Shown: positions 1-61,535 of the stretch, one piece after another
Layout of the letters: each line of letters opens with the position of its first letter
How positions within the stretch are numbered: the stretch's first letter is position 1
IMG/VR virus record: IMGVR_UViG_3300035182_000178
Location: 1-61,535 of that record
Length of the DNA stretch: 61,535 bases
Strand: one strand, 5' to 3'
From: a virus
Translations under genes and position numbers: made by a program
Notes under the pieces: model-generated
What the model was told of the DNA's origin: nothing
What the model saw: the letters and a program-made list of their open reading frames with translations, nothing else
Database searches by the model: none

Positions 1-74
1 GCCCACAATAAGCAAGCCCCCTACTGAGCGGCAATATTCCTTCACGAGCCACACTATACAGCTAAGAGCCTACT

Positions 75-782
75 ATGAACGACACACTGAAAGAAAAACT
101 ATTGGATATTGCGGTCGCGCACGGACACATACACAAGCGCACGAAGACCTCAACCTCTGGTACAAGCCTGACAATCTTACGTGACTGGTTTGCAGAGACG
201 GATAACCCTGAAGTAAAAGGCCGACATATGGCTGACTGCCGATGTGCTTGCGGTAACGAGCTGACCTTACCCTGGAACCAAGTCAAAAAGAAAATAATCA
301 CACACTGTGGATGCCTGAAGAAACCAACGAAGGACAGAGTGCTTGCGAAGTACAAAGAAACTCGTGTAGTCGCCCCCAAAGGACACAGGGACTGGACGCG
401 AGCGGGTGTTGATGCTGACGGAGTATTTGGCCTAATGCGTTTTGTTGGATGGGAACGGAGAGCGGACCCCACGTACAGACCAAAACCTGTTCCCAAGGAT
501 CAGCGCAAGCGTAGCGGTGAAAGACGTGGTGTTGAGGGGACGCGGGTGTTTTGGAAGATGGTTTGTGCTTGTGGGAAGGTTGTGTGGGTGCAGAGTATTG
601 ACGTGAACAGGCGCGTGCCGCTGACTTGCGGGGGATCGTTCTGCACGCGCTTCTTAGCGAGTGGGTATAGTCGCAGGCAGGCTATGAAGCACTTCACTAA
701 GATGAGGAACAGGGACAAGGAAATCGTGGAGTCGTTCGATCACGTGACCGAAAACAAAGTTGATGGTGGATATCGCTTGTAA
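75..782 (+). CDS. Zinc-knuckle protein with two CxCG/CGC-type motifs, function unknown
   Basis: 235 residues, first gene of the plus-strand block. It has two related metal-binding signatures: C55-x-C57-x-C59-G with C78-G-C80, and C164-x-C166-G with C185 and C190. The first half resembles the CxCG...SCGC knuckle found in phage AP2/HNH-type DNA-binding proteins, but I see neither an AP2 nor an HNH domain. The protein is basic, which fits nucleic-acid binding (inference). The ribosome-binding site is weak. If the molecule is circular, this gene lies directly downstream of the AT-rich control element near 61.4 kb and would be an early gene. The specific role is unknown. Confidence 0.75.
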   Translation: MNDTLKEKLLDIAVAHGHIHKRTKTSTSGTSLTILRDWFAETDNPEVKGRHMADCRCACGNELTLPWNQVKKKIITHCGCLKKPTKDRVLAKYKETRVVAPKGHRDWTRAGVDADGVFGLMRFVGWERRADPTYRPKPVPKDQRKRSGERRGVEGTRVFWKMVCACGKVVWVQSIDVNRRVPLTCGGSFCTRFLASGYSRRQAMKHFTKMRNRDKEIVESFDHVTENKVDGGYRL

Positions 783-787
783 ATGTA

Positions 788-816
788 TTGCGCTCTGGAA
801 GGTTAGGTGGCATACT
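788..816 (+). promoter_or_regulatory. Sigma-70-like promoter for the DUF932 gene
   Basis: TTGCGC (788-793), a 17-nt spacer and CATACT (811-816). The spacer shares GGAAGG with the promoter-like sequence at 59737. The -10 box falls inside a dyad, GGTTAGG (801-807) with CCTAACC (838-844), which also encloses a GGCAG/CTGCC hairpin. The dyad could be an operator or a structured 5' leader (inference). Confidence 0.5.
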
Positions 817-850
817 GTGTCACATGGCAGTTAGCTGCCTAACCCTCAAT

Positions 851-863
851 CATACAGGAGATA
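851..863 (+). promoter_or_regulatory. Repeated strong RBS leader CATACAGGAGATA
   Basis: This 13-base leader containing a consensus Shine-Dalgarno sequence occurs identically at 851-863, 4320-4332 and 4984-4996, each just upstream of an ATG. A shorter variant, CTCAGGAGATA, is at 6056-6066. Because the identity extends beyond the ribosome-binding core, these appear to be copies of one translation-initiation module in the plus-strand block. Confidence 0.6.
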
Positions 864-867
864 TATC

Positions 868-1836
868 ATGGCACACGAAATCCACCGCGACGCCTCTGGC
901 AAGGCACACTTCGCTTATGTAGGCTCAACCCCTTGGCACGGACTCGGGCAACTGCTGACGCCCGACGCGTCACTCGCTGTCTGGACCCAAGAAGCGGGTT
1001 TCAACTGGCAAATCGAACGCGGCGATGTGATGACCGAACTGGCCGACGGATCCAAGATCGTTATGCCCGAACGTAACCTCCTGTATCGCTCTGATACGAA
1101 GGTTCCGCTGGCAGTTGTTGGTTCCAAGTACAAGATCGTACAACCGACCGAAATCCTGCACTTCTACGAAGACTTGATCGGTGCCGCTGGCTTTACGCTC
1201 GAGACTGCGGGTATGCTGTTCGGTGGTCGGCGTTTCTTCGCAATGGCGCGCACCAACTACTCCGACGAAGTGCTGGCAGGGGACAAGGTTGATCAGTTCC
1301 TGCTCCTGACTACCGCGTGCGACGGCTCTCTGGCCACGACTGCTAAGTTCACGAGCGTTCGTGTCGTGTGTAACAACACCCTGACGATGAGCCTGCATCA
1401 CGACAGCAAGCAGAACACGGTCAAGGTGCCTCACTCCGCTTCGTTTGATCCCAAGAAGGTCAAGGAGACACTGGGCATCGCTGGTGAGACCTTTGATAAC
1501 TTCCTGGTTGACATGCGCAAGCTGGCTGAAACGCCGATGTCCAAGAACGAGGCGATCAACTTCCTGATCGAACTGGTTGGCGATCCGATGGAATCTCTGG
1601 AAGACCAGACTCCGGGCGCGGCCAATCTCATGACTCACTTGTTTAATTTGTGGAATACGGACAGTATCGGCAACGAACTGGCGGGACATACTCATTGGGG
1701 CATGCTGAACGCTGTTACGGAATTCTACGACCATCACACGGGCCACAAAACCCGCGACGCTGCCCTGAACAATACGTGGTTCGGCGAGGGCGAAAAGCTG
1801 AAGCTCCAAGCCTACGACATGCTCGTTGCGGATTAA
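868..1836 (+). CDS. DUF932 family phage/plasmid-like protein
   Basis: 322 residues. The N-terminus, with its PWHGLG motif and the region up to about residue 110, and the overall length match the DUF932 family (phage/plasmid-like protein TIGR03299), common in phages and plasmids and of unproven biochemical function. The start is fixed by a strong AGGAG leader. The gene has its own promoter-like sequence upstream and an intrinsic terminator downstream, so it is probably a separate, highly expressed transcription unit. Its codon use looks more G+C-rich and regular than that of the small genes around it. Confidence 0.85.
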   Translation: MAHEIHRDASGKAHFAYVGSTPWHGLGQLLTPDASLAVWTQEAGFNWQIERGDVMTELADGSKIVMPERNLLYRSDTKVPLAVVGSKYKIVQPTEILHFYEDLIGAAGFTLETAGMLFGGRRFFAMARTNYSDEVLAGDKVDQFLLLTTACDGSLATTAKFTSVRVVCNNTLTMSLHHDSKQNTVKVPHSASFDPKKVKETLGIAGETFDNFLVDMRKLAETPMSKNEAINFLIELVGDPMESLEDQTPGAANLMTHLFNLWNTDSIGNELAGHTHWGMLNAVTEFYDHHTGHKTRDAALNNTWFGEGEKLKLQAYDMLVAD

Positions 1837-1862
1837 CTGATCTGTAGTGCCTCCCCCGCTTT

Positions 1863-1892
1863 CCCTCGGCCTTCGGGTCGGTGGGTCTTTTT
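1863..1892 (+). terminator. Rho-independent terminator after the DUF932 gene
   Basis: Hairpin CTCGGCC-TTCG-GGTCGG with a stable TTCG loop, followed by TCTTTTT. It lies between the DUF932 stop and the next gene, so it separates the two transcription units or attenuates transcription between them. Confidence 0.6.
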
Positions 1893-1910
1893 GTACAGAA
1901 GGATACAGAT

Positions 1911-2321
1911 ATGAGAACACCTCAAGAAATTAGCGATCTACTCGTTGAAAGGGCACGCTCCAATTACCGAAATCCCTGTCAGTACATTTGCGATTGTTTC
2001 TACCACGACGATCCTATGGATCTGACTCAAGACGAGTTAGACATTGCTGTTGATATCGTGGATCGTATCCACGCTTACATTCACCAGACTATCGAAGGAC
2101 ATTGGTCTGTCTTTGAACACCTGCTCATCAAGAACCACAGGGACAAGCTCACTCACCCTGTCGTTGAGTCTATTGAAAAAGGTCTTTGTGTCTACCCGGC
2201 TTTTAGCTTCGCCTTCATAGAAACACTGGAAGATGAGACCAACGCTTTTCGTAAAGACTTGTTGGACACAATCAAATCCATGTCGGCCGACGGCCTTTTC
2301 TGCGAGGATAATCCATCATGA
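1911..2321 (+). CDS. Hypothetical acidic protein
   Basis: 136 residues, not recognised. The start at 1911 is chosen because AGAAGGA lies just upstream; an in-frame codon at 1881 has no such site and would overlap the terminator. The sequence is acidic and predicted mostly helical, without Cys clusters or membrane segments. Its last codons overlap the next start (ATGA-type overlap at 2318-2321), so the two genes are translationally coupled. Confidence 0.7.
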   Translation: MRTPQEISDLLVERARSNYRNPCQYICDCFYHDDPMDLTQDELDIAVDIVDRIHAYIHQTIEGHWSVFEHLLIKNHRDKLTHPVVESIEKGLCVYPAFSFAFIETLEDETNAFRKDLLDTIKSMSADGLFCEDNPS

Positions 2322-2785
2322 CTACTATTGACGAACTCTCCTTAGAACTGTCCATACTAGGTATAGTCTACGACAGGGTCAAGGCCAAGAACTTTGAATA
2401 CCCGTACATTTGCACGATGGTCCACTCTATCATCGCACGTTTGTATCCCGGTGCCGACGAAATGGAAACCAATGCTTTCGGCGATGAAATGAGTCGCCGC
2501 ATCAGAGGCGAAGTGACCGAGATGCTCGACGGGTTCGGTTCTGTCGAAGGCATGCTTTACGGGAACGAGCTTGACCGCTACCTCGTAGAGCAGCATGAAC
2601 GTGAGCCAGTGCACTATTGCGCCGAAGACCTGCTGCAAGATAGCCTTGCAGGGGTTTCCACAGTGGCGTGGCAATACCGCTTGGCTATCCTACGCGTCCT
2701 CATGGCTCGGCGCAGTGCCACCATCGCCAAATTACAAGAAGAACACGCCATGCGCCATGCAGGGTATGGTCCAGGGGGTCTGTGA
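2318..2785 (+). CDS. Hypothetical helical protein
   Basis: 155 residues, not recognised. It overlaps the preceding gene by 4 nt. It is predicted largely alpha-helical with a charged C-terminal helix around the RLAILRVLMARR segment. It is followed immediately by two very small coupled genes, so this is part of a tightly packed cistron series. Confidence 0.7.
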   Translation: MTTIDELSLELSILGIVYDRVKAKNFEYPYICTMVHSIIARLYPGADEMETNAFGDEMSRRIRGEVTEMLDGFGSVEGMLYGNELDRYLVEQHEREPVHYCAEDLLQDSLAGVSTVAWQYRLAILRVLMARRSATIAKLQEEHAMRHAGYGPGGL

Positions 2786-2907
2786 TGAACCTCTCTGTTA
2801 CGGATGCGAAAACAGTTCTTGGTCAACACAGATCCTCGAAGACGCCGCTACAACGGTGCCTCACAGCACTACCTGCCACAGATGAAATGACGGAGGCTTC
2901 ATCGTGA
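2785..2907 (+). CDS. Small hypothetical protein, 40 residues
   Basis: ATG at 2785 follows a G-rich Shine-Dalgarno-like stretch (CAGGGGG) and overlaps the last base of the previous stop. The peptide begins MNLSVTDAK and ends in TEASS; no family is recognised. Support comes from the coupling at both ends, since its stop overlaps the GTG of the following membrane peptide. A similar peptide in related phages would settle its reality. Confidence 0.45.
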   Translation: MNLSVTDAKTVLGQHRSSKTPLQRCLTALPATDEMTEASS

Positions 2908-2996
2908 ACAAGTTTATCGAACAAATGCCTTCCATCGTTTTCTGGGCGGCAATCTTTCTTGTTTCTACCAACCTGTTAGACATCCAATGGGTGTAA
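2904..2996 (+). CDS. 30-residue single-pass membrane peptide
   Basis: GTG start at 2904 after a perfect GGAGG seven bases upstream, overlapping the previous stop (GTGA). The peptide has about 16 consecutive hydrophobic residues (from IVFWAAIFLV) flanked by a charged N-terminus and ends IQWV, typical of a tiny inner-membrane phage peptide. Whether it acts on host membrane functions is unknown. Confidence 0.55.
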   Translation: MNKFIEQMPSIVFWAAIFLVSTNLLDIQWV

Positions 2997-3006
2997 GGAG
3001 AATAAA

Positions 3007-3258
3007 ATGAGTATCGCGGACCGCATCTTTATCGAAGGTCTTTTGGCTGTTGCATCTGAAGACATTCGCGCTCAAACCATCGACCTTACCACCAAGCTGA
3101 TGAAGCTCATCAGCGAGTACCCGAAGCCTGTTATCGCCCTCACCTTGCTTCGTATCAACATGGAAGTCGGTGAAATGGCACACAGCGAACTGGAACGCAT
3201 TATCTACGATCGCAAGCAACCCGCGCCTCCGAAACCCGTCACTTCTGGGATGCACTGA
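3007..3258 (+). CDS. Hypothetical helical protein
   Basis: 83 residues with a strong AAGGAG ribosome-binding site. The body is amphipathic-helical and the C-terminus is Pro-rich (QPAPPKP). No motif is recognised. It lies one base before the next coding start. Confidence 0.65.
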   Translation: MSIADRIFIEGLLAVASEDIRAQTIDLTTKLMKLISEYPKPVIALTLLRINMEVGEMAHSELERIIYDRKQPAPPKPVTSGMH

Positions 3259-3259
3259 C

Positions 3260-3451
3260 ATGGCCGACTTCAAGCATGACGATCTAACCGCGTACGAAGG
3301 GCTGTGGCATCAACGTTGGTCGCTGCCCACCGAGTCGGTTGAAGACAGGATTAAACGCCGCCTCAAAGATAACCACAAGTGTCTGGATCGTGAAGGAATC
3401 GTAGTCTTTAAACAACTGATTGTAGAATCTGCTGAATGGAGAAGGAAATGA
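3260..3451 (+). CDS. Small charged hypothetical protein
   Basis: 63 residues beginning MADFKHDDL. The start was moved to 3260 because the longer in-frame start at 3170 lies deep inside the previous gene. It is rich in Lys, Arg, Glu and Asp. Its stop overlaps the next ATG (ATGA at 3448-3451). Confidence 0.6.
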   Translation: MADFKHDDLTAYEGLWHQRWSLPTESVEDRIKRRLKDNHKCLDREGIVVFKQLIVESAEWRRK

Positions 3452-3687
3452 AAAAAGTATTCTGTGACATCTGCGGCGAGGAAATGGACTACGCCACTAT
3501 GCCGAATTTCATCAGGGGGAAACAGGAACAGGTGACTGTACTCAGCGTCAATCATGAGAAAATCAATGTGTCCCTCTGCGTCAAGGTCGACGAAGCGTAC
3601 GACAAGAATGGCAGTCACACAGATGTTTGTACGGACTGTCGTATGAGCGCCCTTTCTATGCTCAACAAGCGTCCCAAAGCTACTTGA
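3448..3687 (+). CDS. Small zinc-ribbon protein
   Basis: 79 residues with two CxxC pairs, CDIC near residue 6 and CTDC near residue 63, which would form one zinc-binding site. Start 3448 is preferred over 3436 because GGAGAAGGA lies at the right distance before it. Such short ribbons are common in phage early regions, often as DNA- or RNAP-binding proteins; no specific function can be assigned here. Confidence 0.65.
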   Translation: MKKVFCDICGEEMDYATMPNFIRGKQEQVTVLSVNHEKINVSLCVKVDEAYDKNGSHTDVCTDCRMSALSMLNKRPKAT

Positions 3688-3733
3688 GGATAACGGACAC
3701 ACCGAAAATTAAAGATGTCGCTGTTGTCGTAGG

Positions 3734-3780
3734 TTCGTACGAAGGTCACGACATGAATCCAAGTCTCGTCCTTCGTACGA
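3734..3780. repeat. Inverted repeat, 11-bp arms (TCGTACGAAGG)
   Basis: TCGTACGAAGG at 3735-3745 and its exact complement CCTTCGTACGA at 3770-3780, separated by 24 nt. Each arm contains the self-complementary core TCGTACGA. It sits in the 129-nt gap before the 3817 peptide and could be a paired operator or an RNA hairpin controlling the downstream genes (inference). Confidence 0.5.
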
Positions 3781-3816
3781 TGACCTCAGTGACGATGTCC
3801 CTTTCTAAGGTGTGGT

Positions 3817-3885
3817 ATGGTCGCACTCTTTTACATTGTTCTCTTATTCATGGCGTTTATGTGGCTAATCTCAAGAAAATGGTGA
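3817..3885 (+). CDS. 22-residue hydrophobic peptide
   Basis: ATG at 3817 follows AAGG at six bases. The peptide is almost wholly hydrophobic up to the terminal SRKW, giving a membrane segment with a positively charged C-terminus. It overlaps the start of the next gene. It is short, so chance is possible, but the RBS spacing, hydrophobic profile and overlap all agree. Confidence 0.4.
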   Translation: MVALFYIVLLFMAFMWLISRKW

Positions 3886-4097
3886 ACACCGATAACTACT
3901 GGCGTTCGCAGCAAGCATCGAAACCATCAATGCTCGGCGCTTCCATACCACTGAAGAAATGTCGCTGTTGCGGACTCTACAGGACCCCAACAGGATCCAA
4001 GAACGTCGATATCGGTGAACGTCAACGCGCTTTTGTTTGCGCTGACTGCGTTAAGAAAGGGAAACACGATGAGCTACGTGATAGAAGTGTTCGATAA
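3879..4097 (+). CDS. Small zinc-ribbon protein
   Basis: 72 residues with CRCC near residue 28 and CADC near residue 54, a four-Cys metal site. The reading frame stays open upstream to 3627, but that stretch overlaps the previous gene in another frame, so 3879 (or GTG 3882) is the likely start. It overlaps the next gene by 29 nt. Confidence 0.6.
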   Translation: MVNTDNYWRSQQASKPSMLGASIPLKKCRCCGLYRTPTGSKNVDIGERQRAFVCADCVKKGKHDELRDRSVR

Positions 4098-4287
4098 CAC
4101 TGCCCAGCGAATAGGGTATGCGTGGCGCGGTAAATTAACCGTGCGCAACACAGGCCACTACCCACACCCATCCTCAGCAGCTAAAGGCGTGGTGGCATAC
4201 CTTAAAACGCACCCCGAGCACCACTGCTTCGTCAACAGATTCAAAACAATACGACATCGCTTTGGTGTTTGTTTTCCGCCGCGCTAA
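4069..4287 (+). CDS. Small basic hypothetical protein
   Basis: 72 residues, start preceded by AAAGGGAAA. Rich in His, Arg and Lys with no recognised motif. It overlaps the zinc-ribbon gene and is followed by a promoter-like sequence for the next gene. Confidence 0.55.
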   Translation: MSYVIEVFDNTAQRIGYAWRGKLTVRNTGHYPHPSSAAKGVVAYLKTHPEHHCFVNRFKTIRHRFGVCFPPR

Positions 4288-4290
4288 TTG

Positions 4291-4299
4291 TGGTACTAT
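4291..4299 (+). promoter_or_regulatory. Extended -10 promoter candidate
   Basis: TGGTACTAT, an extended -10 (TGnTATAAT-like) box, lies 36 nt before the gene at 4336. The -35 region is poor (TTGTTT at a 19-nt spacer). The following leader contains the repeated CATACAGGAGATA element. Confidence 0.35.
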
Positions 4300-4335
4300 G
4301 TTCCTGTAGTAAATGAACACATACAGGAGATAACC

Positions 4336-4590
4336 ATGTCTGACAATCAACTGAAGTATAATCCTAGCATGTCGCAAGATAAGACGAAGCCTCACCATTT
4401 CTACGCTTCGTCTATTTGCACTTGGCGCACCAACACCAATCTCGAAGAACTGATCGCAGACATGAAGCAAGAAGGCCGAAGTTTCAACGTGTTCTATGTT
4501 CCTCTCGACGAAACGGCAATCTACAAGATCCGGTGCTACGCGCCCGAAGTTGAAGGCGTTATCTACCTCGGTATCTGGAACAAGGAGTAA
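4336..4590 (+). CDS. Hypothetical protein
   Basis: 84 residues, not recognised. The start is defined by the repeated CATACAGGAGATA leader. The compact sequence alternates charged and aromatic residues and ends in a predicted beta-rich segment (GVIYLGIW). It is followed by two coupled small genes. Confidence 0.65.
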   Translation: MSDNQLKYNPSMSQDKTKPHHFYASSICTWRTNTNLEELIADMKQEGRSFNVFYVPLDETAIYKIRCYAPEVEGVIYLGIWNKE

Positions 4591-4593
4591 GTC

Positions 4594-4872
4594 GTGTCCA
4601 ACGTGATCCCCGCTTCTTGTACACTGAACCAAGAGTTCATTGGCAAAGTCAAACCAGCTATTTTGCGAGTCTGGAACAGCGTTGCTGCCGATTTGTGTGA
4701 CGATGATGACGAGATGAGCAACCAGCTTGCGATTGAATACTGTATTGATGCAGATCGACTCTGGTTGTGTGGTGAAGATAAAGACGCCAACGATCTTGTT
4801 CGCGAACAGTGTAAAATTCACGGTCACACCAGAGTTCTCAAGTTTTTGTCCCGTAACATCTCTATTTACTGA
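4594..4872 (+). CDS. Hypothetical acidic protein
   Basis: 92 residues from a GTG start supported by AAGGAG. It contains a DDDDE acidic run near residue 30 and several Cys residues, but no paired metal motif. Not recognised. Confidence 0.6.
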   Translation: MSNVIPASCTLNQEFIGKVKPAILRVWNSVAADLCDDDDEMSNQLAIEYCIDADRLWLCGEDKDANDLVREQCKIHGHTRVLKFLSRNISIY

Positions 4873-4881
4873 GGAGATATT

Positions 4882-5013
4882 GTGAGTAATGAAACACCAG
4901 AACAACGTCGTGAAAAAGAACGATTCACCACTGTTTCATCAACAAGTATCGTAATACACTGCATCGGTTTCACTGCTTCACCACATACAGGAGATAACAA
5001 TGGCAACAATTGA
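4882..5013 (+). CDS. Possible small protein, 43 residues
   Basis: GTG at 4882 has a very good GAGGAG site seven bases upstream. The frame runs 43 codons and ends inside the start of the next gene, crossing its repeated leader. The charged N-terminus (ETPEQRREKERF) looks protein-like, whereas the remainder is low-information. It could be a decayed or regulatory leader ORF. Confidence 0.35.
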   Translation: MSNETPEQRREKERFTTVSSTSIVIHCIGFTASPHTGDNNGNN

Positions 5014-5233
5014 CAAGACAATCGCCGACCGCATCGTTGCTGGCGAGTTTACTGAAGACAACATAAATCGTATCGTTCGTTATATCAATGCGTGGAGCAA
5101 CCCGGCGTATGGTGTGACATTCGGTACTCAGGATAAGTCGCGTTACATGGTCGAGACGCCTTTTGTTCGCAACCCCGTCATCTACTGGGATCCGGCAGAA
5201 GGCATTGACAGATCTGGAGAATTTGACACATAA
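5000..5233 (+). CDS. Hypothetical protein
   Basis: 77 residues, start set by the third copy of the CATACAGGAGATA leader. Helical first half, aromatic-rich second half. Not recognised. Confidence 0.65.
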   Translation: MATIDKTIADRIVAGEFTEDNINRIVRYINAWSNPAYGVTFGTQDKSRYMVETPFVRNPVIYWDPAEGIDRSGEFDT

Positions 5234-5262
5234 GAAATGCGAACTATTCTGTACGTCTCTTG

Positions 5263-5337
5263 ATGGACGGAGATACGGTCAAAGTGCTCGCGCCGTCGAC
5301 TCTGTACCTGAAACCCAAACCAAGGAGCAAGAAATGA
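5263..5337 (+). CDS. Possible 24-residue basic peptide
   Basis: ATG at 5263 opens a 24-codon frame ending in KPKPRSKK, whose stop overlaps the next ATG (ATGA at 5334). Coupling and the basic tail favour a real gene, but there is no clear ribosome-binding site. Weak call. Confidence 0.25.
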   Translation: MDGDTVKVLAPSTLYLKPKPRSKK

Positions 5338-5453
5338 ACACCCAAACTCAAGACACCGCAAGATCAAAGCTAAACCGAAAAAAACTGGTGCAGAAGATCG
5401 CTTCTCTCAACGAAGACATCGAAGCTCTAGTGTCGTATGTAGACGGTTGCTAA
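5334..5453 (+). CDS. Small coiled-coil-like protein
   Basis: 39 residues preceded by AAGGAG. The basic first half is followed by a short heptad-like helix (ASLNEDIEALVSYV). Not recognised. The longer in-frame extension to 5163 is rejected because it overlaps the preceding gene and lacks a ribosome site. Confidence 0.5.
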   Translation: MNTQTQDTARSKLNRKKLVQKIASLNEDIEALVSYVDGC

Positions 5454-5454
5454 C

Positions 5455-5679
5455 ATGCTCCGCGTCAATAATACTGGTTACGAGGAATCTGACCTGATTG
5501 CTGACGCGGTTCGCCGCATTGATCTCTGGGCTCCGGCAGGAGTTCCTAATTGGAAAGCCTTACAGAACGTATTCGGTATCCCGGAGCAAGCTGCTCGCGA
5601 AATCTGCGTCATGTGTGACGTCAACCCTGATCTCTGTGAAGGTGCACGATGTCTATCGTCGAAAAACGCGAAGTCATAA
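5455..5679 (+). CDS. Hypothetical Cys-containing protein
   Basis: 74 residues, with Cys residues clustered in the last third (C51, C54, C62, C67) that could bind a metal. Not recognised. It overlaps the next start by 31 nt in a different frame. Confidence 0.55.
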   Translation: MLRVNNTGYEESDLIADAVRRIDLWAPAGVPNWKALQNVFGIPEQAAREICVMCDVNPDLCEGARCLSSKNAKS

Positions 5680-6560
5680 AACTTTTGAGCAAGTACGTCA
5701 ACTTCGACGATGAGCAAGTTACCGGTCAAGTCGTGTACCTACTCGGCGGCGTTGCGCAAGTTGTGTTCAACTGGCAAGAACTTGAACTGTGGCGTCAAGC
5801 CACTGGCCTTAACAAGAGTTTGTTTAAGACACACGTCTGGCCTATCTTCGAGTACAAGTTTTACAGGTACGACGAACTGCATCGCCTCGTGTCTGATGTA
5901 CCAAAATATTTACGAGAAGGGGTTGCATTGACGCCAAAATCCGGTATAATTCAATCCATACAGAGGGATAATCAACCTCGTATCAATCCGCAAACGCCGA
6001 CCGCCAAATCGTCGTTTGCTTCATCCACACCGCTTCGTGAAAGAAGTGGTTTATCTCAGGAGATAGAGATCATGGCAAAGACCGCAGTGTTTGATTCCGA
6101 AAACGTCCTCGTTGATATCTACGAGTCCAAGAAAGAAGCCAGGGCCCACAACAAGGGCACCGACCTGAAGTTCATCGACGCCAAGTCCTTCCCGAAGGGC
6201 GGTATCGGCGAATACGCCACCGTCGAAACCCTGTTCCCTGCCAAGGAAAAACCGGCCAAACCTGAAGGCGAAAAGACCCGCACCGTGGTCAAGCGCGAAG
6301 GTACTTACCGTGTCGTCAAAGCCGACGGTGCGCGCTTCAACGATGGCGACGAGCGCGGTCTCCTGCACACCGCACTGATGGGTTCCACTTCTGTCGAAGA
6401 ATATCTCGGCAAGGCACCGAAGGAAGCTAAGTTCACCTCTTCGCGTGGCGCTGCTCAAGTCGTTACCGCTGCTGGCTATATGTCCTACGCTTTCAAGCGT
6501 GGTTGGATTTCCCAAGGCGAGGCCAGTGACGATCAGCCGGAAGTGGTCGTCGAAGAATAA
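5649..6560 (+). CDS. Long in-frame ORF: unknown N-terminal part fused to the 6072 protein
   Basis: The start at 5649 has a GAAGGTG ribosome site. The frame stays open for 303 codons, straight through the promoter, leader and start of the gene at 6072. Residues 1 to about 95 look like a real protein. Residues 95-141 (Ser/Thr/Pro/Gln-rich) coincide with the non-coding-looking control sequence. Either an upstream gene has lost its stop and reads into the next one, or the phage makes a long form and, from 6072, a short form. Which product exists cannot be told from sequence. Confidence 0.45.
   Translation: MSIVEKREVIKLLSKYVNFDDEQVTGQVVYLLGGVAQVVFNWQELELWRQATGLNKSLFKTHVWPIFEYKFYRYDELHRLVSDVPKYLREGVALTPKSGIIQSIQRDNQPRINPQTPTAKSSFASSTPLRERSGLSQEIEIMAKTAVFDSENVLVDIYESKKEARAHNKGTDLKFIDAKSFPKGGIGEYATVETLFPAKEKPAKPEGEKTRTVVKREGTYRVVKADGARFNDGDERGLLHTALMGSTSVEEYLGKAPKEAKFTSSRGAAQVVTAAGYMSYAFKRGWISQGEASDDQPEVVVEE
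5923..5950 (+). promoter_or_regulatory. Consensus-like sigma-70 promoter for the 6072 gene
   Basis: TTGCAT (5923-5928), a 16-nt spacer and a perfect TATAAT (5945-5950). It lies inside the long upstream reading frame, about 120 nt before the ATG at 6072, leaving a long 5' leader. Confidence 0.6.
6072..6560 (+). CDS. Basic protein sharing a C-terminal domain with the 59823 gene product
   Basis: 162 residues, preferred product of this locus: it has its own promoter, a strong CAGGAGATA site and a terminator right after it. The C-terminal 80 residues (GTYRVVK...VEEYL..AP...A.KRGWI) align with the C-terminal region of the protein encoded at 59823-60437 (GEYEVVKK...FEEFF..AP...ALKSGWI). The N-terminal half is Lys/Glu-rich. 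Regular G+C-rich codons suggest high expression. Function unknown; a small nucleic-acid-associated protein is a guess. Confidence 0.7.
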   Translation: MAKTAVFDSENVLVDIYESKKEARAHNKGTDLKFIDAKSFPKGGIGEYATVETLFPAKEKPAKPEGEKTRTVVKREGTYRVVKADGARFNDGDERGLLHTALMGSTSVEEYLGKAPKEAKFTSSRGAAQVVTAAGYMSYAFKRGWISQGEASDDQPEVVVEE

Positions 6561-6577
6561 TCTGCACCGCCCAAAAC

Positions 6578-6602
6578 AAACCCGGCCTAGGCCGGGTTTT
6601 TT
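6578..6602 (+). terminator. Bidirectional terminator between converging blocks
   Basis: Perfect stem AAACCCGGCC-TA-GGCCGGGTTT followed by T's on the plus strand. The minus strand reads into TTTGTTTT. It sits between the end of the plus-strand block (6560) and the end of the minus-strand block (6633), so it stops transcription from both sides. Confidence 0.85.
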
Positions 6603-6632
6603 ATTGCTTGTTTTATGGGCCTGAGACTGTTT

Positions 6633-7094
6633 CTACGGCACCTTGGCTGGCTCAACGCGTTGGCCCCTAGGGGCAAGTATAGGCCAACCCAATAGAGTTG
6701 CTGGCGTACTGTCCAAGGGAACTGCATACTCAGTAAGTTCCGTCCTTGTCATGTCGTTAAAGTGTTCAGCTAGGTGGCTCGGAACAATAAACGTTTGCCG
6801 TGCATGGCTTACCCCCACACCACATAAGATAACGCTGCGTAGGCGCTTCTGCGAAGCTGCTATGTGCCATGCTATTTGTTCCACGCGCAGTCCGTCACGA
6901 CCAAACACCTTAGTTGTGTCACGCTTCGGCCATTCTTTCTGTGCTTTCAGTTCTACCCAGCAGTACCAGTCACCTTCGCCGATCCACAGGTCTGGAACAC
7001 CGTCACCAGTACTGGTCTCTATACGTACGTGAAAAAGCCCCGCTTTCTGCAAGCGAGGCTTCAGGGAAGACCAGAGATTATTCTCGGCTGCCAT
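6633..7094 (-). CDS. VRR-NUC / PD-(D/E)xK-type nuclease
   Basis: 153 residues. It shows the PD-(D/E)xK core D35-x12-E48-L-K50 in the context GVPDLWIG...VELKA, with a downstream Q73 in VEQIAWH, as in VRR-NUC and Holliday-junction-resolvase-like phage nucleases that cut branched or damaged DNA. Its start overlaps the stop of the radical SAM gene (TAATG), and AGGGAA provides the ribosome site. It is the last gene of the leftward operon. The role in replication or recombination is inferred from the fold only. Confidence 0.7.
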   Translation of the reverse strand: MAAENNLWSSLKPRLQKAGLFHVRIETSTGDGVPDLWIGEGDWYCWVELKAQKEWPKRDTTKVFGRDGLRVEQIAWHIAASQKRLRSVILCGVGVSHARQTFIVPSHLAEHFNDMTRTELTEYAVPLDSTPATLLGWPILAPRGQRVEPAKVP

Positions 7095-8044
7095 TATTTT
7101 TCCCAGGGACGTTTGACAATTGCCACGCGATTGATGTGATTGTCCTTTATCAGAGCGACGTCAGCGTCGGTGTAGCCCTCGAGCTTGACCTTACCGAATT
7201 TATCTGGTAGCAGACCGATACGGTAAGATGGATGATCACATCGTGAACAGATACCGATCTTATCACGCTCACCTGTGAGAAGGATTCGACGTGCAGCTTT
7301 GAACTTTTCATTGTTCCAGATCGTGTCAATTGCAGTGTGGTTGATGTTACCGAAATCAGTTTCGCGACGCCAGTCAATGCAGCAGATGGAAATATGTCCG
7401 TCCCACTTTACAGCCACCTCGCGGAACACCTTGGCACAACGTGCCTTCACCTTCCTCGGAGGAAGCCCGATTCCAGCGTGGTTGTTCAGTACGCTGTGTG
7501 TGCCTTTGGTTTCACCTGCAATGTCAGTCAGGAACACGAGACGCTGCTTGCGTGAACGCTGGTGCGGATTGGCGTCCTTGTTCGCTGGATAGTTCATTAC
7601 TTCGCGTGAAGCAGGCCAAGCAATCTTTTCGCCGAGGCCGCCGTCATAGTCTTCGATCGCCAGTGTGTTGATGCCAGCATCGAATATTGAATCGATCATC
7701 CCTTCTTTGGTGAACTTGGCGCCGTTACTGAGCATAACCATGTACTGACGCGGCAGGTGACGTCGGAAGGCTTCAATGATCAGGAACACATTGGGATTCA
7801 TAGAAGGCTCGCCGAAGCCAGCGAACAAGAGTTGACTATTCCACCCTGCGATCTTGATCTGCTTTGCTAGCTCCTCCGCCGTTTCCAGCGTCATGAACTT
7901 GTAGTCGCCGACGCCTTCACGAATACCATTGAGACCGCACGCCCAACAAAGTCCTTCGGTGCCGTCTGGTCGTGGAACACGGATATTACAACCTTCTGTC
8001 AGGTCGATCTGGATAGTAAAGGGCGCGTCTTGATTATAACTCAT
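7094..8044 (-). CDS. Radical SAM enzyme with SPASM-like C-terminus, putative DNA-base hypermodification
   Basis: 316 residues. An N-terminal cysteine set C19-x13-C33-x2-C36 (EGCN...CWACG) would hold the SAM-binding [4Fe-4S] cluster. It is an expanded version of the usual Cx3Cx2C. FAGFGEP is the GGE-like SAM-binding motif. The C-terminal part has VKWDGHISICCIDW and CSRC, typical of SPASM/twitch auxiliary clusters. Start 8044 is chosen for its GGAGATC site; it overlaps the GT-like gene by 11 nt. Radical SAM enzymes act in phage thymidine hypermodification (M6-type pathways). Here that role is inferred from co-localisation with hmdU-type genes. Confidence 0.75.
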   Translation of the reverse strand: MSYNQDAPFTIQIDLTEGCNIRVPRPDGTEGLCWACGLNGIREGVGDYKFMTLETAEELAKQIKIAGWNSQLLFAGFGEPSMNPNVFLIIEAFRRHLPRQYMVMLSNGAKFTKEGMIDSIFDAGINTLAIEDYDGGLGEKIAWPASREVMNYPANKDANPHQRSRKQRLVFLTDIAGETKGTHSVLNNHAGIGLPPRKVKARCAKVFREVAVKWDGHISICCIDWRRETDFGNINHTAIDTIWNNEKFKAARRILLTGERDKIGICSRCDHPSYRIGLLPDKFGKVKLEGYTDADVALIKDNHINRVAIVKRPWEK

Positions 8045-8951
8045 TGTAGATCTCCAGGAGTGTGGACTTAAGTTCTGCGACATAGTCTGTCGTCCACAGG
8101 TTACGTTGCTCGTTTCGCATAGCTAGTAGATCGGTGCTGCGATACATATGCTCAAGATCAGCAGCGTTTTCTACTTGCCACTTTTCAGGAACAATAATGT
8201 TGGCTTCGCGCAGCATCTTCACCGACCGTATGTCAAAGAAGATCGGGACACCGGCTGACAGCATTTCATAGAAACGATTGGCTGGCGAATGAAACTCACG
8301 ATGCGAGCGCTCGTCTTCTATGTAGAGCGCAGCATCAAAGCGACATGCTTCCTTGATCACGTTTTCAAACGGCTTGATGAACTTAACGTTCGCACCTATC
8401 GCCTCAAACTTCTTGCGACGAAGCGTCGTGGTGCTGACGGTGATCGGGCAGGTGCCTGTGAAGAACCGCTTGAACGACTCTTGTCGCTTTTCACGGAAGG
8501 CGCCGTAGTAAAGGACACAGTTGTTGCTGAGCATCCTGAACGGATGTGGGTCATAAGTCAGTTGGTTCCAGTTGATGTACCTATCGTCTTCAGTTATGAC
8601 GTTATTACGACATGTGGTCCAGAACACAGGGCGCAGCTTAAGTTCAGCGAAGACCTTACGGAACGGTGATTCGGCGTTACTATTGGCTGACGGCGGCATG
8701 ATCGTATAGTCTTGCTGCACCCAGACTACTTGCTTGCTTCGCCGGACAAGGGTAGCAAGCTCCGGCAGGAAGTCACAAAAGGCCATAGGTCCGTTGACGA
8801 TGATCAATTTTTCAATCGGACCTTTGTCCTTTGCTCGTTCTTTGGTGTCAATGAGACTGAGACCAAGTGTATCGCAAATGAACCGGGCGACACGCGCACT
8901 GGCGATTGTACTGTTCGGCTTACATTCTGTCATATGTACGACGCAGTTCAT
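8034..8951 (-). CDS. Glycosyltransferase-like protein (GT-B C-terminal signature)
   Basis: 305 residues. The segment SPANRFYEMLSAGVPIFFD near residue 225 matches the nucleotide-sugar-binding signature of GT-B glycosyltransferases (xNKxyExLaaGvPvi), including the catalytic-pocket Glu. The N-terminal half looks like a degenerate Rossmann domain. Its start overlaps the preceding stop (ATGA) and its end overlaps the radical SAM gene. Pairing with radical SAM, ThyA and hypermodification genes suggests it may glycosylate a modified base, but a surface or nucleotide sugar substrate is equally possible. Confidence 0.6.
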   Translation of the reverse strand: MNCVVHMTECKPNSTIASARVARFICDTLGLSLIDTKERAKDKGPIEKLIIVNGPMAFCDFLPELATLVRRSKQVVWVQQDYTIMPPSANSNAESPFRKVFAELKLRPVFWTTCRNNVITEDDRYINWNQLTYDPHPFRMLSNNCVLYYGAFREKRQESFKRFFTGTCPITVSTTTLRRKKFEAIGANVKFIKPFENVIKEACRFDAALYIEDERSHREFHSPANRFYEMLSAGVPIFFDIRSVKMLREANIIVPEKWQVENAADLEHMYRSTDLLAMRNEQRNLWTTDYVAELKSTLLEIYNEL

Positions 8952-9169
8952 TCAAACTTCTCCTTTCTTATTTCAAGCGCAGCGTCTGCCATGTTAGCCG
9001 CGAACGCAGCCGCGTCCTTTACTGACACAACATCGGGATTAGCACACATACTGGTCAATGCCGCAATGAAATATCGATCCCATGCCTCCGACCAACGTGG
9101 TTTACGCAACTGCTCAACTCTATCAGCGGCTTTTTCCATTTCGCTCAGCTTATCTATTATGCTACTCAT
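8948..9169 (-). CDS. Small hypothetical protein
   Basis: 73 residues with a GGAAGGAAG ribosome site. All-helical and Ala-rich in the second half, resembling a short dimerisation unit. It overlaps the GT-like gene by 4 nt. Not recognised. The 145 nt upstream, to 9314, contain only short broken frames. Confidence 0.6.
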   Translation of the reverse strand: MSSIIDKLSEMEKAADRVEQLRKPRWSEAWDRYFIAALTSMCANPDVVSVKDAAAFAANMADAALEIRKEKFE

Positions 9170-9314
9170 AGCTTTTCTTCCTTCCTAAAACGCCCTCACA
9201 CCAGAGCATAGTTTCGGCGGACCTACGCAGAGATCACGATTGTTTCTCCGGCATCTTTACATAGGTGCTCACCATAAAACTCTTGCGTTATTGATAGCAC
9301 CAGCCGTACGGTTA

Positions 9315-9668
9315 CTACTCGTCGCAAGCGCCCTTTACCCATCTATATTCGTAACCGCGCTTTCGGTTATAGACCTTTGCGCCATCACGATTCTGCTTCT
9401 CAATAAAACCCATTTTCTCGAGCTTCCGGAGAAAGGGAGTAGATACAGTCGACGCATAGCCGAGACGCTGCTCAATCTGCGCTTGCGTTGACCATGTTTC
9501 AGAAAAAATAACTTTTGAATACCGATCGATAGCTTCTTGGGTATGCTGTTCGCGACCCTTCTGCGCAATCGCTTTCCAGCGTTCGAGTTTGGCATCGTCC
9601 GTACCCTTGTTGCGGTTGAAATGACTGGCAGCTTTACCTGCCGCCTCAATCTGAGCTACGAGACTCAT
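9315..9668 (-). CDS. Putative winged-helix DNA-binding protein
   Basis: 117 residues. The region around 58-95 (WSTQAQIEQRLGYASTVSTP then LRKLEKMGFI) reads like a winged helix-turn-helix: helix, turn, recognition helix and wing. The C-terminus (RKRGYEYRWVK) is basic. It is coupled to the dCTP deaminase gene (ATGA overlap at 9665-9668). It may be a transcription regulator; specific target unknown. Confidence 0.5.
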   Translation of the reverse strand: MSLVAQIEAAGKAASHFNRNKGTDDAKLERWKAIAQKGREQHTQEAIDRYSKVIFSETWSTQAQIEQRLGYASTVSTPFLRKLEKMGFIEKQNRDGAKVYNRKRGYEYRWVKGACDE

Positions 9669-10219
9669 TTTTCTTTCACCTGCTGAGTCGCATGATCGCC
9701 GTTATAGCGACCACGAACAGCGTAAGACTTGTCTTCCGGCACTGGCTCTGAACGCCAGAAGATCATCTGACCGATACGAACATTGTGGTGGAGACGAATC
9801 GTGTGCCAGTTGCAGAAGTTGGTTAGTTCTAGCGTTAGAACACTGTCGTGCCAGCGTGGATCGCACCAAGTAGCCAGCGAATTTTCCAAGCCAACGCGAG
9901 CGCCAGAGCTATTGAGCTTGAACTCACAGCTGATGTCGTTCGGCAAGAAGAACTTCTCGGTCGTCGAAGCAAGGATAAACGCCTTAGGCCGTAGGTCAAA
10001 GTAACTGTTCGTGATGTCGACTTCTTGCATGAACAATTGTTCTTTGTCGCGCAAAGAAATGGTTGGGTTACTTTCCGGGTAGCATTCGAACTGCACCTTC
10101 TGACCTAGGTGAACGTCAATAGACGTGCCGTTGATGTCCTTAGGGTCTACCCCGGTAATGTAACCACGTTCAACAAACTCGCATAATTCGTTATAGCTTA
10201 TTAGACTTTTTTGCTTCAT
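9665..10219 (-). CDS. dcd: dCTP deaminase
   Basis: 184 residues, dUTPase/dCTP-deaminase fold. Motifs: GTSIDVHLG near residue 31, ILASTTEKFFLP, NSSGARVGLE (nucleotide-binding SS-AR-GL motif) and DPRW...LTLELTN containing the catalytic Glu. It converts dCTP to dUTP (some members go on to dUMP), feeding dUMP to the ThyA-family enzyme encoded in the same operon. Start 10219 is supported by AGGAGAAGGA; the upstream in-frame codon at 10261 lies within the previous gene. In hmdU phages such an enzyme supplies the uracil pool. Confidence 0.8.
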   Translation of the reverse strand: MKQKSLISYNELCEFVERGYITGVDPKDINGTSIDVHLGQKVQFECYPESNPTISLRDKEQLFMQEVDITNSYFDLRPKAFILASTTEKFFLPNDISCEFKLNSSGARVGLENSLATWCDPRWHDSVLTLELTNFCNWHTIRLHHNVRIGQMIFWRSEPVPEDKSYAVRGRYNGDHATQQVKEK

Positions 10220-10376
10220 CTTCCTTCTCCTTCTGTGGTTGCAGTTGTTCGTGTTCGACACAAGTGTCAGTCGCTTTGGTCTTCTTGCCGAAGATGCGCT
10301 CGTAGCTGTCGCGTCCTTTTTCAGACAAGATCCCTTTGGTTCTGATCTTGTCCCCTGTTATGTCATTTCTGCTCAT
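10191..10376 (-). CDS. Small charged hypothetical protein
   Basis: 61 residues with a GAGGAAC ribosome site. The very basic/acidic C-terminus (KEKEDEAKKSNK) is probably disordered. It overlaps both neighbours, the 165-residue gene by 4 nt and dcd by 29 nt. Not recognised. Confidence 0.55.
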   Translation of the reverse strand: MSRNDITGDKIRTKGILSEKGRDSYERIFGKKTKATDTCVEHEQLQPQKEKEDEAKKSNKL

Positions 10377-10870
10377 GTTTGTTCCTCAGCGCCTTGGATG
10401 GCTGCTAACTGTTCGTCCATTTCAATAGTCCCAAAACAAAGGTTATCAGCAGAAGGAGTGTGTCCGGTAATACGATCTGGTACGCCGATTTCTTGTAGCA
10501 CCTCGGCCTGCGAAGTAGAGCAGCAAGTAACAACAGGGACGACTTTTCCTTTATGGACATGGCGTCCTACAAGTTCATCGGCTGTCGGTAATCCATTCCT
10601 GGTTGCATTTGTCTCGCAGCGTTCGCATAAAATAGCATCGTCTGAAGGATTTGATGTAAACGTCAGGTGACGATCATGTGATGAGACAACCATACCGCAC
10701 CAGAACTGCACGGCGATGTGAGGGCGCTTGTGGATGCTGTAGGTAGATCCGCTCCGTGGCCGGTGTATCAATACACCACGTGAATTCTCAACAAACGGTA
10801 GACAGGCTTTCCACGGTGCTTGTCTGCTGACAATGTGCTTTGGTTTTTCCAGGTCAATAAGTGTACTCAC
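10373..10870 (-). CDS. Hypothetical protein with CxxC
   Basis: 165 residues from a GTG start with TTGGAG seven bases upstream; the longer in-frame start at 10918 has no such site. It carries ILCERC and, 30 residues later, VTCCS, a possible zinc site, plus a HxH-like basic stretch (GRHVHKGK). Not recognised. Confidence 0.55.
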   Translation of the reverse strand: MSTLIDLEKPKHIVSRQAPWKACLPFVENSRGVLIHRPRSGSTYSIHKRPHIAVQFWCGMVVSSHDRHLTFTSNPSDDAILCERCETNATRNGLPTADELVGRHVHKGKVVPVVTCCSTSQAEVLQEIGVPDRITGHTPSADNLCFGTIEMDEQLAAIQGAEEQT

Positions 10871-10942
10871 GATAATCTCCAAAAAAGACTCCCAGACGAA
10901 ACTCCATCCTTGAAGCAAGGTCAGGCAACTGAAGTTAAGAAG

Positions 10943-11119
10943 CTATGTCTGGGAGTTGGAAACCGTTAGTCGTTTGCATTCGGTCTTCACTCGACCGGCC
11001 TTGACATTGGCGTGAATCTGTCTAGCGTATTCCTTGCACTCGTTGTACGTTTGCATTGGATATTCGTTGACAGAAGTCGTCCCTCTGTACATGTACACCA
11101 CAATAAGGAGGACTTTCAT
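10943..11119 (-). CDS. Small putative exported or membrane-anchored protein
   Basis: 58 residues, ATG at 11119 with AAAGG six bases upstream, filling the gap after the polymerase gene. The N-terminus MKVLLIVVYM is a short hydrophobic signal or anchor, and the rest is polar with two Cys residues. A promoter-like sequence lies just upstream, at the end of the polymerase gene. Small proteins of this layout are frequent in phage early regions; function unknown. Confidence 0.55.
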   Translation of the reverse strand: MKVLLIVVYMYRGTTSVNEYPMQTYNECKEYARQIHANVKAGRVKTECKRLTVSNSQT

Positions 11120-11157
11120 GTAGCACCTTTCTATCTGTATGAATACTTGTTATGGGT

Positions 11158-11187
11158 ATTGTAGCACACTACCCAGCTAACCCCCAA
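11158..11187 (-). promoter_or_regulatory. Internal promoter candidate at the end of the polymerase gene
   Basis: On the minus strand, TTGGGG, an 18-nt spacer and TACAAT, preceded by GTGTGC as at 59753. It would re-initiate transcription for 11119 and the downstream dcd, GT-like and radical SAM genes. Confidence 0.35.
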
Positions 11188-13076
11188 TTGGCACCGCGAC
11201 CATCAGACACCAAAACAGGAACTACCAGCTTGTAGGCAGAAGTCATGATGTGTTTCATGTGCAAAGCTGCTTCCTCGTGACGCGGATTACCTGTCTCTAT
11301 ACTCATGCCTAACTCGTCATACACCGTGTTATGGTACATACCAAGAACGTCGGTGACTCCGTCTTGTACGCCCATAACCATCGCTTTCTTGATCCAATCA
11401 GCATTAGCCCCCTGCATGATAGCGTTCGCGGCTTTGTGCGTATGTGCGCGTTTGACCGCACCCCATGCCCTAATGGCAGCTTCTTTGTCTCTGGTGGGTT
11501 TCCATTTGTCTGGGTCTTTGGCTCGCTCTTCGGGACTAACCCACTTCGCACACTCCCAGGACTCAAATCTACGGCGGCGACCCCCTATGGTCATCACCCA
11601 ACCACGCGCCTGAGCGCGTTCCATGGCCTTATTGGACATTGCTTTTACGAACGGAGCGCGTTCATGATACTGGTTAAGAATCACCAAAGATTCTTTCTTG
11701 CTCAGCCCCAAAGACGAGGCCAATTTCTCTACGCCCATCCCGTACGCAAGACCAAAGTTAATGTTCTTCGCTTGCTTCCGGGTAAGCCCGGTGAGCTGAG
11801 CACACATTTCGTGGAAATCTGTTGCTGGATCTTCTTGGTACATTCGGAGCGCTGCTTCCACACCGCTGCGAGGAATTGTACTCGCAAAATGTACCATGAG
11901 GCGATATTCCATTTGGCTAAGGTCATAGCGAAGCCATTCGCACCCAACTTCAGGAAGGAACATCCCACGACACTTTTGAGAAAAATACGGATCTTTCTCT
12001 GGATTCGGAATGTTCGCAAGATTGGGGTGCGCGGTTGAAGTGCGACCTGTAACAGTTCCATATTCGTCTCCTTTGAGTTGATTGAAAATCGCATGAACAC
12101 GTCCGTTGACGTGCGAATTAAGGATATATCCTTGAATAAACGTATTTAGGAAATGTCGGTACTTCTTTGCATCCCTGATTGCACCAAGGAACGGTACTTG
12201 GTCTTCAAGTGTTGCGAGGACTTTACTGTTGAGTTTGGGATTACCGATTATAATGCCCTTCTTGAGCATCGCTGACGTCGGGGGATGGCGAGGATACGAC
12301 ACACCGAGCTTGTCAAGCTCTGCGGCAATCTGAGTAGAAGAACCAGCGTTAATTCCCGCGAATGACTTTTCCAGTTCTCGAAGTTTCTCGGCCCACTCAG
12401 CTTGAAGTGTTTCGGCATATTGAACATCGACGCGTACTCCTGTTAGATGCATACGAACAAGGATGGGGAGCAGGGCACATTCTACTTTCCAAATGTCTAG
12501 CAGACCTTGTTCTTCAAGAAGCGGTAACTGCTTGTCAAGTATTCGTATAGGTAAGTCGACGTCGCCTTTGGCGTAAGGTTCGACGATGTGAGCCGGACAT
12601 TTCCAGATGAATTTCTTTTCATGACCCGGCTTCGCTTTGAAGTGCTGACGGATATAGGTCAGCATTTCGTCTTCTACTTTACCTTCGCCGAGGTATTCTT
12701 GAGCCAGTGTTTCGAGTGCGTAACTGAACCTCTCTTCGTCGATAAGAGGTTCCGCAACTTGGATGTCGAAGAACGGGCCTTCCACTTGCACACCTTCAGA
12801 CCATAGGAACATAAGGTCGTATGCAAGGTTGGCACCACATTTAGGTATAGGTGTGGAGAGTTGTTCACTGAGCCAGCGTAGAACGGTATTCCTGTCAAGG
12901 TTTCCGCCTCCTTCATGGCGGATAGGAAAGTACCAGCGAGCTGTGCGCGTCCCGATAGCGACACCGGCAATATACCCGTCACGAACTGCTCCCGGCCCTT
13001 TTTCCTTGAGGTCAGGGTCGTAGGTTTCACAGTCAATGGAGATAATGTCTGCATTTTGTAGGTTTGGAAACATCAT
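11169..13076 (-). CDS. polA: Family A DNA polymerase with 3'-5' exonuclease domain
   Basis: 635 residues. The exonuclease domain shows D15-x-E17 (IDCETYD), N83-x3-D87 and D172 (YAKGD). Polymerase motif A is D385 in YDLSQMEYR, motif B is K434QAKNINFGLAYG446, and motif C is VYDE with D587. There is no 5'-nuclease domain, as usual in phages. Length and architecture fit the replicative polymerases of T7-like and related phages. It probably works with the AEP primase and helicases of the same operon. Adjacent ATGs at 13076 and 13073 are both possible starts. Confidence 0.93.
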   Translation of the reverse strand: MMFPNLQNADIISIDCETYDPDLKEKGPGAVRDGYIAGVAIGTRTARWYFPIRHEGGGNLDRNTVLRWLSEQLSTPIPKCGANLAYDLMFLWSEGVQVEGPFFDIQVAEPLIDEERFSYALETLAQEYLGEGKVEDEMLTYIRQHFKAKPGHEKKFIWKCPAHIVEPYAKGDVDLPIRILDKQLPLLEEQGLLDIWKVECALLPILVRMHLTGVRVDVQYAETLQAEWAEKLRELEKSFAGINAGSSTQIAAELDKLGVSYPRHPPTSAMLKKGIIIGNPKLNSKVLATLEDQVPFLGAIRDAKKYRHFLNTFIQGYILNSHVNGRVHAIFNQLKGDEYGTVTGRTSTAHPNLANIPNPEKDPYFSQKCRGMFLPEVGCEWLRYDLSQMEYRLMVHFASTIPRSGVEAALRMYQEDPATDFHEMCAQLTGLTRKQAKNINFGLAYGMGVEKLASSLGLSKKESLVILNQYHERAPFVKAMSNKAMERAQARGWVMTIGGRRRRFESWECAKWVSPEERAKDPDKWKPTRDKEAAIRAWGAVKRAHTHKAANAIMQGANADWIKKAMVMGVQDGVTDVLGMYHNTVYDELGMSIETGNPRHEEAALHMKHIMTSAYKLVVPVLVSDGRGANWGLAG

Positions 13077-13124
13077 AGATAAATGAGTCCTCTGTTACAG
13101 GTCCGAAGAACCAGGTGTGAATGA

Positions 13125-13221
13125 TTACCGATCACGCAAGGTAAACATCATGAGATACCTGACCGAAACCCGCTGCGTGGTCTTCACTTCAACACCCAGA
13201 ACCTCGTACAGATTCTTTCAT
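13125..13221 (-). pseudogene. Possible frameshifted small gene
   Basis: ATG at 13221 has an AAGGA site at good distance but its frame closes after ten codons. Skipping one base after ATGAAA joins it to a frame reading NLYEVLGVEVKTTQ... of 29 codons ending at 13125, which looks protein-like. It could be a decayed gene, a sequencing error or a +1 frameshift. Otherwise the polymerase leader holds no gene. Confidence 0.3.
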
Positions 13222-13230
13222 GTCAGTTCC

Positions 13231-13620
13231 TTACTTTTCAATCTTCTTACATTCTATGAAGACACGAAGACCTTCGGTGGCGGCGATCAGTTGGGAGACA
13301 CTTTTCCAGTGCATAATGCAGTCGATCAAGTAAATCTCTTCTTGAGGAAGACTGTTACTTACACAGAACCTCTGGAAAAGTGTTTCGTTCTTACGCGCCC
13401 CGCGAATGATTCCAGTGTAGCTGTGGATACATTCCAGGCGCTTAACAACGTACGAAAGCGCCTTTTCAAGATCAATGACACCGTTTTTCTTCCGCCAACG
13501 AGTGATATATTTCGTCGCCGCGTATTCCAGATTGGGTACATTGACTTCTACGCAGTAGTCCCAGTGTTGGTAGTCTGCCTTGTAATGCGTCCCCGCGACC
13601 TGTTTGCTGTCACTTATCAT
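13231..13620 (-). CDS. DUF3310 family protein (T7 gp1.7-like putative nucleotide kinase)
   Basis: 129 residues. The first 60 match DUF3310: GTHYK near residue 11, an HWDY segment, then ATKYITRWRKKNG...DLEKALSYV. The T7 member, gp1.7, is a nucleotide kinase acting on dTMP and dGMP. Placement between polA and the HD/ThyA genes suggests a deoxynucleotide-kinase role, possibly on a modified dUMP (inference). It overlaps the HD gene by 11 nt. Confidence 0.7.
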   Translation of the reverse strand: MISDSKQVAGTHYKADYQHWDYCVEVNVPNLEYAATKYITRWRKKNGVIDLEKALSYVVKRLECIHSYTGIIRGARKNETLFQRFCVSNSLPQEEIYLIDCIMHWKSVSQLIAATEGLRVFIECKKIEK

Positions 13621-14128
13621 ATGTGCTTTCTACGCTACGAAGAGATGAGACGACTGAATCCAGAAGTATCTTGGCTTTCGCTGGTAATTCCGACAGTTCG
13701 AATGAATCAAAGAACTGAACACCGTTTCGAAGAGGTTCGATGGCGTTCTTGTTGCCCATGTTGATTTCGTCAATACAGAACTGGCACAGTTCCATCATGT
13801 CAGCGAACTTCAGCTCCCGGGTTTCTTCTGCTGTCAGGTTCTGAGTCAGGTTATAACGCTTGTCAAATTCTGCTTCTTGAAGCGAGAGCTGACGCCGTAA
13901 TTCAGGCGAACGCCACTTCGTTGTGGCCGGGATATCACCTGTTTCCAGTTCGGCGAGATCGTGATAAAGAGCCGCTTTCAGAAGTTCTGGACGCACGTTT
14001 CCTTCGTAGATGTGAAGAAGAATCACAGCCACACCGTAGGAATGCTCGGCGAGACTCTGATCACGAGTAGTGGGTATGGTGTGAAAACGCTTCACACGAC
14101 TTGCAAAACGAAGACTATTGTAGCTCAT
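13610..14128 (-). CDS. HD-domain 5'-deoxynucleotidase (YfbR-like)
   Basis: 172 residues. Metal ligands of the HD superfamily are visible: H29 in AEHS, H56-D57 in LYHD, and a late Asp in FADMMEL. The GDIPATTK motif after HD matches the GDxPxPVK signature of YfbR 5'-deoxynucleotidases, which dephosphorylate dNMPs. With ThyA directly upstream (ATGA overlap at 14125-14128), it may remove a canonical nucleotide such as dTMP so that a modified one is used. That substrate is inferred. Confidence 0.75.
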   Translation of the reverse strand: MSYNSLRFASRVKRFHTIPTTRDQSLAEHSYGVAVILLHIYEGNVRPELLKAALYHDLAELETGDIPATTKWRSPELRRQLSLQEAEFDKRYNLTQNLTAEETRELKFADMMELCQFCIDEINMGNKNAIEPLRNGVQFFDSFELSELPAKAKILLDSVVSSLRSVESTYDK

Positions 14129-15096
14129 TTCTTGTCCTTGTTATAACGACGCTCAAGCCATTCGGTTGTGTACAAGCGCCAGTCGTCGGCACGAATGTTG
14201 TTGACGAAATCAAGACCGTTGCGGTAGTGCTTGTGGGCAATGAAGACTTCCCACATAGGCTTGACTACTTCCACAAAGAACGGGGTATCGAAGGAAACGC
14301 GTTCGTAGTTTTCGAAGAAGTTAATGAGATCAGAATTGAACTTATCGCGTGTAGTTTCCTTGAACAGGGGATAGAATGTCACAGCTCCTTCTCGGTATGG
14401 GTCTGTGATGTGAACATGGTGGTTCTTTACTTTTTCCCATTTATCGTTCAATTCCGTGTAGACATGCATGGAGTCGGTAGTCTGGTGATAGACGCCTACT
14501 TCGCAACCGATACACCCGGCCATGTATTCTTGAAGGATGCTGAACTGAGGCATGTTGGCCCCGGTCATACCCCAGATGAAATCATTACTACGATTGAACA
14601 CGTGGATATTCAAAGCACCATTGCGAATTTTGCAAGCGATCGCGGTGTTACACGGTTGATCTTTACCGGAATACCACATATCGTCCGGTTTACGAATCTG
14701 TAAAACAACGCGACGATCATCTGGATTTTGCTTGAGAATCTCAATCGCTTTCTCAATCTGGTCATTCGGGTGGCGCATACGATGCCCGTAAGCACCGTAG
14801 AAGACATCGCCGTTGTCACTATACTCTTTGAATGTAGAAACAATGTCTGCCAGGAACTCTACATCTTGTTGGCCAGCGAGAATCCACAGTGGTTCGAAGA
14901 AGTGTAAGAACGGGTTGATGTCACGAACTTTGTCAAACAGTACTCGCTCTTGTGGGCGTGTGTATGAGATACTGACGGGGTTCTCGTATTCAATAACAGG
15001 TCCATTACGACTTGCCCGTCGTTCACCACGACAATTCAAGAACAAGATTCCTCTCGGGAATGCATCGTTCACATTTCTGGCTTTGATTGTGTCCAT
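14125..15096 (-). CDS. Thymidylate synthase family enzyme (TS or dUMP hydroxymethylase)
   Basis: 323 residues. ThyA fold: LWILAGQQD near residue 70, GAYGHRMR, DDRRVVLQIRKPDD (phosphate-binding Arg), catalytic C149 in DQPCN, NRSND, and N181 in TGANMPQFS, the Asn that selects uracil over cytosine. This argues against a dCMP hydroxymethylase. Thymidylate synthase and dUMP hydroxymethylase cannot be separated by eye. The residue after the catalytic Cys is Asn, not the His of bacterial ThyA. Start 15096 (not 15144) is chosen because GGAGGAAAG lies just upstream and it gives a TAATG junction with the preceding gene. Confidence 0.85.
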   Translation of the reverse strand: MDTIKARNVNDAFPRGILFLNCRGERRASRNGPVIEYENPVSISYTRPQERVLFDKVRDINPFLHFFEPLWILAGQQDVEFLADIVSTFKEYSDNGDVFYGAYGHRMRHPNDQIEKAIEILKQNPDDRRVVLQIRKPDDMWYSGKDQPCNTAIACKIRNGALNIHVFNRSNDFIWGMTGANMPQFSILQEYMAGCIGCEVGVYHQTTDSMHVYTELNDKWEKVKNHHVHITDPYREGAVTFYPLFKETTRDKFNSDLINFFENYERVSFDTPFFVEVVKPMWEVFIAHKHYRNGLDFVNNIRADDWRLYTTEWLERRYNKDKK

Positions 15097-15278
15097 TAAC
15101 GCTTTCCTCCAGTTTTGTGGTAGTTCTCCCACCACACTTTGCATTTACGATACTGGCTGACTGCTGCTTCCACAGAAACGCACCAACCATTAGGGTCACC
15201 TTTGACACGGAACATTTCTTTACCGGAAATCGCCCCGTGTTTCTTGGCTACAACAATCTTTTCAGCCTCGGCCATCAT
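15096..15278 (-). CDS. Small basic hypothetical protein
   Basis: 60 residues starting at 15278 (GCGGAG site). Trp-rich C-terminal half (WCVS...KVWWENYHK) with a Lys-rich N-terminus. It lies between the hypermodification gene and ThyA and overlaps both, so it could be a small partner of one of them. Not recognised. Confidence 0.55.
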   Translation of the reverse strand: MMAEAEKIVVAKKHGAISGKEMFRVKGDPNGWCVSVEAAVSQYRKCKVWWENYHKTGGKR

Positions 15279-16104
15279 ACTTACTCCGCACCTTACCGCC
15301 ATCATACTTCAAACGCATGTACTTGTCAAACTCACACATACAGTTCTGTATGTCGTGAAGCGCAATGTCTTCTCCAAGGCGGCTATTGACTATTTTCTGT
15401 ATGTCCAGTAGTTCACGCGTCCCCTGCTGTTGTTTAATTGTACCACCCAAGGGGCGTCCGTATAAACGGTTCAAGCCACGAGTAGATCCTGGGCCGAGGG
15501 GTGCGAACGTGTTCCAGTCTGCGGCTGCGATGAGCGGGTGTGTGTACTTCAAATCCGCAATAACTTGACCAGCCATAAACGAAGAGAAGCCCTGAAACTG
15601 CTGAAGATAATTCCAATATTCTTCGAGTGACTGACCGACCACCGGGTTCTTGATCGTACTCAAGAGGGGTTTGAATACGACATCACACACGTAGTCAATC
15701 TTGTCCATAGAAAGACCGCAGGTTGATACCGTATAGGCACCAGTGAAAATCTTGTGCCCACCGACATCGCGACGACATTTCAACTTATCACGAACTTTAT
15801 TGAGGTCCGGTGATTCAGAAAATATTTCGTCTTGTATAGCGTGCAAGGTATCTGGCCAGTTGAAAATACGCGCGACGCACATGGCAAAGGCGAGGTTCTT
15901 GTGCGTGCTGAACATGTTCATCCAGTTTTCTTGGATCCAAATACTGACGCGGTCATCGTTTCGGCGTACGTTACAAAACTTGTAGTCGCGAAGGATCGGG
16001 TCTTTCGTCCAAGGTTTCGGGGAACCGAGTACGTCTTTCTGGATACGAATTGCTTCGCGTTCCGTGATCCAGTGAAGCAACTCAGAAAGGGCAGTTTCCA
16101 CCAT
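15262..16104 (-). CDS. DNA-base hypermodification protein (5-hmdU DNA kinase helical-domain / aGPT-PPlase type)
   Basis: 280 residues. The N-terminal signature EREAIRI...PWTKDPILRDYKFCNV (about residues 15-46) followed by RRNDDRV is characteristic of the helical, DNA-glycosylase-like domain family of phage base-hypermodification proteins (alpha-glutamyl/putrescinyl thymine pyrophosphorylases and the helical domain of 5-hmdU DNA kinases). No P-loop is visible, so it is the helical enzyme alone. Family knowledge: these proteins act on 5-hydroxymethyl-dU in DNA. Start 16104 is set by GGGAG. Neighbouring ThyA, HD and radical SAM genes support the role. Confidence 0.75.
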   Translation of the reverse strand: MVETALSELLHWITEREAIRIQKDVLGSPKPWTKDPILRDYKFCNVRRNDDRVSIWIQENWMNMFSTHKNLAFAMCVARIFNWPDTLHAIQDEIFSESPDLNKVRDKLKCRRDVGGHKIFTGAYTVSTCGLSMDKIDYVCDVVFKPLLSTIKNPVVGQSLEEYWNYLQQFQGFSSFMAGQVIADLKYTHPLIAAADWNTFAPLGPGSTRGLNRLYGRPLGGTIKQQQGTRELLDIQKIVNSRLGEDIALHDIQNCMCEFDKYMRLKYDGGKVRSKYDGRG

Positions 16105-16345
16105 TATATTTCTCCCAGTAAAGTTTCCCGTCAATCGGGTCACGAATATAACGACCTTTTTCGCCACGGTATTCAAAATACGCAGTGGTGAGGCTGTGAG
16201 ACTCGAACTTCAGTCCTGAAAGAAACACTGTCTCACCTTTCCAAGGGCCGTCTGCGCAAATAAAATCTGACTTAATATTGATACCCGTACCTTCCTTGCG
16301 GTAGCACGATGGTGACGTCTTGCTTGCTTCTTGTGACTGCGACAT
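16082..16345 (-). CDS. Small hypothetical protein, start uncertain
   Basis: 87 residues if started at ATG 16345, but that codon lacks a ribosome site and the first 25 codons lie inside the helicase gene. The part that looks conserved begins near 16290 (INIKSDFICADGPWKGE). A GGAAGG sits seven bases before an ATC codon there, so a non-standard start is possible. Beta-rich with YFEYRGEKGRYI; the 3' end overlaps the hypermodification gene. Not recognised. Confidence 0.5.
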   Translation of the reverse strand: MSQSQEASKTSPSCYRKEGTGINIKSDFICADGPWKGETVFLSGLKFESHSLTTAYFEYRGEKGRYIRDPIDGKLYWEKYNGGNCPF

Positions 16346-17798
16346 AGGCGCATCTGTGTTCGGAACATGGGTCACGCTGCATCTCCTCATAAGTTTTTCG
16401 TGACATATCAGACAAAATGATCACGTGGTCGGCTTCACCACCCTTGACACCGTGGATCGTGTTAACGTGAACACGGGCTTCTCCGGAAAGACGCTGTCTG
16501 CGCCTGAGCATACCGATATAAAATTCTCTCTTTTCGAGCGGTATTCCCAGTAGTGCTTTGTGCCACACGGGTTTATCAAGAAGTCCGTAATGATCTCGGA
16601 GAGTTTCCCATGTGAAATACTCGTCGGACTTGTCGATGTCGTTAAGTAAGGATTTCCCTCCACGCTGGAGTATAGTACCAACCCGTAAAAACTCGTAGAC
16701 AAGTTGGGCGGATTCAAGAGGTATGGCCTCACCACGCCTAAGAGATTCCCAGGCACTGATCGCACGAACATGCTCTTGATCGACTGCTCTTGTATCATTT
16801 CGCCCAGTGTAGTTGAATCCTCGTAGCTTGAGAAATTCGTATACTTCCTTCAGCAAATAGACATTGCGAACAAGGATGAGCGTACTTTGCTCAGGGTTAA
16901 TCTTAACTGCATCTAAAGTGCTAACGTAAGCCAGTTTGCCGGGGTGGCCTGCGGGTGTAAAAGGCTTGTCGAAGCGTTGCCTGACGCGGCCTATTAGGCT
17001 CGCGGCCTTATTGTATGCTGCCATAGGCAAGCGGTAACTGTGAGCTAGCACAGTAACTTCCCCGGCAAGGCTAAGGAACGTATTTAAGTCGGCACCAGAC
17101 CACTTGAAAATAGATTGGTCGTCGTCTCCGGCTATAGTGACTTTCTCGCAGTCCTGGAAACAACGTTGCAAAACTTCCCATTGAATACGAGACAAGTCCT
17201 GTGCTTCGTCAATGTACGCATAACGCACACTGATAGGATTACCTGATTCAATGTACCTGTCTAGTAGATCTGTAAAGTCTAGCTTACCGTTCCGTTTTTT
17301 ATATTCCCTGTATGCATTTGAAAATCTTTCTACTTCTGCGAACATTGTGTTGCTGTCTGAGTCTTTCCAGACGTCTCGCAAAGGTTTTCGCATCACCCTC
17401 GCCAAGTTATCTATAAACAGAAACTTGGCTCCTTTGTCTTGATCTGGGAGAACCAAAGCGCCGTCTTCAATGTTGATTGAAGCATTAAGTTCGTAACCCA
17501 GTAAAGCGCCTAGTTCAGCGTAGTTTTCTCTGGACATCAGATCACTACGCTGACAGCTCAGTTGTCTATAACAAAGTGCGTGGATAGTCTGGAAAAACGG
17601 CAGTCGGTCTTTGGTAAAGCCGAAACGCTCACTGACACGCTGTACAGCTTCACCGACGGCTTTCTTTGTAAAACTGACGAGCGCTATTTCGTTAGGTTCG
17701 ACGGAAACCAAATCCTGTTCGATTCTATTCAGAATCTCAGTTGTCTTACCAGTGCCAGGAGGACCTAGTAAGACAAACTGGTTAGACGCTATCTGCAT
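16272..17798 (-). CDS. UvrD/Rep-like SF1 helicase
   Basis: 508 residues. Motif I (Walker A) GPPGTGKTT is at about residues 12-20. Further motifs are SFTKKAV (Ia), IDEAQDLS (II), GDDDQSIFKWSGA (III), a motif V-like VNTIHGVKGGEADHV and VAVTRSK (VI). It is a superfamily 1A 3'-5' DNA helicase, shorter than cellular UvrD (about 720). It probably unwinds the phage replication fork or repairs ends. ATG 17798 is preferred to the TTG at 17801 because GGAGG is seven bases away; it forms a TGATG junction with the primase gene. Confidence 0.9.
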   Translation of the reverse strand: MQIASNQFVLLGPPGTGKTTEILNRIEQDLVSVEPNEIALVSFTKKAVGEAVQRVSERFGFTKDRLPFFQTIHALCYRQLSCQRSDLMSRENYAELGALLGYELNASINIEDGALVLPDQDKGAKFLFIDNLARVMRKPLRDVWKDSDSNTMFAEVERFSNAYREYKKRNGKLDFTDLLDRYIESGNPISVRYAYIDEAQDLSRIQWEVLQRCFQDCEKVTIAGDDDQSIFKWSGADLNTFLSLAGEVTVLAHSYRLPMAAYNKAASLIGRVRQRFDKPFTPAGHPGKLAYVSTLDAVKINPEQSTLILVRNVYLLKEVYEFLKLRGFNYTGRNDTRAVDQEHVRAISAWESLRRGEAIPLESAQLVYEFLRVGTILQRGGKSLLNDIDKSDEYFTWETLRDHYGLLDKPVWHKALLGIPLEKREFYIGMLRRRQRLSGEARVHVNTIHGVKGGEADHVIILSDMSRKTYEEMQRDPCSEHRCAYVAVTRSKQDVTIVLPQGRYGYQY

Positions 17799-19339
17799 CA
17801 AAATGCCTCCGCACCAAGATCAGCTTCTGGTAGGTCTTCGTTAACAACAACCTTTTCAGCTTTCACAAACCACGTTTGAACAACTGATTTACCAATGCCG
17901 AGTTGACGATGCTGCGTACCAGATTCACGGAGAGAAGCCCAGATCTTACGTGGCTCTATGCGCAACCCATTGTTCTCTAGGAAACGAATAAGATCGTTAC
18001 CACGGAAATACACGAATCCGTCTTCTTGGTTGTGCCAAGGGCGACCCAGCAACAGTTCTTCTCGTGTTTCTCCGAGTGGTGTGTTGATCAGGTACTGATG
18101 AACGTACTGGTTGACTCGTGTACCGACTCTAGTTTCGAGCGGCGCTTCGAGCAGTTCTACATTTTCCAGTTTCTCACGAATCATGCGCTCCCAAGGGATA
18201 CGTTTCATCAGTGGAGGTAGCTTGTTAATTGCCATCATACAGGCGCGACGAAACCTGTTTTGGTCCATCAGTTCTTCGGTGTCTAACTGAAGACGCACAC
18301 CCTCTACGTCAATAATCCAGATCGGTGGTTCAGTGTTTATCTTGCACAATGAACCAACGTTTAAGGTGAATTCTTCTTCAAGATCTCCGATACCAAAGAC
18401 ACGCTTTTTACATAAGTCTTTATTACAGTGTTCTTGTATCGGCGACTTACCGCACGGGTAGAAATATTCTTTGCGACCTAATGACTTGACAATAGTGCTG
18501 ACTTCTCTGGATTTCAGTGGGACTTCCAAAAAGTCCACATTCATCTCTTCTACTTTTTCTTGCCAGCCGTCCTCCCATTTTTTCCGGCAATATACACCCA
18601 AGGCAAAAAGCGCATTGTTACGCGAGCCTTCCGGGATTTTACCACTTTTTGTCAGAAGTTGGAGACACGGTGGGCCGTCGTCAAAGTTGCCTTCTGTGCT
18701 GACCGTGATGTCCATGAACGTTTCTTCGTCTACTTTGATACGTTCTGCCAACATCAAAAACTGCTCTATGTTGAGCGGCTTACCTCTGAAAATCGCGTAC
18801 CGTTTCGTGTTTTTGTACTCGAAATACGGCATGTTCAACCAGTTACCAACATCGCGTTTACTGGCGAGCGACGACTGCTTCGGGAAAATTTCTACGCCAC
18901 CGTGTCCAAGAGCAATAGAGAATTCGTACAGTTTGGCACGAACTTTCTTGCACGAAATAGGCTCAGAGAAGTAACACGTTAGGTGCGCGCCACCAGACTT
19001 AGTACGCAGAAGAAGTAACGGAAGGTTGAGTTCCCTTACCTTATTCTCGAGCTCGTCAAGATCGAGATCATATTTGTCAATATCAATCGCGCCCCAAGAA
19101 CAATTGGCATCATCAGTGATCGGAATAACGCCAAGACCGGCTGCCCCGTGCAGGTGTCCAACCCACAAATCAGCCTTGTATTTTCCTAGTTCAGTGGAAG
19201 CCCGTCCTTGTGTTTTCTTTCCATCTACGCCTTGTTTTGTGACGGTGTATTTTCCGTACGCACGATCTAATCCCTTGTACAGATCGAACAGAAGGTTTGC
19301 ATACTTCTGTTCGTCTGTTAGCTCGAAATCTTCAGCCAC
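17798..19339 (-). CDS. Archaeo-eukaryotic-type primase (AEP/PrimPol superfamily)
   Basis: 513 residues, GTG start. The N-terminal 200 residues carry the AEP core: D85-I-D87 in WGAIDIDKY (metal ligands), SGGAHL near 115 and HGGVEIFPKQ near 146, as in TOTE-type and phage AEP primases. A central Cys/His cluster (PCG...HCNKDLC) may bind zinc, followed by a C-terminal helical region. It would synthesise primers for the family A polymerase, since no DnaG-like primase is present. Overlaps the Cas4-like gene by 8 nt. Confidence 0.8.
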   Translation of the reverse strand: MAEDFELTDEQKYANLLFDLYKGLDRAYGKYTVTKQGVDGKKTQGRASTELGKYKADLWVGHLHGAAGLGVIPITDDANCSWGAIDIDKYDLDLDELENKVRELNLPLLLLRTKSGGAHLTCYFSEPISCKKVRAKLYEFSIALGHGGVEIFPKQSSLASKRDVGNWLNMPYFEYKNTKRYAIFRGKPLNIEQFLMLAERIKVDEETFMDITVSTEGNFDDGPPCLQLLTKSGKIPEGSRNNALFALGVYCRKKWEDGWQEKVEEMNVDFLEVPLKSREVSTIVKSLGRKEYFYPCGKSPIQEHCNKDLCKKRVFGIGDLEEEFTLNVGSLCKINTEPPIWIIDVEGVRLQLDTEELMDQNRFRRACMMAINKLPPLMKRIPWERMIREKLENVELLEAPLETRVGTRVNQYVHQYLINTPLGETREELLLGRPWHNQEDGFVYFRGNDLIRFLENNGLRIEPRKIWASLRESGTQHRQLGIGKSVVQTWFVKAEKVVVNEDLPEADLGAEAF

Positions 19340-20015
19340 GTTTAAATTCCCCGTTATGTTCGCAGTGTGTTACAGGGCAATATTTTTTGCACAGACCTGA
19401 AGGTTTCTTATACCAAGTGTCTGTGGCGAGAGCATGCTGGAGACGATCAACGCGCTTGATGAAACGCTCCCAAATCGGTTGATAGAAGTCTCGAAACACT
19501 TTAGACGGTGTAGTGTCTTTATGGCGGAGCCACACATACTCGTTATGAACGGTCGTGATGTGCGGATAGTGCGCAAAAACCAGTGCGGAGTTAGCTTTCA
19601 GTTGTTCGCTGTAAGCGTTCGGTTTTCCGTTTTTCCAGTCGAAAATCGCGCCCGTAGAGTTTTCTGGATTAACGTACATGACGTCAAGAATACCACGATA
19701 ATAGCAATCGTTTTTATCGTAGTAGTCACATGGTTGCAGATCTTTTGTAACGCCAAGTTTATGTTCAAACTTCATGAACTTAACTTCGCGACCACGAAGA
19801 GCTGTATCCACCATTGCTTTGACAGTGGCATCAGGGAGAGGTTTATTTTCCGTAAGATGCAGTTCGATTACCTTGTGGATATCGATGCCGTTGGCGGCTT
19901 CTTGATACTGCTTCTTCTGTACGGTTTTATGGATTCGCTCAGCGGCAAAGCGAAAACCACAGTTCTCATAAGACGTGAGAGAACTATATGACCAAGGTAT
20001 GACTTGTGCGCTCAT
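19332..20015 (-). CDS. Cas4/RecB-like PD-(D/E)xK exonuclease
   Basis: 227 residues. N-terminal SYENCGFRF with C19, H48, D111 in GILDVMYV and D126-x-K128 in FDWKNGK form the RecB-type nuclease site. The C-terminal CKKYCPVTHC, together with C19, would bind a [4Fe-4S] cluster as in Cas4. No cas genes are present, so this is a phage recombination or end-processing nuclease. GGTGATAA ribosome site. Confidence 0.8.
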   Translation of the reverse strand: MSAQVIPWSYSSLTSYENCGFRFAAERIHKTVQKKQYQEAANGIDIHKVIELHLTENKPLPDATVKAMVDTALRGREVKFMKFEHKLGVTKDLQPCDYYDKNDCYYRGILDVMYVNPENSTGAIFDWKNGKPNAYSEQLKANSALVFAHYPHITTVHNEYVWLRHKDTTPSKVFRDFYQPIWERFIKRVDRLQHALATDTWYKKPSGLCKKYCPVTHCEHNGEFKRG

Positions 20016-20057
20016 TTATCACCTGTATGGGTTGTTGTAGGTGGGTAACTAGTATAA

Positions 20058-20076
20058 CCCCGGCACGTAACCGGGG
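20058..20076. terminator. CCCCGG/CCGGGG hairpin, possible weak terminator
   Basis: A 6-bp G+C stem with a 7-nt loop in the leader of the Cas4-like gene. On the minus strand it is followed by TTAT only, so it may be an attenuator or an RNA-processing site rather than a full terminator. Confidence 0.3.
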
Positions 20077-20106
20077 CAATTAGGAACCCTTTGACCAACA
20101 GTTCAA

Positions 20107-20115
20107 AGTATACCA
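20107..20115 (-). promoter_or_regulatory. Extended -10 promoter candidate for the Cas4/primase genes
   Basis: On the minus strand TGGTATACT, an extended -10 box, lies between the tRNA and the Cas4-like gene. No good -35 is present. It would allow separate expression of the genes downstream of the tRNA. Confidence 0.3.
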
Positions 20116-20172
20116 CACTCCGGCAACTGCTTGGGTTCTGGACAAGTTAAGAAACCAGAATGCGATTTAGTT

Positions 20173-20246
20173 TGGTGCCTCCGAACGGAATCGAACCGCT
20201 ACCTGATGATTACAAATCAACTGCACGACCTTCATGCTACGGGGGC
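20173..20246 (-). tRNA. tRNA-Thr (anticodon TGT), encoded CCA
   Basis: A complete cloverleaf can be drawn on the minus strand. Acceptor GCCCCCG/CGGAGGC has one C-A mismatch. The D-stem is GCAT/GTGC. The anticodon stem GTTGA/TCATC has one T-T mismatch around loop TTTGTAA (anticodon TGT). The T-arm is AGCGG-TTCGATT-CCGTT, with discriminator A followed by CCA. It lies inside the replication operon, between the ssDNA-binding-like gene and the Cas4-like gene. The two mismatches may mean it is decaying or edited. Confidence 0.85.
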
Positions 20247-20251
20247 TTTGT

Positions 20252-20274
20252 CCTCCGCACTTACCCGGCGGAGG
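20252..20274. repeat. Hairpin CCTCCGC/GCGGAGG just upstream of the tRNA
   Basis: A 7-bp G+C stem with a 9-nt loop immediately 5' of the tRNA on the minus strand and just after the stop of the 20287 gene. There is no U-tract, so it is more likely an RNA-processing or mRNA-stability structure than a terminator. Confidence 0.4.
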
Positions 20275-20286
20275 TTAGGACGTTAA

Positions 20287-21087
20287 TTAAAACGCAGCGT
20301 TGTCGTGATCACTGGATTGATCTTCAGCTTGTTCGTGCTTAACCTGCGCAGTACCGGAGCGTACGGCATTCCGGAAATCCATGGCCGCATTGTATTCGGC
20401 CACATCTTCAACGATGCCGATCAGCTCAACATTCGGCACGAACCACGAACCCTTGTCATTGGACTTGGGAACAGTGGTGATCTTGTACTTGCGGCTGGAC
20501 ATCGGAGCAGTAACAAACACACCAGCAGCGTTCTTGATCTTGATGCCTTGCATCTTCGACATCCACTGGCGCGAGACCTTGGAAGCCGTAGAAGAAAGGG
20601 CGATCAGGGCCGGAGACAACATGCCGTCTTGGCCAACGATCAGAACGTAATGGTTGCGCGTATCGACAAGGACGTTCCCGTTCGGCAGCATGTCACGACC
20701 TTTGTCGTCTTTACTTGTGGTATTGACGATGTCGTCGGAAGGCAGGTGCTCAGCTACGAAACCGCCGCCAGATTCACGGGTCTTCCACTCGACGAAACGT
20801 TGAGTGTAGTGACACGGAATGACGACGATACCGTCTTCGCCGGAAAAGATCTCTTGCGTGACGGTGTTGTAGAACATGCCTTCTTCAGCGCCTTTGATGT
20901 AAGCGCCATCAGACTTCTTGCATTGCGGGGAACCAGACTGCAAAACTTGCAGGAACGGGATAGCGTAAGCTGATGCACCAGCTTCCTCGAAGCCTGCGTT
21001 TGCGTCTTCGGCGAACTGTTGCTGCATGGCGGCGACAGCGGTTGCTTCTGCATCCTTCTTAACGACTTCAGTTTCGGACTTTGCCAT
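20287..21087 (-). CDS. Conserved phage protein, probable ssDNA-binding protein
   Basis: 266 residues from 21087 (CAGGAG site; the extension to 21210 is rejected). After an Ala/Glu-rich N-terminus comes a conserved-looking core beginning IPFLQVLQSGSPQC, then EGMFYNTVTQEIF and VIPCHYTQRFVEW. The C-terminus is acidic (EQAEDQSSDHDNAAF), as in single-strand-binding proteins. Similar proteins sit in replication operons of polA-type phages and are often annotated as ssDNA-binding. That assignment here rests on context and the acidic tail. The codons are clean and the protein is likely abundant. Confidence 0.55.
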   Translation of the reverse strand: MAKSETEVVKKDAEATAVAAMQQQFAEDANAGFEEAGASAYAIPFLQVLQSGSPQCKKSDGAYIKGAEEGMFYNTVTQEIFSGEDGIVVIPCHYTQRFVEWKTRESGGGFVAEHLPSDDIVNTTSKDDKGRDMLPNGNVLVDTRNHYVLIVGQDGMLSPALIALSSTASKVSRQWMSKMQGIKIKNAAGVFVTAPMSSRKYKITTVPKSNDKGSWFVPNVELIGIVEDVAEYNAAMDFRNAVRSGTAQVKHEQAEDQSSDHDNAAF

Positions 21088-21181
21088 TTTGAAAACTCCT
21101 GAATTTAAATAATGAAATTGACTGTCTTTCCGGTCTGTCAAGTCCTTTATCGAGAGAACCAGTACGACCCTTCGTAGACAT

Positions 21182-21304
21182 TTAGAGACCGTCTTGAAGG
21201 ATGAAGTCATCCAGTCTTAACTTAAACTCGGTCTTTGGTACGGAATCCAAACCACCGCGCTCGATGAAACATGTTACTACACCTAGGAAACAGTGTGGGT
21301 GCAT
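21182..21304 (-). CDS. Small conserved-looking peptide, 40 residues
   Basis: ATG at 21304 within GGTGTATAATG, where GGTG can serve as ribosome site. It encodes MHPHCFLGVVTCFIERGG... ending LQDGL. Amino-acid composition and placement between two real genes of the operon support it. Function unknown. Confidence 0.5.
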   Translation of the reverse strand: MHPHCFLGVVTCFIERGGLDSVPKTEFKLRLDDFILQDGL

Positions 21305-21327
21305 TATACACCGGCCACGCACAAACA

Positions 21328-21717
21328 CTAATGGACTTCTTGTGTCTTGGTTGTGCTTCCGTTCTCAGCGCAGTTCAGTTTAACCTTCAAGAGTTCGTTC
21401 TGGAGCTGTTGGTACAGATTGTACCCCTCCAGCTCCCACAGTCGGTTTCGCGCCAGTGCGGCCGCACTGTCAAAAGCCATACGACGACCAATGCCTTCAT
21501 CGAAGTTCTCTGGGGACACACACGCACTGTGTCCAGTCGCCAGGAAGAACTTGTCGTGCAGGAAAGCATGACAGAATGTACTGGTGTTGACTATGTTATA
21601 GTGATAGCTAACCTGAGCCATCAGTGAATTGATGCGGTCGTTTGTAATGCGTGGAGCAACGAGGTTCTTCTCCACGATCTCTTGTTCGTATTCACTGTCT
21701 TGACGGGCAGTCGTCAT
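21328..21717 (-). CDS. Gp49/66 family phage protein
   Basis: 129 residues. The centre and C-terminal part, FFLATGHSACVSPENFDEGIG followed by AFDSAAALARNRLWELEGY, match the phage Gp49/Gp66 family, small proteins of unknown function common in phage early regions. It has a strong AGGAGG ribosome site. Confidence 0.8.
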   Translation of the reverse strand: MTTARQDSEYEQEIVEKNLVAPRITNDRINSLMAQVSYHYNIVNTSTFCHAFLHDKFFLATGHSACVSPENFDEGIGRRMAFDSAAALARNRLWELEGYNLYQQLQNELLKVKLNCAENGSTTKTQEVH

Positions 21718-21833
21718 TTGTGTTTCCTCCTAAGTCATTTGATAAATCGTGTCATGGGTGTCGGAGCTCGAAATATTCTTAAGAAAAGAATCGTCCAAAG
21801 ATACTGTGATGAAATCGAATTTCGAGTTCGTGT

Positions 21834-22355
21834 CTACTTCTTTACAAGCGTGACCTTGGTTTCGTTCACAGCTCCAGCGCCGAACAAGTCCATAGGAAAT
21901 TCAACACCGCGTTCGATCAGATCTTTGACGAAAGACTTGAGCGTCATAGGATGTATATTCATATCCTGAACTGGTCTGAACCCGAGGGAGATCAATTCGC
22001 GCATAGCTTCCTTGGCTTGCTCATTTTCCCCCTTAGCGAAATCGCATTTGACCGTATTCTTGATAATCGAATCGTAATTATGTGAAGTAAGCCAATCAAA
22101 GGCTTTTTGACGTTGCTCCACGGGAATGGAAGCATAGTACTTCTGCTTCACTTCAATCTTGGAACCGTCCTCCAGTTTTACGAGTTCAACCCCCAGTTCA
22201 GCCATAGCATTAGGAAGTTCTACCTGACTGATATAGTTCAGGTGCTCTTTGGCTTGCTTCAGCTGAACTTCTAGGTCAGCGACAACTGCTTCTTGTTCGA
22301 CTTGTCTCTTGCACAAGGTAGAAACAAGTTGAAGTTCTGTGTCAGTTAGCTTCAT
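21834..22355 (-). CDS. Hypothetical early protein with N-terminal coiled coil
   Basis: 173 residues from 22355 (AAGGAG site). Residues 1-45 form a likely coiled coil (LCKRQVEQEAVVADLEVQLK), followed by a mixed alpha/beta region with KYYASIPVEQRQKAFDWL. Proteins of this shape occur next to recombination and exonuclease genes in phages, but no function is known to me. It overlaps the DnaQ-like gene by 14 nt. Confidence 0.6.
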   Translation of the reverse strand: MKLTDTELQLVSTLCKRQVEQEAVVADLEVQLKQAKEHLNYISQVELPNAMAELGVELVKLEDGSKIEVKQKYYASIPVEQRQKAFDWLTSHNYDSIIKNTVKCDFAKGENEQAKEAMRELISLGFRPVQDMNIHPMTLKSFVKDLIERGVEFPMDLFGAGAVNETKVTLVKK

Positions 22356-22965
22356 TGTGGTACTCCTTGCATCCGAAATAAACCTCGATACAGGCATCTA
22401 CGTCTGCCATAGCTGTGTGCGCGTTCTCGAAGGCCGCGCCCTTGAAAAAGGTGTATGCTTCAGTCAAGTTGGGTTTCTTGTACTTGTTGAAACCGGCGCG
22501 AATCATGCGAGGGGTCGGAGGGCACTTGACAATGTCCGTAGACATGTCGGCGGTACATTCTGCAACACCTGTTTTCCAGGCGTCCGCTACTTCGCGATCA
22601 AAGTGACGCAAAAGAGCGATTCTGAGAAGTTTGGCGTCGAAACCTTCATTATGAGCGATTCGCGTGTTAGCCTTGCGCCACAGGCTGAGGAAGTTACCGA
22701 ATACGTCCTTGGCATCAATTCCCTCGGTAATGGCTCGTTCAGTTGAAATACCGTGAATTTTTGCAACGACTTCAGGAACAACCCAGCCGTCCGGCTTCAC
22801 AATCGCTTCATACGAATCTAGTACGACGCGGGTATTCAAGTCGACCAACTTCGCGGCGATCTGAACAACGTGCGGTTGATGCACTGCATCGGACGGAGAT
22901 TTAAAGTCCGGAAGCCCTGAAGTTTCGGTATCGTAAAAGAGACCGATGATGGGTTGTCCCCTCAC
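22342..22965 (-). CDS. DnaQ-like 3'-5' exonuclease (DEDDh)
   Basis: 207 residues from a GTG start at 22965 with CAGGAG upstream and a GTGA overlap. Exo I is D-x-E in LFYDTETSG, then KIHGIS, Exo II in RIAHNEGFDAKLL, and Exo III H-x4-D in AHTAMADVDA. This is a DEDDh exonuclease, distinct from the exonuclease domain of the polymerase. It may proofread or process recombination ends. Confidence 0.85.
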   Translation of the reverse strand: MRGQPIIGLFYDTETSGLPDFKSPSDAVHQPHVVQIAAKLVDLNTRVVLDSYEAIVKPDGWVVPEVVAKIHGISTERAITEGIDAKDVFGNFLSLWRKANTRIAHNEGFDAKLLRIALLRHFDREVADAWKTGVAECTADMSTDIVKCPPTPRMIRAGFNKYKKPNLTEAYTFFKGAAFENAHTAMADVDACIEVYFGCKEYHNEAN

Positions 22966-23297
22966 TGTGCTGCTCCTGATGTGTCTACTTGGATAACAAG
23001 GTATCGTCGTTGTAGACGATCCCACTTAAGAAACTTCACACGACCGTTGTTCTTTTCCCCGGCGACCATAGCGACGGTACTCATCAGTACCGGGTCGCCG
23101 ACCGGGAGAAGGTAGTCTTCGTCACCGAAATTTTCAAGATCGTTGCGAAGTTTACGAACAGTTGGCACCGGGGCAAGAAGAGATTGAGTGTGCTTCATAA
23201 GCACAACCAGTTCTCCGTACTCAGTGGCTGGAGAGAAGTCCATCTTTGAACCGCCGCTTTGAGACACTGGTTCGCAGACAATAAATACTTTTGGCAT
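22962..23297 (-). CDS. Hypothetical conserved protein
   Basis: 111 residues with an AAGGAAA ribosome site. The beta-rich N-terminus (MPKVFIVCEPV) and the sequence DYLLPVGDPVLMSTVAMVAGE near the centre look conserved, but I recognise no family. It sits between the helicase and the exonuclease, coupled to the latter. Confidence 0.65.
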   Translation of the reverse strand: MPKVFIVCEPVSQSGGSKMDFSPATEYGELVVLMKHTQSLLAPVPTVRKLRNDLENFGDEDYLLPVGDPVLMSTVAMVAGEKNNGRVKFLKWDRLQRRYLVIQVDTSGAAQ

Positions 23298-23336
23298 ATT
23301 TTTCCTTGTTGGTTTTATAGCAGTATAGCGCCCATT

Positions 23337-24824
23337 TTACACAATATTTTGCCCAGAATTACTGAGATCAAGCATAAAGGCACTAAGATCTTTTTTGTTG
23401 CTCAAGGACAAAAGAATTTTCTTGTCGATCGTACTTTCAGCTTCAAGATCGATGTACAAAACCTTGTCCGCTTCTTGACCAATACGATGACAACGATCTT
23501 CGGATTGCCAACGATGACTGGCGCTGAAAGAATTACTGTAGTAAATAGCAGTTGCTGCGCGAGTAAGGTTAAGACCAATACCGCCAGAAGAAGGCGTGCC
23601 AAGGAGATATTTCACCTCGCCGTTACGAAATCTCTGAAGATTTAGCGAGCGTTCGTCTTTACTGACTTCTCCGTAGTACTCGACACAGTCGTCTCCGAAC
23701 ACTTTGCTGAGAATACGAATATCCTCCTGAAAACGACACCAGATAATCACGCTACCTTCTATATCTTCCACAGTTTCAAGAAGAGCCGCTACACGCGGGT
23801 TTTCCTTGGGATCGTGTTTGAATAGGTCGATGAAATTGTTGTCTTGATCAACGAGGTATCCGCAAGTCAATTGTTGTAACCGAAGCATAAGTGTCAGTTT
23901 ATGAAGAACTGGAACACTCACGTCGTTAAGTTCAAACCTACATTCGTCCTCCAACTGATTGTACAGTTTTCGTTGGTAGTCAGAAAGTTTGAAGTAGCGT
24001 TTCTCGTAGATCTTCGGCGGAAGATCCAAACACTCTTCTTTTGTCACGCGCATACTGTAAGGTGCAATTTTAGCTTTCAGTTGGTCCAGGTTACGGTATC
24101 GCTGCGATCCGTCCGGGTTTTTCGCCGCAATTTGTGGAGCGTGACGCAAGTTGTTCTTGCGCATGATCGCTGTGACCATCGGATGGTCTTTGGGCAGCAT
24201 CTCCGCATAATCGGCTTTGAATGCCGGGTAGGAATCGCCAAGGATAGACTCATCTAGGAAAGCGAACTGGGAGAACACATCAAACGGACTATTGACCACA
24301 GCGTCGCCAGCGAGGATACGGCGATACTTCATGAGCGGTTTGAGTTTCATCAAACGTTTCGTTCGCATAGCAGTCGGAGACTTGATTCGCGTAGATTCGT
24401 CAACAACGACCATAGCGTCCGTTGCAAGGAGAAGACGTTTCAGAAATTTCGGAAGTGCGTCGTAGCTCATACCTTCGATGTTCGCACACAAGATACGAAG
24501 ATGCTCCCCTGTATCAAGGAGTTTCTCGCACGCAAGCATGGAATTCTTGTTCCCCGCTTCCCAGACGGCTGCTTTGAATTCGATGTGGTCTGGAAGACTC
24601 AGCGGGAAGTCTTCTTCCAACCACTTTTTATGAACACCGTTCGGTGCTAGGATGACCACACAGTTAATGCGCCCAAGTGAATACAAGTACGCAGCGGTGT
24701 CTACCGTGGGCTTTGACTTACCGGCCCCCATTTCAAACAGGATGGCGAATATTTCTGCTGTCCGAGAAAGCATAAAACATTCGTGCTGGTGTTCGTACGG
24801 TTTAGATTTGTACTGATATTCCAT
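23337..24824 (-). CDS. SNF2-like SF2 DNA helicase/translocase
   Basis: 495 residues. Motif I MGAGKS at 32-37, VVVDES (motif II, DEST variant), then the C-terminal helicase domain with IIWCRFQEDIRIL, GTPSSGGIGLNL and the SNF2 motif VI HRWQSEDRCHRIGQ. This is the first gene of the leftward operon, immediately downstream of the AT-rich control region. Phage members of this family serve in replication initiation, fork remodelling or recombination. The ribosome site is weak. Confidence 0.85.
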   Translation of the reverse strand: MEYQYKSKPYEHQHECFMLSRTAEIFAILFEMGAGKSKPTVDTAAYLYSLGRINCVVILAPNGVHKKWLEEDFPLSLPDHIEFKAAVWEAGNKNSMLACEKLLDTGEHLRILCANIEGMSYDALPKFLKRLLLATDAMVVVDESTRIKSPTAMRTKRLMKLKPLMKYRRILAGDAVVNSPFDVFSQFAFLDESILGDSYPAFKADYAEMLPKDHPMVTAIMRKNNLRHAPQIAAKNPDGSQRYRNLDQLKAKIAPYSMRVTKEECLDLPPKIYEKRYFKLSDYQRKLYNQLEDECRFELNDVSVPVLHKLTLMLRLQQLTCGYLVDQDNNFIDLFKHDPKENPRVAALLETVEDIEGSVIIWCRFQEDIRILSKVFGDDCVEYYGEVSKDERSLNLQRFRNGEVKYLLGTPSSGGIGLNLTRAATAIYYSNSFSASHRWQSEDRCHRIGQEADKVLYIDLEAESTIDKKILLSLSNKKDLSAFMLDLSNSGQNIV

Positions 24825-24969
24825 GATGTGCGCTTATGAAGGTATTGCGCTAGTGTAACGCAAAACACCACGCCCATAGCAACACAACACAGATACTACA
24901 CAGCGGCGCACCGGGGGTGTATAATGGCACCCTATACAGGTCATAAAGCGCAAAAAGAAAGACAAATAT

Positions 24970-25092
24970 GTAAACGGTATAGCTAGCTAGCCCTAGCAGA
25001 TACCCAGCACCTCTTTTGCCATTACAAAACAGCAACATAGCAGCACTAGCAGCTATATACGCTCGAAAAAACAAAAAAATTTTTTTTATTTT
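24970..25092 (-). promoter_or_regulatory. Duplicated control element, copy 1 (faces the leftward operon)
   Basis: Read on the minus strand: A8-T7-G-T6, then CGAGCGTATATAGCTGC and TAGTGCTGCTATGT, then 28 nt of unrelated sequence, then TGGGTATCTGCT and a GGCTAGC-type box. The same blocks in the same order and with the same 28-nt spacing occur on the plus strand at 61397-61505. TATATA could act as a -10 box, with the A/T tracts as an UP-like or bent-DNA element. Confidence 0.75.
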
Positions 25093-25093
25093 T

Positions 25094-25121
25094 TTGGCTA
25101 GCCGCTATGTGCTAGCCAAAT
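25094..25121. repeat. Inverted repeat TTTGGCTAGC / GCTAGCCAAA
   Basis: Perfect 10-bp arms separated by 8 nt, immediately beside the A/T tract of copy 1. Orientation relative to the T-run does not make a standard terminator for the late operon, so a protein-binding site or cruciform is more likely. Confidence 0.6.
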
Positions 25122-25272
25122 ACACGTAAGCCATGTGGCACAAGCAAACCCAGCTAGCACCTTACCTGCTAGTAGCTGCTAAGCTAGCAGCTAAATAGCA
25201 TATTTTGGCGCGTGCGTGCGTCTTATGAAAGACAATTATTTAATACGCATACACACGTATTTGGTGTTTTTG

Positions 25273-27117
25273 CTATTTACCTGTCCTTGTACGAAGACCA
25301 CGAAGTGTTTCTTCCGCGTCTTGTTGAGGATACTGAAGAACTGACCATGCGGCTCGCCCCGGTACGTTCAGGTTTTTGAGCTGTCCAAGGCCACCGCTTG
25401 AAGGCACTTCTTCGCGCAAAAGATTACGACCCATCATGAAACGCTGAACGGCAGGACTGGTTGTCGCACCTTCAAATCCCGGCATGTGTCCGGCTAAACC
25501 GAACACTATATCTTTAGGGTTTTTGGCGACAATACCTGAAGCAACACGAAGATTACCGACACCGTTGGCAGTCAGATTGTTGCCGGGATTTTTCAGAACA
25601 CGGGACAGTTCAGGAATCAGTTGGAATGTGTTAACCATGTCCTGGCCGTTTTGTGACATATACGGATGCAACCAACTCAGCTCTGTGGGCTTGTTTGCCA
25701 AATCAGAGTAGAATCGGTGAGCTTCCTTATACGCATTGTCCTTAGCACCGTAAGTACCACGATTCGCTTTCATGAACAAATCATTGTTGATTGTACCCGG
25801 TACAACATTCTCACGCCAGAAGTTCTTGGCTTCCGTGACCATTTTCATGGCTGTCGGATTGGTGACGCCCCAGCGATCAACGTCGGCAGATATTGAAGCA
25901 TACATGCTGTCCAGTTCACGAACAGCCATTTTAGCCGCCGCTTTCTGGTCAGAAGATTCTGCTGCTTGGCGAGCAAGTTCTTTCGCACGACCAATGACCG
26001 ATTGCAATTCATGCAAGGATGTAAAGTCTGCGTGACTGATACCCTTAGCGGTCGCCATGTCACGGAAGGCTTTCATCCCCGTACCTGAAGCGTCATCTGC
26101 TTCCTTGATGTAATACAGTGCGTTATTCTGACTAGGTAGCTGCTGTGCAGTTCGACCACGCGGCGCTTGACCGTATTGGTTCAGTATAGTACGTGCAGTG
26201 TTCTGAGAATCTGGAGTCAATACGTTCGGCAAATTGTTGGACGTGATGTAGTCGTCAACACCCTTCCAGAGTTCAGAGCCTTTTCCTTTAAGAGCCTCGC
26301 CAGCACCGACGATTTCTTGGCGAATATTATCACCATGCAGAACACGTGATTCAGGTTGACCGATAACCCCGGTAGGAGCATTCACTGTTCTGTCAGCGGC
26401 GGTCTCAAAAGCCTTCAATTGCTTGGCTGTCATTTTCGGAGTACCGGCGTAACCCGCTTCTATCGTATGGAATACGGAAAGAGGATCAACTGAACCCATT
26501 GTCGGATCAATACCGAGTCGACGAGCAGAATCTGCCAGCGGCATAGTTTCCTTGCCCATGTCGTTATAGCGTCGAAAGACACCACCAGCGGTTTTCCCTG
26601 TGGCGGCGATCGGCAGACCCATTACCCCTGTTGTCACACCACTTTCAAGACCTCTCATACCACGAGTACCGAGCATCACACCATCGATGTCACCTTCTGT
26701 GGGAGACATTGCGGCCTGAAGCCCGGCGGTGCCCATCTGTGCGCCAATGCGAGCAGGGGTTGAAAGTGCCAGCGCAGCGTCAAAACCGAACCCTCCCATG
26801 TTGGCAGGCCAGTTTTTCATCAGACGACTGTCAATAGCACGTTTTTCTTTCTTAGCAGCATTAGAAGCAGCAATCTCTTCCTTGGTGCCAAATGCGCCAA
26901 CGCCGATTTCCTTGAGACCCTGGATTATGTCATCGGCTTTTTTACCGACACCGGCGAGCGCAAGCTGTGGGCCAGACATACCAGCGGTGTAATCTTCGTT
27001 GTCTACAGGGGTATTCTGACGAGCCTTCGCGGCCTTTACCGCAGGCGCAATGACCATCTGACTAAGTTCTTTTTCCAAGTCCTCGTCAGTCATCAGAGAA
27101 TAACGATCATCAGACAT
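25273..27117 (-). CDS. Putative virion/DNA-ejection protein
   Basis: 614 residues, last gene of the late operon. No catalytic motif is recognised. The N-terminal 170 residues are Gly/Ala-rich with amphipathic stretches (e.g. FDAALALSTPARIGAQ), followed by a long helical region. In short-tailed phages the 3' end of the structural operon usually encodes large internal proteins ejected with the DNA; this gene and the next four fit that position and composition. Confidence 0.5.
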   Translation of the reverse strand: MSDDRYSLMTDEDLEKELSQMVIAPAVKAAKARQNTPVDNEDYTAGMSGPQLALAGVGKKADDIIQGLKEIGVGAFGTKEEIAASNAAKKEKRAIDSRLMKNWPANMGGFGFDAALALSTPARIGAQMGTAGLQAAMSPTEGDIDGVMLGTRGMRGLESGVTTGVMGLPIAATGKTAGGVFRRYNDMGKETMPLADSARRLGIDPTMGSVDPLSVFHTIEAGYAGTPKMTAKQLKAFETAADRTVNAPTGVIGQPESRVLHGDNIRQEIVGAGEALKGKGSELWKGVDDYITSNNLPNVLTPDSQNTARTILNQYGQAPRGRTAQQLPSQNNALYYIKEADDASGTGMKAFRDMATAKGISHADFTSLHELQSVIGRAKELARQAAESSDQKAAAKMAVRELDSMYASISADVDRWGVTNPTAMKMVTEAKNFWRENVVPGTINNDLFMKANRGTYGAKDNAYKEAHRFYSDLANKPTELSWLHPYMSQNGQDMVNTFQLIPELSRVLKNPGNNLTANGVGNLRVASGIVAKNPKDIVFGLAGHMPGFEGATTSPAVQRFMMGRNLLREEVPSSGGLGQLKNLNVPGRAAWSVLQYPQQDAEETLRGLRTRTGK

Positions 27118-28706
27118 TACTTGTCCTCCTTGACACCCATGATCTTGTTGTAGGCATCGCGCAAACGAAGCGTTTCGATCTTGCCGTAACGTTCCTTCAT
27201 CTTCAACCAGTCAGAAGACAAGAGGCCATTTTTGTCAGTGTGTTCACTGGCTTTTTGTGCCAGTCGCATATTGGATTGCGCTACAGCGATCATCATCTGC
27301 ATGAGCTTCATGTTGCCTTCACGCGTCCCAGAAAGACCAGGAGCCATTGACTGTAACAACTGGTCTTCGTAGTTGGACATCGCACCCGGTAACAAGTTCT
27401 GACCGTCAGCCGATTTCATACCTAACGCAAGTTTCTTAGCGAGCGCATCAAACACCTGTGTGTCAGGCGTACCTGCATCCACCTCAATTCCCAGAGACTT
27501 AAGACCACTACGGAAATTCTGGATGTGTGGGCCAAGTTCGCCTTCAGGCATTGTCGGATTATTTTCAAGGAGTGCAGTCATGGCAGACAGATTGTTGACC
27601 AGACCAGAATTCTTGGAGAACAGCTCTGACATAGCGACGCGTTCCTTGGAAAGAGCCTTCCCAGCTTCTGGTTTCTGTGCCTCTTGAACTTTGTCCTTAA
27701 AAGGCACACCCGTAGGCGCATTTGCGGGGGCTTGCGGGGCGCTAGGTTTGCCCGGTACGGCCATTTCTGCCTGTGTAGGCGGACTCGCAGTAGGCTGGGT
27801 AGTACCAGTGCCTTGCCCGCTTTGCCCGAGTTGCAAGTTTTGGCGCACAGGATCTATACCGTACGAAGAAATCAGCTCCTGACGAGCCAGTGCCATGTTG
27901 CGCAGACCTTCCTGATACATGCGGCTTTCCGGTTGTCCGCGAGAATTCTCTACTTGTTGCTTCGCTGCGTTGAATTCGTCAAAGACGATTTTTGCCCGAT
28001 CATTGGCCGTCAGTGGCCCCTTTTCGTCTTGCGACACAGGGACAGTGACTCGGTTCGGTTCAAGTTGCGTCTGCGAAAGAGGAGCTTGCGGCTGCATAGA
28101 ACCTTGCGGTGCTTCATTGCCTCGCGGACCAGTGGGTTGCGTGGCGAACTGTTCGATGTAGTTCTTCACGGCGTTATCAGCTTGAGCACGAATCCATGTC
28201 ATACGCTGCTCGCCATCAGGGAAGTCCATTTCCTTGGCAACTTGCGCGGCGCTATTCATCGCACCGTTATAAACAGTCCGAAGCTGTTCCGGAGAAGGCA
28301 TCTTACCAAGAGCTCCGCGACCAAGCAATGACTTGTCGAAGCTATCTGCTTCACGCACAGCATTTTCAGCCATACGTACTTCTTCTTGATCGGCTTTCTG
28401 TGCACGAATCAGCTGTGCGTTCGCCATATCTGTTGTACGCTGACCTTCAGAACCGATGGCCTGAGCAGCGGCATCCCACGAACGCTTACGCGGGTCTGCA
28501 CCATAGCGAACAAGGTAGTCACTAACCATCCGACTAACAGATCCTTGATCAGCTAGAGGAAGGCGCATTGTGTCAAGAGCTTGTGCTTGTGAGTCATCTC
28601 GCCACTCGCGCATGTTCTGACGCTCAGCTGGGTTGTAGTTGTCCTCATTCAACAACTTAGACAACACACCTTGTACAGAATTCGGATCAGGTTGAATACC
28701 AGCCAT
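27117..28706 (-). CDS. Putative virion/DNA-ejection protein
   Basis: 529 residues, Gln/Ala/Pro-rich, with a low-complexity middle (about residues 190-345) between two helical regions. It abuts both neighbours. No enzymatic motif. Assigned as an internal virion protein from position and composition only. Confidence 0.5.
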   Translation of the reverse strand: MAGIQPDPNSVQGVLSKLLNEDNYNPAERQNMREWRDDSQAQALDTMRLPLADQGSVSRMVSDYLVRYGADPRKRSWDAAAQAIGSEGQRTTDMANAQLIRAQKADQEEVRMAENAVREADSFDKSLLGRGALGKMPSPEQLRTVYNGAMNSAAQVAKEMDFPDGEQRMTWIRAQADNAVKNYIEQFATQPTGPRGNEAPQGSMQPQAPLSQTQLEPNRVTVPVSQDEKGPLTANDRAKIVFDEFNAAKQQVENSRGQPESRMYQEGLRNMALARQELISSYGIDPVRQNLQLGQSGQGTGTTQPTASPPTQAEMAVPGKPSAPQAPANAPTGVPFKDKVQEAQKPEAGKALSKERVAMSELFSKNSGLVNNLSAMTALLENNPTMPEGELGPHIQNFRSGLKSLGIEVDAGTPDTQVFDALAKKLALGMKSADGQNLLPGAMSNYEDQLLQSMAPGLSGTREGNMKLMQMMIAVAQSNMRLAQKASEHTDKNGLLSSDWLKMKERYGKIETLRLRDAYNKIMGVKEDK

Positions 28707-28708
28707 GA

Positions 28709-29632
28709 TTAGGCTCCAGAGCCAGTGATATTGAAACCAAGATCACCAAGCAGAGCCTGGATAGACGAGTCGTTCAAGCCAGACTGCATAGCTTGAAGAG
28801 CAGCAAGCACCTTGGAAACGTTGTCAGGTTGCGCAACAGGGGTAGAGATATTTGGTTGAACACCCCTGGATATATTGCCAATAGCGGACGAAATAGAATT
28901 GAGACCAGAAATAGGGAACTGCTGCTGTTGCAACCAATCCTGATAACCCTTGTCCAGTGTGGTCTGCTGAAGTTGCTGACCAGTATTCGCCGCTGTGAGT
29001 TGGTTCGTAATGTCCTGCTGCGTGAGTTGAGAGCCAGTACCAGACACACCAGTGAGACCGCTGGCAGACTGATTACCCTGTTGCGCCCAGTTCAAGTAGT
29101 TCTGGTTAGCTTGCGTGAAGTCAGCCGCATTCTGTTTCGCCAGTGCGGAATCAAGACCCATCTGCTGATCGCGGATAGCTCGAGCAGTGAAGTCAGCATT
29201 GCGACTAGAGCCGAATTGACCAGCACCCGTGAACGTACTATTCACATTAGGCAAAATATTCTCAAACAAGTTGCGATTAGATGCATCGATCGTTGCTTGA
29301 TTGGCGTCCTGAGTGTAAGGATTCAGGAACTGCGTCATCTTATTCGGATCGTAGTTGGCGTTCTGTTGATACAGACCAGAGGCCTGAGACAACCCACCGC
29401 CCCAAGTACCGACAGCATTGTTCCCGCTCATCGTATTGAAAGCGTTCTGTTGGTCAGGGGTGATCCCAGTGCTCAGCGGCTGATTGTACCAGTTCTGGTA
29501 AACTTGTTCTGTCCAGTTAGGGAAACCGGCAGCGTAGTTAGAACCTGTATCTGTCAGGTTTGTCCAGGTATCTGGATACAAGTACTCGACGTTCTGGGTG
29601 TTGGGGCTGCTTGTCGTTGAGAGAGCACTCAT
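28709..29632 (-). CDS. Putative internal virion protein
   Basis: 307 residues, very rich in Asn, Gln, Ser and Thr. Around residues 105-160 (FLNPYTQDANQATIDASNRN then GQFGSSRNADF) it resembles a family of phage structural/ejection proteins found downstream of tail genes in podoviruses. No enzyme motif. Confidence 0.5.
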   Translation of the reverse strand: MSALSTTSSPNTQNVEYLYPDTWTNLTDTGSNYAAGFPNWTEQVYQNWYNQPLSTGITPDQQNAFNTMSGNNAVGTWGGGLSQASGLYQQNANYDPNKMTQFLNPYTQDANQATIDASNRNLFENILPNVNSTFTGAGQFGSSRNADFTARAIRDQQMGLDSALAKQNAADFTQANQNYLNWAQQGNQSASGLTGVSGTGSQLTQQDITNQLTAANTGQQLQQTTLDKGYQDWLQQQQFPISGLNSISSAIGNISRGVQPNISTPVAQPDNVSKVLAALQAMQSGLNDSSIQALLGDLGFNITGSGA

Positions 29633-29633
29633 G

Positions 29634-30413
29634 TTAGTTCTTCCTGTACAGAGTCAGAGGAGCCTTGGAACCTGTAGCACCTGTCTTGATATTCGCGACA
29701 GTGCTGTCACGTTTGGACACCTTGGCAGTTGGGTTGTTGCGCAAAGCCTGAGCCATCATCAGAGCGGCACTGGCGGCAGCGAGGCCTCGCCCAAGCCCAG
29801 AATTCTGAGCGTTCTGTTGCGCTTGATATTTTTGAAGCGCATTTGTTGCCTGTGCCTCGGCCAGACGCTGAAGCGCAGATTTACCGCCAGAGCCAGAACT
29901 CTTAACACCAGATTCATCTTGAACAGCAGCGTTGGCGATATCTGAGTAATACTCGTTCTGACCAGTTTCGTCGAGATACCCAACAATGTTACCTTGCTCG
30001 TCCAAGATATAATCTTGACCGTTCAGATTGACGACATGTTGATCTAACGGCAGACCTGTCGCTTGACTGTAGGCATTGTCCATGTCCGTGTATGTATCTT
30101 GGAACGGTACAAGATTCATACCGTCGAAGACACTGGTCGGCAGTGTGCCGCCCATCATCAGAGAACTCGTATCCAGAGTCGGACTGGTGAAATTCAAGAT
30201 ACCCGGAATCTGGGTGAGATCAGTGACACCACTGAAATCTCCACCGAGAGCCTGCGTCAAAAGAGCACCGAGGTCAGGACTAGCCAGATTGGTGTAGTAC
30301 GACGGATCGTACGACGTGGCGTCATTGTACGCTGCGTCTGACAAGTAGCTATTGTCTGAGATACCGTAAGCGTTGGGATCGTCGACAGGGTCGTAGTCAA
30401 GAATGTCGCTCAA
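29634..30413 (-). CDS. Putative virion protein
   Basis: 259 residues. Acidic, Asp/Tyr/Ser-rich N-terminal half (YDPVDDPNAYGISDN) followed by an Ala/Gln-rich helical part with AAASAALMMAQAL. Overlaps the next upstream gene by 4 nt. Not recognised. Confidence 0.5.
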   Translation of the reverse strand: MSDILDYDPVDDPNAYGISDNSYLSDAAYNDATSYDPSYYTNLASPDLGALLTQALGGDFSGVTDLTQIPGILNFTSPTLDTSSLMMGGTLPTSVFDGMNLVPFQDTYTDMDNAYSQATGLPLDQHVVNLNGQDYILDEQGNIVGYLDETGQNEYYSDIANAAVQDESGVKSSGSGGKSALQRLAEAQATNALQKYQAQQNAQNSGLGRGLAAASAALMMAQALRNNPTAKVSKRDSTVANIKTGATGSKAPLTLYRKN

Positions 30414-32080
30414 TTTTTACCTCCATACAACTTGTTCGCGAGAAGAGTCTTGGCAACACCGTTCGTCACACCAGAAAGCGGACCACTGTTTAGACCAAGG
30501 CCATTACTGATCGCATTAGCTGCGATCCCAGATGCAGAATTCAAAGCGCCTAGCTTCATCCCGTTTGTGAAGTTCCCACCTCGTGCAAGGCTACTGAGAC
30601 CACCGGCGAGGCTATTATAGCCCAAACTCGTAGCTGCCTTACCGAGTGAACCGAAATCACTTGCAAAATTACCTGCGAGATTTCCGCCGTATGTCCCAAG
30701 ACCTGACATCAACGCTGAAGTCAGAATCTGATTACCGTCTTGTCCACGGGCAGCAGCTACAGCAGCACTCAGTAATGCCTGGTTGGCCGCAGCATTGGCT
30801 GCATTACTACCGAGGCTTACGCCAGTACCCGCCACGCTGCCGGTAGGCACATTGCTACTTGCATACGAAGCTAGGCCGTTGATAGCGTTACGCCCAACCG
30901 CGTTCCAGTCGCCTGTAGAAGCGTTCTGCGCTGCCATGAGGATAGACCCCCACGGGACACCTCCTGAGAAAACAGCTCCCAGAATGTTGCCGACAGGCTC
31001 GCCTATCTTACTGACCATGTCTAGGCGATTATCGAATCCAGCATTTTTGGCGTCTGTGTTCGTCACAAAATTTCCGATAGGGTCGTACTTTTCAGTGAGG
31101 TTATTCAGGAAACCCAGAATGCCGCCACCGCTCTTTCGTTCGGCGAACTGACTATTATTACGCTCAGGAGTCCAACTCAAGTTAGTCTTACTTGGATCAA
31201 ACACGAGCCCGTCTTGACCATTGTAGTTGTATCCGTACAAACCTTCCGTAGACGCAGGAGAGTACCAAGTGTTCGCAGTACCGGAGCGTGTCGCGTCGAA
31301 GTTACTTTTTGGAATGAAGTAGTACGGTGTCCCCTTCACACGCTGCGTTTCGTGCGCATAACCCCAAGGATCAGAATAGTACGTGTGTCCAGCCACCACG
31401 CCACGTGGATCTTGGAACCCGTTACCACCTCCTGGCTGGAGAATAGCTGGGAGAGCACCGATGACCTTGACGCCGTTGATGTCTTGACCAACATCAGGTA
31501 GTGCGTCGTACACGCCGCTCAATGCGTCTTTGTCGTAAAAATTGGTACCCTTGGCACTAGCCAGTTTATCAACTGACATATTGGCACGTTTGAATAAGTC
31601 CTGAGCCTCAGTGTCGGTCAAGGCGCCGTAACGACTAAGTGTTTCGCCCAGTTTCGTTTTGTCGTAGAAATTCAGGCCTTTATTTTGTCCGATAGAAGTC
31701 AGACCGCCGAGTAAGGGTGACAGAGAAGAAACTGTGTCTGTGTCAAGAGCGGATAGACCAGACGCCAGTTTATCCATGTCACCTGCCTTGAAATACAACT
31801 TGTTCCCAAGACCAGAAGTGTCCTTCATGTAGCTTGACCCGAGCCCAACAGTGGAAGCTGCGGCCTTGTCCTTGAAGTAGTCGTACATACCACCGAGATC
31901 ATTCTTGTCGAATGTCTGGTATCCATTCAAAGCTGTCTTTATTGCATCGTAGTCTCCAGAAGCTGTTGCACGACTATAGCTGTTCAGTGGTACGTTGTAC
32001 GTCAGCTTATTGTCACCGAGCAAAGGAGACAGCTTTTCCAACACGGCTGTCTGCTGCGGATTGAAATTTGTGATTGCCAT
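30410..32080 (-). CDS. Large virion protein, putative ejection protein
   Basis: 556 residues. The first half contains repeated motifs of about 35-60 residues around (K)GLNFYDKTKLGETLSRYGAL, TNFYDKDALSGVYDAL and similar, suggesting internal duplication. The C-terminal 180 residues are Gly/Ala/Ser-rich (SLGSNAANAAANQALLSAAV), as in membrane-active ejection proteins. Confidence 0.5.
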   Translation of the reverse strand: MAITNFNPQQTAVLEKLSPLLGDNKLTYNVPLNSYSRATASGDYDAIKTALNGYQTFDKNDLGGMYDYFKDKAAASTVGLGSSYMKDTSGLGNKLYFKAGDMDKLASGLSALDTDTVSSLSPLLGGLTSIGQNKGLNFYDKTKLGETLSRYGALTDTEAQDLFKRANMSVDKLASAKGTNFYDKDALSGVYDALPDVGQDINGVKVIGALPAILQPGGGNGFQDPRGVVAGHTYYSDPWGYAHETQRVKGTPYYFIPKSNFDATRSGTANTWYSPASTEGLYGYNYNGQDGLVFDPSKTNLSWTPERNNSQFAERKSGGGILGFLNNLTEKYDPIGNFVTNTDAKNAGFDNRLDMVSKIGEPVGNILGAVFSGGVPWGSILMAAQNASTGDWNAVGRNAINGLASYASSNVPTGSVAGTGVSLGSNAANAAANQALLSAAVAAARGQDGNQILTSALMSGLGTYGGNLAGNFASDFGSLGKAATSLGYNSLAGGLSSLARGGNFTNGMKLGALNSASGIAANAISNGLGLNSGPLSGVTNGVAKTLLANKLYGGKN

Positions 32081-33816
32081 TATGATCTCACATCACCGGG
32101 TTCGAGGTGCAGAAGTGTGCGTCCGCCTTCGTAATTACCGTCAAGACTGTTGCTCGTAATACGTAAACGAATCAGTCTACGCTGTTCGCGCATGTCAACT
32201 TTTTCTGTGGCTCTGCTAAACACGTAATCGTCGCTGATCTTATCTACACCGTTAGGGAATTCTCTTCCGATGACGTTAAGTGTCAAATCGCCTACCTGAT
32301 TAAAGTCGGGCTCAACTCTGACCAGTCGCGTGAAACGGTTAAGACCTTCCTGCTGATTAGGCTGTGCGCCGCCAGTAGGAAACCCAAAATCAGCAGTTTC
32401 AAAGAAACTCATGATCGCCGTTTCTTCTTCTCCGACTATTTTGTTGTACCCTTTTTCGTGCACATAGGCGGAGTAGTTAAGAGTAACGTCTGTACAAGTA
32501 CCGACACCACCAGATGTCAAATTAGACAACCCTTCACCAATAGTCGGTGTCTGAGTATTGTCATGCAACACGCAACGAAAAATGTTACTGCCGAACGTTT
32601 CGGCTAATGTGAACGACACCTTGGACGTCACACCAACGATATTATCACCAACAGAGAATGTCCCTGAACCAACGGTCAGAGTTACTGTCGCGTATGTCTT
32701 GTCGGACTCAGAATCTATCATCACAGGTTTTGTGAAAACCTGAGAGTAGAATCCGGCTGCACGAGGATTTGCGTTGTCATACCAGCATTTTTCACGAACA
32801 TTGTATATGACACAATGGGTGCATTCCGTGGCATCACCGAACGGGAAATACCAGTGGATTTCTCCGAAGCGCGGTACTTTCATAGCCCATACTTTTTGAC
32901 GTTGTTCGTAATTCAGGTTATCGAAGAACCAGTTCTGATTACTGTTGTTGGCTAGTTCTTGTACACGACCACTAGAATACACCAAGAAACGATCTACACC
33001 AGCCCAGAAATAGTCTCCGTCGTATTCTATCACTGAATTCTGCGACAGAATAGACGTCTGGGAAGAGATGGTTGTGAAACGGAAGATTGCACTACCTCCG
33101 ACCCACTGCATAGCGATCAATGAGTCAAGTGACCACAACAAAGCGGCTGGGCCACTAGAAGATCTGATCGGGAGACCTTTGACAACTTTTGCACCAGTTA
33201 CTCGATCAAAACCAGCATCCCCTGAACTCAACGTCTGCGGCTGATTAACATCAGACCAACCTACGAGACCATCTGAGCCAAAGTAAACGAGATAAGGATC
33301 AATACAAACAACCCCGCCGCTAACGGAAAGACCAGTGATCGGAACAAATTGCGACGTTTGATCTGCGAGCCCATAATACACCTGTTTCGTAGTTTCGTCG
33401 TCGATATTGACGAGCGCATTCGTGGCAACAGCAACAACAATTGTACCCTTGCTCCCGGCAGCGTCGTCATACATTGTATCAACAGACCAAATATGGTCAG
33501 GATTAACTGTAAATCCCGCCGGAGTACGATCTACGACGTAACCACCGAGGCCGTTCTTATCCATCGAAACCATCTCGATGAAACCAGAAGAAAATGCGTA
33601 CAGATTATTCATCAAGCCTCTAGACCACACCAGTGTCTGACGAACGGGGCCACGGAGACGACCAGTGATCTGCTGGAAACCTCCCATTTTACGAGGGCGA
33701 CCACGTTGAAAACGCACCCATTGTCCGTCACAAAAGACATCGGAATCCAGATTCGTACCGTCACGCTGGATTCCGGGCTTTGAGACTAATTGAAAGAGTT
33801 CTTTGATTTCAGCCAC
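32080..33816 (-). CDS. Tail hub/head-completion protein (P22 gp10-like candidate)
   Basis: 578 residues from GTG 33816, just after the previous stop; a TTG at 33828 is the alternative. Near residue 25 it has DGQWVRFQRGRPRKMGGFQQ, a segment seen at the start of many podoviral hub or packaged-DNA-stabilising proteins. The rest is repetitive beta structure with Trp-rich segments. Following the fibre and adaptor genes, it probably caps the portal/tail axis. Confidence 0.55.
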   Translation of the reverse strand: MAEIKELFQLVSKPGIQRDGTNLDSDVFCDGQWVRFQRGRPRKMGGFQQITGRLRGPVRQTLVWSRGLMNNLYAFSSGFIEMVSMDKNGLGGYVVDRTPAGFTVNPDHIWSVDTMYDDAAGSKGTIVVAVATNALVNIDDETTKQVYYGLADQTSQFVPITGLSVSGGVVCIDPYLVYFGSDGLVGWSDVNQPQTLSSGDAGFDRVTGAKVVKGLPIRSSSGPAALLWSLDSLIAMQWVGGSAIFRFTTISSQTSILSQNSVIEYDGDYFWAGVDRFLVYSSGRVQELANNSNQNWFFDNLNYEQRQKVWAMKVPRFGEIHWYFPFGDATECTHCVIYNVREKCWYDNANPRAAGFYSQVFTKPVMIDSESDKTYATVTLTVGSGTFSVGDNIVGVTSKVSFTLAETFGSNIFRCVLHDNTQTPTIGEGLSNLTSGGVGTCTDVTLNYSAYVHEKGYNKIVGEEETAIMSFFETADFGFPTGGAQPNQQEGLNRFTRLVRVEPDFNQVGDLTLNVIGREFPNGVDKISDDYVFSRATEKVDMREQRRLIRLRITSNSLDGNYEGGRTLLHLEPGDVRS

Positions 33817-33817
33817 A

Positions 33818-34141
33818 TCACACCCCAATGAAGCCGATGCCTTTCAGTGCCTTCAGACGAAGAGGAGCATAGCTGGAAGAAATAACTACTGACGCTGCAC
33901 CGTTGATGGTCTCTCCAGACTGCGGTGTTATGGTGACGTTGTTTGCGCCGAGTGTCCGAATAATTATAACACGCTTACCGCCCGATGCAAATGGTAAGGT
34001 GAGACTCACTGCACCGGAGGTAGCGTCTACCAGAACAATGTCGTCATTCTTGTTGATACCACCTGAAGTAGACACATTACGAACTCTCTCAAGGTCGTCT
34101 AGCAAGTGTCTGTCATCAGATGTCAATCCCGCGTCGCTCAT
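33818..34141 (-). CDS. Small beta-rich virion protein related to fibre modules
   Basis: 107 residues from 34141 (ATGA overlap with the previous gene). The second half (AVSLTLPFASGGKRVIII...NNVTITPQSGETINGAASV) is the same kind of beta module as in the N-terminal third of the long tail fibre (ITLSLTAV...GTATIDPNGSEQIDG). Likely an accessory fibre or hub protein. Confidence 0.6.
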   Translation of the reverse strand: MSDAGLTSDDRHLLDDLERVRNVSTSGGINKNDDIVLVDATSGAVSLTLPFASGGKRVIIIRTLGANNVTITPQSGETINGAASVVISSSYAPLRLKALKGIGFIGV

Positions 34142-34668
34142 ATTTTTGTCTTCAACCGAAATGACGACGTAAATTTTGCCCGTCCGTACTTTGCTCCCGG
34201 CAAGTTCCAGCCGATAAACAAGTCGATGAAGCGTGTCTTGGTGATCCAAATTGGGCGACGGTAAAGCCAGTACCCGAAGATATTTTGCCAGTAGTATTCA
34301 CCTTCCTTGATAAAGTGCGAATCACGACACCCGAACGCACCGTAGCTGATTTTGTTACCACCGTTCCGAATCAACCAACGAGTACGGTTGATGTAAGCGT
34401 AGGGGTCCGATCCAATTAGATGCTCTTCCTTCCAGCCTGAGTCACCGCCAAGATCGTTATCGATAGTGTCAAGCCATTGAAACGGTGAGAGCAGGAATCG
34501 ACGATCATAGGTGACGAACAGTGCCGCTACCGGGGAAACGATCACACATAGAATCGAGAAGATCAGATTGATCGGAAAGAGAAAGAGCCAGAGGAGTTTT
34601 TTCATCGCTCGTGTAGGAGGTTTACGGGACAAGAACGAAGCGAGAAGGTAGATCAGGTGACGCATCAT
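34138..34668 (-). CDS. Membrane-associated phage protein of unknown function
   Basis: 176 residues with a strongly hydrophobic N-terminal region (two membrane segments between residues 4 and 53) and a soluble C-terminal part rich in Trp, Tyr and Arg (GCRDSHFIKEGEYYWQNIFG). Proteins of this shape are common beside phage structural genes and have no proven role. Confidence 0.6.
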   Translation of the reverse strand: MMRHLIYLLASFLSRKPPTRAMKKLLWLFLFPINLIFSILCVIVSPVAALFVTYDRRFLLSPFQWLDTIDNDLGGDSGWKEEHLIGSDPYAYINRTRWLIRNGGNKISYGAFGCRDSHFIKEGEYYWQNIFGYWLYRRPIWITKTRFIDLFIGWNLPGAKYGRAKFTSSFRLKTKI

Positions 34669-35129
34669 AGCGTAGAAGCATACTGGATCATTTGTGTCGT
34701 TTCGGCTTCTGTCTTGTTGATACTGGCCCCAAGGGCGATAACAAAAGGATCGTCAGACCGAAACTCAGTAGCAAACGCCCAACCGTCCTTAAGTGTTTGG
34801 TTGCTTGACGACGCCACGACATCTTCAACAACTTGCCGCAAGCCCCATGCATTTAGCGCCTTGCGAATCTGCCAAGAGGTGCAACTGAACACAACAGTCT
34901 GAGGCGCTACGTAGACTGGCAGTTGCGGGGCTACGACATCTGGAAAGTCTGCACGTGTAAAACCGAAACGTTCGATTGTGGTGTTATCCTCGACAGCGCG
35001 CCACGTTTGCGCCACGTCGTCTTTTTCCAAGCGCCACAAACTGCCTGCAAGCATCGCCATAAAAGAGGCATGCGCCGGTGTCCCAGCAATTGCGTCCAGA
35101 TCAGAGCGTGTATTAATAATCTGCATCAT
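34665..35129 (-). CDS. Putative tail fibre assembly protein/chaperone
   Basis: 154 residues directly downstream of the fibre gene. The N-terminal segment SDLDAIAGTPAHASFMAMLAG with W..VEDNTTIERFGFTRADF resembles a small family encoded next to phage tail fibres. A chaperone or fibre-attachment role is inferred from position. Confidence 0.5.
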   Translation of the reverse strand: MMQIINTRSDLDAIAGTPAHASFMAMLAGSLWRLEKDDVAQTWRAVEDNTTIERFGFTRADFPDVVAPQLPVYVAPQTVVFSCTSWQIRKALNAWGLRQVVEDVVASSSNQTLKDGWAFATEFRSDDPFVIALGASINKTEAETTQMIQYASTL

Positions 35130-35134
35130 TCATC

Positions 35135-35275
35135 TCAATTAATAATCAGGTGGTCACAGACGCCCCGCGCACCTACTGAGTTGTACGAGGCTGTAGGGGA
35201 ACTATTCCAACTAGAACAACGAGAGCCCGGCTCGGTTGAATAGCCCCAGCTACAACCAAAGGTGGCGACGTTTTC
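35135..35275 (-). other. Mtd-like variable-region sequence at the fibre 3' end
   Basis: The 3'-terminal coding stretch ends with GCGCGGGGCGTCTGTGACCA followed by CCTG, strongly G+C-biased like the IMH end of diversity-generating-retroelement variable regions. The codons corresponding to BPP-1's variable positions encode Cys, Ser, Gly, Tyr, Glu, Pro, Asn, Thr and Val. By eye I found no second copy (template repeat) in the window. Confidence 0.5.
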
Positions 35276-38152
35276 CATTTGATACGTGGAACCACGCCCG
35301 CCAGTGTTGGCTGTCCAGCCGCTGGCCGCTCCTCCGCCGAAGTTGCCGCCCCAAACCCACATACAGCCAGTGGCTTGGATGACACCCCAGCGTGAAGTAA
35401 ATTTGTTCCAGGGGTTTGTCGCCCCTGTTCCGCTCACACCAGTGGTCGGTACGTCGCTGCCACCACTGGATGTTGCCTCGGTTGTACCATAAGCCAGCGC
35501 GGCGAACTCATCATAAGTCGGAGAACGTTTACCCCAAGATTGAAGCACCTCATTGGCTTCCCACCAAGTAAGCGTAGAGTACGTCGTGCTACCGTTACCG
35601 CCGAACTTGGCAGGAATTTTCGGAGGACTTGAACCGTCCGCGATGGTCACGTTATACTTACTAGTGCCATTAGTTAGGTGATCCACGCCAAGCAGGTAGA
35701 TGTCAGCCCAAAACGAATCGGCTACAAGAACCATACCACGTGGGTCTACAGCGGCCGGGCGGAAATTCAAGTCCCAGAATGAGTAGGCATTGATTGCTGG
35801 CGTAGCGTCTCCCCCGGACATGGCCGTAGCGTTTCCGCCGGGGGCGTAGTGGAAACCACCAATCTTTCGCCAGTTGCCGGCACTAGGCGGTGAGACGAAA
35901 TCGGTAGTCGCCTGAATCGTGGCATCGTCCTTGACCCAAATCGCGTAATCAGTACCGGATGTCAGGCTAGGCATGGTGATGGTGGTGTCACTGGCAAAGG
36001 TTATAGCAGTACCACCGACGACAATCTTAGTGCCGGATTTGATTGTTGCCGCACCTGCTCCGGTCTTGGTGAAAGCTACGGTAGTCGGATCAGTCTTGTA
36101 GAACAAGGTTTCCGAAGCAAGTGCGGGAAGCTGCGCCGTAGGTACCTTACCGCTTGCGTCGAGTATAGCCATCGCAGTCCACGATGATCCGTTCCACCAT
36201 TCTATTGCATTTGTTGTGCTGTTTGCCCGAGTGTCACCGAATGAAGGAGACCCCGGTCGCTGACCCGTCGTACCGCTCGGCATATGGGCTGCTCCAGTTG
36301 CAGAGTCTTTCACAACACCTGTAGAAGGACTTAAGAAGTCAGTACCAGCGGCGGCAAGCGACCATACTCCAGCAGATACTTTCGGAATACCAGACCAAGC
36401 AGAAGAGTTCTGACCCGTACCGCCGTACACGTTTCCGATCACGGAACCGTTCCACGTAGACCCTGTACCGAGCGTTTTGTTGGTGAGCGTTTCAACTCCC
36501 GTCAAGGAAGCGAAGTCGGCGTCAGAACAAGCCGTATTAAACTGCGCCAATGTCCCTGTAAGTGTGTTACTTGTCAGGTCGAGTGTCTTATTGGTGAGCG
36601 TATGAGCGGAGGAAACAGACGGTATAGTCGTTTGTCCTAATCCGTTACCTACCAAAAGGAAAAATCCGTCGCTATCCCACTGAATATCTCCGTTGACCGT
36701 GGGAGTCGGGGATACACTTTGCTTCAGGGTCAGCGTCGGAGTGGTCAGTGTCTTATTGGTCAGTGTCTCTGTCCCCGTGAGAGAGACAAAGTTATCGTCG
36801 GAAAGTGCTGTATTAAACTGAGCTAACGTTCCTGTAAGCGTGTTGCTTGTCAGGTTGAATGTTTTATTGGTCAGTGTCTGAGTGGCTGCGATGAGGGCTA
36901 GTGTGTCCGCACTGACAGCCGGGATAGTATGCTGCTGAATAGTCGAAGGACCAATCTTCGCGGATACGACCGGCGATGTGCCGTTAAAAGTAGTCCCGGT
37001 GCTCTGGACATCAACGAGAGCACTGCCAGCGACCGCTATTCCCAGTCCTGTCCCAGACTTGAACAAGCCAGTGTTGGTCTGCGAAGAAAAGTTAAGAGAC
37101 GGAGAAGCAGCAGCGCCGTCAACGATTGATATCGTTGTCGAAGCCTGAACAGACTGTGCAGAAACAACGTTTGTTCCGTTACACAGGGCAATAATACGAG
37201 ACGATTGCGGAACAGAAACCCCTGTGCCACTTGAAGTTTTCAAGGTGATAGCCTGTGTCGTTGACAACTGACTGTCAACATAGTACACTGAAACCACAGC
37301 AGGGACATTAACTGTCACAGGGGTTGCTGGATTACCGACAAAGGTCAGAAGTTTGTTCGCCACTTCTGCACTAGAGAGCGTGAATGTGCCACCTGCGGAC
37401 ACGTCTTTGACTAGTTGACTGAATTGGTAGATCGTACTCCGACCGTAACCAACTGAATACCACTCCGCACCTGAGCAGAAAAGACCGAGGGATTCGCCGG
37501 GTTGAACAGTGATTGTACTTTGACCATCGATCTGTTCGGAGCCATTTGGATCAATCGTGGCCGTACCGCTTCCTGCGTTACGGAAGAACACAAAGAAGTC
37601 ATCACCGAGGGTTGCCACTGCGGTCAACGACAATGTGATATTACCGCCGTTGTTCACCAACAGGGAGGCGCGGTGAGAAGACGTAACCGTCGTGTTTGTG
37701 CTAATGAGAGCAACAGGGTGTGATTGATTCAGAGAAGCACCAAGAGCTTTGATACCATAACCGATCAGTTGTGCTGCGCTAACAGAAGAAGCCCCAGCTC
37801 CAAACGCGATGAAACTCCACTGCCCATTATCCGTAGTATTGTCGGATAAATAGAAGTAACCGGCTGTACCTGCTGAGACAGTACCGACCGTGTTACCACC
37901 TAGATCCTTTAATGTGACAGTATTTGCGCCGACGTTCTGGACCAAGAAATCTTCGCCTACACCAGCTTCACTTGCACTTGGGAGCGTGAGATTTGCTGCT
38001 ACACCGGAAACCTTGATGATCTTCGCAACAGAAAGACTTGCACTGTCCGAATTCCAAGGCCACTCAAAAGAAACGTCGCCGGTCAATACCAGCGACAAGT
38101 AAGTGTTCTGAGAAGGCGGCACCGTACTGGAACCGAATACGTCGTTGTACAT
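35135..38152 (-). CDS. Tail fibre with Mtd-like C-type-lectin receptor-binding tip
   Basis: 1005 residues. The N-terminus resembles a virion-attachment segment. Residues 60-440 have repeated beta modules; at 430-590 the shaft has several TLTNKT-type repeats found in many fibres; then a Ser/Gly-rich stretch. The last ~50 residues (FGCSWGY, GSR, SSW, then VGARGVCDHLII) align position by position with the variable region of BPP-1 Mtd (FGG.WN.T...GSR...W...VCDHLIL). This is the C-type-lectin fold used for receptor binding and, in BPP-1, diversified by a retroelement. No reverse transcriptase is visible here. Confidence 0.85.
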   Translation of the reverse strand: MYNDVFGSSTVPPSQNTYLSLVLTGDVSFEWPWNSDSASLSVAKIIKVSGVAANLTLPSASEAGVGEDFLVQNVGANTVTLKDLGGNTVGTVSAGTAGYFYLSDNTTDNGQWSFIAFGAGASSVSAAQLIGYGIKALGASLNQSHPVALISTNTTVTSSHRASLLVNNGGNITLSLTAVATLGDDFFVFFRNAGSGTATIDPNGSEQIDGQSTITVQPGESLGLFCSGAEWYSVGYGRSTIYQFSQLVKDVSAGGTFTLSSAEVANKLLTFVGNPATPVTVNVPAVVSVYYVDSQLSTTQAITLKTSSGTGVSVPQSSRIIALCNGTNVVSAQSVQASTTISIVDGAAASPSLNFSSQTNTGLFKSGTGLGIAVAGSALVDVQSTGTTFNGTSPVVSAKIGPSTIQQHTIPAVSADTLALIAATQTLTNKTFNLTSNTLTGTLAQFNTALSDDNFVSLTGTETLTNKTLTTPTLTLKQSVSPTPTVNGDIQWDSDGFFLLVGNGLGQTTIPSVSSAHTLTNKTLDLTSNTLTGTLAQFNTACSDADFASLTGVETLTNKTLGTGSTWNGSVIGNVYGGTGQNSSAWSGIPKVSAGVWSLAAAGTDFLSPSTGVVKDSATGAAHMPSGTTGQRPGSPSFGDTRANSTTNAIEWWNGSSWTAMAILDASGKVPTAQLPALASETLFYKTDPTTVAFTKTGAGAATIKSGTKIVVGGTAITFASDTTITMPSLTSGTDYAIWVKDDATIQATTDFVSPPSAGNWRKIGGFHYAPGGNATAMSGGDATPAINAYSFWDLNFRPAAVDPRGMVLVADSFWADIYLLGVDHLTNGTSKYNVTIADGSSPPKIPAKFGGNGSTTYSTLTWWEANEVLQSWGKRSPTYDEFAALAYGTTEATSSGGSDVPTTGVSGTGATNPWNKFTSRWGVIQATGCMWVWGGNFGGGAASGWTANTGGRGSTYQMENVATFGCSWGYSTEPGSRCSSWNSSPTASYNSVGARGVCDHLIIN

Positions 38153-38155
38153 GAA

Positions 38156-38773
38156 TCAACCTCGTACAGAAGAAGCGTTGATGAAACGTTCTTGGTCTTC
38201 CGATACGATGTTATTCAGAGCGGCCATGTAGAGACCTTGAAATTCCTGCATACGTTCGGAAGTCTTCAAGAACGGCATAGCTTCTATCAACGAAGCGTAA
38301 AGAAGAAGTTGTGGTGCATACTGCGTCAGCCAGTTTGTCTGATTGCTTTTGTCCAAAGGCTCTGGCCGCTCGTAGTATTGTAGCTCGAATTGGTACGCTT
38401 GTGCAGGTGTCGGCACAACAAAGAAATGTTCGTAGTCGTAGTCGGCGAAGTACACGGGGACGTCAATCTTGGATGGATCGGGCCAATAGGCACGACAATA
38501 TTCGTAACCGCGTAACTTCAACGTCACTCGACCTGTTGAAGTGATCAATGTGATGTTCTTTGTTTTGCGCCAGCGAACAGGTTTTTGCATCACGTTACCG
38601 TTCATGACCCCCGTTACGGTACGCAAGAGACCGAAAGATTTTTTCTCACTGGCAATACGGTTCTCCGCCATCATAATGAAACGCGGGATTTGGGAAACAA
38701 ACGGGTCATCGCTTCGCTCACAGTAAGTTTGAATATCAGTAGTGAGCGAATCATACGTCATTACTTCAGCCAT
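38156..38773 (-). CDS. Head-tail adaptor (SU10-type phage adaptor family)
   Basis: 205 residues. Conserved features: MTYDSLTTDIQTYCERSDDPF, IPRFIMMAENRI, the VPYF-like DVPVYFADYDYEHFFVVPTP block and YYERPEPL followed by NWLTQYAP and LLLYASLIEA. This pattern is typical of SU10-like adaptor proteins that join portal to tail. Located between fibre and zinc-ribbon genes. Confidence 0.75.
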   Translation of the reverse strand: MAEVMTYDSLTTDIQTYCERSDDPFVSQIPRFIMMAENRIASEKKSFGLLRTVTGVMNGNVMQKPVRWRKTKNITLITSTGRVTLKLRGYEYCRAYWPDPSKIDVPVYFADYDYEHFFVVPTPAQAYQFELQYYERPEPLDKSNQTNWLTQYAPQLLLYASLIEAMPFLKTSERMQEFQGLYMAALNNIVSEDQERFINASSVRG

Positions 38774-38775
38774 GA

Positions 38776-39003
38776 TTACACCAGTTCTTCGTCAGGGCGC
38801 GGGTGGCGCAGGGTAATAACCTCTGTCTTACGCGCAGGGAGCTTGTATGGATCTTTGTTGTCTTTGCAATCAGGACAGACGCGTAATCCAGGGAAATTTG
38901 GGTCTGGTGAGAGTGAGTCGTAATCAACTTTAAAACGACAACGGTCGCACATTGCAACAGCGACCGTGTTCCCACCTAGCTTGACCGGGCGGTAGAGAGA
39001 CAT
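38776..39003 (-). CDS. Small zinc-ribbon virion-region protein
   Basis: 75 residues with CDRC near residue 19 and CPDC near residue 43, a single zinc site. A protein with the same CDRC...CPDC layout is often found between adaptor and neck genes in podoviruses; its role is unknown. Confidence 0.7.
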   Translation of the reverse strand: MSLYRPVKLGGNTVAVAMCDRCRFKVDYDSLSPDPNFPGLRVCPDCKDNKDPYKLPARKTEVITLRHPRPDEELV

Positions 39004-39005
39004 TG

Positions 39006-39995
39006 TCAGCCTCCTGTGTATCCGCGAATATTGGGTGCGATAAATACAGGGGAACCGTCGACTTCCGAAGAGCCAGCAGTGAGTGTAAATCTGTCCGCCA
39101 TTTCTCCGATTTCTTTACGGCGAGCTGGATCAACGTTCGGTACTTCAAATGACGCACGTAAAGCGAGTTGCCAGTTCACGGCTTCAAGCCATCGTGTCGG
39201 AATCTCGATCTCGTTGGTCAAGTCCCCGATGTCTTGAATCTGTCTGTAGCGAAACAGCTTTAGGTAGTTCGTATCTTCGTTGGGCACCGGCCACAGTGAA
39301 ATGCGCGGGGCAATGAGTTTCTCGAAAAAGAAATTCAGACTCACAGAACTCTGTGATTCTTTATTCGGAAGTGCGGAATAGTCGTCGCGATTGAATGCAG
39401 ACATCGGCACTTCACGCGCAGAAGAGGCGAGCAAGATATTGTTCACAGCGACAGCCGCCGTAGAAGAAACACGGAACTGCAAAACAGAGATCACTGGATC
39501 AACTTCGAACCAGTTATAGAAACCTGTCGGTTCCAAATTTGCGACCTGCACTGTTTTCAGGTTATTCCAGCTAATGCCGTCCGTCGAGTACTCGACGAGA
39601 ATAGGTTGTGTTGGAACAGAATCTAGACGAAAAGCGTACCGAACGATCGAAGCATTCGCAGCAAGCACTGCCGTCTTAGACGTTGCATTCGAAGAGAATG
39701 AGTCTACAGCGACCAAGCTGGGTACGCAAAACAACAAGTTAAGAACGTCTGTTGTGCCGATGGGCGTATCGTAAGTCTTTTTGCCGGAGAACACTGGGAG
39801 CAGATTCTGCTCTACGCACCAAAGATTAAGCCCTTCGTTACTCAGGGATACCAGGAACATGAACAAGGATTCGCGTAACGAATCAGATATTTCTGGCGTG
39901 AGCGTTTCAGGTGCAATCCCGCAACGACGAAGCGCCTTGGACATCATCTTGTCGATGTCCATAACAGTTAGGCCGACTGTGCCGGATGTAGCCAT
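39006..39995 (-). CDS. Neck/tail accessory protein
   Basis: 329 residues. The helical N-terminus (MDIDKMMSKALRRCGI and following) and the beta-rich centre, then RWLEAVNWQLALRASFEVPN near residue 275, resemble P22 gp4-like / neck proteins of podoviruses. No lysozyme motif is seen. Position next to the adaptor supports a connector role. Confidence 0.55.
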   Translation of the reverse strand: MATSGTVGLTVMDIDKMMSKALRRCGIAPETLTPEISDSLRESLFMFLVSLSNEGLNLWCVEQNLLPVFSGKKTYDTPIGTTDVLNLLFCVPSLVAVDSFSSNATSKTAVLAANASIVRYAFRLDSVPTQPILVEYSTDGISWNNLKTVQVANLEPTGFYNWFEVDPVISVLQFRVSSTAAVAVNNILLASSAREVPMSAFNRDDYSALPNKESQSSVSLNFFFEKLIAPRISLWPVPNEDTNYLKLFRYRQIQDIGDLTNEIEIPTRWLEAVNWQLALRASFEVPNVDPARRKEIGEMADRFTLTAGSSEVDGSPVFIAPNIRGYTGG

Positions 39996-40004
39996 GAGAC
40001 CCTC

Positions 40005-40286
40005 TTAGGTGTAGAGGACGTTCACTGTCGCGGTGCCGCCGACTACGACGTAGATACCATTCTGAGCCGCCATACCGATGCCACTGAAAACTAGGTCAGC
40101 ACCCTGAGCTAGAGAGGCTTTCGCGTACAGAATGTTACCTGTGGGAGTACCTGTATCTGTGTCGTAAATGGTGATTGAACCCGAAGTGGAGTTAACTACA
40201 ATCAAGCCAAATAGACCAGCAGGTCCAGTTTTGACTTGCACCCCCGCAGTTTGGTCAACCTTCTTGTAGCCAATCTTATCAGCCAT
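40005..40286 (-). CDS. Small beta-rich virion protein
   Basis: 93 residues, alternating hydrophobic and Gly/Thr residues as in capsid decoration or spike proteins. GLFGLIVVNSTSGSITIYDT suggests a beta-sandwich. Flanked by head genes. Specific function unknown. Confidence 0.55.
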   Translation of the reverse strand: MADKIGYKKVDQTAGVQVKTGPAGLFGLIVVNSTSGSITIYDTDTGTPTGNILYAKASLAQGADLVFSGIGMAAQNGIYVVVGGTATVNVLYT

Positions 40287-40297
40287 GATAACCTCAA

Positions 40298-40326
40298 TGC
40301 AAGTTGGGGGGACCGAAGCCCCCCCC
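40298..40326 (-). repeat. G-run/C-run hairpin with CTTCGG loop
   Basis: Minus strand: a run of nine G's, then CTTCGG, then T and six C's, between two head genes. No U-tract follows, so it is probably an mRNA-stabilising or attenuating hairpin. It matches the hairpin after the capsid gene in design. Confidence 0.45.
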
Positions 40327-40332
40327 CAGTTG

Positions 40333-40767
40333 TTACAGCTTCGGTGAGAAGAGCAATACCGCTTTCGTGAGACCTACAGAAGTAGGTGTACCGAGAGCGA
40401 GTCGCAGATACACCGGGGTATCCGACTGACCACTGGTGTGAACCAAAGACTGCATGGACGTCAGTTGAGCAGCGGTGAAAGTCGGGCGAACCCGACCGCC
40501 GCTGACCACACTGGTAGCCGGAGCGATTTCCGTACCGCCCAGTGTCGTACCAACAGACAACGTAGCTGACGCCGAGGTATGCGCGGTGACGGTATCCATG
40601 AGGATATCGACAATCTCACAGCCATCGGGAAGGTACGCGGTGAAGTCGGCAGAGGCTTGGCCTCCAGCCTGAATATCAACAGCCTTGGCATAGATAGCGA
40701 ACCCAGAATCACGGCTGTCGCCGGGAGTAGAGCCAGCTTTCTGAGCGCCTTGAGCGTAAGAGCCCAT
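40333..40767 (-). CDS. Head structural protein
   Basis: 144 residues, Ala/Thr/Ser-rich and beta-predicted, with the segment PDGCEIVDILMDTVTAHTSA. Directly downstream of the major capsid gene and separated from it by a hairpin. Likely a minor head or decoration protein. Confidence 0.55.
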   Translation of the reverse strand: MGSYAQGAQKAGSTPGDSRDSGFAIYAKAVDIQAGGQASADFTAYLPDGCEIVDILMDTVTAHTSASATLSVGTTLGGTEIAPATSVVSGGRVRPTFTAAQLTSMQSLVHTSGQSDTPVYLRLALGTPTSVGLTKAVLLFSPKL

Positions 40768-40781
40768 GATTTTCTCCTTAA

Positions 40782-40805
40782 AAAGGAAGGGGCCGAAGCC
40801 CCCTC
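40782..40805 (-). terminator. Terminator/attenuator after the major capsid gene
   Basis: Minus strand AGGGGGCTTCGGCCCCTT followed by CCTTTTT: a stable TTCG-loop hairpin with a U-tract. Placed directly after the major capsid stop, it would reduce expression of downstream genes relative to capsid, a common phage arrangement. Confidence 0.65.
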
Positions 40806-40812
40806 ACAGGGC

Positions 40813-41724
40813 TTAGACGCCTTGGTTGCCGAACATGGCACGCCAGTCGGTCCAGCCGGAACCGAAACGCATGGTGGCCTTGTAACGAACCGAGTCGGTT
40901 TCGAAGTCGCCTTCCATGGCCTTTTCCAACTTACGACGCCACAGAACCTTCAGGCCATTGCGAGCATCGGTTTGGATGAACCAAGCGGTCGGAGAGGTCA
41001 GACGCGAAAGAGTGACAACATCATTGATAGAACCCGAAGACTTGATGGGGTTCAGATCATTGTTGTTGGTGCCCGTACGCAGAACCGACTTCAGGAGGAC
41101 TTCGGCAGTCAGCATGTTGGACGGATGGACGACCAGTTTCTTGCCGGTCAAGCGGATGCGCTTGCCACGGGAATCCTGGGCTTGACGCAGTGTGATCAGA
41201 GCCTGTTCCAGCGAGGTCTGGGACAGAGCAGCCGACGTCAGGACGTTGGACTGAGTGCCACCGATGACCGGGTGGGAAGCGGAGCAGAGAGCGACACCAT
41301 CGCCGCCGTTGTAGCCGGAAGTGAAGGCGCGGTTGATGTGGTTGGCGGTCACGGTTTCCAGAGTCTCGTCCATGGCTTGGGCGAGGTGTTTGGACATCGT
41401 GGTGCCGAGACGGATGTGATCACCGTCTTCAACAAGAACCTTGGTCAAGGCGAAGGCCAGACCGTAGACGTCATAGGTGTAACGCTTGACGTACAGTTGA
41501 CCGCCTTCGTCGTAGGTGATGGGCTGACCGTCCGGGAGGATCGGTGCAGCGCCCATGCCGTACAACATGACTTCTTCATGGTAGCCGCGGGCCGTGCCAG
41601 TTTCGGTCGCGAAAATTTGCTTGTACTCGTCGGTGCGCTGGTCGTAAACACCGTCGAACGACTGATTGAGGATCGGTTCGACGATATTCTTGAACTGAGT
41701 ACTGCGCATAATGGTGCCGGACAT
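40813..41724 (-). CDS. Major capsid protein
   Basis: 303 residues. Composition and layout fit an HK97-fold major head protein: N-terminal FKNIVEPILNQSFDGVYDQ, a central ALTKVLVEDGDHIRLG helix region, LCSASHPVIGG, and a C-terminal domain with KLVVHPSNMLTAEVLL and a GWTDWRAMFG end. Codon use is the most regular in the window, with a long open antisense frame as by-product. The gene is bounded by a hairpin terminator downstream and scaffold genes upstream. Confidence 0.8.
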   Translation of the reverse strand: MSGTIMRSTQFKNIVEPILNQSFDGVYDQRTDEYKQIFATETGTARGYHEEVMLYGMGAAPILPDGQPITYDEGGQLYVKRYTYDVYGLAFALTKVLVEDGDHIRLGTTMSKHLAQAMDETLETVTANHINRAFTSGYNGGDGVALCSASHPVIGGTQSNVLTSAALSQTSLEQALITLRQAQDSRGKRIRLTGKKLVVHPSNMLTAEVLLKSVLRTGTNNNDLNPIKSSGSINDVVTLSRLTSPTAWFIQTDARNGLKVLWRRKLEKAMEGDFETDSVRYKATMRFGSGWTDWRAMFGNQGV

Positions 41725-41736
41725 TTATCGGTCTCC

Positions 41737-42306
41737 TTAAATGGCAGTCTTCGCAGACACGAACTGGTGACGAGCATTCTGCACCAGTACAGTCGGGAAG
41801 GGGTTGAGTGTGGCGTCATAGACACCGTCGTTGCCGAAACCGACAATACGGAACTGACCCTGGACACCGGCACCCTTGAGCGTGGCATTCAGAGCTTGCG
41901 CGCTTTGGCCTGTGGCAGCGTTGACTGTGCCAGTGACGAGGTCGGCTTGGTCGCCGATTGCAGCTTGAACATAGCCAGAGCCGCCGGAAGCGACCTGGAC
42001 TTCGTAGATTTCGTCCGGGTTGTCGTAGACGTAGCACTCGATGTTGGTTGCGACAGTGCCAGCAGGCCAGTTCTTCTGGAAGCACGGCTTGCCTGTAGCG
42101 TCTGTGAAACGAACACCGGCGAATTGACCGATAGTATCGGAGTTGGCGGCACCTGCGACGATTGTACCGTTCGTGTTCAGGATGACGAAGTCACCGTAAC
42201 CGATATCAGTACCGTAGCCGGAGGCGATTGTGTAGGCACTCGCACGCGATTGACCAGAAGGGTTTTTGCGCAGTGCGAAGCCGAAGGGAGAAGCAACAAG
42301 GCTCAT
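41737..42306 (-). CDS. Head-associated (decoration-like) protein
   Basis: 189 residues, immediately upstream of the capsid gene. Gly/Ala/Val-rich beta sequence beginning MSLVASPFGFALRKNPSGQS; YDNPDEIYEVQVASGGSGY is notable. Proteins at this position in related gene orders are virion structural. Function otherwise unknown. Confidence 0.6.
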   Translation of the reverse strand: MSLVASPFGFALRKNPSGQSRASAYTIASGYGTDIGYGDFVILNTNGTIVAGAANSDTIGQFAGVRFTDATGKPCFQKNWPAGTVATNIECYVYDNPDEIYEVQVASGGSGYVQAAIGDQADLVTGTVNAATGQSAQALNATLKGAGVQGQFRIVGFGNDGVYDATLNPFPTVLVQNARHQFVSAKTAI

Positions 42307-42317
42307 TCTTCAGATCC

Positions 42318-42875
42318 TCAGGAGAAAGTTGTTGGTTTGACACGCCGAGCCAGAGCATCAAAGCCTTCGGCTTCAACAAGCTCACGACCCTTGCTGTCTT
42401 CTTGTTTCACGTTGTCGACGGCGTTGTTGCGCAGAATCTCTTCTTCTTCCATGGGACGTTCGTAGTGAAAAATCCGCATGATTTCCTGATAAATTTTTTC
42501 AGGGACTTTGAACAGAAGCATTTCGTTGCAAGCAATACAACCCTCGAATTCCCCCTGTGTAACCTTGTACTGCGCGAAGCCCGGAACATCGCTAGCGCGA
42601 ACAGGCTCGTAGCCTTTCTGCACGCGCTTGAAAATCGGGTCAGCGGAGTTCGTGGTAGAAAGCCAGCAGGTATGCCAGCCTTCAATCTTCGGGGGAGTAG
42701 GAAGCACTTCCTGATTCCATTCCGAACGAATCATAGCAATTCGCTCAGCAATGGACAGAGCAGTACCGTCCTTTTGGGTGCGTTCAGCATCACCCTCAAC
42801 GCGATCACCGCGAACATTTGTGGACTCGACAGACTTTTTCAGTTTGTCGTCGCCAGTGGATTTAATTTCGCTCAT
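42318..42875 (-). CDS. Hypothetical head-module protein
   Basis: 185 residues. Charged N-terminus, then a core with GWHTCWLSTTNSADPIFKRV and FEGCIACNEMLLFKVPEKI, and an acidic tail. Common between scaffold and capsid genes in podovirus-like phages, but of unknown function. Confidence 0.55.
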   Translation of the reverse strand: MSEIKSTGDDKLKKSVESTNVRGDRVEGDAERTQKDGTALSIAERIAMIRSEWNQEVLPTPPKIEGWHTCWLSTTNSADPIFKRVQKGYEPVRASDVPGFAQYKVTQGEFEGCIACNEMLLFKVPEKIYQEIMRIFHYERPMEEEEILRNNAVDNVKQEDSKGRELVEAEGFDALARRVKPTTFS

Positions 42876-42887
42876 TCTGATCGCTCC

Positions 42888-43865
42888 TTATGCCTTAGAC
42901 TTCTTGTCGGATTCTTGATAACGCTTAATCATCGCGGCCCGTTGTTTCGGGTCGTCCCACATACCTGCTTCCTTCAGCGCAGAAACGCGCTCAGGAGAGA
43001 GGCGGAAGACGCCCTTGTTCTGGGTCGGAGTACTTTCGCGTCCGGAACCGGCAACGACAGACTTCGGCTTATTGGGTGACACTTTACCACGAGGTGTGCG
43101 ATGTGGCAAGTATTTTTTGATACGGCTGTTAAGTTCGTCCCAGTATTCTTGCGTACGAGGGTTCCAACCTTCACGATGCATAGCATCGTCAATCTGACGA
43201 GCGATCTGGGAATCCAGGTCTGCACCATTGGGGTCGTACCAAGAATTCTTGGAAACCCACTCGTCGGCACGAATACGCACTTGCGGATCAATCGGAGAAA
43301 CTTGCTGCTGACGTTGCGCGTACGCAGTCTTAACGTTGACAAGCTGTTGATGACGCTGGTTCAGTTGGTATAGTTTTTCAGTGGCTTCAGCGACTGCCTT
43401 ACCGTCACCGGCCTGAGTAGCTGTTGCGATCTGTTCCTTAAAGAAACGTTGACCTTGTTCTGTCTGATTGATCGCCGAATCAAGCTGAGCCAGTTGATTA
43501 GCACTATTGTTACGCTCGATTGACTCAAGACGCTGGCGCATCTCGTTCAGTTGTGCTTGGCTAGCGGAAAGTTCTCGCTTGAGCGTGTCTTCACGCTCAC
43601 GTTGCGCTTCCTTGCGATGACGACGTTCTTCGCGACGACGCTGGCGAATGGCCTCGCGCTCTTCGTCACTGTCACCTTCACCGGAACCCTCGTTGGAACC
43701 TTCACCGGAACCCTCGTTGGGACCTTCACCGGAACCCTCGTTGGAACCTTCACCGGAACCCTCGCTGGAACCTTCGTCGTCTTCGTCGTCGAGGGATTCC
43801 GTGTTGGTTTCTAGTACAGGGTTCTCGACAATTTCACCTTCTTCATTGACGTAAATATCAGACAT
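42888..43865 (-). CDS. Scaffolding protein candidate
   Basis: 325 residues from 43865 (AAGGGAAAG site). The acidic Ser/Gly/Glu/Asn repeat region (about residues 32-64) is followed by a long Arg/Glu coiled coil (EEREAIRQRRREERR...) and a basic C-terminus. This acidic-coiled-basic design plus position before the capsid gene is typical of internal scaffolds. The repeat is encoded by a 24-bp tandem array. Confidence 0.65.
   Translation of the reverse strand: MSDIYVNEEGEIVENPVLETNTESLDDEDDEGSSEGSGEGSNEGSGEGPNEGSGEGSNEGSGEGDSDEEREAIRQRRREERRHRKEAQREREDTLKRELSASQAQLNEMRQRLESIERNNSANQLAQLDSAINQTEQGQRFFKEQIATATQAGDGKAVAEATEKLYQLNQRHQQLVNVKTAYAQRQQQVSPIDPQVRIRADEWVSKNSWYDPNGADLDSQIARQIDDAMHREGWNPRTQEYWDELNSRIKKYLPHRTPRGKVSPNKPKSVVAGSGRESTPTQNKGVFRLSPERVSALKEAGMWDDPKQRAAMIKRYQESDKKSKA
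43683..43778. repeat. 24-bp tandem repeat, four copies, in the scaffold gene
   Basis: Four consecutive copies of a 24-bp unit (plus-strand GGAACCCTCGTTGGAACCTT followed by CACC), the last one diverged. On the coding strand it gives the eight-residue repeat GEGSNEGS. Copy number may vary between isolates. Confidence 0.8.
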
Positions 43866-44028
43866 TTTCTTTCCCTTCAGTTTGTTGCATGAGAGCAGCT
43901 TGCTCACTGACCTGCGTTTGGATCTTCTGGATCGCGGAGAGTGAAACCTTGGCGGGGAGTTCTAGTAGACCAGACAGGACAAGATTAACGTCGTCCACTT
44001 CCAGTGTAAGTACGAATTGATTTTTCAC
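43858..44028 (-). CDS. Small conserved-looking phage protein
   Basis: 56 residues. The GTG start overlaps the stop of the GroES-like gene (TGTGA), and the stop overlaps the scaffold ATG, so the three genes are coupled. The sequence FVLTLEVDDVNLVLSGLLEL then PAKVSLSAIQKIQTQV is like small phage proteins containing a LGELPAK..I.KIQ motif. Function unknown, but the reading frame fits the operon exactly. Confidence 0.65.
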   Translation of the reverse strand: MKNQFVLTLEVDDVNLVLSGLLELPAKVSLSAIQKIQTQVSEQAALMQQTEGKENV

Positions 44029-44432
44029 AGGAGCTCATCCAGTTCTTCGAAAGCCTCGGGATCAACAGAAGCAATGATTTCGTGATCCTGAAAAATACAG
44101 AAAAGAGCTGTGTCTTCGCTTCCCGGAATCTTACGCTCGAAGCGATCTCCGCCGTAACGTGGAACACGAATCAAATCACCAATCTTTGCCCAGACACCTT
44201 CCGGCCACAACTGACCAGTGTCGCGATTATGAAAGGCGATGGGGCCGATAGCAATGAGTTTGCCTACCTGCGAAATTGCTTTGTTGAACTGCTTGGTCTC
44301 GTCAACAATGACAATACCAGATGCCGTTTTGGTACGAACGGTACGCAGTTGGACAATTACGCGGGTGCCCAGTGGTTTGACACCGGGAGCAACTTGAGGG
44401 AAGGCTTCTTCCAAACGAGCAGCAGGAATCAT
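44025..44432 (-). CDS. GroES-like co-chaperonin
   Basis: 135 residues from 44432 (TGGAGAATC site). The GroES/Cpn10 pattern is visible: GVKPLGTRVIVQLRTV at the N-terminus, TASGIVIVDET (mobile-loop region), VGKLIAIGPIAF and GDLIRVPRYGG, with a C-terminal beta strand. Phage GroES homologues such as T4 gp31 help host GroEL fold the capsid protein. Location in the head-gene cluster fits that role. Confidence 0.8.
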   Translation of the reverse strand: MIPAARLEEAFPQVAPGVKPLGTRVIVQLRTVRTKTASGIVIVDETKQFNKAISQVGKLIAIGPIAFHNRDTGQLWPEGVWAKIGDLIRVPRYGGDRFERKIPGSEDTALFCIFQDHEIIASVDPEAFEELDELL

Positions 44433-44455
44433 AACGATTCTCCATAAAGTCTCCA

Positions 44456-44516
44456 TAAAAAGCTACCGCGTGAAGCCGGAGACTGACTTCCTTCACCGTC
44501 GTGAAGTGCGGTAGCT
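44456..44516 (-). terminator. Large stem-loop with U-tract upstream of the GroES-like gene
   Basis: Outer arms AGCTACCGC/GCGGTAGCT (9 bp) enclose a second hairpin CTTCAC-GACG-GTGAAG. On the minus strand the structure is followed by TTTTT. It lies between the small genes at 44.5-44.9 kb and the head genes, so it probably terminates or regulates read-through into the head operon. Confidence 0.6.
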
Positions 44517-44520
44517 GAAC

Positions 44521-44709
44521 TTATTCGTCGATGTTTTCTTCTATGATACGTTCAAGTCTGCGAAGTGAACTGATCAGTTCACGGGCACGACCTTGAAGAA
44601 TACCGACTTGAGTGAGGCTTTCAAAGTTCGTGGAGACAAAGGCTTCCTTGATAACACGCAATTCTTCGCGTGTTTCTGCTACGAACTGTGAAAGCTGGCG
44701 GTCGCTCAC
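44521..44709 (-). CDS. Small helical protein
   Basis: 62 residues, charged and predicted fully helical with heptad spacing (LRVIKEAFVSTNFESL then ELISSLRRLERIIEE). Not recognised; ends just before the large stem-loop. Confidence 0.55.
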   Translation of the reverse strand: MSDRQLSQFVAETREELRVIKEAFVSTNFESLTQVGILQGRARELISSLRRLERIIEENIDE

Positions 44710-44720
44710 TTATTTTTAGC

Positions 44721-44912
44721 CTACGAAGTTTTCGCGGTCGCTTTCACTTCAGGCTTCGATTCTTCTTTTTCTTCTACCAAGGCGACTGTCGCTTTTTCCG
44801 GGTTGAATGTGTCACCGAAACGACTGGAAATGTATTGTTCTACCGTATCGCAGTCGTGCTTGTTGACGATTTCTTTTTCGTCTCCTAGCCACGTGATTTC
44901 AAACTTTGCCAT
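44721..44912 (-). CDS. Small acidic hypothetical protein
   Basis: 63 residues. MAKFEITWLGDE at the start suggests a small beta/alpha domain, with a Lys/Glu-rich tail (EEKEESKPEVK). Similar small proteins occur near head genes in phages; function unknown. Confidence 0.55.
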   Translation of the reverse strand: MAKFEITWLGDEKEIVNKHDCDTVEQYISSRFGDTFNPEKATVALVEEKEESKPEVKATAKTS

Positions 44913-44921
44913 AACAATCTC

Positions 44922-45395
44922 CTATGTGAGTAATAAAAGCAACAGTTCATCGTCTTGACGTTGCCTACGACGCTTTTCAGATACGAGCTCCAAGTTTAGC
45001 GCAACCGGGGCATAACTTGCAAGCAGTTGGCGCAGGTACAAAGTAGCCTGCCACGCTGCGTCGAGCACTGTATGGCGCACCTCGGGCGCTTGCACATGTG
45101 TGGTAGGCTTAGGCTGCGGTACGGTTTTTACACTGAGTTGCTCTTTGACAGGTTGCTTTTTCGTAATAACAGGTTTCTGTACGCGCTTTTTCGCTTTAGA
45201 AATGACTATTTCTTGTTCCGTTACTTCTTGTTCTTTCTTATCTTCTCTCAGTGCTTCTTCCTGCATCTGATAAAAGAAAAGACGCCAGTAACCTGAGCGA
45301 GCCTGACCGCCTCCATCTGCAAGACCTAGACGAGCAGTGTGTTGAACCCCGAAACCTACGCCAATCTTAGCGATGGAGTCAGCAATGATGTTCAT
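44922..45395 (-). CDS. Hypothetical protein with disordered Lys/Gln middle
   Basis: 157 residues. The Gly-rich start (IGVGFGVQHTARLGLADGGG) is followed by a helix, a long Lys/Gln/Pro/Val disordered stretch and a Leu-rich C-terminus ending in a run of leucines. Coupled to the gene upstream by a 4-nt overlap. Confidence 0.55.
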   Translation of the reverse strand: MNIIADSIAKIGVGFGVQHTARLGLADGGGQARSGYWRLFFYQMQEEALREDKKEQEVTEQEIVISKAKKRVQKPVITKKQPVKEQLSVKTVPQPKPTTHVQAPEVRHTVLDAAWQATLYLRQLLASYAPVALNLELVSEKRRRQRQDDELLLLLLT

Positions 45396-46399
45396 TGACG
45401 GGTCACCGTTACTGTACCACTAGACTCAGTTACCACACACTGAATCCCCCCGAACTGAATACTGGTGGGAGTCTGAACCAACGGGTTAGCTGCATCCAAA
45501 CCCAGACGCTGCCAGATTTCTAGTATCATGGTAGAAGGATCATTATTAGAAGGAAGCAAGGAACCCGTACGGGTAGATCCTCCATCCGATAGGGTTTGGT
45601 GAATAGTTCCGGTGTCCAATGTAGTAGTTGTGATAGACACAGGATTGTTGACATCTAGTTCTAGCCTTGTCCAGATTTCCGTTAGCATCTGTAGGTCAGA
45701 GGCACTAATCGTGATATTATTATCGACGATGTAGGTGTTAAGAGCCACAGACAAGGTAGAAGCAGCACTAATGGCTGAGTTCAGACTGGTCAGTACTGAT
45801 TGCTGAGCTGAGATCGCGGAGCTAAGGGAAGAGACCTTCGACTGTGGTACAGCTACGCCCGCGCTTAGTGAGCTGGTGACATTCTGCTGAGTCTGTACTA
45901 CCGCGGACAGGGAAGTAGCTGCGTTCCCCGAGTCCTGCACTGCCGCAGATAGAGAAACAGATACCGTTGCTCCCGCTTGGATGTAAGTGTCTAGTGACGC
46001 TGACACCTGCGAGGATGCCTGAATAGCCGCAGATAGAGAGGCACTGACGCTGAAAGCCTGTTGAACTGCCGCAGACAGTGAAGACTGGGATAAGGCGTCG
46101 ACCTGAATGGCGGAGTCTAGCGACAGCGTAGCAGTACGTGCCGACTGGATGGCGGAGTTTAAGCTAACTGAGACTTGAGAAGCCGACTGGATGGCTGCAT
46201 TCAGTTCGGTAGCCTGACTCCCTCCGGTCTGGATAGCGGAGTTTAAGCTAGCAGTAGCTACCGCTGCTTGCTGAATTGCAACACTTAGGCTAGAAGTAGC
46301 CGTTAGTGATTGTTGAACCGCCGCATCTAGGGACGAGGGGACGGTTCGGGTAACGGGGCCACCCCCACTACTCTGGTTGAACAGAAGTAGTAGGGACAT
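45392..46399 (-). CDS. Virion protein with about fourteen 14-residue repeats
   Basis: 335 residues. From about residue 22 to 235 the sequence repeats every 14 residues with the pattern S-L-x-x-A-[IV]-Q followed by seven variable residues (e.g. SLNSAIQSARTATL, SLSAAIQASSQVSA). The C-terminal 100 residues are not repetitive and contain two copies of an E-I-W-x-R-L-x-L-D motif. Such regular repeats suggest a fibrous rod built from a trimeric helix or beta-solenoid. Position between lysis and head genes suggests a virion appendage. Confidence 0.65.
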   Translation of the reverse strand: MSLLLLFNQSSGGGPVTRTVPSSLDAAVQQSLTATSSLSVAIQQAAVATASLNSAIQTGGSQATELNAAIQSASQVSVSLNSAIQSARTATLSLDSAIQVDALSQSSLSAAVQQAFSVSASLSAAIQASSQVSASLDTYIQAGATVSVSLSAAVQDSGNAATSLSAVVQTQQNVTSSLSAGVAVPQSKVSSLSSAISAQQSVLTSLNSAISAASTLSVALNTYIVDNNITISASDLQMLTEIWTRLELDVNNPVSITTTTLDTGTIHQTLSDGGSTRTGSLLPSNNDPSTMILEIWQRLGLDAANPLVQTPTSIQFGGIQCVVTESSGTVTVTRQ

Positions 46400-46402
46400 A
46401 GA

Positions 46403-46729
46403 TTACCCTTGAGCGATGATCTGGTATTGACGAACCAAAGCGAGGACAGCCAACATAGCTTGATTCAGGTTAGTGTCCGTGCCCAGAGGTTCGGCATTTT
46501 CTGGGCTGATAAGAGGGACCGGATCGTTCCCGTGCTTAGAGAAGTCTAGTTCCACTTCGATCGGAGACATCTCCTCCAACGTTCGAATCGTACCGTCCGC
46601 CAGTTTAACGGCCAAGGACTGTTCGATCGTAGCATGAGGCAAGGGTCGTTCGATAGAGTCCGGCCACACCAACGTAACCCGATGAGCTCGGACATATGGA
46701 ACTCCTACCTGTGAAGGATCATAGTTCAT
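46403..46729 (-). CDS. Hypothetical virion-region protein
   Basis: 108 residues. Mixed sequence with PYVRAHRVTLVWPDSIERPL at the N-terminus and a helical end (LNQAMLAVLALVRQYQII). Located between the repeat protein and a beta-rich protein; not recognised. Confidence 0.5.
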   Translation of the reverse strand: MNYDPSQVGVPYVRAHRVTLVWPDSIERPLPHATIEQSLAVKLADGTIRTLEEMSPIEVELDFSKHGNDPVPLISPENAEPLGTDTNLNQAMLAVLALVRQYQIIAQG

Positions 46730-46738
46730 GGCAACTCC

Positions 46739-47401
46739 TTAGATTGGAACTTCTTCCCACATCAATGCTGATGCCACGTTAACTGTGGTAGTGCTGACAG
46801 TATTGAGTAGTGCAAGAACACCCCCAGGAGGAACAATAAGCCCGCCGTCGAATTCCTCTACTCCGTCACCAGAGATAATTGGGGATGCAGTAGCGCCTTG
46901 AGCAGCTATGAGCGTACCAAATGCGGACGACATTTGAATAGTCAGGTTATTAGTTAGCCCGGTAAGTGCGGTTGTGATATTGAAGCCTTTAGCAACAGAA
47001 CCAGAAGATTGCAGTGTAGAACGATTCATCGGAGTAAGCCCATTGGAGATAGCTCCGTTACCAACGGACGTAGCCCACACAAAGCCTCCGGGAGCCACTG
47101 CAGAGTTGCCCGCTGCGGTGATAAGACACTTACTCTTCAGAATAACCAAGTTCTTACCTGATCCCGTAGGATTCCACACGCCAATAATGGGAGTAGTCGT
47201 GGCGGTTAGTGTGACGGTGTTTGCGGACAAGGCTGTGCTAGTCATACCAACAGAATACAGGTTTCCCTGTTTATTCTGTTCATAGTAACGACCATGCAGT
47301 TCAGAAACAATGAGATCTCCGAGTTGACCCATACGTGCGCTAGGAGTTGAACCGGCGGAAAGTGAGTTGGCTGGCGCCCCAACGATGCCTTGAATTTGCA
47401 T
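46739..47401 (-). CDS. Beta-rich virion-region protein
   Basis: 220 residues, rich in Gly, Ser, Thr, Asn and Val with low Lys/Glu, typical of fibre or baseplate-like surface proteins. It contains STPSARMGQLGDLIVSELHG and a Gly-rich VPPGGVLALLN segment. Not recognised. Confidence 0.55.
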   Translation of the reverse strand: MQIQGIVGAPANSLSAGSTPSARMGQLGDLIVSELHGRYYEQNKQGNLYSVGMTSTALSANTVTLTATTTPIIGVWNPTGSGKNLVILKSKCLITAAGNSAVAPGGFVWATSVGNGAISNGLTPMNRSTLQSSGSVAKGFNITTALTGLTNNLTIQMSSAFGTLIAAQGATASPIISGDGVEEFDGGLIVPPGGVLALLNTVSTTTVNVASALMWEEVPI

Positions 47402-47410
47402 GATATCTCC

Positions 47411-49126
47411 TTAAATGTAAGTCGTTGCTACTTTGACTTGACTTGCAGTCACAGCAGTAGTGTCACTGTCAGCCGCTAGGTTAGTAATAGCGAGAGCTAT
47501 GCCGGTAGCGAACCTCTGCCCCATTGCACCACACTCTACAGAAACTGATCCGGAAGCCGGAATAGAAATGGTCATAACCGGAACATCCGTACCGACTGTT
47601 GGCGCTGAAGCCTTGTTGTAGAACTTGACAAATGCAGCAGCACTTCCGGTATTAGTAACGTTAACACAGTATAGCGTGCCAGCAGATGCCTTTATACTAG
47701 TTGCATTAGTCGTAGCGGCCGAGTTAGTGAATGTGGTTGTGGGAGTCGTTGGGGTGACATTAACAGTCCCGGCGACCTGTGTAGTCTGCCCGAATGCGGT
47801 AAACACACCCACGCTATGCTGAACAAACTGAGCTGAGAGGCGCATTGTGATCGGAACGTTCAGACCTGCAGATGAACTAGACACCCTAATTCGTATACGT
47901 TCTGCACCATATAGACTTAGTACATGAAACTGTGCTGAGGTCAGGGCTCCGTTAGAAATTGAAGCCACTGCTCCGCCGAAACCAGTCAACGCCTTCCATC
48001 CGTCAGCATAAAGCCCCTCAGCGGTTATAGTTCCGCTACCGTATGTGCCTGTGGCAACGAAGGCACTTTGATACTGGTCGCAAGGCACATCAAACAAAAC
48101 ATTACCTACCGAGGTAAGGCTAATAACCCCTTTAAAACGCGGGCTGAAGGAATTGGTAAATAAGGAGCCACTTCCAGGTTCCTGCGGAAAGACTCTTCCT
48201 AAATCCCCAGTAGGCCTAACATTAAGCTCCATGCCTGATGTCTTGTCCGTAACCAAGGACAAGACATCAAGAGAGTCAACTCCTACCCCAGAACGCCCAA
48301 GAATACTAATTGAAGCTGTTCCAGTGATACTAATGGTAGTCGCACGGAGATATCTACCAGAGGGTTTTATCGTGTATATGCCGTTGCAATTGACGATATC
48401 CTGAACACCATATGAGCTTCGTTGAATGACAGGGATTAGTTCCCAGTTAGTGAGATCATTGCTGTGCTCAAAGTAAATATTCCCACTCCAGATACCGGAT
48501 AATTGCATCACTATGCTCAAGTAGCCAAGTGTATCTACCACTGAAGTAGACCCGGTGTTCGTTATAGATGCACTGAGAAGTTGAACACCGTCGGGAGAGA
48601 CCACAGGCACGGACGCCTGAGCTGGAACAAGGCCTGCGGGTTGAATAGTTCCGTAGTAGGTGTTTATATTCAGGCGTGTTGTAGCAGCAGTACCTACGTT
48701 CTGGGCAATGAGTCTAAAATAATTACCATTTAGGGTAAATGATTGAGCAAAACCTTGATTAGCTTGAAAACTAAACACCCAAGAACTAACTTGATTTACC
48801 CCTGTGGCATCAATAAACTGCTGAACAGTAACTTGTAGAGGTTGATCAGAGTTAATCAGGAGAGAGCAGGTGGGCTGACTAAGAACATCTTCAATTGTTC
48901 CGGTGAAGGTGGCCCCGGCAGAAAGATTTGCGGTAGAAGTGTTTCCTGATCCAGCAATGTAGTATGCAGCGGCAGGCTGTATTGGTAGAGGGTTAAGCTG
49001 GTCGACATCTCCATCATATGCCCCATCAACCCCAAATCCCAGTTTAATGCGCTGGTACTTTACTCCGCTGATATCGTCAGAGGCAATTACATCACCAGTA
49101 CCAGGAAGAGTTGTATTGTCAGACAT
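47411..49126 (-). CDS. Large beta-rich virion-surface protein
   Basis: 571 residues dominated by Ser, Thr, Gly, Val and Asn. Multiple beta-sandwich-like blocks, including IYFEHSNDLTNWELIPV (an F5/8-discoidin or carbohydrate-module-like pattern) around residue 220. A receptor- or polysaccharide-binding role is plausible but unproven. Confidence 0.55.
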   Translation of the reverse strand: MSDNTTLPGTGDVIASDDISGVKYQRIKLGFGVDGAYDGDVDQLNPLPIQPAAAYYIAGSGNTSTANLSAGATFTGTIEDVLSQPTCSLLINSDQPLQVTVQQFIDATGVNQVSSWVFSFQANQGFAQSFTLNGNYFRLIAQNVGTAATTRLNINTYYGTIQPAGLVPAQASVPVVSPDGVQLLSASITNTGSTSVVDTLGYLSIVMQLSGIWSGNIYFEHSNDLTNWELIPVIQRSSYGVQDIVNCNGIYTIKPSGRYLRATTISITGTASISILGRSGVGVDSLDVLSLVTDKTSGMELNVRPTGDLGRVFPQEPGSGSLFTNSFSPRFKGVISLTSVGNVLFDVPCDQYQSAFVATGTYGSGTITAEGLYADGWKALTGFGGAVASISNGALTSAQFHVLSLYGAERIRIRVSSSSAGLNVPITMRLSAQFVQHSVGVFTAFGQTTQVAGTVNVTPTTPTTTFTNSAATTNATSIKASAGTLYCVNVTNTGSAAAFVKFYNKASAPTVGTDVPVMTISIPASGSVSVECGAMGQRFATGIALAITNLAADSDTTAVTASQVKVATTYI

Positions 49127-49134
49127 GCCTCACC

Positions 49135-49365
49135 TCAAGGATTCAGATCTTGCGTAGTAACGATGACATGCGCACCTTGCTGGTAGACTCGAACACCGTT
49201 AAGCTCGGTTACCAACCAACACTCTTCTCGTGCCTGTTCAGTACCCACGCCCTTAATAGCTCGACGTTTGAACATCGTACCCTCTTCCAGTAGGGAGACG
49301 GTTATAGTTCCGTCCGTTCCATGCTTAACCCCGTTCTCAACTCTGATGTCATGGACTACACACAT
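49135..49365 (-). CDS. Small hypothetical protein
   Basis: 76 residues, beta-rich, with ELNGVRVYQQGAHVIVTTQD at the C-terminus. Adjacent to structural genes and abutting its neighbours. Not recognised. Confidence 0.5.
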   Translation of the reverse strand: MCVVHDIRVENGVKHGTDGTITVSLLEEGTMFKRRAIKGVGTEQAREECWLVTELNGVRVYQQGAHVIVTTQDLNP

Positions 49366-49856
49366 TAGATTTCATCCCAGGCAAGTGTCAGTGTTTCGGA
49401 TGGAGTTACTCCCCCAGTCGCTGAGGTTCCTACCGTGAGCATCATTACTAGGTGATCCCCTTTTTCACCAGTGGATGTATAAGGACCAGCGCCGAGGACC
49501 AGTGGAGATCCAGAGGTATAAGTAAAGAAGTCGGTGTATCCCGTGGTAGCGGTGGCTTCAGCCGGGGTTGCGTAAGCCGTCACAGTTTTCGCGTACAAAC
49601 TTACCCCTGTACCCAGTCCATTAGCGCCATCGGAGTAAACCCTGATATTCGTAATCTGCGTGTAAGTGCCGCCGGACACGTTCATGCGAAGCCACTTCTC
49701 GAATGAGTAATCCACACCGGCACCGGGCTTGACCATCGGATTGACAAGGTCTACAGTGGAATTGTCTGCATTCTTGAAACGGATGTTACCGGAAGTTTTG
49801 TCGGTCTGAGTGCCCCCAGCACCATTCTTCTCGACGATTTGGACGGTTGCGGCCAT
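49365..49856 (-). CDS. Beta-rich virion-region protein
   Basis: 163 residues. FEKWLRMNVSGGTYTQITNI and YAKTVTAYATPAEATATTGY are typical of surface beta-sandwich proteins found near phage tail genes. Function unknown. Confidence 0.55.
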   Translation of the reverse strand: MAATVQIVEKNGAGGTQTDKTSGNIRFKNADNSTVDLVNPMVKPGAGVDYSFEKWLRMNVSGGTYTQITNIRVYSDGANGLGTGVSLYAKTVTAYATPAEATATTGYTDFFTYTSGSPLVLGAGPYTSTGEKGDHLVMMLTVGTSATGGVTPSETLTLAWDEI

Positions 49857-49865
49857 GATGGCTCC

Positions 49866-50321
49866 TTACTTAACGATTGCCCTAACTTGTTCCGGGGAAG
49901 TAACCTTGTCGTCGTGTATGTGCATACGCATTTCCGCGACAGCTTTGACTTGGTCGTCTATAATAGCATTCACGCGATAACCGACCGCCGACCAGAAGAC
50001 GCTAATAGCAATGACAAATCCGGTGGCTGTGTAAAGCCACTTGTCATACCCGTGATGCGCACTCTCGTCTATCTTGATGTGTTCTTCGAGTTCTCGCTGG
50101 CTTTTTTCAATGGACTTGAAAGCTCGTTCAATAGCCGCATTGCTATTGTTGTGATTGACCTCAAGTACCGCGAGACGGGACAAGGCTTTTGTATTTTCGT
50201 CAACGACTGTTGTGAGTCGCTCCACGTTACTGTTCAGGGCATCGAGCTTGGCTTGCAAAGTTCCACCTTGATCGGACATTCCCATTCTCCGTTCATTGCC
50301 GTCCCAAATAGGTTCACTCAT
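49866..50321 (-). CDS. Coiled-coil membrane protein in the lysis cassette
   Basis: 151 residues from 50321 (AAAGGGG site; ATGA overlap with the HNH gene). Residues 20-85 form a coiled coil (NSNVERLTTVVDENTKALSR). One membrane segment lies at about 103-120 (WLYTATGFVIAISVFWSAVG), and the C-terminal tail is soluble. Next to holin and endolysin genes it may be a spanin-like or holin-associated protein, but no lipoprotein signal is seen. Confidence 0.55.
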   Translation of the reverse strand: MSEPIWDGNERRMGMSDQGGTLQAKLDALNSNVERLTTVVDENTKALSRLAVLEVNHNNSNAAIERAFKSIEKSQRELEEHIKIDESAHHGYDKWLYTATGFVIAISVFWSAVGYRVNAIIDDQVKAVAEMRMHIHDDKVTSPEQVRAIVK

Positions 50322-50641
50322 TTGTTCGCCCCTTTGCAACGTACATTATCTAATTTTGTTTTTTCACGATGCTGCGCAATGGTCAACCATTGCATGTTCG
50401 TGGCTACGTCTTTACCGCAGCATTCCAGTGCATCGATGTGATCGATCTGATATCCCGGACAAGACCCTGTTTTACGCCCTGTGGCAGGACAAGGGTTCAG
50501 TTTTTTGAACTTCGCCACTTGGTACGAAGAACGCTTAATTTTACCATGAGTTGTACGCTCGATGGTACATTCAGCACCAAAAGCATAGCCGCCTGCAACG
50601 AGCGAAGCGGCTACGAATAGTGAGATGAAAAATTGCTTCAT
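50318..50641 (-). CDS. Signal-peptide-bearing HNH endonuclease
   Basis: 107 residues. The N-terminal signal peptide (basic start, hydrophobic ISLFVAASLVAGGYAFGA) is followed by an HNH domain: C-x-G-Y-x-I-D-H in SCPGYQIDHIDAL, then CCGKDVATNMQWLT with the conserved Asn. Export suggests it cuts DNA in the periplasm or outside the cell, or is carried on the virion. It sits in the lysis cassette. Confidence 0.7.
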   Translation of the reverse strand: MKQFFISLFVAASLVAGGYAFGAECTIERTTHGKIKRSSYQVAKFKKLNPCPATGRKTGSCPGYQIDHIDALECCGKDVATNMQWLTIAQHREKTKLDNVRCKGANK

Positions 50642-51171
50642 TTCGTCACCAGTTTGTCGATCGTTGAGTCTTTGTTCTGACTACCCCGAGTAGTACCGAA
50701 CTCGAACGAGTAAATGTTGTCGAGATAACCAAGGAATCGTCCAAGTACCAGTGTCACGATTCCTTTCATGAACTCGTTGATAGATGGGTCTTTCCAGATC
50801 GCATAAACAAGAGCGCAGATAACACCGACAGCCAGAACAAACATCACGTCAGCTCGGTAGTTCCTATTACCTGAAGACTGAATCGCAGAGTCTCGTACCC
50901 GCGCAGAGTCACGATCCTTAAACTCCAGCTCAGCATAACGAAATCCTCGCTCAGCCTCTTCGTCCTTGTACTTCAGCTCTAGCTGTCGAAGCGCAGAGAC
51001 CTGCTCACTGGTTAGTGAACCATTCTCAATGGCAACCTTGATCTGGTCCTGAGTCGCATCAGGAATACCCAGAAGTTCACCGATAGCAGTAACAGCAGCG
51101 CCAGCGAGGGGACCGCCAAGAGCAGTTGCAACAGTCGGTGCGAGTTTAGCAAGTGTATCCTTCCAGTTCAT
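50638..51171 (-). CDS. Holin (3TM-type candidate)
   Basis: 177 residues: an amphipathic Ala/Gly-rich N-terminal helix (KLAPTVATALGGPLAGAAVT), a charged middle domain and two clear membrane segments at about 108-126 (DVMFVLAVGVICALVYAIW) and 134-150. Architecture and position beside the endolysin match 3TM phage holins. It would control timing of lysis from the inner membrane. Confidence 0.7.
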   Translation of the reverse strand: MNWKDTLAKLAPTVATALGGPLAGAAVTAIGELLGIPDATQDQIKVAIENGSLTSEQVSALRQLELKYKDEEAERGFRYAELEFKDRDSARVRDSAIQSSGNRNYRADVMFVLAVGVICALVYAIWKDPSINEFMKGIVTLVLGRFLGYLDNIYSFEFGTTRGSQNKDSTIDKLVTK

Positions 51172-51584
51172 TGAAGTTTAGCCCCAGCTTGAAGTTGTTC
51201 GAGCGTCAATCCGTTTGAGAACTGACAATGTGCAGTTTCGCGGAGTTTACCGGCCCAACGCCCAGCCCACTCAAGCCCGACTGATTCCGCGATGATACCA
51301 GCCTTAAGGTAGAGATCTGCGTTTTTCCATGCAGGTTTTCCACCCACAAGCGGAACAAAGTCGAATGCACAGTGATAATTATGGAAAGATTGGCCGCCGC
51401 GAGCATTAGTGACAACGTCACCGGGTTTGGTGCGACCTTGTGCAAAGAGTTCATCTTGCTCTTCCTTCGAACGATAGGTGCAGTAAATCAGGATGTCGAT
51501 TCCGGATTCGGCGCAACGTTGTATGAACAATTGTGCTTTGGCTTTAACCGACGGCACGAGATCTTCTAAAGAACGACTAGCCAT
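51168..51584 (-). CDS. Endolysin, M15-family peptidase (VanY/CwlK-like)
   Basis: 138 residues. Zinc ligands of the M15 family: H68-x6-D75 in SFHNYHCAFD and H119 in ETAHC, with YRSKEEQDELFAQGR as the usual substrate-side segment. It cleaves peptidoglycan stem peptides (L-Ala-D-Glu or D-Ala-D-Ala endopeptidase). No signal peptide, so it depends on the holin. ATGA overlaps link it to both neighbours. Confidence 0.85.
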   Translation of the reverse strand: MASRSLEDLVPSVKAKAQLFIQRCAESGIDILIYCTYRSKEEQDELFAQGRTKPGDVVTNARGGQSFHNYHCAFDFVPLVGGKPAWKNADLYLKAGIIAESVGLEWAGRWAGKLRETAHCQFSNGLTLEQLQAGAKLQ

Positions 51585-54313
51585 TATTCGCTCCTAGCAC
51601 CGATGGTCTCGCCTTTTGCATCCTTGACCAAGGTGGTGACTTTTGGTTTAGAAAGGTGTGTGATCGTTTCACGCAGTCCATTCATGATCTCAGATAATGC
51701 GTCATTTGTCTGCTGTCTACCGATTTGGTCCAGCATTGTCTGGAGTTTTTCCAGGTTTGGACCTAGTTCGGGCTGACGTTCACCAACTTGACTCATAGAC
51801 GCTTGCATACTGGTCAGTTGTTGCTGCATCTGTGCGATTGCCATCTTCGTGTCGTTGTCGTCGCGATTCTTGAGCAAGTCAGTAACCTGCTTTTGATGAT
51901 TGTCAGCTTCGTTCTTCATCAGTTCAACTTGCTGACGCAGTTGCTCTGCTTGGTCTTCAGAACGAAGACGCATCGTTTCTATCATCTGTTCAAACTGATG
52001 CTGCGCGGTTTGAAGTTGCTGTTCAAACTGAACGCGATTCTGTTCGATAGCTTGACGATTCTGTTCCAGCTGATTTTCAGCTTGCATCTTGGCTTGCTGA
52101 TTAGCGAGCGTAGCCTTGTCGTACTCAGACTTACGCTGGGTGTCCATTTTGGCAATCTCCAGAGAGGCCTGGACTTCAGGAGGCATAGGCGGTGTCGGCA
52201 TCCGTTGCTGAAGTTGCTGCTGAACCTGCGAAATCGTCTGAATAACCGGAGCAAGATCCTGTTGAAGAATCAGCATGGCTTTCTGGTATCCGGCAACGAT
52301 GCCTTGCTCAGACATACCGTGATCTGCTGCAAATGTCAACGTGACACGCGTCTGATGCATCTGGATATGTTCGCCGATATGCTGCAATAATTGCATCAGT
52401 AATTGAGGCTGCACCAGAGGATTCATCATCTGGACTGGAGATGTCAAGAACATCAGGTGGCCGTGAATATGCGTCAGGTGATCCTGCTCAGGCTGAGCCT
52501 TTAGTGGATTACCTTGCATAATCATTGTGTTTTCAGAAAGCAGGTCGGAGCTGATAGGTTCCTTGGGCGCAGGGAGAAGCTCGTCGATATTCTCAATGCG
52601 CATCTGACGAAGCATGCGGCGGCGAACTGCGATCTGATTCCAAGGTATGTTCGGGTTTTGCGCGTCTCCGCCGGCCATTTGAAGAATGGCTTGAGACTGT
52701 GCAAATCGTTGAGCTTCGGAGAAGATTGTCGGATCTGAGACAGGTACAACATCCATCGAACCAGTGAAATCTTCGATAGAAATCTGATCTTCGTATCCTT
52801 CGTCGTCGTCCAGATACTGCGAATTCAACCTGTGTAAGATTTGCAGAACACGTTTCTGTGACTCGTGGAGACGTGCGTGGATAGCTGCGTACGTATTGCT
52901 GCCCTGCTCAACGAGCGCCATTGTGGTGCCGACAGGTGTGCGGTCACCAACTTGACCGATCTTTTCTTCTGCTGTAGCGACGACGCCCTTTGCCAGACTG
53001 TAAAGTTTATCCATCAAGTCCGCGAGGACAGGTGACGGAGGATTGAACGGCATCGGCATTGCCAGCTTGCGAATATCGTCAACGCCAGCAGGTCCTTCTA
53101 TTTCACAGACTTGTGTGATGTCTACCTGTGTATTTTGACCGTTGGCACGGGAAGCACCGCGCAACTTCAGCATCGTCGCGGCATTGTTGATGTGCGCAGA
53201 ATCAAGAAGCGCACGCAACGAACCTGTCAGAGCGGCGCTTAGGCCGCCGATAAGATGCGGGAGACCGAGAGCATACGCACCGCGCCACGGGATAAACTTG
53301 AACTCAACGATCCAGTCCAAACGCTCCATCGACGGGTCTTTTTCGTCCCAGTTGCGATAGATGGAAAGAACTTGCTCAGAGTAAGCGTCTACTGTGACGA
53401 TGTAAGGAGCGTAGTCGCCTCCGCTTACCGAGTCTTGTCCTTCTTCAAGGTACGTGTAGATTTCGTAGATTTCACGAAGTCCGTCTTCGTTAAATCCGTC
53501 TTCTTCTCGGCCTTCGATTTTATCGTTTGCTTCACCTGAAGCTGATTGATCAGGGATGGAGCTACTGACAATAGGATCAGAAACATCGCGGTACAAGCCA
53601 GAAGCCACTCGACGATTGTACTCGTCACGTGTGATGAGTTGGCGATGTGTGGCGCGTTGCGCTGTGTAGAAACTTGTTGCAGCATACGGAAGGAAAATGT
53701 CATCAACAGGGACGAACTCCACTCTGGCTCGACGCAACCGATCATCACGCCAAACCTTCATGTATTGCGAACCGCCCATCGGGACTTGTGTCAGCAACTG
53801 CTCGAGCTCTTCGCGGTATTCCTTGATACGAGTCGTAAGTTGCCAATTCATGTAGCGCGTCTTTCGTTGCGCCTTTTCCATCTTGTCCGGAGTGGTTTCT
53901 CCGGCGACCCAAGGTTTTACAGGACCAGTGGCCGGGAATAGCTCTTTGATTGCTCGACTGGCAAAATCCACGCAGGCTTCGGCCAACACTGGATGAACCA
54001 CTTTGTTAGCGCCAGCGAAATCAGCACCGCCCGGAGCATCGTCTCCTAGACCAGAGCGGCGAATACCTTCTTGATATTGTTCGTCTCGTTTTTCGCGGCT
54101 TTTCTGGTCTTTTTCAACAAGTTCAACAAGGTCGCCGCCGATGACTGAGAGAGTGTCTTCATCCCACACTTCAGCCAAGTTTTGCTGGAACGGTGTTTCT
54201 TCTAGCTCTTCCGCTTCCTCTCCGAGAAGAACATCGACTGAACCGTCCTCATTCTCGACCATGTTTTCCGGCATCTCGCCGAGAGTAAGGGGGTTCAGTT
54301 CATCTTCGTCCAT
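51584..54313 (-). CDS. Portal protein
   Basis: 909 residues, larger than most portals. Residues 90-640 have the expected portal pattern: early GAN(K)VVHPVLAEACVDFASR, TRYMNWQLTTRIKEYREELE, VPMGGSQYMKVW, FVPVDDIFLPYAA and RRMLRQMRIENIDELLP. The C-terminal 250 residues form a long Gln-rich coiled coil (barrel-like extension, as in P22-type portals). It follows two polyvalent genes and TerL and would form the 12-subunit DNA gate. Confidence 0.85.
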   Translation of the reverse strand: MDEDELNPLTLGEMPENMVENEDGSVDVLLGEEAEELEETPFQQNLAEVWDEDTLSVIGGDLVELVEKDQKSREKRDEQYQEGIRRSGLGDDAPGGADFAGANKVVHPVLAEACVDFASRAIKELFPATGPVKPWVAGETTPDKMEKAQRKTRYMNWQLTTRIKEYREELEQLLTQVPMGGSQYMKVWRDDRLRRARVEFVPVDDIFLPYAATSFYTAQRATHRQLITRDEYNRRVASGLYRDVSDPIVSSSIPDQSASGEANDKIEGREEDGFNEDGLREIYEIYTYLEEGQDSVSGGDYAPYIVTVDAYSEQVLSIYRNWDEKDPSMERLDWIVEFKFIPWRGAYALGLPHLIGGLSAALTGSLRALLDSAHINNAATMLKLRGASRANGQNTQVDITQVCEIEGPAGVDDIRKLAMPMPFNPPSPVLADLMDKLYSLAKGVVATAEEKIGQVGDRTPVGTTMALVEQGSNTYAAIHARLHESQKRVLQILHRLNSQYLDDDEGYEDQISIEDFTGSMDVVPVSDPTIFSEAQRFAQSQAILQMAGGDAQNPNIPWNQIAVRRRMLRQMRIENIDELLPAPKEPISSDLLSENTMIMQGNPLKAQPEQDHLTHIHGHLMFLTSPVQMMNPLVQPQLLMQLLQHIGEHIQMHQTRVTLTFAADHGMSEQGIVAGYQKAMLILQQDLAPVIQTISQVQQQLQQRMPTPPMPPEVQASLEIAKMDTQRKSEYDKATLANQQAKMQAENQLEQNRQAIEQNRVQFEQQLQTAQHQFEQMIETMRLRSEDQAEQLRQQVELMKNEADNHQKQVTDLLKNRDDNDTKMAIAQMQQQLTSMQASMSQVGERQPELGPNLEKLQTMLDQIGRQQTNDALSEIMNGLRETITHLSKPKVTTLVKDAKGETIGARSE

Positions 54314-54373
54314 TGACGTGACCTCGGAAAATTTGGTTTATTGTACAATAAAGCCGACTGAAAATAAAGTGTC

Positions 54374-56344
54374 TCAGTAGTTAAACGAGTCTTTCAGTAA
54401 CTGATCAAAACTAGACATTTGACCAGCGATGTTCTCTTCGTGCAGCCCTAGGTCTCGGAGAGCTTTTTCGGCCTGTGTCCTGTTCATCAGGCCTTTCACC
54501 AGACCATCAGTAAACATATTCATATCAACAAGACCGGCGTTACTGTGATCTGCTTTGACTGGATAATTATTCTCTTGTATTAAGCGTTGAATATATGGCT
54601 GAAACGATTTATCAGGTGCTTGATTGGAATTACCTTTGATTTGAGTAATCACCCATCGTGGTTGTGTGACGTCAGGGTGATCACCAAATTTGTTCATCAA
54701 TGTGTCTATCACATTAGAATCTGAAGGATCTATACCATTGTCAACAAGGTGTTTTGTGAGTGCCTTGTCTAACTCTGGTGTGTTGTCTAGCCTATCCATA
54801 ACATCGTAAAATTGAGAACGATATTTGTCAGTAGCACGTTCTTCAAACTGCTCTTGTGTGAGGCCGTATTCGCTGTTAAAATAGCTGCGCCAGTAATCCA
54901 ACGGTAGAACACCGTCATTGCGCATTTCAATTGTTGCTTTTGGTTTTCCGTGGTTATCCACAAGTGACAAAACTCTGGCGCGACCATGTTTGATCGCATC
55001 CCAACCGCCGTGACCATAGTCAAGGAAACCGTCCTGCCCAGAGTCTTCAGTCCAATCAGGTGAACCGTATTCCGGCTCGTAGCCACGCACTGAATGACCC
55101 ATCGCATCAGACTCAGAAGCGAATGAACCAGGTTTGTTGAGTTCGATGAAACGATAACCGTCGCCGAAGTCTTGCACTGTCGGAAGACCTTCTCGCATAG
55201 CACGCTTCAATGCGCCTTCGTGCTCACGAATGGAATAAAGATGACGGATCATCTTCTCCATACCCATGTTTTGAAGGTCTTCTGGAGCGAGTTTCAGGTG
55301 AGCAGGGAGCTTCTCATCCGTCATCGCTTTCTTGACGTCTTCGAACATTTGTTCGAATCCGGAATCACCCAAGAAATGTCTGGGTTCAGATATTCCATAG
55401 ATTTTTTCTTCAGGTGGTAGAGTCTTTATCCATGGTTCATGGAAAAACTTCTGTGATTTACCTTCCTTATCCATCTGAACAGCTTGAGCGTGTGTCAGCG
55501 CATTTTCGTAAGTAGCTTCGTCGAGAAGTCTTCTTCCCCTGTGATCAACACTCCAGGTGCCGTCGTGTGGTGATTGTCGCAGGGTCGTACCGAAACCACT
55601 GTTGTCAAAACCATAGACAGGCATACCTGTATCAGCCGACTTGTAGAGTTCAACAGGTTCCGGAGGTAAGTACTCGCGTGCAGGGTGGTCGTGGATCACG
55701 CTATCAGCATATCCCTCCCAGAGTTTAGACTGAGGTGTTTTGGCTTCCCAAGTCTGTCCAGGACGCCAGTCATTACCCCATTGACGCGTGTCGAAGTTAA
55801 TGCGCTCCATCTCCGGAACATGGTAGATGCCTTGGTCTGCCAACAGACGAACAGGGTCTTTCATCGTCCCCATGTCATTTTTGATGTATCTGCTGAAAGG
55901 ACCATCGACCCATTTGTTGAGCGCTTCTTCGTGCGGTTGGGCTGGAGCGGGTGTTTTTCTTTCAAGAACAAGTGCTTCAGCGCGACGAGGATCCATGCCG
56001 GGGTACGCTCGCACCATCGCATTGATAGCGTTTGCTAGAGGACCGCGCTTTGCCTTCATAACAGCTTGTGCGACTTCGCTAGTCAGCCAGTTGCCTCCCT
56101 TGTTCTTTATAACGCCCAAAGCGCCAAGACCACCAGAACCGAAGTTGTCAAGAGCGCCTTGTATCATCTGCTCGGCTCGCTCATTGGTAGAAAGAGTACG
56201 GTAGCCGAGAGCGCCGCCTTTCGCCTCGGCTACACGACCCTTGTTGAAATTGTCCAGATTATCAACCAACTGCGCGAGTACGCCTTTAGGATCATCATAG
56301 ATTTCACGTAAGCGGCGAAGGACACCTTGAGAAATATCTGCCAT
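54374..56344 (-). CDS. Polyvalent-type protein with PcfJ-like domain
   Basis: 656 residues between TerL and portal. A C-terminal-half block (LPTVQDFGDGYRFIEL, then ASESDAMGHSVRGY and RVLSLVDNHGKPKATIEM) follows the PcfJ-like pattern (E-G-x-M-x-H-C-V-x-x-Y ... sL.d..gkp..TiE), although the usual Cys is Ser here. An earlier segment, NKWVDGPFSRYIKNDMGTMK, resembles large-polyvalent-protein-associated domains. Such domains occur in proteins injected with phage or plasmid DNA. Function here is inferred only. Confidence 0.55.
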   Translation of the reverse strand: MADISQGVLRRLREIYDDPKGVLAQLVDNLDNFNKGRVAEAKGGALGYRTLSTNERAEQMIQGALDNFGSGGLGALGVIKNKGGNWLTSEVAQAVMKAKRGPLANAINAMVRAYPGMDPRRAEALVLERKTPAPAQPHEEALNKWVDGPFSRYIKNDMGTMKDPVRLLADQGIYHVPEMERINFDTRQWGNDWRPGQTWEAKTPQSKLWEGYADSVIHDHPAREYLPPEPVELYKSADTGMPVYGFDNSGFGTTLRQSPHDGTWSVDHRGRRLLDEATYENALTHAQAVQMDKEGKSQKFFHEPWIKTLPPEEKIYGISEPRHFLGDSGFEQMFEDVKKAMTDEKLPAHLKLAPEDLQNMGMEKMIRHLYSIREHEGALKRAMREGLPTVQDFGDGYRFIELNKPGSFASESDAMGHSVRGYEPEYGSPDWTEDSGQDGFLDYGHGGWDAIKHGRARVLSLVDNHGKPKATIEMRNDGVLPLDYWRSYFNSEYGLTQEQFEERATDKYRSQFYDVMDRLDNTPELDKALTKHLVDNGIDPSDSNVIDTLMNKFGDHPDVTQPRWVITQIKGNSNQAPDKSFQPYIQRLIQENNYPVKADHSNAGLVDMNMFTDGLVKGLMNRTQAEKALRDLGLHEENIAGQMSSFDQLLKDSFNY

Positions 56345-56346
56345 GA

Positions 56347-57681
56347 TTATCTCACGCTATGAAGGAATTCCGGCGGAAACGGGAAATCCTCAAAGAATGG
56401 GGTTGTTCGTTTGGAAGCATCGGAAGCGTGCTGAAGCGGAAGGGTTAGACGCTCAGCGACCTGATCAGCTTGTGCTTCGCCAGCATTGGCTCGGTATAGG
56501 GTGTAAAGATCGGCCACCTGCTCCTGAGAGAGACCCTTCATTGGATTATCTTGTCCGAAGCCTTTGGCGCTGGTCTTGACTTCGTATGGCGCGGCGTATG
56601 AAATACCCTTATCCAAAAGACCCTGTAGTGTGTCTCGTTTTTCCATGCTACGCATGATACGATTGGCGAAATCCGTATTGATCTGAGACAATTCCATCAT
56701 ATCGACAGGGTCTTCTTTGTGCGCATTCTGAATAATTCGCTGAATCCCTCGCCAATTGTCCTTACTCATACCGAGTTCGCCGTAAGTACGAAGCAGTTCC
56801 AACGGGTCTTTACCCTCAGAAAGATCGCGATAAACACCGGCTTTCATTAGGTACTTTTCAAACTGCGAGTCAATATTCTTGTCGTGGAGAATATCGCGCA
56901 TATATTCAGGCGTGGTGCCCCCGATCGCACCTTCAGCACCTTGTCCTAGATGGGTCAACTCGTGCGCCATCGCAGAGCGAACCCGTTGATCCGCCGCCAT
57001 TGGGTACTGACGGAAAAATTCTTGGTGCTCAGGTTTCAGGTGACCGACACCGTATCCGAGACCCATTTCATTCGCGCTGCGGGCGTAGAAACCTGTGCCG
57101 AGCGGTTCTGTCAGAGAATTTTCAAGTCGCGTGGCTGCGAGTTCAGGTTCATACGCCTTGAAAAATTTGTCAGGAATACGCCACTGATCCAAGAGAGGAA
57201 CGGGTTTCCCCCATTGCGTATTGCCTTTGCGCGGAAGCAGGTCTGCATCACCGACCTCGAACCAAGGTTTCCCATCAAATCCAGTATGGACGCGCAAGTC
57301 GCCTGAGTTGTGTTGATTGCGGTACTCTTGACCTGCTCGCTTGGCTTGAGAAGCGAACTCATGCTCCTTAGACAACGCGTCCAGGATCATGTTACTACCA
57401 ATTCGTTCTGCACCACGCATACCGACTAACACACCGAGCGCACCGCCGCCGAGTGCCTTGGTTCCAGCCAACTTGGACAATACACCCACGACTTTACTCG
57501 GGACACCTGTGCCGATAAGATCATCGGGAGACACCATCGGTTGCTCAAGCGCGTGACCACCTTTGCGCTCATAGTCAGACTGCCAAGTTTCTGACGGACG
57601 CGACATAACACTATCCCGCATTGGGTCATTGCGGTCTTTTGTGCGTCGTTGCGACCGAACATAGTCTTCAAGTGCGCCCAT
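56347..57681 (-). CDS. Polyvalent-type protein with zincin-like HELTH motif
   Basis: 444 residues. RSAMAHELTHLGQG carries an HExxH metallopeptidase signature near residue 240. A second conserved-looking stretch, YRANAGEAQADQVAERL near residue 410, matches the YRxxxGExxA pattern of large-polyvalent-protein-associated domains that accompany zincins and supplies an acidic third-ligand candidate. It lies directly after TerL. It could be a virion-borne protease, processing head proteins or acting in the host; neither is shown. Confidence 0.6.
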   Translation of the reverse strand: MGALEDYVRSQRRTKDRNDPMRDSVMSRPSETWQSDYERKGGHALEQPMVSPDDLIGTGVPSKVVGVLSKLAGTKALGGGALGVLVGMRGAERIGSNMILDALSKEHEFASQAKRAGQEYRNQHNSGDLRVHTGFDGKPWFEVGDADLLPRKGNTQWGKPVPLLDQWRIPDKFFKAYEPELAATRLENSLTEPLGTGFYARSANEMGLGYGVGHLKPEHQEFFRQYPMAADQRVRSAMAHELTHLGQGAEGAIGGTTPEYMRDILHDKNIDSQFEKYLMKAGVYRDLSEGKDPLELLRTYGELGMSKDNWRGIQRIIQNAHKEDPVDMMELSQINTDFANRIMRSMEKRDTLQGLLDKGISYAAPYEVKTSAKGFGQDNPMKGLSQEQVADLYTLYRANAGEAQADQVAERLTLPLQHASDASKRTTPFFEDFPFPPEFLHSVR

Positions 57682-57699
57682 TTTCTAAGCTCAAGTGGG

Positions 57700-57732
57700 T
57701 TAGGTGTAGGCCGCAGCCTACACCTAATTTTT
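57700..57732 (+). terminator. Perfect 12-bp hairpin with T-tract, plus-strand terminator
   Basis: TTAGGTGTAGGC-CGCA-GCCTACACCTAA followed by TTTTT on the plus strand, just downstream of TerL, whose operon runs on the minus strand. In plus orientation it is a textbook intrinsic terminator that would block antisense transcripts. In minus orientation it is a stable mRNA hairpin without a U-tract. Confidence 0.65.
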
Positions 57733-57736
57733 GAGT

Positions 57737-59239
57737 TTAGCAAGCGTAAGGGTTATGCCTCGTCCGAGGCGTATCGGCATACTCTTCGTCGTACTCAACA
57801 GGGTCAACAGAAAGAAATGACTGATCCCGAAGCAGAGCCAGTGTCTGTGTGAATGCATCGACTTGGTCATCGTGCAAACTATTCGGAAACATGCAGATTT
57901 CCGAAATAAATTCCGTCGCCCAAGTGCGAAACTCCCCCGGCACCTTCGTAGATTCCGGGATATAACAACGTTCATTCGCCACCAAATGCGAAACTGCATG
58001 AAGCCGTTGAATCTTATCCATCTTACCGGGGTTGTAAGACCGCACTGGAAGACCAGCTCGTCCCAAATCCTGGAGCAATGTGATGCCAGAACCCTTTTCT
58101 TCAATTAGAATCAGGTCGGCTGGCTGACCTTTGTCAAAGGGATCATTTGGATTACCGCCGTACCGAGTTGTTTTGAACTCATGCGTCACTTTTTCCCGCA
58201 AATCCGGATACTTGAGGTGATCAGTCCAACAATCGAGCAGCATCACACAGAAAGGTGAGTCAGATGTTGGTCTGAAAACGCCCCAAGTCTGGTGAGCAGT
58301 GGGATCGTTGTGTGTTTTTTCCGTGAAAGCCGTATCGTAAGACTGAATAATATAGTCAAAACGAGGCAATTCCTTGTTCGCAGGCCAAAGTTTGAACCAA
58401 GAACGCTTCACAATCCCCTGTTCTTCCAAGTTAAGTACTTCAGCGTGAATTTCTTGTCGTCCAAGGAGGGTTCCTTCATATTGAACGAGTTGTTGGAAGA
58501 AGGTGCCGGCCAGATTTGTCCTGTTTTCGTAGCTGGAACCCGTGGTCAACAAGATTCGACCTTCTATCGGTTTCCCTTTTTCCATGTCATTGATCTGTTG
58601 TTTGATCTTTTTGATGAATTCTTGGACCAACGGGACAGGTTTGGGTGTGGTTGTCACGATCACTTGCGGGTTGTGACCGAGTCGTAGACCGAACATCGCC
58701 ATGTCCCATGCACGTTGCATGATTTCAGGGCTACTAAAGCCAGCAAGTTCATCCAACCAGAGTGCATCGTGCTGTGGTCCACGGAGTCGCTCTGGCTCTT
58801 CTCCTGAGTACAATGACGCGATTGCTCCGTTTGACCAAGTGATTCTTCGCTTCGTCGGTTCGTAGATTGGCCGGTTCCATGGCGGAAACACATTGATAAT
58901 ACCAGACTCGCCTTCAACAATAACGTCTCGGAGGTCGGCCGTTGTCGGTGAAATGATGCCAATACGCTTCTTCCCACACTTCTCCACCCAGTGTCGAACT
59001 TTCTCGGCCCCAGTGCGAGTTTTGCCGAACCCTCGTCCAGCAAGAATTAACCAAAGGAACCAGTTCTGGTTTTCGATTCCCTCTAGCTGTTTGGGTCGTC
59101 CGTTAAACTCCCAGTCGTAGAGCAAGGCTTCCGCTTCTTGGTCTGTCAACTTTTGCAAGAACTCTATGCGAGCTTCTTCTGGGAGAAGATTTAGTCGCTC
59201 TTTCTTGGACAAGAGCTTGGTGTCTGGTTTATCACTCAT
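57737..59239 (-). CDS. terL: Terminase large subunit (TerL)
   Basis: 500 residues. Walker A is AGRGFGKT at 67-74, Walker B ALWLDE with the catalytic pair D163-E164, and coupling motif VIVTTTPKP near 194. The RNase-H-like nuclease domain shows SYDTAFTEK and, at the end, HDDQVDAF. It translocates DNA into the procapsid and cuts the concatemer. First gene of the long minus-strand late operon; TerS is 1.4 kb upstream with a plus-strand gene in between. Confidence 0.92.
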   Translation of the reverse strand: MSDKPDTKLLSKKERLNLLPEEARIEFLQKLTDQEAEALLYDWEFNGRPKQLEGIENQNWFLWLILAGRGFGKTRTGAEKVRHWVEKCGKKRIGIISPTTADLRDVIVEGESGIINVFPPWNRPIYEPTKRRITWSNGAIASLYSGEEPERLRGPQHDALWLDELAGFSSPEIMQRAWDMAMFGLRLGHNPQVIVTTTPKPVPLVQEFIKKIKQQINDMEKGKPIEGRILLTTGSSYENRTNLAGTFFQQLVQYEGTLLGRQEIHAEVLNLEEQGIVKRSWFKLWPANKELPRFDYIIQSYDTAFTEKTHNDPTAHQTWGVFRPTSDSPFCVMLLDCWTDHLKYPDLREKVTHEFKTTRYGGNPNDPFDKGQPADLILIEEKGSGITLLQDLGRAGLPVRSYNPGKMDKIQRLHAVSHLVANERCYIPESTKVPGEFRTWATEFISEICMFPNSLHDDQVDAFTQTLALLRDQSFLSVDPVEYDEEYADTPRTRHNPYAC

Positions 59240-59436
59240 GGGTCGTCACCCTTGGTTGGTTAGGAGCACACAGTGTAGCACGGGTTGGAGTAGGAAACTT
59301 GGTTGGTTGAGGGGAGTATGTAAATGGCATATGTAAATTTTTTGAACATTCAAAAATTTCGACTGCGGGTGAGTGGGCAGGGAGGCCGATGCACTCATCC
59401 AAATGGGGGTCTCTCGGTCATCAATCGACGAAGAAC

Positions 59437-59628
59437 GTTGTCCCGTTGTCCCGTTGTCCCGTTGTCCCGTTGTCCCGTTGCCCCGTTGTCCCGTTGCCCC
59501 GTTGCCCCGTTGCCCCGTTGTCCCGTTGCCCCGTTGTCCCGTTGCCCCGTTGTCCCGTTGCCCCGTTGTCCCGTTGTCCCGTTGTCCCGTTGCCCCGTTG
59601 CCCCGTTGCCCCGTTGCCCCGTTGCCCC
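59437..59628. repeat. 8-bp tandem array GTTGYCCC, 24 copies
   Basis: 24 perfectly phased copies of GTTGTCCC or GTTGCCCC, differing only at base 5 (T or C). The order of that base is TTTTTCTCCCTCTCTCTTTCCCCC. It lies between TerL and the 59823 gene. It could be a protein-binding array (packaging, partition or replication iterons) or a slippage-prone minisatellite. The unit is too short and lacks spacers, so it is not CRISPR. Confidence 0.95.
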
Positions 59629-59736
59629 ACGATCCGAGGTCAAGCGCCTGTCTCCGTTGTATGCATATGCACGGGAGGCATTAGCTAAACTTATGGGGCA
59701 ATAAAAATATTTATGGTACAGGTCACAAAAAAAGTA

Positions 59737-59764
59737 TTGCCACGGAAGGAAAGTGTGCTATAGT
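59737..59764 (+). promoter_or_regulatory. Sigma-70-like promoter for the 59823 gene
   Basis: TTGCCA (59737-59742), a 16-nt spacer and TATAGT (59759-59764). It shares GTATTGC and GGAAGG with the promoter at 788, suggesting a common class. The ATG is 58 nt downstream, with AAGGAG before it. Confidence 0.6.
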
Positions 59765-59822
59765 TCAGTCATGGTCAGCGCAGTGCTGGCCTCTCAACCA
59801 TACAGTCATAAGGAGCAAGACC

Positions 59823-60437
59823 ATGAAAGCCACTCTTAAGAATCTGCATGTTACCCGTGACCTGCTACTGTCTGCTGACTTCACTCGCGATATGCTACTG
59901 GAATTGTCCGTCGGCACTGGCGCATACACCATACAAGGTGCCACCCAAATGGCCGACGCCAAGATGAGCAGGCCGAGCAAGATCCTTGCCGGTCTGGACT
60001 ACCCGAAGCTGCGCACTGCCTTGATCCAGAAGTTCGAGGTGATGTACCCCGACTTCACCGAGAAAGGTTTCATGTACAATGAGCAGAATGTTGAAGAAGA
60101 CCTGGACATCGGGAAGGCTGGTGCCAACAACAAGCGCAAGTCTGGCGGTCGTGCCAGCTCTCTAAAAGGTGAGTATGAGGTTGTAAAGAAGTCCGGCAAT
60201 GCCGAGTCGGACGAAGGCAAGTGGGCTATTTGGCAACACGTCTGGGCGTGCAAGTCGTTCGAAGAATTCTTCGCCGTGGCACCTGTCAAGAGCATCACGA
60301 AAACTGGCCGCGTTATTACCGCCAGTAGCGAGATTCAGTGGGCGCTCAAGTCAGGTTGGATCAAACCGAAGGCCGCCGAACAACAGGCCGCCGAACAACA
60401 GGCCGCCGAACAACAGGGCGAGGACAGCGCCCAGTAA
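59823..60437 (+). CDS. Lone plus-strand protein sharing a domain with the 6072 gene product
   Basis: 204 residues, strong promoter, AAGGAG site and own terminator: a monocistronic gene embedded between TerL and TerS on the opposite strand. Residues 110-185 align with the C-terminal half of the protein at 6072-6560. The N-terminal part contains a Lys/Arg-rich stretch (GKAGANNKRKSGGRAS) that could bind nucleic acid. The C-terminus is three AAEQQ repeats encoded by a 15-bp tandem repeat. Regular codon use suggests high expression. Function unknown. Confidence 0.7.
   Translation: MKATLKNLHVTRDLLLSADFTRDMLLELSVGTGAYTIQGATQMADAKMSRPSKILAGLDYPKLRTALIQKFEVMYPDFTEKGFMYNEQNVEEDLDIGKAGANNKRKSGGRASSLKGEYEVVKKSGNAESDEGKWAIWQHVWACKSFEEFFAVAPVKSITKTGRVITASSEIQWALKSGWIKPKAAEQQAAEQQAAEQQGEDSAQ
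60372..60416 (+). repeat. 15-bp tandem repeat, three copies
   Basis: GCCGCCGAACAACAG repeated three times at the 3' end of the 59823 gene, giving AAEQQ x3. A probable slippage site with variable copy number. Confidence 0.85.
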
Positions 60438-60459
60438 CCCAGAACCAACCCACCACGCC

Positions 60460-60487
60460 AAAGGCCTCCCAGCTGGGAGGCCTTTTT
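60460..60487 (+). terminator. Terminator of the 59823 gene
   Basis: Stem AGGCCTCCC-AGCT-GGGAGGCCT followed by TTTT, 23 nt after the stop codon. Strong intrinsic terminator on the plus strand. Confidence 0.9.
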
Positions 60488-60501
60488 GCATTTGAGGGAC
60501 A

Positions 60502-60600
60502 GGCTTGCGTGGCGGAGCCATAGGCGCTCGTAGCAGCTTTGCCGCTACGCTGGTACTAGCTGGCGTATATTGGCGCCTTGGCGGCTCCGCCACGCAAGCC
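60502..60600. repeat. Large inverted repeat with internal hairpin (cruciform candidate)
   Basis: Outer arms: GGCTTGCGTGGCGGAGCC (60502-60519) pairs with 60583-60600. After a small bulge the pairing continues with AGGCGC/GCGCCT. Inside is a second hairpin, CGTAGC (60529-60534) with GCTACG (60544-60549). It lies between two converging terminators, so it belongs to no gene. Candidates are a packaging (pac/cos) recognition site, an origin or a structured RNA. Confidence 0.85.
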
Positions 60601-60640
60601 ACAGAGGTATTGCTATACGGTGCAGCCCGCACCAAAAACA

Positions 60641-60665
60641 AAAGGCCAGCATTATGCTGGCCTTT
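60641..60665 (-). terminator. Terminator of the terS gene
   Basis: Stem AAAGGCCAGCAT/ATGCTGGCCTTT; on the minus strand it is followed by TGTTTTTGG. It ends terS transcription 18 nt after the stop, so terS is not co-transcribed with terL. Confidence 0.85.
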
Positions 60666-60682
60666 GTCCGTGCAGAGTTCGC

Positions 60683-61165
60683 CTAAGGCAGTGGCGTACC
60701 CAGCGCCTGAGCAAGTTTATCACGGGCAGACACCACTTCCACCGGGCCACCGTCCTTGCCGGTGAGTTCTATGCCACTCGTTTCCTTCCACCCAGCCTGC
60801 GACTTGAGCCAGAACTTAGTCATGTCTGGGAATCGGCCCGAGGACGCCATTTCAAGCGCCTTACGGGCGACAACAAGGTTGCTGATCTTACCGGCAACTG
60901 ACAGTTCACGCGAATAGAATTGCTTGAGCAGTTTCTGGTCGATGTTGAGCACGAGGGCTATCTCGTCTGGCTTCAGGCCAAGCGCCGCCATAACACTGAC
61001 TTCACGCGACTGAGCAATAGAGAGGTTAAATCCAGGAGATCCACGCTCAGGTTTCGTGCTGATGCCGATCTCTTTCAGTTGCTGAGCGTACAGATCATCC
61101 AGACGTTTCTTCGTGGCCTCAGGAGAGTCAATCTCCGGCAGATTCAAGTCTTCCCAATTAAACAT
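60683..61165 (-). CDS. terS: Terminase small subunit (TerS) candidate
   Basis: 160 residues from 61165 (TTGGAG site; the in-frame TTG at 61177 is rejected). After an acidic start there is a DNA-binding-like helix-turn-helix, MAALGLKPDEIALVLNIDQ, near residue 65. A helical region follows with ARKALEMASSGRFPDMTKFW and KSQAGWKE, typical of small terminases that recognise the packaging site. Isolated on its own transcription unit beside the large inverted repeat, which may be its target. Confidence 0.75.
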   Translation of the reverse strand: MFNWEDLNLPEIDSPEATKKRLDDLYAQQLKEIGISTKPERGSPGFNLSIAQSREVSVMAALGLKPDEIALVLNIDQKLLKQFYSRELSVAGKISNLVVARKALEMASSGRFPDMTKFWLKSQAGWKETSGIELTGKDGGPVEVVSARDKLAQALGTPLP

Positions 61166-61535
61166 AATCGGCTCCAATCACCAATCAAATCAATATACAC
61201 ATACTACCATTCAACAATCAAAAAAAGCAAGATTCACGCGCACGCGCCAATGAACAGTTATCAAAAAATAGTTTTGAACCTCGTAAAAAAAGACCTGCTA
61301 TTCACTAGCAGCACAATACTATCCAAAATAAACACCAGATACCCTTACACAGCAATAACTTACAGCATAGTTCCCTGTTATAGCAGGTCGCCAATTTTTT
61401 AAAAAAAATTTTTTTTGTTTTTTCGAGCGTATATAGCTGCTAGTGCTGCTATGTAATTGTATCCAAAGGTAAAAAAACCTAATGGGTATCTGCTTGGCTA
61501 GCACTAGTTTGTAGCCACATTGCATAAATTTTTTA
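61166..61535. other. 370-bp AT-rich non-coding right end
   Basis: No supported gene. It holds copy 2 of the duplicated control element on the plus strand, an A8-T8 tract, and on the minus strand a GGGTATCTG box (near 61336) that faces terS. It is likely a divergent control region: plus strand toward the left-end early genes if the ends join, minus strand toward terS. Confidence 0.65.
61397..61505 (+). promoter_or_regulatory. Duplicated control element, copy 2 (faces rightward)
   Basis: A8-T8-G-T6, CGAGCGTATATAGCTGC, TAGTGCTGCTATGT, 28 nt, then TGGGTATCTGCT and GGCTAGC: the same blocks and spacing as copy 1 at 24970-25092, but on the opposite strand. If position 61535 joins position 1, it lies about 130 nt before the first plus-strand gene at 75 and would drive that early block. 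Confidence 0.75.

Follow-up and report, generated by a model that had tools for sequence, protein, structure and literature searches.

A virus contig of 61,535 bases from IMG/VR, analysed over its whole length and referred to below as the window, carries at positions 6633-16104 a leftward operon in which genes of an hmdU pathway stand beside a glycosyltransferase-like (GT) gene and a radical SAM gene; the question that it raises is what base these genes together would place in the phage DNA. The record may be incomplete. All the named open reading frames were recovered on the minus strand, where they are densely packed and several overlap:

15262-16104, minus strand: aGPT-Pplase1, an amino-acid:DNA transferase-type protein with an HMUDK_hel domain, homologous to gp55 of Pseudomonas phage M6 (PF18723, phrog_2396)
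14125-15096, minus strand: predicted ThyA-superfamily dUMP hydroxymethylase (phrog_5131, M6 gp58, active-site residues)
13610-14128, minus strand: YfbR-like HD 5'-deoxynucleotidase, presumed to remove dTMP (PF12917, E = 1.7e-14)
13231-13620, minus strand: DUF3310 (T7 gp1.7-like) protein, presumed hmdUMP kinase (phrog_5839, E = 1.3e-25)
11169-13076, minus strand: family A DNA polymerase with a 3'-5' exonuclease domain (PF00476, DNA_pol_A, E = 2e-50; PF01612, E = 6e-6)
9665-10228, minus strand: dCTP deaminase, a dUTP source (PF22769, DCD, E = 1.4e-22; phrog_1663, E = 1.9e-37)
8034-8951, minus strand: GT-B fold glycosyltransferase structurally related to T4 DNA beta-glucosyltransferase, BGT (AlphaFold2, Foldseek)
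7094-8044, minus strand: BtrN-type twitch radical SAM enzyme (Radical_SAM and SPASM domains, profile and fold match to BtrN)
7937-7990, minus strand: radical SAM cluster motif, lengthened by ten residues (alignment of relatives, direct reading of the DNA)
6633-7094, minus strand: small Hjc-like nuclease, the last gene of the operon (phrog_2165, E = 1.3e-20)

The operon and the 5-hmdU hypermodification cluster of phage M6 are syntenic. The M6 gene order gp55-gp58-gp59-gp61-gp62 is kept in a homology comparison and the full gene set is found again in other viral contigs, so that the grouping is not a product of chance. In the 5-NedU pathway of M6, its Yuavirus relatives and the Pseudanabaena phage Pam3, the aGPT-Pplase1, TS-family hydroxymethylase, HD, DUF3310, PolA and Hjc-like genes have homologues or equivalents in the window, in the same order, whereas the M6 genes for the 5-HMUDK kinase (gp54), the PLP enzyme (gp52) and the SPL-like radical SAM enzyme (gp53) were not detected in the window, a dCTP deaminase is found where M6 has a dCMP deaminase, and the BGT-like glycosyltransferase and BtrN-type radical SAM enzyme are additional. 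The operon very likely replaces part of the thymine of the phage DNA with a heavily modified base.

The protein encoded at 14125-15096 matches Thymidylat_synt (E = 6.6e-21) and phrog_5131 (E = 6e-98), is 42% identical to M6 gp58 and has a CMP 5-hydroxymethylase as its closest solved structure (E = 1.8e-18). Leu143 of E. coli TS is replaced in it by Asp, at the position of Asp145 of T4 dCMP hydroxymethylase (T4dCH), a residue essential for water activation (T4dCH paper), and Asp occupies this position in 102 of 104 relatives. Relative to E. coli TS, Trp80 and the C-terminal tail are lost and Asn177 is retained, which implies uracil, not cytosine, as the base; the operon therefore holds a TS-superfamily enzyme with the residues of a dUMP hydroxymethylase. 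Among its neighbours, the HD protein is a homologue of M6 gp59 (34%) and the DUF3310 protein is 39% identical to M6 gp61, its match to the Pfam DUF3310 model lying under the cut-off (20.4 vs 24 bits). The dCTP deaminase also matches TIGR02274 just under the family cut-off (E = 1e-23), and the terminal Hjc-like gene, which matches M6 gp66, is probably a replication gene rather than a modification enzyme. The first-pass annotation had seen a plausible gene for each pathway step; this overstates the case, since the 5-hmdU DNA kinase was not found in the record and no dUTPase was identified in the window.

The 280-residue protein at 15262-16104 had been placed, from the sequence, within the hmdU kinase/aGPT-PPlase helical families, and there it belongs (PF18723 HMUDK_hel, E = 5.3e-45; phrog_2396, E = 1.4e-63). 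A role as the hmdU kinase itself is ruled out, as the protein is without a P-loop and matches M6 gp55 over its full length (33% identity), which makes it an aGPT-Pplase1-type transferase; thus the hypermodification family stands and the kinase option falls away. It keeps 20 of the 22 family-invariant residues and has no NCBIfam name, and a search for a solved structure of a PPlase returned chance matches only. The aGPT-PPlases of M6-like phages are fed by a 5-hmdU DNA kinase. Searches with the M6, Pam3 and TM26 kinases and with a 13-row profile gave no match in the window, itself possibly part of a larger genome, and the only P-loop motif among the open reading frames of the record lies within a UvrD helicase. 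Nor was the kinase found in 13 other records of 47-99 kb that carry the radical SAM gene, the positive controls being recovered in 4/4 cases; altogether it is missing from 14 of the 18 records tested (the window and 13 others). A search for PPlase residues lost together with the kinase gave one unremarkable position only.

Family-profile searches gave no significant match for the product of 8034-8951, which has no NCBIfam name either, so that it is called a glycosyltransferase on the strength of the structure model. This AlphaFold2 model (pLDDT 91) has T4 BGT as its top PDB match in Foldseek (1c3j, E = 2.3e-10), and the next four matches are likewise T4 BGT. The model scores moderately against BGT (TM about 0.6), and a profile search of PDB sequences brought up neither BGT nor any other solved protein; given this lack of detectable homology in sequence, the protein would be BGT-like in action and not a member of the BGT family. 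The two share the GT-B fold, but T4 BGT acts on 5-hmC in DNA, whereas the hydroxymethyl base of the window would be uracil. Genes that form hydroxymethylpyrimidines are also the usual company of the relatives of this glycosyltransferase, which adjoin PPlase/TS or TET in 38 of 43 clusters. Sugar genes occur near some of them, namely an HldE-type kinase (L010), a nucleotidyltransferase with a mannose-6-P isomerase domain (L051) and, in the cultured coliphage IME392, a PIG-L deacetylase in a neighbourhood with PPlase, a P-loop kinase, TS and HD; a second cultured coliphage, EP_H11, also has a related glycosyltransferase.

The radical SAM gene could be extended to position 8083, with its relatives favouring the start at 8044. 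Its product contains Radical_SAM (E = 1.1e-8) and SPASM (E = 1.7e-13) domains, and BtrN is by many orders of magnitude its nearest solved protein, both by profile (E = 2.8e-23 in two stretches that span the radical SAM core and the auxiliary-cluster domain; runner-up, 3.9e-6) and by fold (Foldseek of the model, E = 1.7e-15). Weaker matches include SpeY and DesII, which also work on sugar-type substrates. The auxiliary cysteines 203, 221, 266 and 269 have the same 18/45/3 spacing as Cys169, 187, 232 and 235 of BtrN and are invariant across 43 aligned sequences, a set that suits a single auxiliary [4Fe-4S] cluster. Twitch enzymes of the BtrN type dehydrogenate alcohols by removing two electrons. 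BtrN itself serves in butirosin biosynthesis, where its substrate is a small free cyclitol and its product an antibiotic intermediate; the phage enzyme, by contrast, would presumably act on DNA. It differs from BtrN also in its cluster motif, which reads CX13CX2C in place of CX3CX2C owing to ten residues inserted between the first and second cluster cysteines, an insertion present in none of about 98 relatives, which have CX3CX2C. An apparent CX12CX2C in some relatives proved to be an artefact of the pattern picking an upstream cysteine, the sequences reading CNLxCxxC. The altered motif could mean that the window copy is changed in function or dead. No match was found to M6 gp53, a radical SAM protein of another family.

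Viral contigs searched with the window radical SAM sequence by itself yielded no relatives; an alignment-based search did, and the resulting 58 clusters place the gene in a recurrent context. PPlase/TS adjoins it in 46 of them and a GT-like gene in 48, the latter drawn from several families (BGT-like, TAGT (PF20691) and GT4-like); where a locus holds both genes, they lie on the same strand and within 720 bp of each other in 32 of 33 cases. In most clusters the radical SAM gene has no BGT-like glycosyltransferase beside it; other glycosyltransferase families stand there instead, and in a few clusters none was detected. The same two families recur in phage and prophage clusters for cytosine hypermodification of the TET/JBP type, the radical SAM family at four loci (L058, L063, L064, L143) and the glycosyltransferase family in six of its clusters (for example L130, L133 and L136). 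The window has no match to the TET/JBP family (PF12851) and, unlike those clusters, derives its hydroxymethyl base from the nucleotide pool via TS. Since both genes also occur beside TET/JBP without TS, both probably act after hydroxymethylation, and their shared substrate would be a hydroxymethylpyrimidine or its glycoside.

The combination of an hmdU pathway, a predicted DNA glycosyltransferase and a radical enzyme resembling an antibiotic-sugar oxidase is thus common to many uncultured phages. The literature searchable here, in which coverage of these pathways is partial, reports no end product for it. Pelagiphage clusters contain TS, aGPT-PPlase1, a 5'-deoxynucleotidase and a putative glucosyltransferase in one region near PolA (PMC9599517); the last is annotated as a beta-glucosyl-HMC-alpha-glucosyltransferase, probably of another family than that of the window, and a radical SAM enzyme is nowhere mentioned in the text of that paper (PMC9599517). 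Bacillus phage SP-15 likewise has a glycosylated thymine replacement, glycosylated dihydroxypentyluracil, and one of its glycosyltransferases is among the fold matches of the window protein; SP-15, however, relies on flavin-dependent synthases (Thy1) together with a cluster of sugar-phosphate genes, where the window has a ThyA-type enzyme.

The best explanation, to which we assign a probability of roughly 0.6, is that the operon produces a thymine substitute bearing a sugar, which is attached to hmdU in DNA before the radical SAM enzyme oxidises the resulting product. The dUMP would come from the dCTP deaminase together with host enzymes and be converted by the ThyA homologue to 5-hydroxymethyl-dUMP; the HD phosphohydrolase would drain the competing dTMP, the DUF3310 protein would phosphorylate hmdUMP and PolA would incorporate hmdU. 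Comparison with known pathway genes strongly supports these early steps as predicted. On the finished DNA, the BGT-like enzyme would move a sugar from a nucleotide sugar onto the 5-hydroxymethyl group, a step supported by the modelled fold and by genomic association. The BtrN match and the pairing with glycosyltransferases lead us to infer that the radical SAM enzyme would then oxidise a hydroxyl by two electrons, one of the DNA-bound sugar being the likeliest target, to leave a keto-sugar on DNA, and aGPT-Pplase1 may add or exchange another substituent, either an amine or an amino acid. We know of no enzyme that uses a radical mechanism on a base-linked sugar in DNA. More tentatively, these phages may represent a widespread kinase-independent branch in which the BtrN-like enzyme oxidises the sugar on glycosylated hmdU into a keto-sugar that aGPT-Pplase1 might then aminate, with the same two-gene module serving TET-made hydroxymethylcytosine. 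Against the best explanation stand the insertion in the cluster motif of the window radical SAM enzyme, the possible incompleteness of the record, the frequent occurrence of the radical SAM gene without a BGT-like glycosyltransferase, the absent sequence match and moderate TM-scores of the modelled glycosyltransferase, and an aGPT-Pplase1 that appears intact from its residues and whose role without a DNA kinase is left unaccounted for.

That last point is met by a rather unlikely alternative, in which the radical SAM enzyme oxidises not a sugar but the 5-hydroxymethyl group itself, giving 5-formyl-dU in DNA, or a group installed by aGPT-Pplase1. The carbonyl of formyl-dU would be an electrophile for aGPT-Pplase1, so that no DNA kinase would be needed, in keeping with its frequent absence; the alcohol dehydrogenase chemistry of BtrN-type enzymes fits as well, as do a few clusters with TS or PPlase in which no glycosyltransferase was seen (L032, L034, L047/L049). 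The adjacent glycosyltransferase genes in most clusters argue the other way, and kinase and radical SAM genes do occur together at some loci (L015-L019, L106, L118). If the kinase were instead provided by the host or by a stretch of the genome absent from the record, an ordinary M6-like pathway would yield an amino-acid-derived thymine, with the glycosyltransferase and radical SAM enzyme decorating a minority of residues. The M6 gene set and order and the incompleteness possible in IMG/VR records speak for this, but we consider it improbable in view of the kinase-free records and recovered controls described above, and of the M6-type PLP and SPL-like radical SAM enzymes being found in 0 of 58 radical SAM clusters.

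In the window phage the pathway may stop short, the insertion having inactivated the radical SAM enzyme and the DNA containing glycosylated hmdU or a precursor only. Such an outcome is suggested by the position of the insertion, within the motif that binds the catalytic iron-sulphur cluster, and by its absence from every relative examined, yet it seems unlikely: the reading frame and all other conserved cysteines are intact, the structure model is confident, and expanded motifs can work, QueE of Burkholderia carrying CX14CX2C. SPASM-type radical SAM enzymes often mature peptides and phages do encode surface-modifying glycosyltransferases, so the two genes might serve a non-DNA target such as a host surface glycan or peptide and lie in the operon by chance. 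This we regard as highly improbable, as their neighbours are overwhelmingly genes that modify DNA bases by one of two unrelated routes (TS/PPlase or TET), PPlase is itself rare, with 462 carriers among 50,697 phage records, and the nearest solved fold to the window glycosyltransferase is a DNA glucosyltransferase.

The reading of the operon as a thymidine hypermodification pathway whose radical SAM and GT-like genes point beyond simple hmdU, made originally from the sequence, is therefore upheld by several lines of evidence: homologous genes and their order, the residues of active sites, modelled structures, and the return of the gene set in many contigs. For aGPT-PPlases in general, the cassette poses the question of how hmdU is activated in the absence of a DNA kinase. 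The dozens of contigs, in which a single downstream module is paired with either TS or TET, form a ready test set, to which the cultured coliphages IME392 and EP_H11 also belong. Base modifications of phages block restriction and other nucleases and have been a source of useful enzymes; if the glycosylation and oxidation proposed here are correct, these phages would contain a new class of glycosylated, radical-oxidised thymine, with a reactive carbonyl usable as a chemical handle on DNA.

In the window, a viral record of 61,535 bases, the open reading frames named in the first-pass annotation were all found on the minus strand at 6633–16104, tightly packed and several overlapping by a few bases. 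Their families stood in Pfam and PHROGs, except for the glycosyltransferase-like protein, for which no family scored significantly; the DUF3310 protein falls below the Pfam threshold, is clear in PHROGs, and shares 39% identity with gp61 of Pseudomonas phage M6, which carries the 5-NedU pathway. The genes discussed below are:

15262–16104, minus strand: aGPT-Pplase1-type protein (PF18723, HMUDK_hel), PPlase
14125–15096, minus strand: ThyA-family protein, TS
13610–14128, minus strand: YfbR-like HD protein, HD
8034–8951, minus strand: glycosyltransferase-like protein, GT
7094–8044, minus strand: radical SAM protein, rSAM

The gene order is that of M6, namely gp55 (PPlase1), gp58 (TS), gp59 (HD), gp61 (DUF3310), gp62 (PolA), gp65 (dCMP deaminase) and gp66 (Hjc-like), except that a dCTP deaminase replaces gp65. 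A kinase identity for the 280-residue protein at 15262 was rejected, as it is a PF18723 member whose full length aligns both with M6 gp55 and with aGPT-Pplase1-annotated proteins. The nearest solved relatives of the TS protein are CMP 5-hydroxymethylases, and it has Asp at the position of E. coli TS Leu143, as in T4 dCMP hydroxymethylase, whose Asp145 is required for activating the water molecule that ends up as the hydroxyl (T4 enzyme paper). It lacks two features of true synthases, Trp80 and the C-terminal tail, and retains Asn177, where the T4 cytosine enzyme has Asp179, so that a uracil substrate is expected. This residue pattern is common to 104 phage relatives (Asp in 102 of them), and the protein is very likely a dUMP hydroxymethylase.

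To assess recurrence, rSAM and GT loci with their flanks (L-numbers below) were collected from four IMG/VR scans (one without relatives), one GTDB genome scan and annotated phages, giving 107 rSAM loci (58 clusters at 80% identity) and 64 GT loci (43 clusters). PPlase or TS lies in the fetched flanks of 46 of the 58 rSAM clusters, an association far above background, since PPlase occurs in 462 of 50,697 phage records. A glycosyltransferase-like gene accompanies rSAM in 48 of the 58: a homologue of the window GT, TAGT (PF20691), a TAGT-related family (hhalign probability 98.8) or a GT4-like family with weak Pfam matches. Where the window-type GT and rSAM co-occur, they are on the same strand and within 720 bp in 32 of 33 loci. 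Two loci, L020 and L142, the latter a contig binned with a Patescibacteria MAG, unite rSAM, GT, PPlase, TS, HD and DUF3310 as in the window.

Several rSAM/PPlase loci (L051:6428–7459, with relatives in L056, L082 and L099) encode a fusion of cytidylyltransferase-like and mannose-6-phosphate isomerase-type domains, presumably for sugar-nucleotide supply. A UbiE-like SAM methyltransferase, a candidate for a further decoration step, adjoins GT or a kinase in L006, L015, L019, L021, L022 and L106–L109. Loci L123 and L124 have a tandem GT–radical SAM–second GT arrangement, and neither TS nor PPlase nor TET was detected there. In the window, an AEP-TOTE-type primase with PriCT_1 (17798–19339, minus) and a UvrD-like helicase (16272–17801, minus) are encoded upstream of the modification genes; relatives of both also lie ahead of PPlase in several of the same IMG/VR contigs. 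A single tRNA-Thr gene (TGT; 20173–20246, minus) separates a PDDEXK nuclease gene from the gene that follows in the operon. The divergent rightward block contains a DUF932 protein (868–1836, plus), and in 25 rSAM loci, mostly similar to one another, a gene with DUF932-like-looking sequence is found near PPlase.

None of the 58 rSAM clusters contains the PLP enzyme or the SPL-like radical SAM enzyme of M6, and no 5-hmdU DNA kinase (M6 gp54) was found in the whole window or in 13 other records of 47–99 kb; positive controls for the kinase search gave strong matches in 4 of 4 records. The invariant residues of PPlase are identical whether the kinase is present or not, and the rows that lack it are spread across the PPlase tree (10 changes for 64 rows). 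There is either a different mode of activation or a different substrate for PPlase.

An AlphaFold2 model of GT built from 18 sequences (mean pLDDT 91) had T4 DNA beta-glucosyltransferase as all of its top five PDB matches (best E=2.3e-10, TM about 0.6); GT4-type enzymes ranked next, and T4 alpha-glucosyltransferase further down. The beta-glucosyltransferase was not reached from GT by sequence profiles; we therefore describe GT as working like that enzyme without counting it in the family. Its clearest full-length relatives among cultured phages are in coliphages IME392 and EP_H11, and in IME392 the neighbours are a PIG-L deacetylase, HMUDK_hel, a P-loop kinase, TS and HD. The PIG-L de-N-acetylase (L005:8292–8903) lies two genes ahead of GT and HMUDK_hel, which suggests that the base in this phage carries an amino sugar. 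In another phage, an HldE domain I-type heptose-7-phosphate kinase (L010:9114–10004, E=2e-84) overlaps the GT start, suggesting heptose or a related sugar donor.

A 43-row rSAM profile run against all solved chains matched BtrN, the twitch radical SAM dehydrogenase of butirosin biosynthesis, at E=2.8e-23 (runner-up 3.9e-6), and BtrN was also the top structural match of the rSAM model (pLDDT 90; E=1.7e-15, TM to target 0.78–0.82). Cys203/221/266/269 of the window protein align with BtrN Cys169/187/232/235, with 18/45/3 spacing in both. BtrN, SpeY and DesII are dehydrogenases or related radical enzymes with sugar-like substrates. The catalytic cluster motif (7937–7990, minus) reads CX13CX2C through a 10-residue in-frame insertion, where relatives have CX3CX2C; the window protein, otherwise conserved, is alone in this among about 98 relatives, and the insertion could leave this copy altered or inactive. 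Imperfect local DNA similarity at the insertion (ACAGAAGGTTGT / ACCGAAGGACTTTGT) may hint at a small duplication. Campylobacter phages CP20, CPt10 and vB_CjeM_WX1 encode BtrN- or radical SAM-annotated proteins about 23% identical to the rSAM relative in L067.

Evidence on the order of steps comes from loci with another source of hydroxymethylpyrimidine. On the Actinomadura rayongensis chromosome, rSAM occurs with genes for a C5-cytosine DNA methylase, a TET/JBP dioxygenase, a ParB-like protein and a GT4-like protein (L143:9914–15790), probably in a prophage. TET accompanies rSAM in three viral contigs and GT in six GT clusters, none with TS or PPlase; a direct Pfam search recovered TET in 6 of 6 such records tested, 5 above the curated cut-off. 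What the TS and TET routes have in common is hydroxymethylpyrimidine in DNA, so GT and rSAM most likely come into play once hydroxymethylation has occurred and act on the hydroxymethyl group or on its glycoside. Gene content and order, residue signatures, fold relations and recurrence are direct observations, and they are well matched by a pathway that would comprise dUMP hydroxymethylation, a dTMP drain, hmdU incorporation and glycosyl transfer. More tentatively, rSAM may oxidise the sugar and PPlase may transfer an amine or amino acid; the main rival is that hmdU itself is oxidised to formyl-dU.

The link of GT with thymidine hypermodification has precedent in pelagiphages, for which TS, aGPT-PPlase1, a nucleotidase and a putative glucosyltransferase have been reported (PMC9599517); that paper makes no mention of a radical SAM partner, and the pairing of GT and rSAM with this pathway may have been listed earlier in specialist papers. 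The components belong to known families or resemble them, and together they make up a variant of thymidine hypermodification.

Follow-up and report, generated by a model that had tools for sequence, protein, structure and literature searches.

Glycosylation of phage DNA is already known, from T4 and, for hydroxymethylcytosine (hmC), from glycosyltransferases (GTs) of metagenomic origin, as is thymidine hypermodification in which amino acids are added. The DNA of Pseudomonas phage M6 contains 5-(2-aminoethyl)deoxyuridine (5-NedU), made through 5-hydroxymethyldeoxyuridine (5hmdU; PMC6449724), and in T-even phages the TAGT family (PF20691/phrog_842) extends glucosyl-hmC (PMC13216743). BtrN, a radical SAM enzyme of the ‘twitch’ type, carries out a two-electron oxidation of an aminocyclitol (PMC9012708). 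In the locus described here, an enzyme resembling T4 beta-glucosyltransferase (BGT) is linked both with the hmdU pathway and with a radical enzyme of the BtrN type. We favour, by a modest margin and without any analysis of product, donor or DNA, the view that the two form a phage DNA-glycosylation module, in which the GT is followed by a sugar-tailoring radical SAM enzyme (rSAM).

The locus lies in a virus contig of 61.5 kb (‘the window’, meaning the whole stretch of DNA analysed); the closest matches to the large terminase of this contig (40–44%) come from Caulobacter and Brevundimonas phages and an unclassified Caudoviricetes record. The genes of the locus form a minus-strand run in the order UvrD-like helicase, PF18723 protein, thymidylate synthase (TS)-like protein, HD protein, DUF3310-like protein, polymerase A, dCTP deaminase-like protein, two small ORFs, GT and rSAM, the last two standing near the downstream end and followed by a small ORF of a nuclease/helicase family (Table 1). 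An earlier note, made from the sequence alone, had placed the pair at the end of a nucleotide-modification operon, and this held, with the TS-like, YfbR-type HD, family-A polymerase, dCTP deaminase-like and PF18723 genes all on the same strand. Its description of two ORFs overlapping by 11 nt also held, provided that rSAM starts at ATG 8044 (MSYNQ...), the point at which the alignment of relatives begins; an alternative in-frame ATG at 8083 would extend the overlap to 50 nt. Elsewhere in the window, an ORF at 59324–59704 consists of an imperfect short tandem repeat (RCPVVPLSRCPVAPL...) and may represent a repeat array and not a true gene.

Table 1. Positions in the window of the GT–rSAM pair, its internal features and the neighbouring modification genes.
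Feature	Position	Strand	Description
GT	8034..8951	-	305 aa; GT-B glycosyltransferase resembling T4 beta-glucosyltransferase; predicted hydroxymethylpyrimidine-DNA glycosyltransferase
rSAM	7094..8044	-	316 aa; BtrN-like radical SAM / twitch (PF13186-type) enzyme
Overlap of GT end and rSAM start, 11 nt	8034..8044	-	translational coupling; tight spacing conserved
Radical-SAM cluster motif C19-x13-C33-x2-C36	7937..7990	-	three cysteines invariant in 61 aligned sequences
30-nt in-frame insert VPRPDGTEGL (C-x3-C-x2-C to C-x13-C-x2-C)	7949..7978	-	missing from 60/60 relatives
PF18723 ‘HMUDK_hel’ / aGPT-Pplase1-type protein	15262..16176	-	E=7e-45; 33% identical to M6 ORF055
Thymidylate-synthase-like protein, predicted dUMP hydroxymethylase	14125..15144	-	PF00303, phrog_5131, BLAST to M6 TS 1e-79; orthologue of M6 ORF058
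YfbR-like HD 5'-deoxynucleotidase	13610..14128	-	as in M6 and Pam3 modules
Small DUF3310-related protein	13231..13620	-	kept in module (M6 ORF061)
Family-A DNA polymerase	11169..13076	-	module member
dCTP deaminase-like protein (dUTP/dUMP supply)	9665..10261	-	PF22769 E=1.6e-22

Phages M6 and Pam3 share with the window orthologous TS-like, HD, PF18723 and polymerase genes, in a gene order common to M6, and the PF18723 protein is homologous to M6 ORF055 and Pam3 aGPT-Pplase1. The M6-type criterion of a TS-like hydroxymethylase together with PF18723 is thus met. However, the window has neither the amino acid:DNA transferase of M6 (ADDT, PF18724), nor its PLP enzyme, its own radical SAM protein, Nmad5 or a clear kinase; in place of the M6 back end it has the GT and a different radical SAM enzyme. 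Since the M6 orthologues are kept and the later M6 enzymes are missing, the front end is best read as the hmdU pathway and the back end as GT plus rSAM.

An M6-type rival, in which hmdU carries an amino-acid adduct that rSAM isomerises and the GT-like protein is a bystander, is favoured by the fact that the M6 radical SAM protein, ORF053, adjoins the same PF18723 and TS genes. Against it, ORF053 was not detected by BLAST or profile in the GT and rSAM loci; likewise missing are ADDT, the PLP enzyme and Nmad5; and the window is without a 5-hmdU DNA kinase. ADDT was matched in M6 and Pam3, but in neither the window nor 19 GT records, and it was near none of 46 rSAM loci and none of 38 GT loci with adequate flanks (defined below). 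This rival is accordingly held to be very unlikely: M6-type chemistry was tested through ADDT, the PLP enzyme, the M6 radical SAM protein and Nmad5, none of which was found, and was rejected.

The GT had no Pfam or PHROG match at E≤0.1, so that the earlier note's description of it as GT-B-like lacked support of that kind and was confirmed by structure prediction. An AlphaFold2 (AF2) model built from a 62-sequence alignment (pLDDT 95.7) was compared with all PDB chains, and T4 BGT entries came top (Z 22.0–22.5 over 286–293 residues), followed by T4 AGT with HMU-containing DNA (Z 17.3) and other GT-B enzymes (≤16.8). A profile sequence search of the PDB returned only noise, so the likeness to BGT was revealed by structure alone; hhalign of the GT to T4 BGT gave E=1.7e-6. 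Residues D81, R153, R156, D213, R226 and E229, each conserved in at least 62/63 sequences, align with BGT D100, R191, R195, D258, R269 and E272. BGT D100, whose importance is signalled by the title of a D100A structure, is the catalytic base, and R191, R195, R269 and E272 contact UDP. It is therefore very likely that the GT glycosylates 5-hydroxymethylpyrimidines in phage DNA, although catalysis, sugar, donor and product are all inferred and there are no chemical data.

The likeness to T4 extends to the fold, which is GT-B over the full length, to the catalytic Asp and UDP-binding Arg/Glu residues, and to the gene cluster: gene 42 adjoins b-gt, placing a TS-type hydroxymethylase alongside, as in the window. 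In contrast, the two enzymes are only ~15% identical, the precursor gene of the window is of the dUMP (hmdU) type whereas that of T4 is of the dCMP type, and the T4 b-gt region has no annotated counterpart of the radical SAM enzyme coupled to the window GT or of the PF18723 protein found with it. Relatives among 50,697 named phage records were confined to two distant ones (24%), E. coli phages IME392 and EP_H11 being the only cultured phages found with one. In IME392 (L001:13292-18924) the GT directly overlaps PF18723, and the same region holds a PIG-L-like deacetylase (recognised by eye), a further GT-like protein, a P-loop kinase, TS and HD. Some operons carry two copies of the GT, arranged as GT–rSAM–GT (L134:7995-10611) or in tandem (L171:1504-3290).

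For rSAM, Pfam matches were obtained both to Radical_SAM (PF04055, E=1.1e-8, 35.9 bits against a cut-off of 29.5) and to SPASM (PF13186, E=1.7e-13, above cut-off). BtrN was the closest solved protein by structure (AF2 model pLDDT 91.6; Z 24.9 over 235 residues, next 15.2) and by profile (E=1.2e-31, HMMER aligning both domains); SpeY, DesII and anSME were also among the structural neighbours. The twitch criterion, C-x9-15-G-x4-C followed by C-x2-C, is met by C203-x12-G216-x4-C221 and C266-x2-C269, all invariant, indicating one auxiliary cluster; the full seven-cysteine SPASM pattern, with a second auxiliary cluster, is not, there being no cysteine after C269 in the window protein. Cysteines 203, 221, 222, 266 and 269 are invariant in 61/61 sequences.

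Like BtrN (2-deoxy-scyllo-inosamine dehydrogenase, of butirosin biosynthesis), rSAM has one radical-SAM cluster and a twitch domain, with four cysteines at matching positions, C203 and C221 aligning with BtrN C169 and C187. By fold and by the positions of its auxiliary-cluster cysteines it is BtrN-like, while dehydrogenase activity is inferred. It differs in a C-terminal extension of ~35 residues, in its phage DNA-modification setting, in the window member's C-x13-C-x2-C motif, in having His or Tyr where BtrN has Arg152, and in an extra invariant cysteine. The residue standing for R152, H189, is not itself invariant, and with this replacement the chemistry may differ. The extra cysteine, C222, stands immediately after a cluster ligand, at the position of BtrN F188; radical epimerases use an active-site cysteine as hydrogen donor, and oxidation and epimerisation therefore both remain open. 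Moreover, the substrate of BtrN is a free small molecule, so that the fold does not by itself imply a DNA-bound sugar as substrate.

The earlier note had called the C-x13-C-x2-C motif unusual for the family. This held, but the motif proved private to one protein: the canonical C-x3-C-x2-C, not met in the window, was present in 60/60 non-redundant relatives, so the 10-residue insert is no family trait. As a mark of new chemistry the expanded motif was therefore rejected. It is possible that an insert beside the SAM cluster impairs the window enzyme, although the AF2 model is confident. QueE is a precedent for an expanded radical-SAM cysteine motif; a literature search for precedents of C-x14-C-x2-C returned only a ThiC paper.

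Relatives of rSAM were scarce outside uncultured viruses. Only one, distant (26%), was found among 50,697 named phage records, with no cultured phage carrying a close one, and 84,980 bacterial and archaeal genomes yielded a single contig, of 19 kb, from a MAG. Scanning viral contigs with a single sequence found nothing, and an alignment-driven scan was needed to find rSAM relatives there. Such scans of IMG/VR gave 64 GT loci and 62 rSAM loci, non-redundant at 90% identity, totals in which the window and both of the distant loci from named phages are counted. Neighbours were counted within a radius of 6 kb at loci flanked by ≥4 kb on both sides. It should be borne in mind that the contigs counted are fragments, and that the counts, other than those of the PF18723 sample below, rest on profiles made in this analysis and on loci retrieved by way of the very genes counted, rSAM or GT.

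Genes of hydroxymethylpyrimidine synthesis were common at both sets of loci. Of 38 flanked GT loci, 30 had PF18723 or TS, seven had TET/ParB and one had neither; the corresponding numbers for 46 flanked rSAM loci were 39, three and four, the window itself being among the last four because its TS gene lies ~6.0 kb away, just past the radius. Members of the window GT family also adjoined a TET/JBP dioxygenase (PF12851) and a ParB-like protein at 15/64 GT loci (for example L169:553-1482 and L157:7315-8001), in the manner of other TET-associated phage DNA glycosyltransferases, and such loci sometimes carried rSAM as well (L134, L143). As the pair thus occurs with TET/JBP too, the shared feature is a hydroxymethylpyrimidine handle bearing a sugar.

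These neighbourhoods bear on the possibility that surface glycans of host or phage, rather than DNA, are what the pair modifies, as in serotype conversion or changes to capsule or LPS. GT-B enzymes are common in polysaccharide loci, which is the point in favour; against it, hmdU or TET/ParB genes adjoin 37/38 flanked GT loci, the nearest fold is that of a DNA glucosyltransferase, and rSAM was found in one bacterial contig only, leaving this rival very unlikely. The earlier note had named occurrence mainly in surface-polysaccharide loci as a result that would refute it, and related phages showed the opposite. It had proposed modelling both proteins, which gave T4 BGT and BtrN as best matches, and seeking the pair beside ThyA/hmdU genes in other phages, where an association was found (37/38 GT and 42/46 rSAM loci, TET/ParB included). 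Its interpretation of the pair as a possible new base modification is supported by the related loci and the GT structure, in the absence of any DNA chemistry.

Association between the two members of the pair was asymmetric. A GT of one of four families lay within 6 kb in 44/46 rSAM loci: the window family in 13, TAGT, the commonest alternative partner, in 24, a second GT-B-like family in 14 and a second GT-A-like family in four, with two at some loci. The second GT-B-like and GT-A-like families are named only from sequence motifs and weak Pfam matches; TAGT is of the GT-A fold, whereas the window GT is GT-B. By comparison, rSAM was present at just 14/38 GT loci. That rSAM needs a GT, whereas the GT does not need rSAM, fits an rSAM acting after the GT. 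Where the window GT family directly preceded rSAM, the gap between the stop of the one gene and the start of the other was −16 to +8 nt in 12/12 loci, so that the coupling goes beyond chance and the earlier note's suggestion that the two are probably made together held; spacing beside other GT families was mostly comparably tight.

In a further rival, oxidation by rSAM would fall on the hydroxymethyl group or on the base, as in conversion of 5-hmdU to 5-formyl-dU or something similar, independently of any sugar. Alcohol oxidation is within the scope of radical SAM dehydrogenases, anSME figures among the structural neighbours, and hmdU is the common precursor in 39/46 rSAM loci. However, rSAM was found without a GT in just 2/46 loci, one of them the 26%-identical outgroup; oxidation of the hydroxyl would destroy the acceptor of the GT; and the pair also occurs in TET contexts, where TET already oxidises the base. 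This reading is judged unlikely.

It remains possible, though rather unlikely, that rSAM modifies a free nucleotide-sugar donor before transfer, the GT then adding a sugar that is already unusual. Among its closest structures are BtrN, SpeY and DesII, whose substrates are small sugars, aminocyclitols or a TDP-sugar; in addition, some GT relatives (L117 and L119) carry an ADP-heptose pathway of their own, so these phages do make donors. Against this, the GTs coupled to rSAM come from four families and two folds, which could more readily have a product-side motif in common than a single donor, and loci with heptose genes lack rSAM, an HldE-type kinase being near none of the rSAM loci.

The heptose genes, namely HldE-type kinase, GmhA, GmhB and HldE-type adenylyltransferase (the last found in L117 and L119), lie beside GT, PF18723 and TS in L117:11152-13601, L119:8429-10897 and L111:12631-15088, while at L007:7105-8001 the HldE-type kinase alone of these genes overlaps the GT. 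All were profile matches below curated equivalog cut-offs. ADP-heptose as donor, and hence heptosylated DNA, is suggested for these relatives by gene content. Separately, an APS kinase and a P-loop protein resembling a sulfotransferase (without Pfam match, judged by eye) occur near GT or rSAM (L163:9094-9552, L010:6818-7588, L039:7295-8008), and sulfation of a DNA-linked sugar may be envisaged at such loci.

PF18723 presents a difficulty. Although named for the helical domain of the 5-hmdU DNA kinase, it lacks a recognisable kinase partner in the window and at most rSAM loci (PF18723 near 38/46, kinase near six); no 5-hmdU DNA kinase (PF18748) was recognisable in the 61.5-kb record, which may be incomplete. 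A sample anchored on PF18723 itself (66 non-redundant loci, from the best 80 of >570 matches) included 38 with GT and six with ADDT, none having both, and all five loci with rSAM had a GT. Within this sample GT was found in 0/6 loci with kinase, compared with 22/29 without (p=0.001). A strict rule that the GT replaces the kinase was nevertheless dropped, kinase-like genes being near 11/38 GT loci. Conceivably, PF18723 is a general base-presenting subunit, but its role in the kinase-less window is left unexplained and counts against the explanation preferred here.

That explanation, of a glycosylation module with subsequent sugar tailoring, may be set out in three steps. In the first, inferred from gene families, dCTP deaminase and the hydroxymethylase-type TS would supply 5-hydroxymethyl-dUMP, to be polymerised into phage DNA. 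In the second, strongly supported though without chemical proof, the BGT-like GT would move a sugar from a nucleotide-sugar donor onto the 5-hydroxymethyl group, with Asp81 as base and R153/R156/R226/E229 holding the nucleotide, probably assisted by the PF18723 helical protein through recognition of the base. In the third, which is inferred, the translationally coupled rSAM would act on the sugar already on DNA, abstracting hydrogen from a carbinol carbon; the outcome would be either a keto-sugar, by transfer of an electron to the auxiliary [4Fe-4S] cluster in the manner of BtrN, or inversion of the centre, by return of a hydrogen from invariant Cys222. The product would be a remodelled glycosyl-hydroxymethyluracil, shielding phage DNA from host nucleases and sugar-cleaving defences.

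Because rSAM depends on a GT, while the kind of GT and the precursor route (hmdU or TET) are exchangeable, the simplest common substrate is a sugar on a hydroxymethylpyrimidine. Even so, that rSAM acts on a DNA-linked sugar is an inference for which the case is evenly poised. A bolder reading, towards which the balance of evidence does not quite tip, is that rSAM oxidises or epimerises glycosyl-5-hydroxymethyluracil directly on double-stranded DNA, and does so across dozens of uncultured phages, with partners interchangeable among four glycosyltransferase families and with the precursor reached by either of two routes, through hmdU or through TET. In the literature searched, where coverage of the likeliest related papers was incomplete, there was no description of an hmdU route with a radical SAM partner, nor any of radical-SAM tailoring of DNA-linked glycans.

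None of the enzymes of the proposed module is out of the ordinary, and all lend themselves to expression and assay. If the proposal is true, two chemistries hitherto treated apart would be joined, through radical-SAM tailoring of a DNA-linked sugar. Remodelling a sugar already on DNA would then have a testable rationale, namely escape from defences that remove or recognise glycosyl groups, and would, if so, constitute an undescribed way of chemically disguising viral DNA.

Follow-up and report, generated by a model that had tools for sequence, protein, structure and literature searches.

Two inverted copies of a non-coding element form a predicted paired binding site, and a candidate replication origin, in an uncultured tailed phage

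RESULTS

Two intergenic regions of the phage genome

The window, that is, the whole stretch of DNA analyzed here, comprises the 61,535 bases of one virus record. We drew its gene map by combining open reading frames with the results of family searches and assigned the labels "early" and "late" from gene content. Plus-strand genes run from 75 to ~6,560. They are followed by a leftward block (24,824 to 6,633), whose genes encode a helicase, an exonuclease, a primase, a UvrD-type helicase, and PolA, and by a second leftward block that extends from the gene for the terminase small subunit (TerS; start at 61,165) down to 25,273. Region A separates the helicase gene from the end of the late block. 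Region B is bounded on one side by TerS and, provided that the contig ends join, on the other by the plus-strand block. Each holds one copy of the element described below (Table 1). The contig ends 41 nt beyond copy B. The earlier proposal that this copy faces the early block depends on joining the ends; in two related contigs, G4 and L015, the sequence is contiguous at that place.

Several other features were seen on the map. Genes at 7094-8083, 9665-10261, 13610-15144, and 15262-16176 (radical SAM/SPASM, dCTP-deaminase-like, YfbR-like HD, and relatives of thymidylate synthase and 5-hmdU DNA kinase) form a set suggesting hypermodified thymine DNA. A tRNA-Thr (TGT) gene sits inside the replication block (20173-20246, minus strand), and an array upstream of the large terminase gene (59436-59628) repeats an 8-bp unit (CGTTGCCC/CGTTGTCC) 24 times. 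GC-rich palindromes, nearly perfect and bordered by runs of A and of T, resemble two-way terminators; they lie at 6575-6602 (in the gap where the early and replication blocks converge), 60460-60485, and 60641-60665.

Table 1. Positions of the two element copies, additional words, and adjoining genes in the window
Feature	Position	Strand	Remarks
Copy A, whole element (A/T tract, core, filler, TGGGTATCTGCT)	24995..25095	-	Sequence and self-comparison
Copy A, A/T tract	25095-25066 in reading direction	-	Joint least stable 30-bp stretch (start 25066)
Copy A, core CGAGCGTATATAGCTGCTAGTGCTGCTATGT	25065-25035 in reading direction	-	31 nt; two CTGCTA words 9 bp apart
Copy A, filler	25034-25007	-	28 nt
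Copy A, TGGGTATCTGCT	25006-24995	-	Sequence
Copy B, whole element	61393..61494	+	Sequence and self-comparison
Copy B, A/T tract	61393-61423	+	Joint least stable 30-bp stretch of window
Copy B, core	61424-61454	+	31 nt; identical to copy A core
Copy B, filler	61455-61482	+	28 nt
Copy B, TGGGTATCTGCT	61483-61494	+	Sequence
More STGYTA words, region A, outside part common with B	25109, 25155, 25166, 25176, 25185 (25109..25190)		Word count
More STGYTA words, region B, TerS side	61295, 61306, 61375, 61381 (61295..61386)		Word count
phrog_62 DNA helicase, first gene of leftward replication operon	23337..24824	-	Downstream of copy A
TerS, start of leftward late operon	60683..61165	-	Adjoins copy B
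First gene of plus-strand early block	75..782	+	HNH-type PHROG match (47 residues); follows copy B if ends join
DUF932 early gene	868..1836	+	Relatives in G2, G4, L066, G8

The two copies share order, core, and an unstable tract

The original prediction described an A/T tract and conserved blocks shared, in the same order, by two intergenic regions, and both copies bear this out: each reads A/T tract, 31-nt core, 28-nt filler, TGGGTATCTGCT. The copies are inverted, lie 36 kb apart, and are 82% alike over 102 nt (E value of 2e-21 by BLAST against the whole window); over the A/T tract and core, the likeness rises to 98% of 55 columns. With A/T runs masked, the A-B comparison scored 90, while the best other 500-bp segment scored 28 against A (n = 239) and 28 against B (n = 238). 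Self-search of the window returned only these two copies and not the dispersed copies of a stoperator-like repeat. Neither copy had a match in Rfam, and a distant blastn search with region A against named phages gave none.

A gap of 28 nt with differing letters had also been claimed. The length is indeed the same in both copies, but the fillers are partly alike (13 of 28 positions by hand count) and so are diverged yet related; the equal spacing is in part expected, since these are two homologous copies without indels. Recent gene conversion alone would not account for an identical core next to fillers of such limited likeness.

When all 30-bp stretches of the 61.5-kb window were ranked by nearest-neighbor sums, the A/T tracts of copies A (25066) and B (61393) came out as the two least stable. 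This counts as a single observation, since the tracts belong to a common element, and A/T-rich composition is common in non-coding DNA generally. Composition skew showed no strand-bias switch at A, and strand bias was uninformative for origins.

Related genomes keep the arrangement while its sequence changes

Counterparts of copy B were found in G4 (27 kb) and L015, where the element is kept at the copy-B place, upstream of early genes. The exact G4 core occurs only in these two contigs, and the exact window core had no match in viral contigs. The filler is 40 nt in both, not 28, so conservation of the element in relatives holds up and conservation of its exact spacing, as a general rule, does not.

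A more distant relative, G2 (69 kb; PolA, 61%; TerL, 66%; helicase, 56%), has its own A-B match. Its score of 39 exceeded the maximum of 36 in 3,000 shuffles and the 27 to 28 of the best of 269 other segments, although a whole-genome self-search at an E value of 0.01 did not recover the pair. The matching stretches of G2 run in the same direction along the genome, and the part of region A that matches B points at the helicase gene in G2, as it does in the window. In G8 (44 kb; TerL, 46%; helicase, 38%), a 165-nt element occurs twice in direct orientation, with copies 73% alike. The DUF932 gene lies downstream of the first copy (11757-11920), and a small TerS-like gene before TerL, named by eye and position, lies downstream of the second (27871-28033). 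A separate G8 leader with a TAGAAT-like -10 (by eye) lies at 11929-12054 and again at 25657-25774, the latter without the 165-nt element; promoter and element thus look like separate modules in this genome. Three further contigs, L066, L068, and L079, each have a B region bearing other repeats.

We compared eight regions from six contigs pairwise, with region A taken from the window and G2 only and G8 left out. Among the 28 pairs, those standing out were window A-window B (z = 28.9), G2 A-G2 B (z = 6.0), window A-G4 B (z = 4.5), and window B-G4 B (z = 3.3). No equally clear non-coding pair appeared among the matches listed for MW202545, RLK (first 22 of 44), and DSL-LC04 (first 49 of 61.5 kb), nor did self-comparison of G7 and G9 give such a pair among the matches listed (at most 12 per contig). 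A helicase-alignment scan matched only G2 and one distant locus, one scan of genome contigs yielded no relative, and the last viral scan returned 73 loci, of which L079 was the only one read in detail as a new relative. Two contigs matching the G2 core pattern, L072 and L073, were rejected: comparison with the window open reading frames gave one match in L072 and none in L073, and no similar repeats were seen by eye around the match.

Other repeats were noted in these contigs. G4 has a 15-bp repeat array at 16400-16803. In G2 (L057-L060), a repeat that bears a palindrome and is like GTTGGTACCAGCATACCAAC is present four times, near 2805, 5048, 24010, and 61139; region A is close to one of these copies, and another directly follows the TerS gene. 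In MW202545 (L050/L051), palindromes like TACTAGTCTGACTAGTA are dispersed at 10176-10219, 27577, 43552, and 49116-49167, and some of them are paired. The ends of G9 (L150/L153; 65 kb) are identical over 127 bp (1-127 and 65215-65341), so this contig probably represents a whole genome, either circular or permuted.

Instability of the DNA was also found at the corresponding places of several relatives. The least stable 30-mer lies within the B region in G4, L079, and L066, and the B region of L068 ranks second at 30 bp and first at 100 bp. In G2, region A ranks sixth and region B falls outside the first eight. For G8, the 30-mer of lowest stability is at 27961, inside the second 165-nt copy; the one at 12034, inside the first leader copy, follows, tied with 10758.

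Short words cluster in both regions

Regions A and B of the window contained 15 STGYTA words against 1.22 expected from the rest of the genome (98 in total); the corresponding counts were 11 against 1.12 in G2 (89 in total) and 9 against 0.71 in G4 (37 in total). These counts are descriptive, because the word was itself derived partly from these regions. In a per-region test, AGCTGCTA occurred 13 times in window region A at ≤1 mismatch (shuffle maximum, 7), above all 60 shuffles; G4 B also exceeded all 60, through an A-rich word, and window B (P = 0.13), G2 A, G2 B, L068 B, and L066 B did not exceed theirs. A first motif search returned A/T runs alone and was discarded. Rerun on six regions without A/T-rich k-mers and without L066 B, the search found TAGCTGCTA-like words with scores of 111 against 44 to 68 and 118 against 55 to 79 at two widths, beating 10 of 10 shuffles at each.

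The clustered words show partial dyad symmetry (TAGCWGCTA), and CTGCTA and related words are in some cases spaced 9 to 11 bp apart. Tandem spacing stood above shuffles in the B regions of L068 (10 bp), L066 (12 bp), and L079 (11 bp) (0 of 300 each) and in G2 B (9 bp; P = 0.01); G4 B also reached a P value of 0.01, but via an 8-bp repeat outside the common element. The tandem scores of window A (P = 0.22), window B (P = 0.49), and G2 A (P = 0.83) did not exceed shuffles. DnaA boxes (TTWTNCACA) were absent from A and B of the window. In the 12-kb contig L066, all three matches to this box (3144, 3447, and 3459) fall inside its 650-bp B region, between TerS and early genes.

Candidate proteins

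A 117-amino-acid protein encoded at 9315-9668 (minus strand) is a candidate DNA-binding protein with a winged-helix-like C-terminal part. It gave weak MarR and replication-initiator matches, its structural model is of low confidence (mean pLDDT of 56), and the Foldseek E value was at best 7e-3. A relative is present in G4; none was detected in G2. The protein is only a candidate for the trans-acting factor of A and B. A search for the DnaB helicase family (PF03796) matched 0 of 3 records (G000, G002, and G004) and 14 of 14 controls.

DISCUSSION

The sequence comparisons very probably identify A and B as a paired binding site for one common factor. Word clustering, the match of copies within a genome, their divergence between genomes, and retention in relatives all support the predicted protein-binding array at two operon starts. 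Because the copies agree within genomes and differ between genomes, a common, changing DNA-binding protein is suggested. We infer that one protein would bind both copies, that the phage would encode it, and that replication would be the outcome.

Control of early genes had been the original reading of the element; unstable DNA beside repeated words points at least equally to a replication origin. We tentatively favor paired origins in the style of SPP1 oriL/oriR, a role to which we give slightly less than an even chance, and the evidence for origin and for operator is nearly balanced. The element would be a cis-acting assembly site in which CTGCTA-type words lie beside an A/T tract of the lowest stability in the genome: a phage-encoded sequence-specific protein would load onto the repeats, the A/T tract would melt, and replication would start, while the other copy may act later in replication or in the stalling of forks. 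We lean toward an origin because of the unstable tract with its repeats, the DnaA boxes of L066, and the lack of a promoter in the element. In SPP1, oriL and oriR are reported to consist of direct repeats and an AT-rich unwinding element and to be bound by gp38; SPP1 also has gp39 and a DnaB-type gp40, and oriL lies inside gene 38 (PMC6316719). The window phage likewise has two copies per genome, with repeated words beside an AT-rich unstable stretch, and SPP1 too has one copy in a non-coding region (PMC6316719). Two similarly organized copies (pairs are also seen in G2 and G8) and an AT-rich element unstable by sequence are thus present. Unlike SPP1, the window phage yielded no gp38/gp39/gp40 set. 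Several findings count against the origin reading: no replication initiator was identified, the DnaB helicase family gave no match in G000, G002, and G004, no strand-bias switch was seen at A, DnaA boxes are absent from A and B of the window, the tandem scores of window A, window B, and G2 A stay within those of shuffles, the G2 regions rank low for instability, and both copies stand at operon starts, where operators would be expected.

Nearly as likely is a pair of operator or activator arrays through which one phage regulator would switch the replication and early operons, and perhaps the TerS/late operon, together. The position of the copies at the starts of transcription units and the direction of copy A lean this way. 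So do the partly dyadic clustered words, the within-genome agreement set against between-genome divergence, the placement of the G8 copies before the DUF932 and TerS-like genes, and the presence of an encoded winged-helix-like candidate. The corresponding arrays of phage lambda, OL and OR, are two inverted sets of related short sites that face two early operons, overlap promoters, and serve lysogeny. Copies A and B resemble them in number, inversion, and facing of two early operons; unlike them, the window element showed no promoter overlap, and no integrase or resolvase match was found in G000, G002, and G004. Further points against operators are that no sigma-70-like promoter rises above chance in the element, that the G8 leader recurs without the 165-nt element, and that the distance from the words to a possible -10 differs between the window copies (by eye). 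In Cluster O mycobacteriophages, 17-bp repeats are reported in >30 dispersed copies (PMC4351075). Those repeats and the Cluster A stoperators (PMC4351075) share with the present words a short length, repetition, partial dyad symmetry, and a presumed part in regulation; unlike the Cluster O repeats, the words of the window form two dense arrays.

RNA polymerase had also been named as a possible ligand, which would make the element an early promoter with the A/T tract as an UP element. The upstream tract, similarly oriented to the operon starts in both window copies, fits such a promoter, which we nevertheless consider improbable: scans of both regions with a simple sigma-70 consensus gave one site per region, as many as chance predicts, and both sites lie outside the element and are not directed at the early genes; by eye, the conserved core lacks a good -35/-10 pair. 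The RNA_pol family search was uninformative, since 0 controls matched. It is more doubtful still that the copies are an inversion site or, near TerS, a pac or cos site. Inverted repeats 36 kb apart and the adjacency of copy B to TerS would suit recombination or packaging, but copy A is far from the terminase genes, the G8 pair is direct, and no tyrosine or serine recombinase family matched in G000, G002, and G004 (PF00589 and PF00239, 0 of 3 records each, with controls matched), so that the integrase of a temperate phage was not seen in these records. That the pair is a functionless recent duplication or an assembly artefact is hardly credible. The contig does end shortly after copy B, yet the core has been kept while the filler diverged, the B-type element and the early side lie on unbroken sequence in G4 and L015, and G2 and G8 have independent pairs.

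Origin and operator might also be combined. Although we regard it as rather unlikely, one phage protein could read both copies and so couple the start of replication to a change of gene program, in DNA whose thymines may be hypermodified. Under such a combination, the spelling would shift quickly between relatives while the architecture of two copies and an unstable tract would be kept. The element resembles known phage paired elements, and we place it in neither the SPP1-type nor the lambda-type family.

With paired origins still the preferred reading, A and B offer a sequence-defined candidate for a replication origin or master switch in a group of uncultured tailed phages of ~60 kb. Agreement within genomes and divergence between them provide a natural series for pairing a DNA-binding protein with its changing site. 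Other phage contigs might be screened for control elements in the same way, by looking for non-coding repeats of two copies that coincide with the least stable stretch.

Follow-up and report, generated by a model that had tools for sequence, protein, structure and literature searches.

The tail fibre encoded by the viral contig IMGVR_UViG_3300035182_000178 ends in what looks like the variable lectin tip of BPP-1 Mtd, with no retroelement beside it. This raises the question of whether the tip is used in a fixed form, is varied in trans by a host or prophage DGR, or is left over from a cassette that was lost. We analysed the whole 61,535-nucleotide stretch of this record (the window) and compared it with 40 IMG/VR records holding an Mtd homologue; Mtd loci are labelled L001 and so on. 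The features of the window are collected in Table 1.

Table 1. Features of the fibre locus and its neighbourhood in the window
Feature	Coordinates	Strand	Basis or remark
Chimeric tail fibre gene, 1005 aa	35135..38152	-	ORF; N-terminal and C-terminal Mtd homology
Fibre residues 1-394, N-terminal, presumably virion-attaching	36971..38152	-	Common to RW-like kin with differing tips
Fibre residues 395-680, shaft with TLTNKT-type repeats, and junction	36113..36970	-	ORF; PHROG matches weak
Fibre residues 681-1004, Mtd receptor-binding module	35141..36112	-	Mtd homology
Counterpart of the DGR variable region (FGCSWGYSTEPGSRCSSWNSSPTASYNSVGARGVCDH), template now absent	35150..35260	-	Comparison with relatives
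10-bp G/C run at the IMH position	35161..35170	-
5-bp gap; relatives have hairpin-avd-TR-RT (about 1.6 kb) here	35130..35134	-
bbp4-like gene, 154 aa, probable Mtd accessory/assembly protein	34665..35129	-	Homology
DUF7338 protein	34138..34668	-	Absent between fibre and next structural gene in phage RW
Small protein, weak T4 gp9/10-like similarity	33818..34249	-	Extra relative to phage RW
Virion structural protein, RW gp068c homologue	32080..33828	-	Directly after the fibre gene in kin

The C-terminal end of the fibre ORF reads ...GSRCSSWNSSPTASYNSVGARGVCDHLIIN, with the same GSR..W...GARGVCDHL end as BPP-1 Mtd. The Mtd module matched the crystallised BPP-1 Mtd variants with E-values of 1e-123 to 1e-125, and the tip is 58-59% identical to BPP-1-type genomes over the full 325 aa. 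This homology is full-length and includes the intermediate and lectin domains. The fibre also matched Pfam mtd_2nd (2e-18) and PHROG 11262 (tail protein, 6e-113). The sequence-only reading, which had the fibre C-terminus following BPP-1 Mtd, read the motif correctly. Judged by these alignments, the C-terminus is a true BPP-1 Mtd homologue and the resemblance is not due to chance. An Mtd-like lectin fold is predicted for the tip from homology to solved structures, and the tip presumably binds a receptor; an AlphaFold2 run on the Mtd module (14 sequences) gave a poor model with a mean pLDDT of 42.7. The rest of the fibre belongs to another phage lineage. Residues 2-394 are 29-43% identical to kin including gp069c of Caulobacter phage RW, and residues 612-672 had weak PHROG matches. 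H6 and H7, T7 records whose tip is of the Mtd type, are apparently the engineered fusions of T7 and BPP-1 fibres described in PMC7077284 and were left out.

The window tip is a member of the Mtd family but has no DGR: reverse transcriptase (RT), Avd, template repeat (TR) and hairpin are all absent. No RVT_1 domain was detected in the window, tblastn of the window found neither Avd nor RT, and an adenine-tolerant search of the window for a TR gave a best match no better than shuffled sequence, so the absences noted from the letters and reading frames hold. Exact-pattern scans found no matching TR or same-species record within their scope, outside of which near-identical records may lie.

The junction downstream of the fibre gene indicates what is missing. 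The bbp4-like gene begins 5-8 bp past the fibre stop, and its product is 50% identical to that of L001, where the gene follows RT, and 45% identical over the N-terminus to BPP-1 bbp4, which follows brt. Because the bbp4 homologue starts 5 bp past the fibre stop, it is exactly the avd-TR-RT cassette that is missing. Among annotated phages, the bbp4-like gene was found only in Mtd-bearing Bordetella phages. The bbp4-like family adjoins Mtd downstream with or without a cassette, and it is a candidate dedicated Mtd accessory protein. The AlphaFold2 model of the window protein is confident (pLDDT 95). It had no significant match in a PDB fold search. The proteins that it resembles are uncharacterised ones of phages, and a putative tail-fibre-assembly protein and a baseplate protein gave weaker matches. 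Presumably, bbp4 helps folding or assembly.

The hairpin is missing as well. In most cassette-bearing loci a GC-rich hairpin (5-9 bp stem, 4-nt loop) stands at the mtd stop, with folding z-values of -3 to -5 in L001, BPP-1 and L004; by a strict perfect-stem test, the intact loci L007, L038, L203 and L242 and some intact loci from genomes have none. A GC-rich hairpin with a 4-nt GRNA loop is absent downstream of the window variable region (VR), and the sole inverted repeat near the fibre stop is AT-rich with a 20-nt spacer. In BPP-1, the hairpin is required for efficient homing, and a broken stem lowers tropism switching more than 1000-fold (PMC3240598).

A DGR was sought in the relatives, and 23 of the 40 Mtd-bearing IMG/VR records were found to hold an RT. 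The VR and TR of these RT-bearing relatives differ at adenines only, typically with 0 other mismatches over 80 nt, and the TR reads ...GGNWNNGSNSGSR.SNWNNSPTNSNNNIGARGVCD. The closest homologue of the window is the viral contig L001 (IMGVR 3300000185_000016), whose tip is 81% identical. Unlike the window, L001 has an intact hairpin, avd, TR and RT, in the gene order mtd-hairpin-avd-TR-RT-bbp4, and its TR/VR mismatches over the matched 80 nt are at adenines. The VR of this intact DGR (L001:840-957) is one codon shorter than the TR, which suggests an unusual deletion during or after retrohoming. Bacterial genome contigs were also searched; a single-protein query gave no relatives, whereas an alignment query gave 26. 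Bacterial genomes of Haematospirillum (L231-L233) and Jiella (L234, L235, L237, L240, L247) have Mtd homologues but no DGR RT anywhere in the sequence searched. In Haematospirillum the bare mtd-bbp4 pair is retained, and strain H4485 has it twice.

The window VR retains some features of a DGR target. Its G/C run is as long as that of cassette-bearing L001, so the G+C-rich, IMH-like 3' end proposed from the sequence is there as a 10-bp run, but the run doubles as code for the conserved G-A-R-G and is accounted for by coding sequence. Nine of the ten window codons at TR-asparagine positions can be derived from AAY, which is non-significant alone (chance p 0.08). Among themselves, cassette-bearing loci have a third-position divergence of 0.31 in the VR and 0.5-0.6 in the trunk. 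The divergence of the window VR from most of these loci is 0.54-0.65, the same as its trunk, and against L001 the two values are 0.417 (VR) and 0.415 (trunk). The mean residual of the window VR is 4.5 sd above the cassette-bearing loci, the sd being descriptive and not a probability as the rows are related. The GC3 of the window VR (0.51) is down to the trunk level (0.57), while in L004 the trunk has 0.54 and the VR 0.84. L003 shows the same VR drift as the window, and more strongly. The bare loci L018, L190 and L202 show no synonymous drift, and their cassettes look to have been lost recently.

These results bear on whether a DGR in a host, a prophage or a coinfecting phage diversifies the tip in trans. 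The retained VR-like sequence and 10-bp G/C run would suit such a target, and in BPP-1 the IMH and hairpin are enough to retarget the DGR onto another gene (PMC3240598). However, the window lacks the hairpin in cis, and drift at its synonymous sites has been free, unlike in templated regions, where such sites are conserved. None of the TRs of 19 relatives fits the window VR: they leave 28-57 non-adenine mismatches over the final 105 nt, and the highest count is inflated by the 3-nt deletion in L001. Whole records of phage kin hold no RT, and nine bacterial genomes that carry Mtd but no cassette next to it had no DGR RT elsewhere. The earlier suggestion of diversification in trans is disfavoured by these data, and we consider it highly improbable.

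Alternatively, a DGR cassette may sit in a part of the genome that is absent from the contig. The record is a linear virus contig that lacks end repeats, so that a few kb of terminal sequence may be missing, and in a 69-kb relative the homologues of the two window ends lie about 6 kb apart. Against this location, every intact viral Mtd locus with enough sequence has its cassette immediately downstream of mtd, and no RT was found in the whole records of kin identified by terminase or by the neighbouring structural gene. The absent hairpin and drifted synonymous sites also speak against a cassette elsewhere in the genome, which is very unlikely in our estimation.

The phylogeny points to loss. 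In a 55-row Mtd tree, the window groups with L001, BPP-1, L002 and L190 (support 100/98) and is nested among cassette-bearing loci. The cassette state requires 16 changes on this tree, at least 10 of which are forced by supported branches. Compared with the nearest intact relative, five loci have clean deletions: 1332 bp in L195 against L193 (6-bp overlap at the junction), 1086 bp in L002 against BPP-1 (10-bp overlap at the junction), 1459 bp in L026 against L011, 1146 bp in L025 against L014 and 1582 bp in L201 against L199. A 3' RT remnant remains ahead of bbp4 in L002, L025, L026 and L195. The BPP-1-like L002 (IMGVR 2811995291_000003) retains avd; its TR and most of its RT are deleted. It is mainly on the tree that we base the view that the window VR was probably once written by a DGR.

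The opposite polarity would have the bare mtd-bbp4 pair as ancestral, with cassettes inserted later in other lineages, so that the window tip never had a DGR. Bare pairs on several unrelated backbones are in line with it; several bare loci on other backbones have nothing detected in common with the window beyond the tip and bbp4. The nested position of the window and the clean deletions in five relatives, several with RT 3' remnants, argue against it. Moreover, cassettes, each with its matching TR, would have had to enter repeatedly at precisely one place between these two genes, which is harder than losing them repeatedly. Bare ancestry is unlikely, if a little less so than the two preceding alternatives.

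One pair of close relatives differs in cassette state. L193 and L195 (IMGVR 3300008005_000257 and 3300025842_000142) differ at 2 of 870 trunk sites (99.8% identical outside the VR), and L193 has an intact cassette whereas L195 has none. Of 120 VR sites, 15 differ between the two, and 14 of these fall on codon positions 1-2. The L195 tip would have been diversified and then left without its mutator, or the L195 record may be misassembled. In addition, L030, L032 and L033 have no cassette and no bbp4, and their tips differ mainly at template-asparagine sites; the related L038 has a cassette. Either loss after recent diversification or activity in trans may explain these three loci.

The tip and the backbone of the window have different relatives. 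The window spans about 61.5 kb and includes genes for terminase, portal, capsid and replication. Its gene order is close to that of RW-type Caulobacter phages (62 kb); it also carries a tRNA-Thr(TGT) gene (20173-20246, minus strand). Phage RW shares the N-terminal fibre region and the gene neighbourhood, but its gp069c has another tip and there is no bbp4-like gene. In RW, gp068c follows the fibre directly, whereas bbp4 and two more genes stand in between in the window. The kin examined for fibre tips have tips other than Mtd, and no Mtd was found in kin identified by the neighbouring structural gene. Since the fibre N-terminus is that of an RW-like backbone whose kin carry other tips, the Mtd tip and bbp4 would most simply be an acquired module.

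Mtd proteins without a DGR are already known in cultured phages. Synechococcus phages S-CBS1 and S-CBS3 and Marinomonas phage P12026 are like the window in having Mtd-domain proteins in whole records without RVT_1; their Mtd proteins are only 36-39% identical to the window tip, and no bbp4 homologue was found in their records. The window is closer to BPP-1 and has its bbp4 homologue at the same place in the operon, but it differs from BPP-1 in lacking avd, TR, RT and hairpin and in having its tip fused to a 680-aa fibre. The point of interest is the recurrent cassette loss, of which we found no description between mtd and bbp4 in open-licence papers. We tentatively raise the possibility, in which our confidence is low, that cassette loss is a repeated evolutionary step and more than simple decay: the DGR finds a working tip, a hairpin-to-bbp4 deletion locks it, and the bare mtd-bbp4 pair spreads as a fixed tip across unrelated backbones, the window being one case.

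The window tip is very probably a fixed receptor-binding tip and the relic of a lost DGR. The earlier suggestions of a lost cassette and of a fixed form are jointly well supported by the mtd-bbp4 pair kept without avd-TR-RT, the missing hairpin and the drifted VR synonymous sites. The tip is most likely fixed because the mutating machinery is missing and the docking signals have decayed, and we infer that it is fixed in the population. In the proposed history, the N-terminus of the chimeric fibre would attach to the RW-like virion, and the Mtd C-type-lectin tip would have come together with the bbp4-like gene. The tip VR would once have been written by a BPP-1-type DGR, and the avd-TR-RT cassette with its hairpin would since have been deleted, be it ahead of the transfer, in its course or afterwards. 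As it stands, the tip would be inherited vertically like any ordinary receptor-binding surface and would change by mutation and recombination only.

Whether a locus is a live DGR target or a relic can be read from synonymous drift, from the hairpin and from the pair of genes on either side of the cassette site. With L193 and L195, what a phage pays and gains by having a mutator in its fibre can be put to a direct test in laboratory phages. Members of the Mtd family have repeatedly lost the mutator while keeping the receptor-binding tip.
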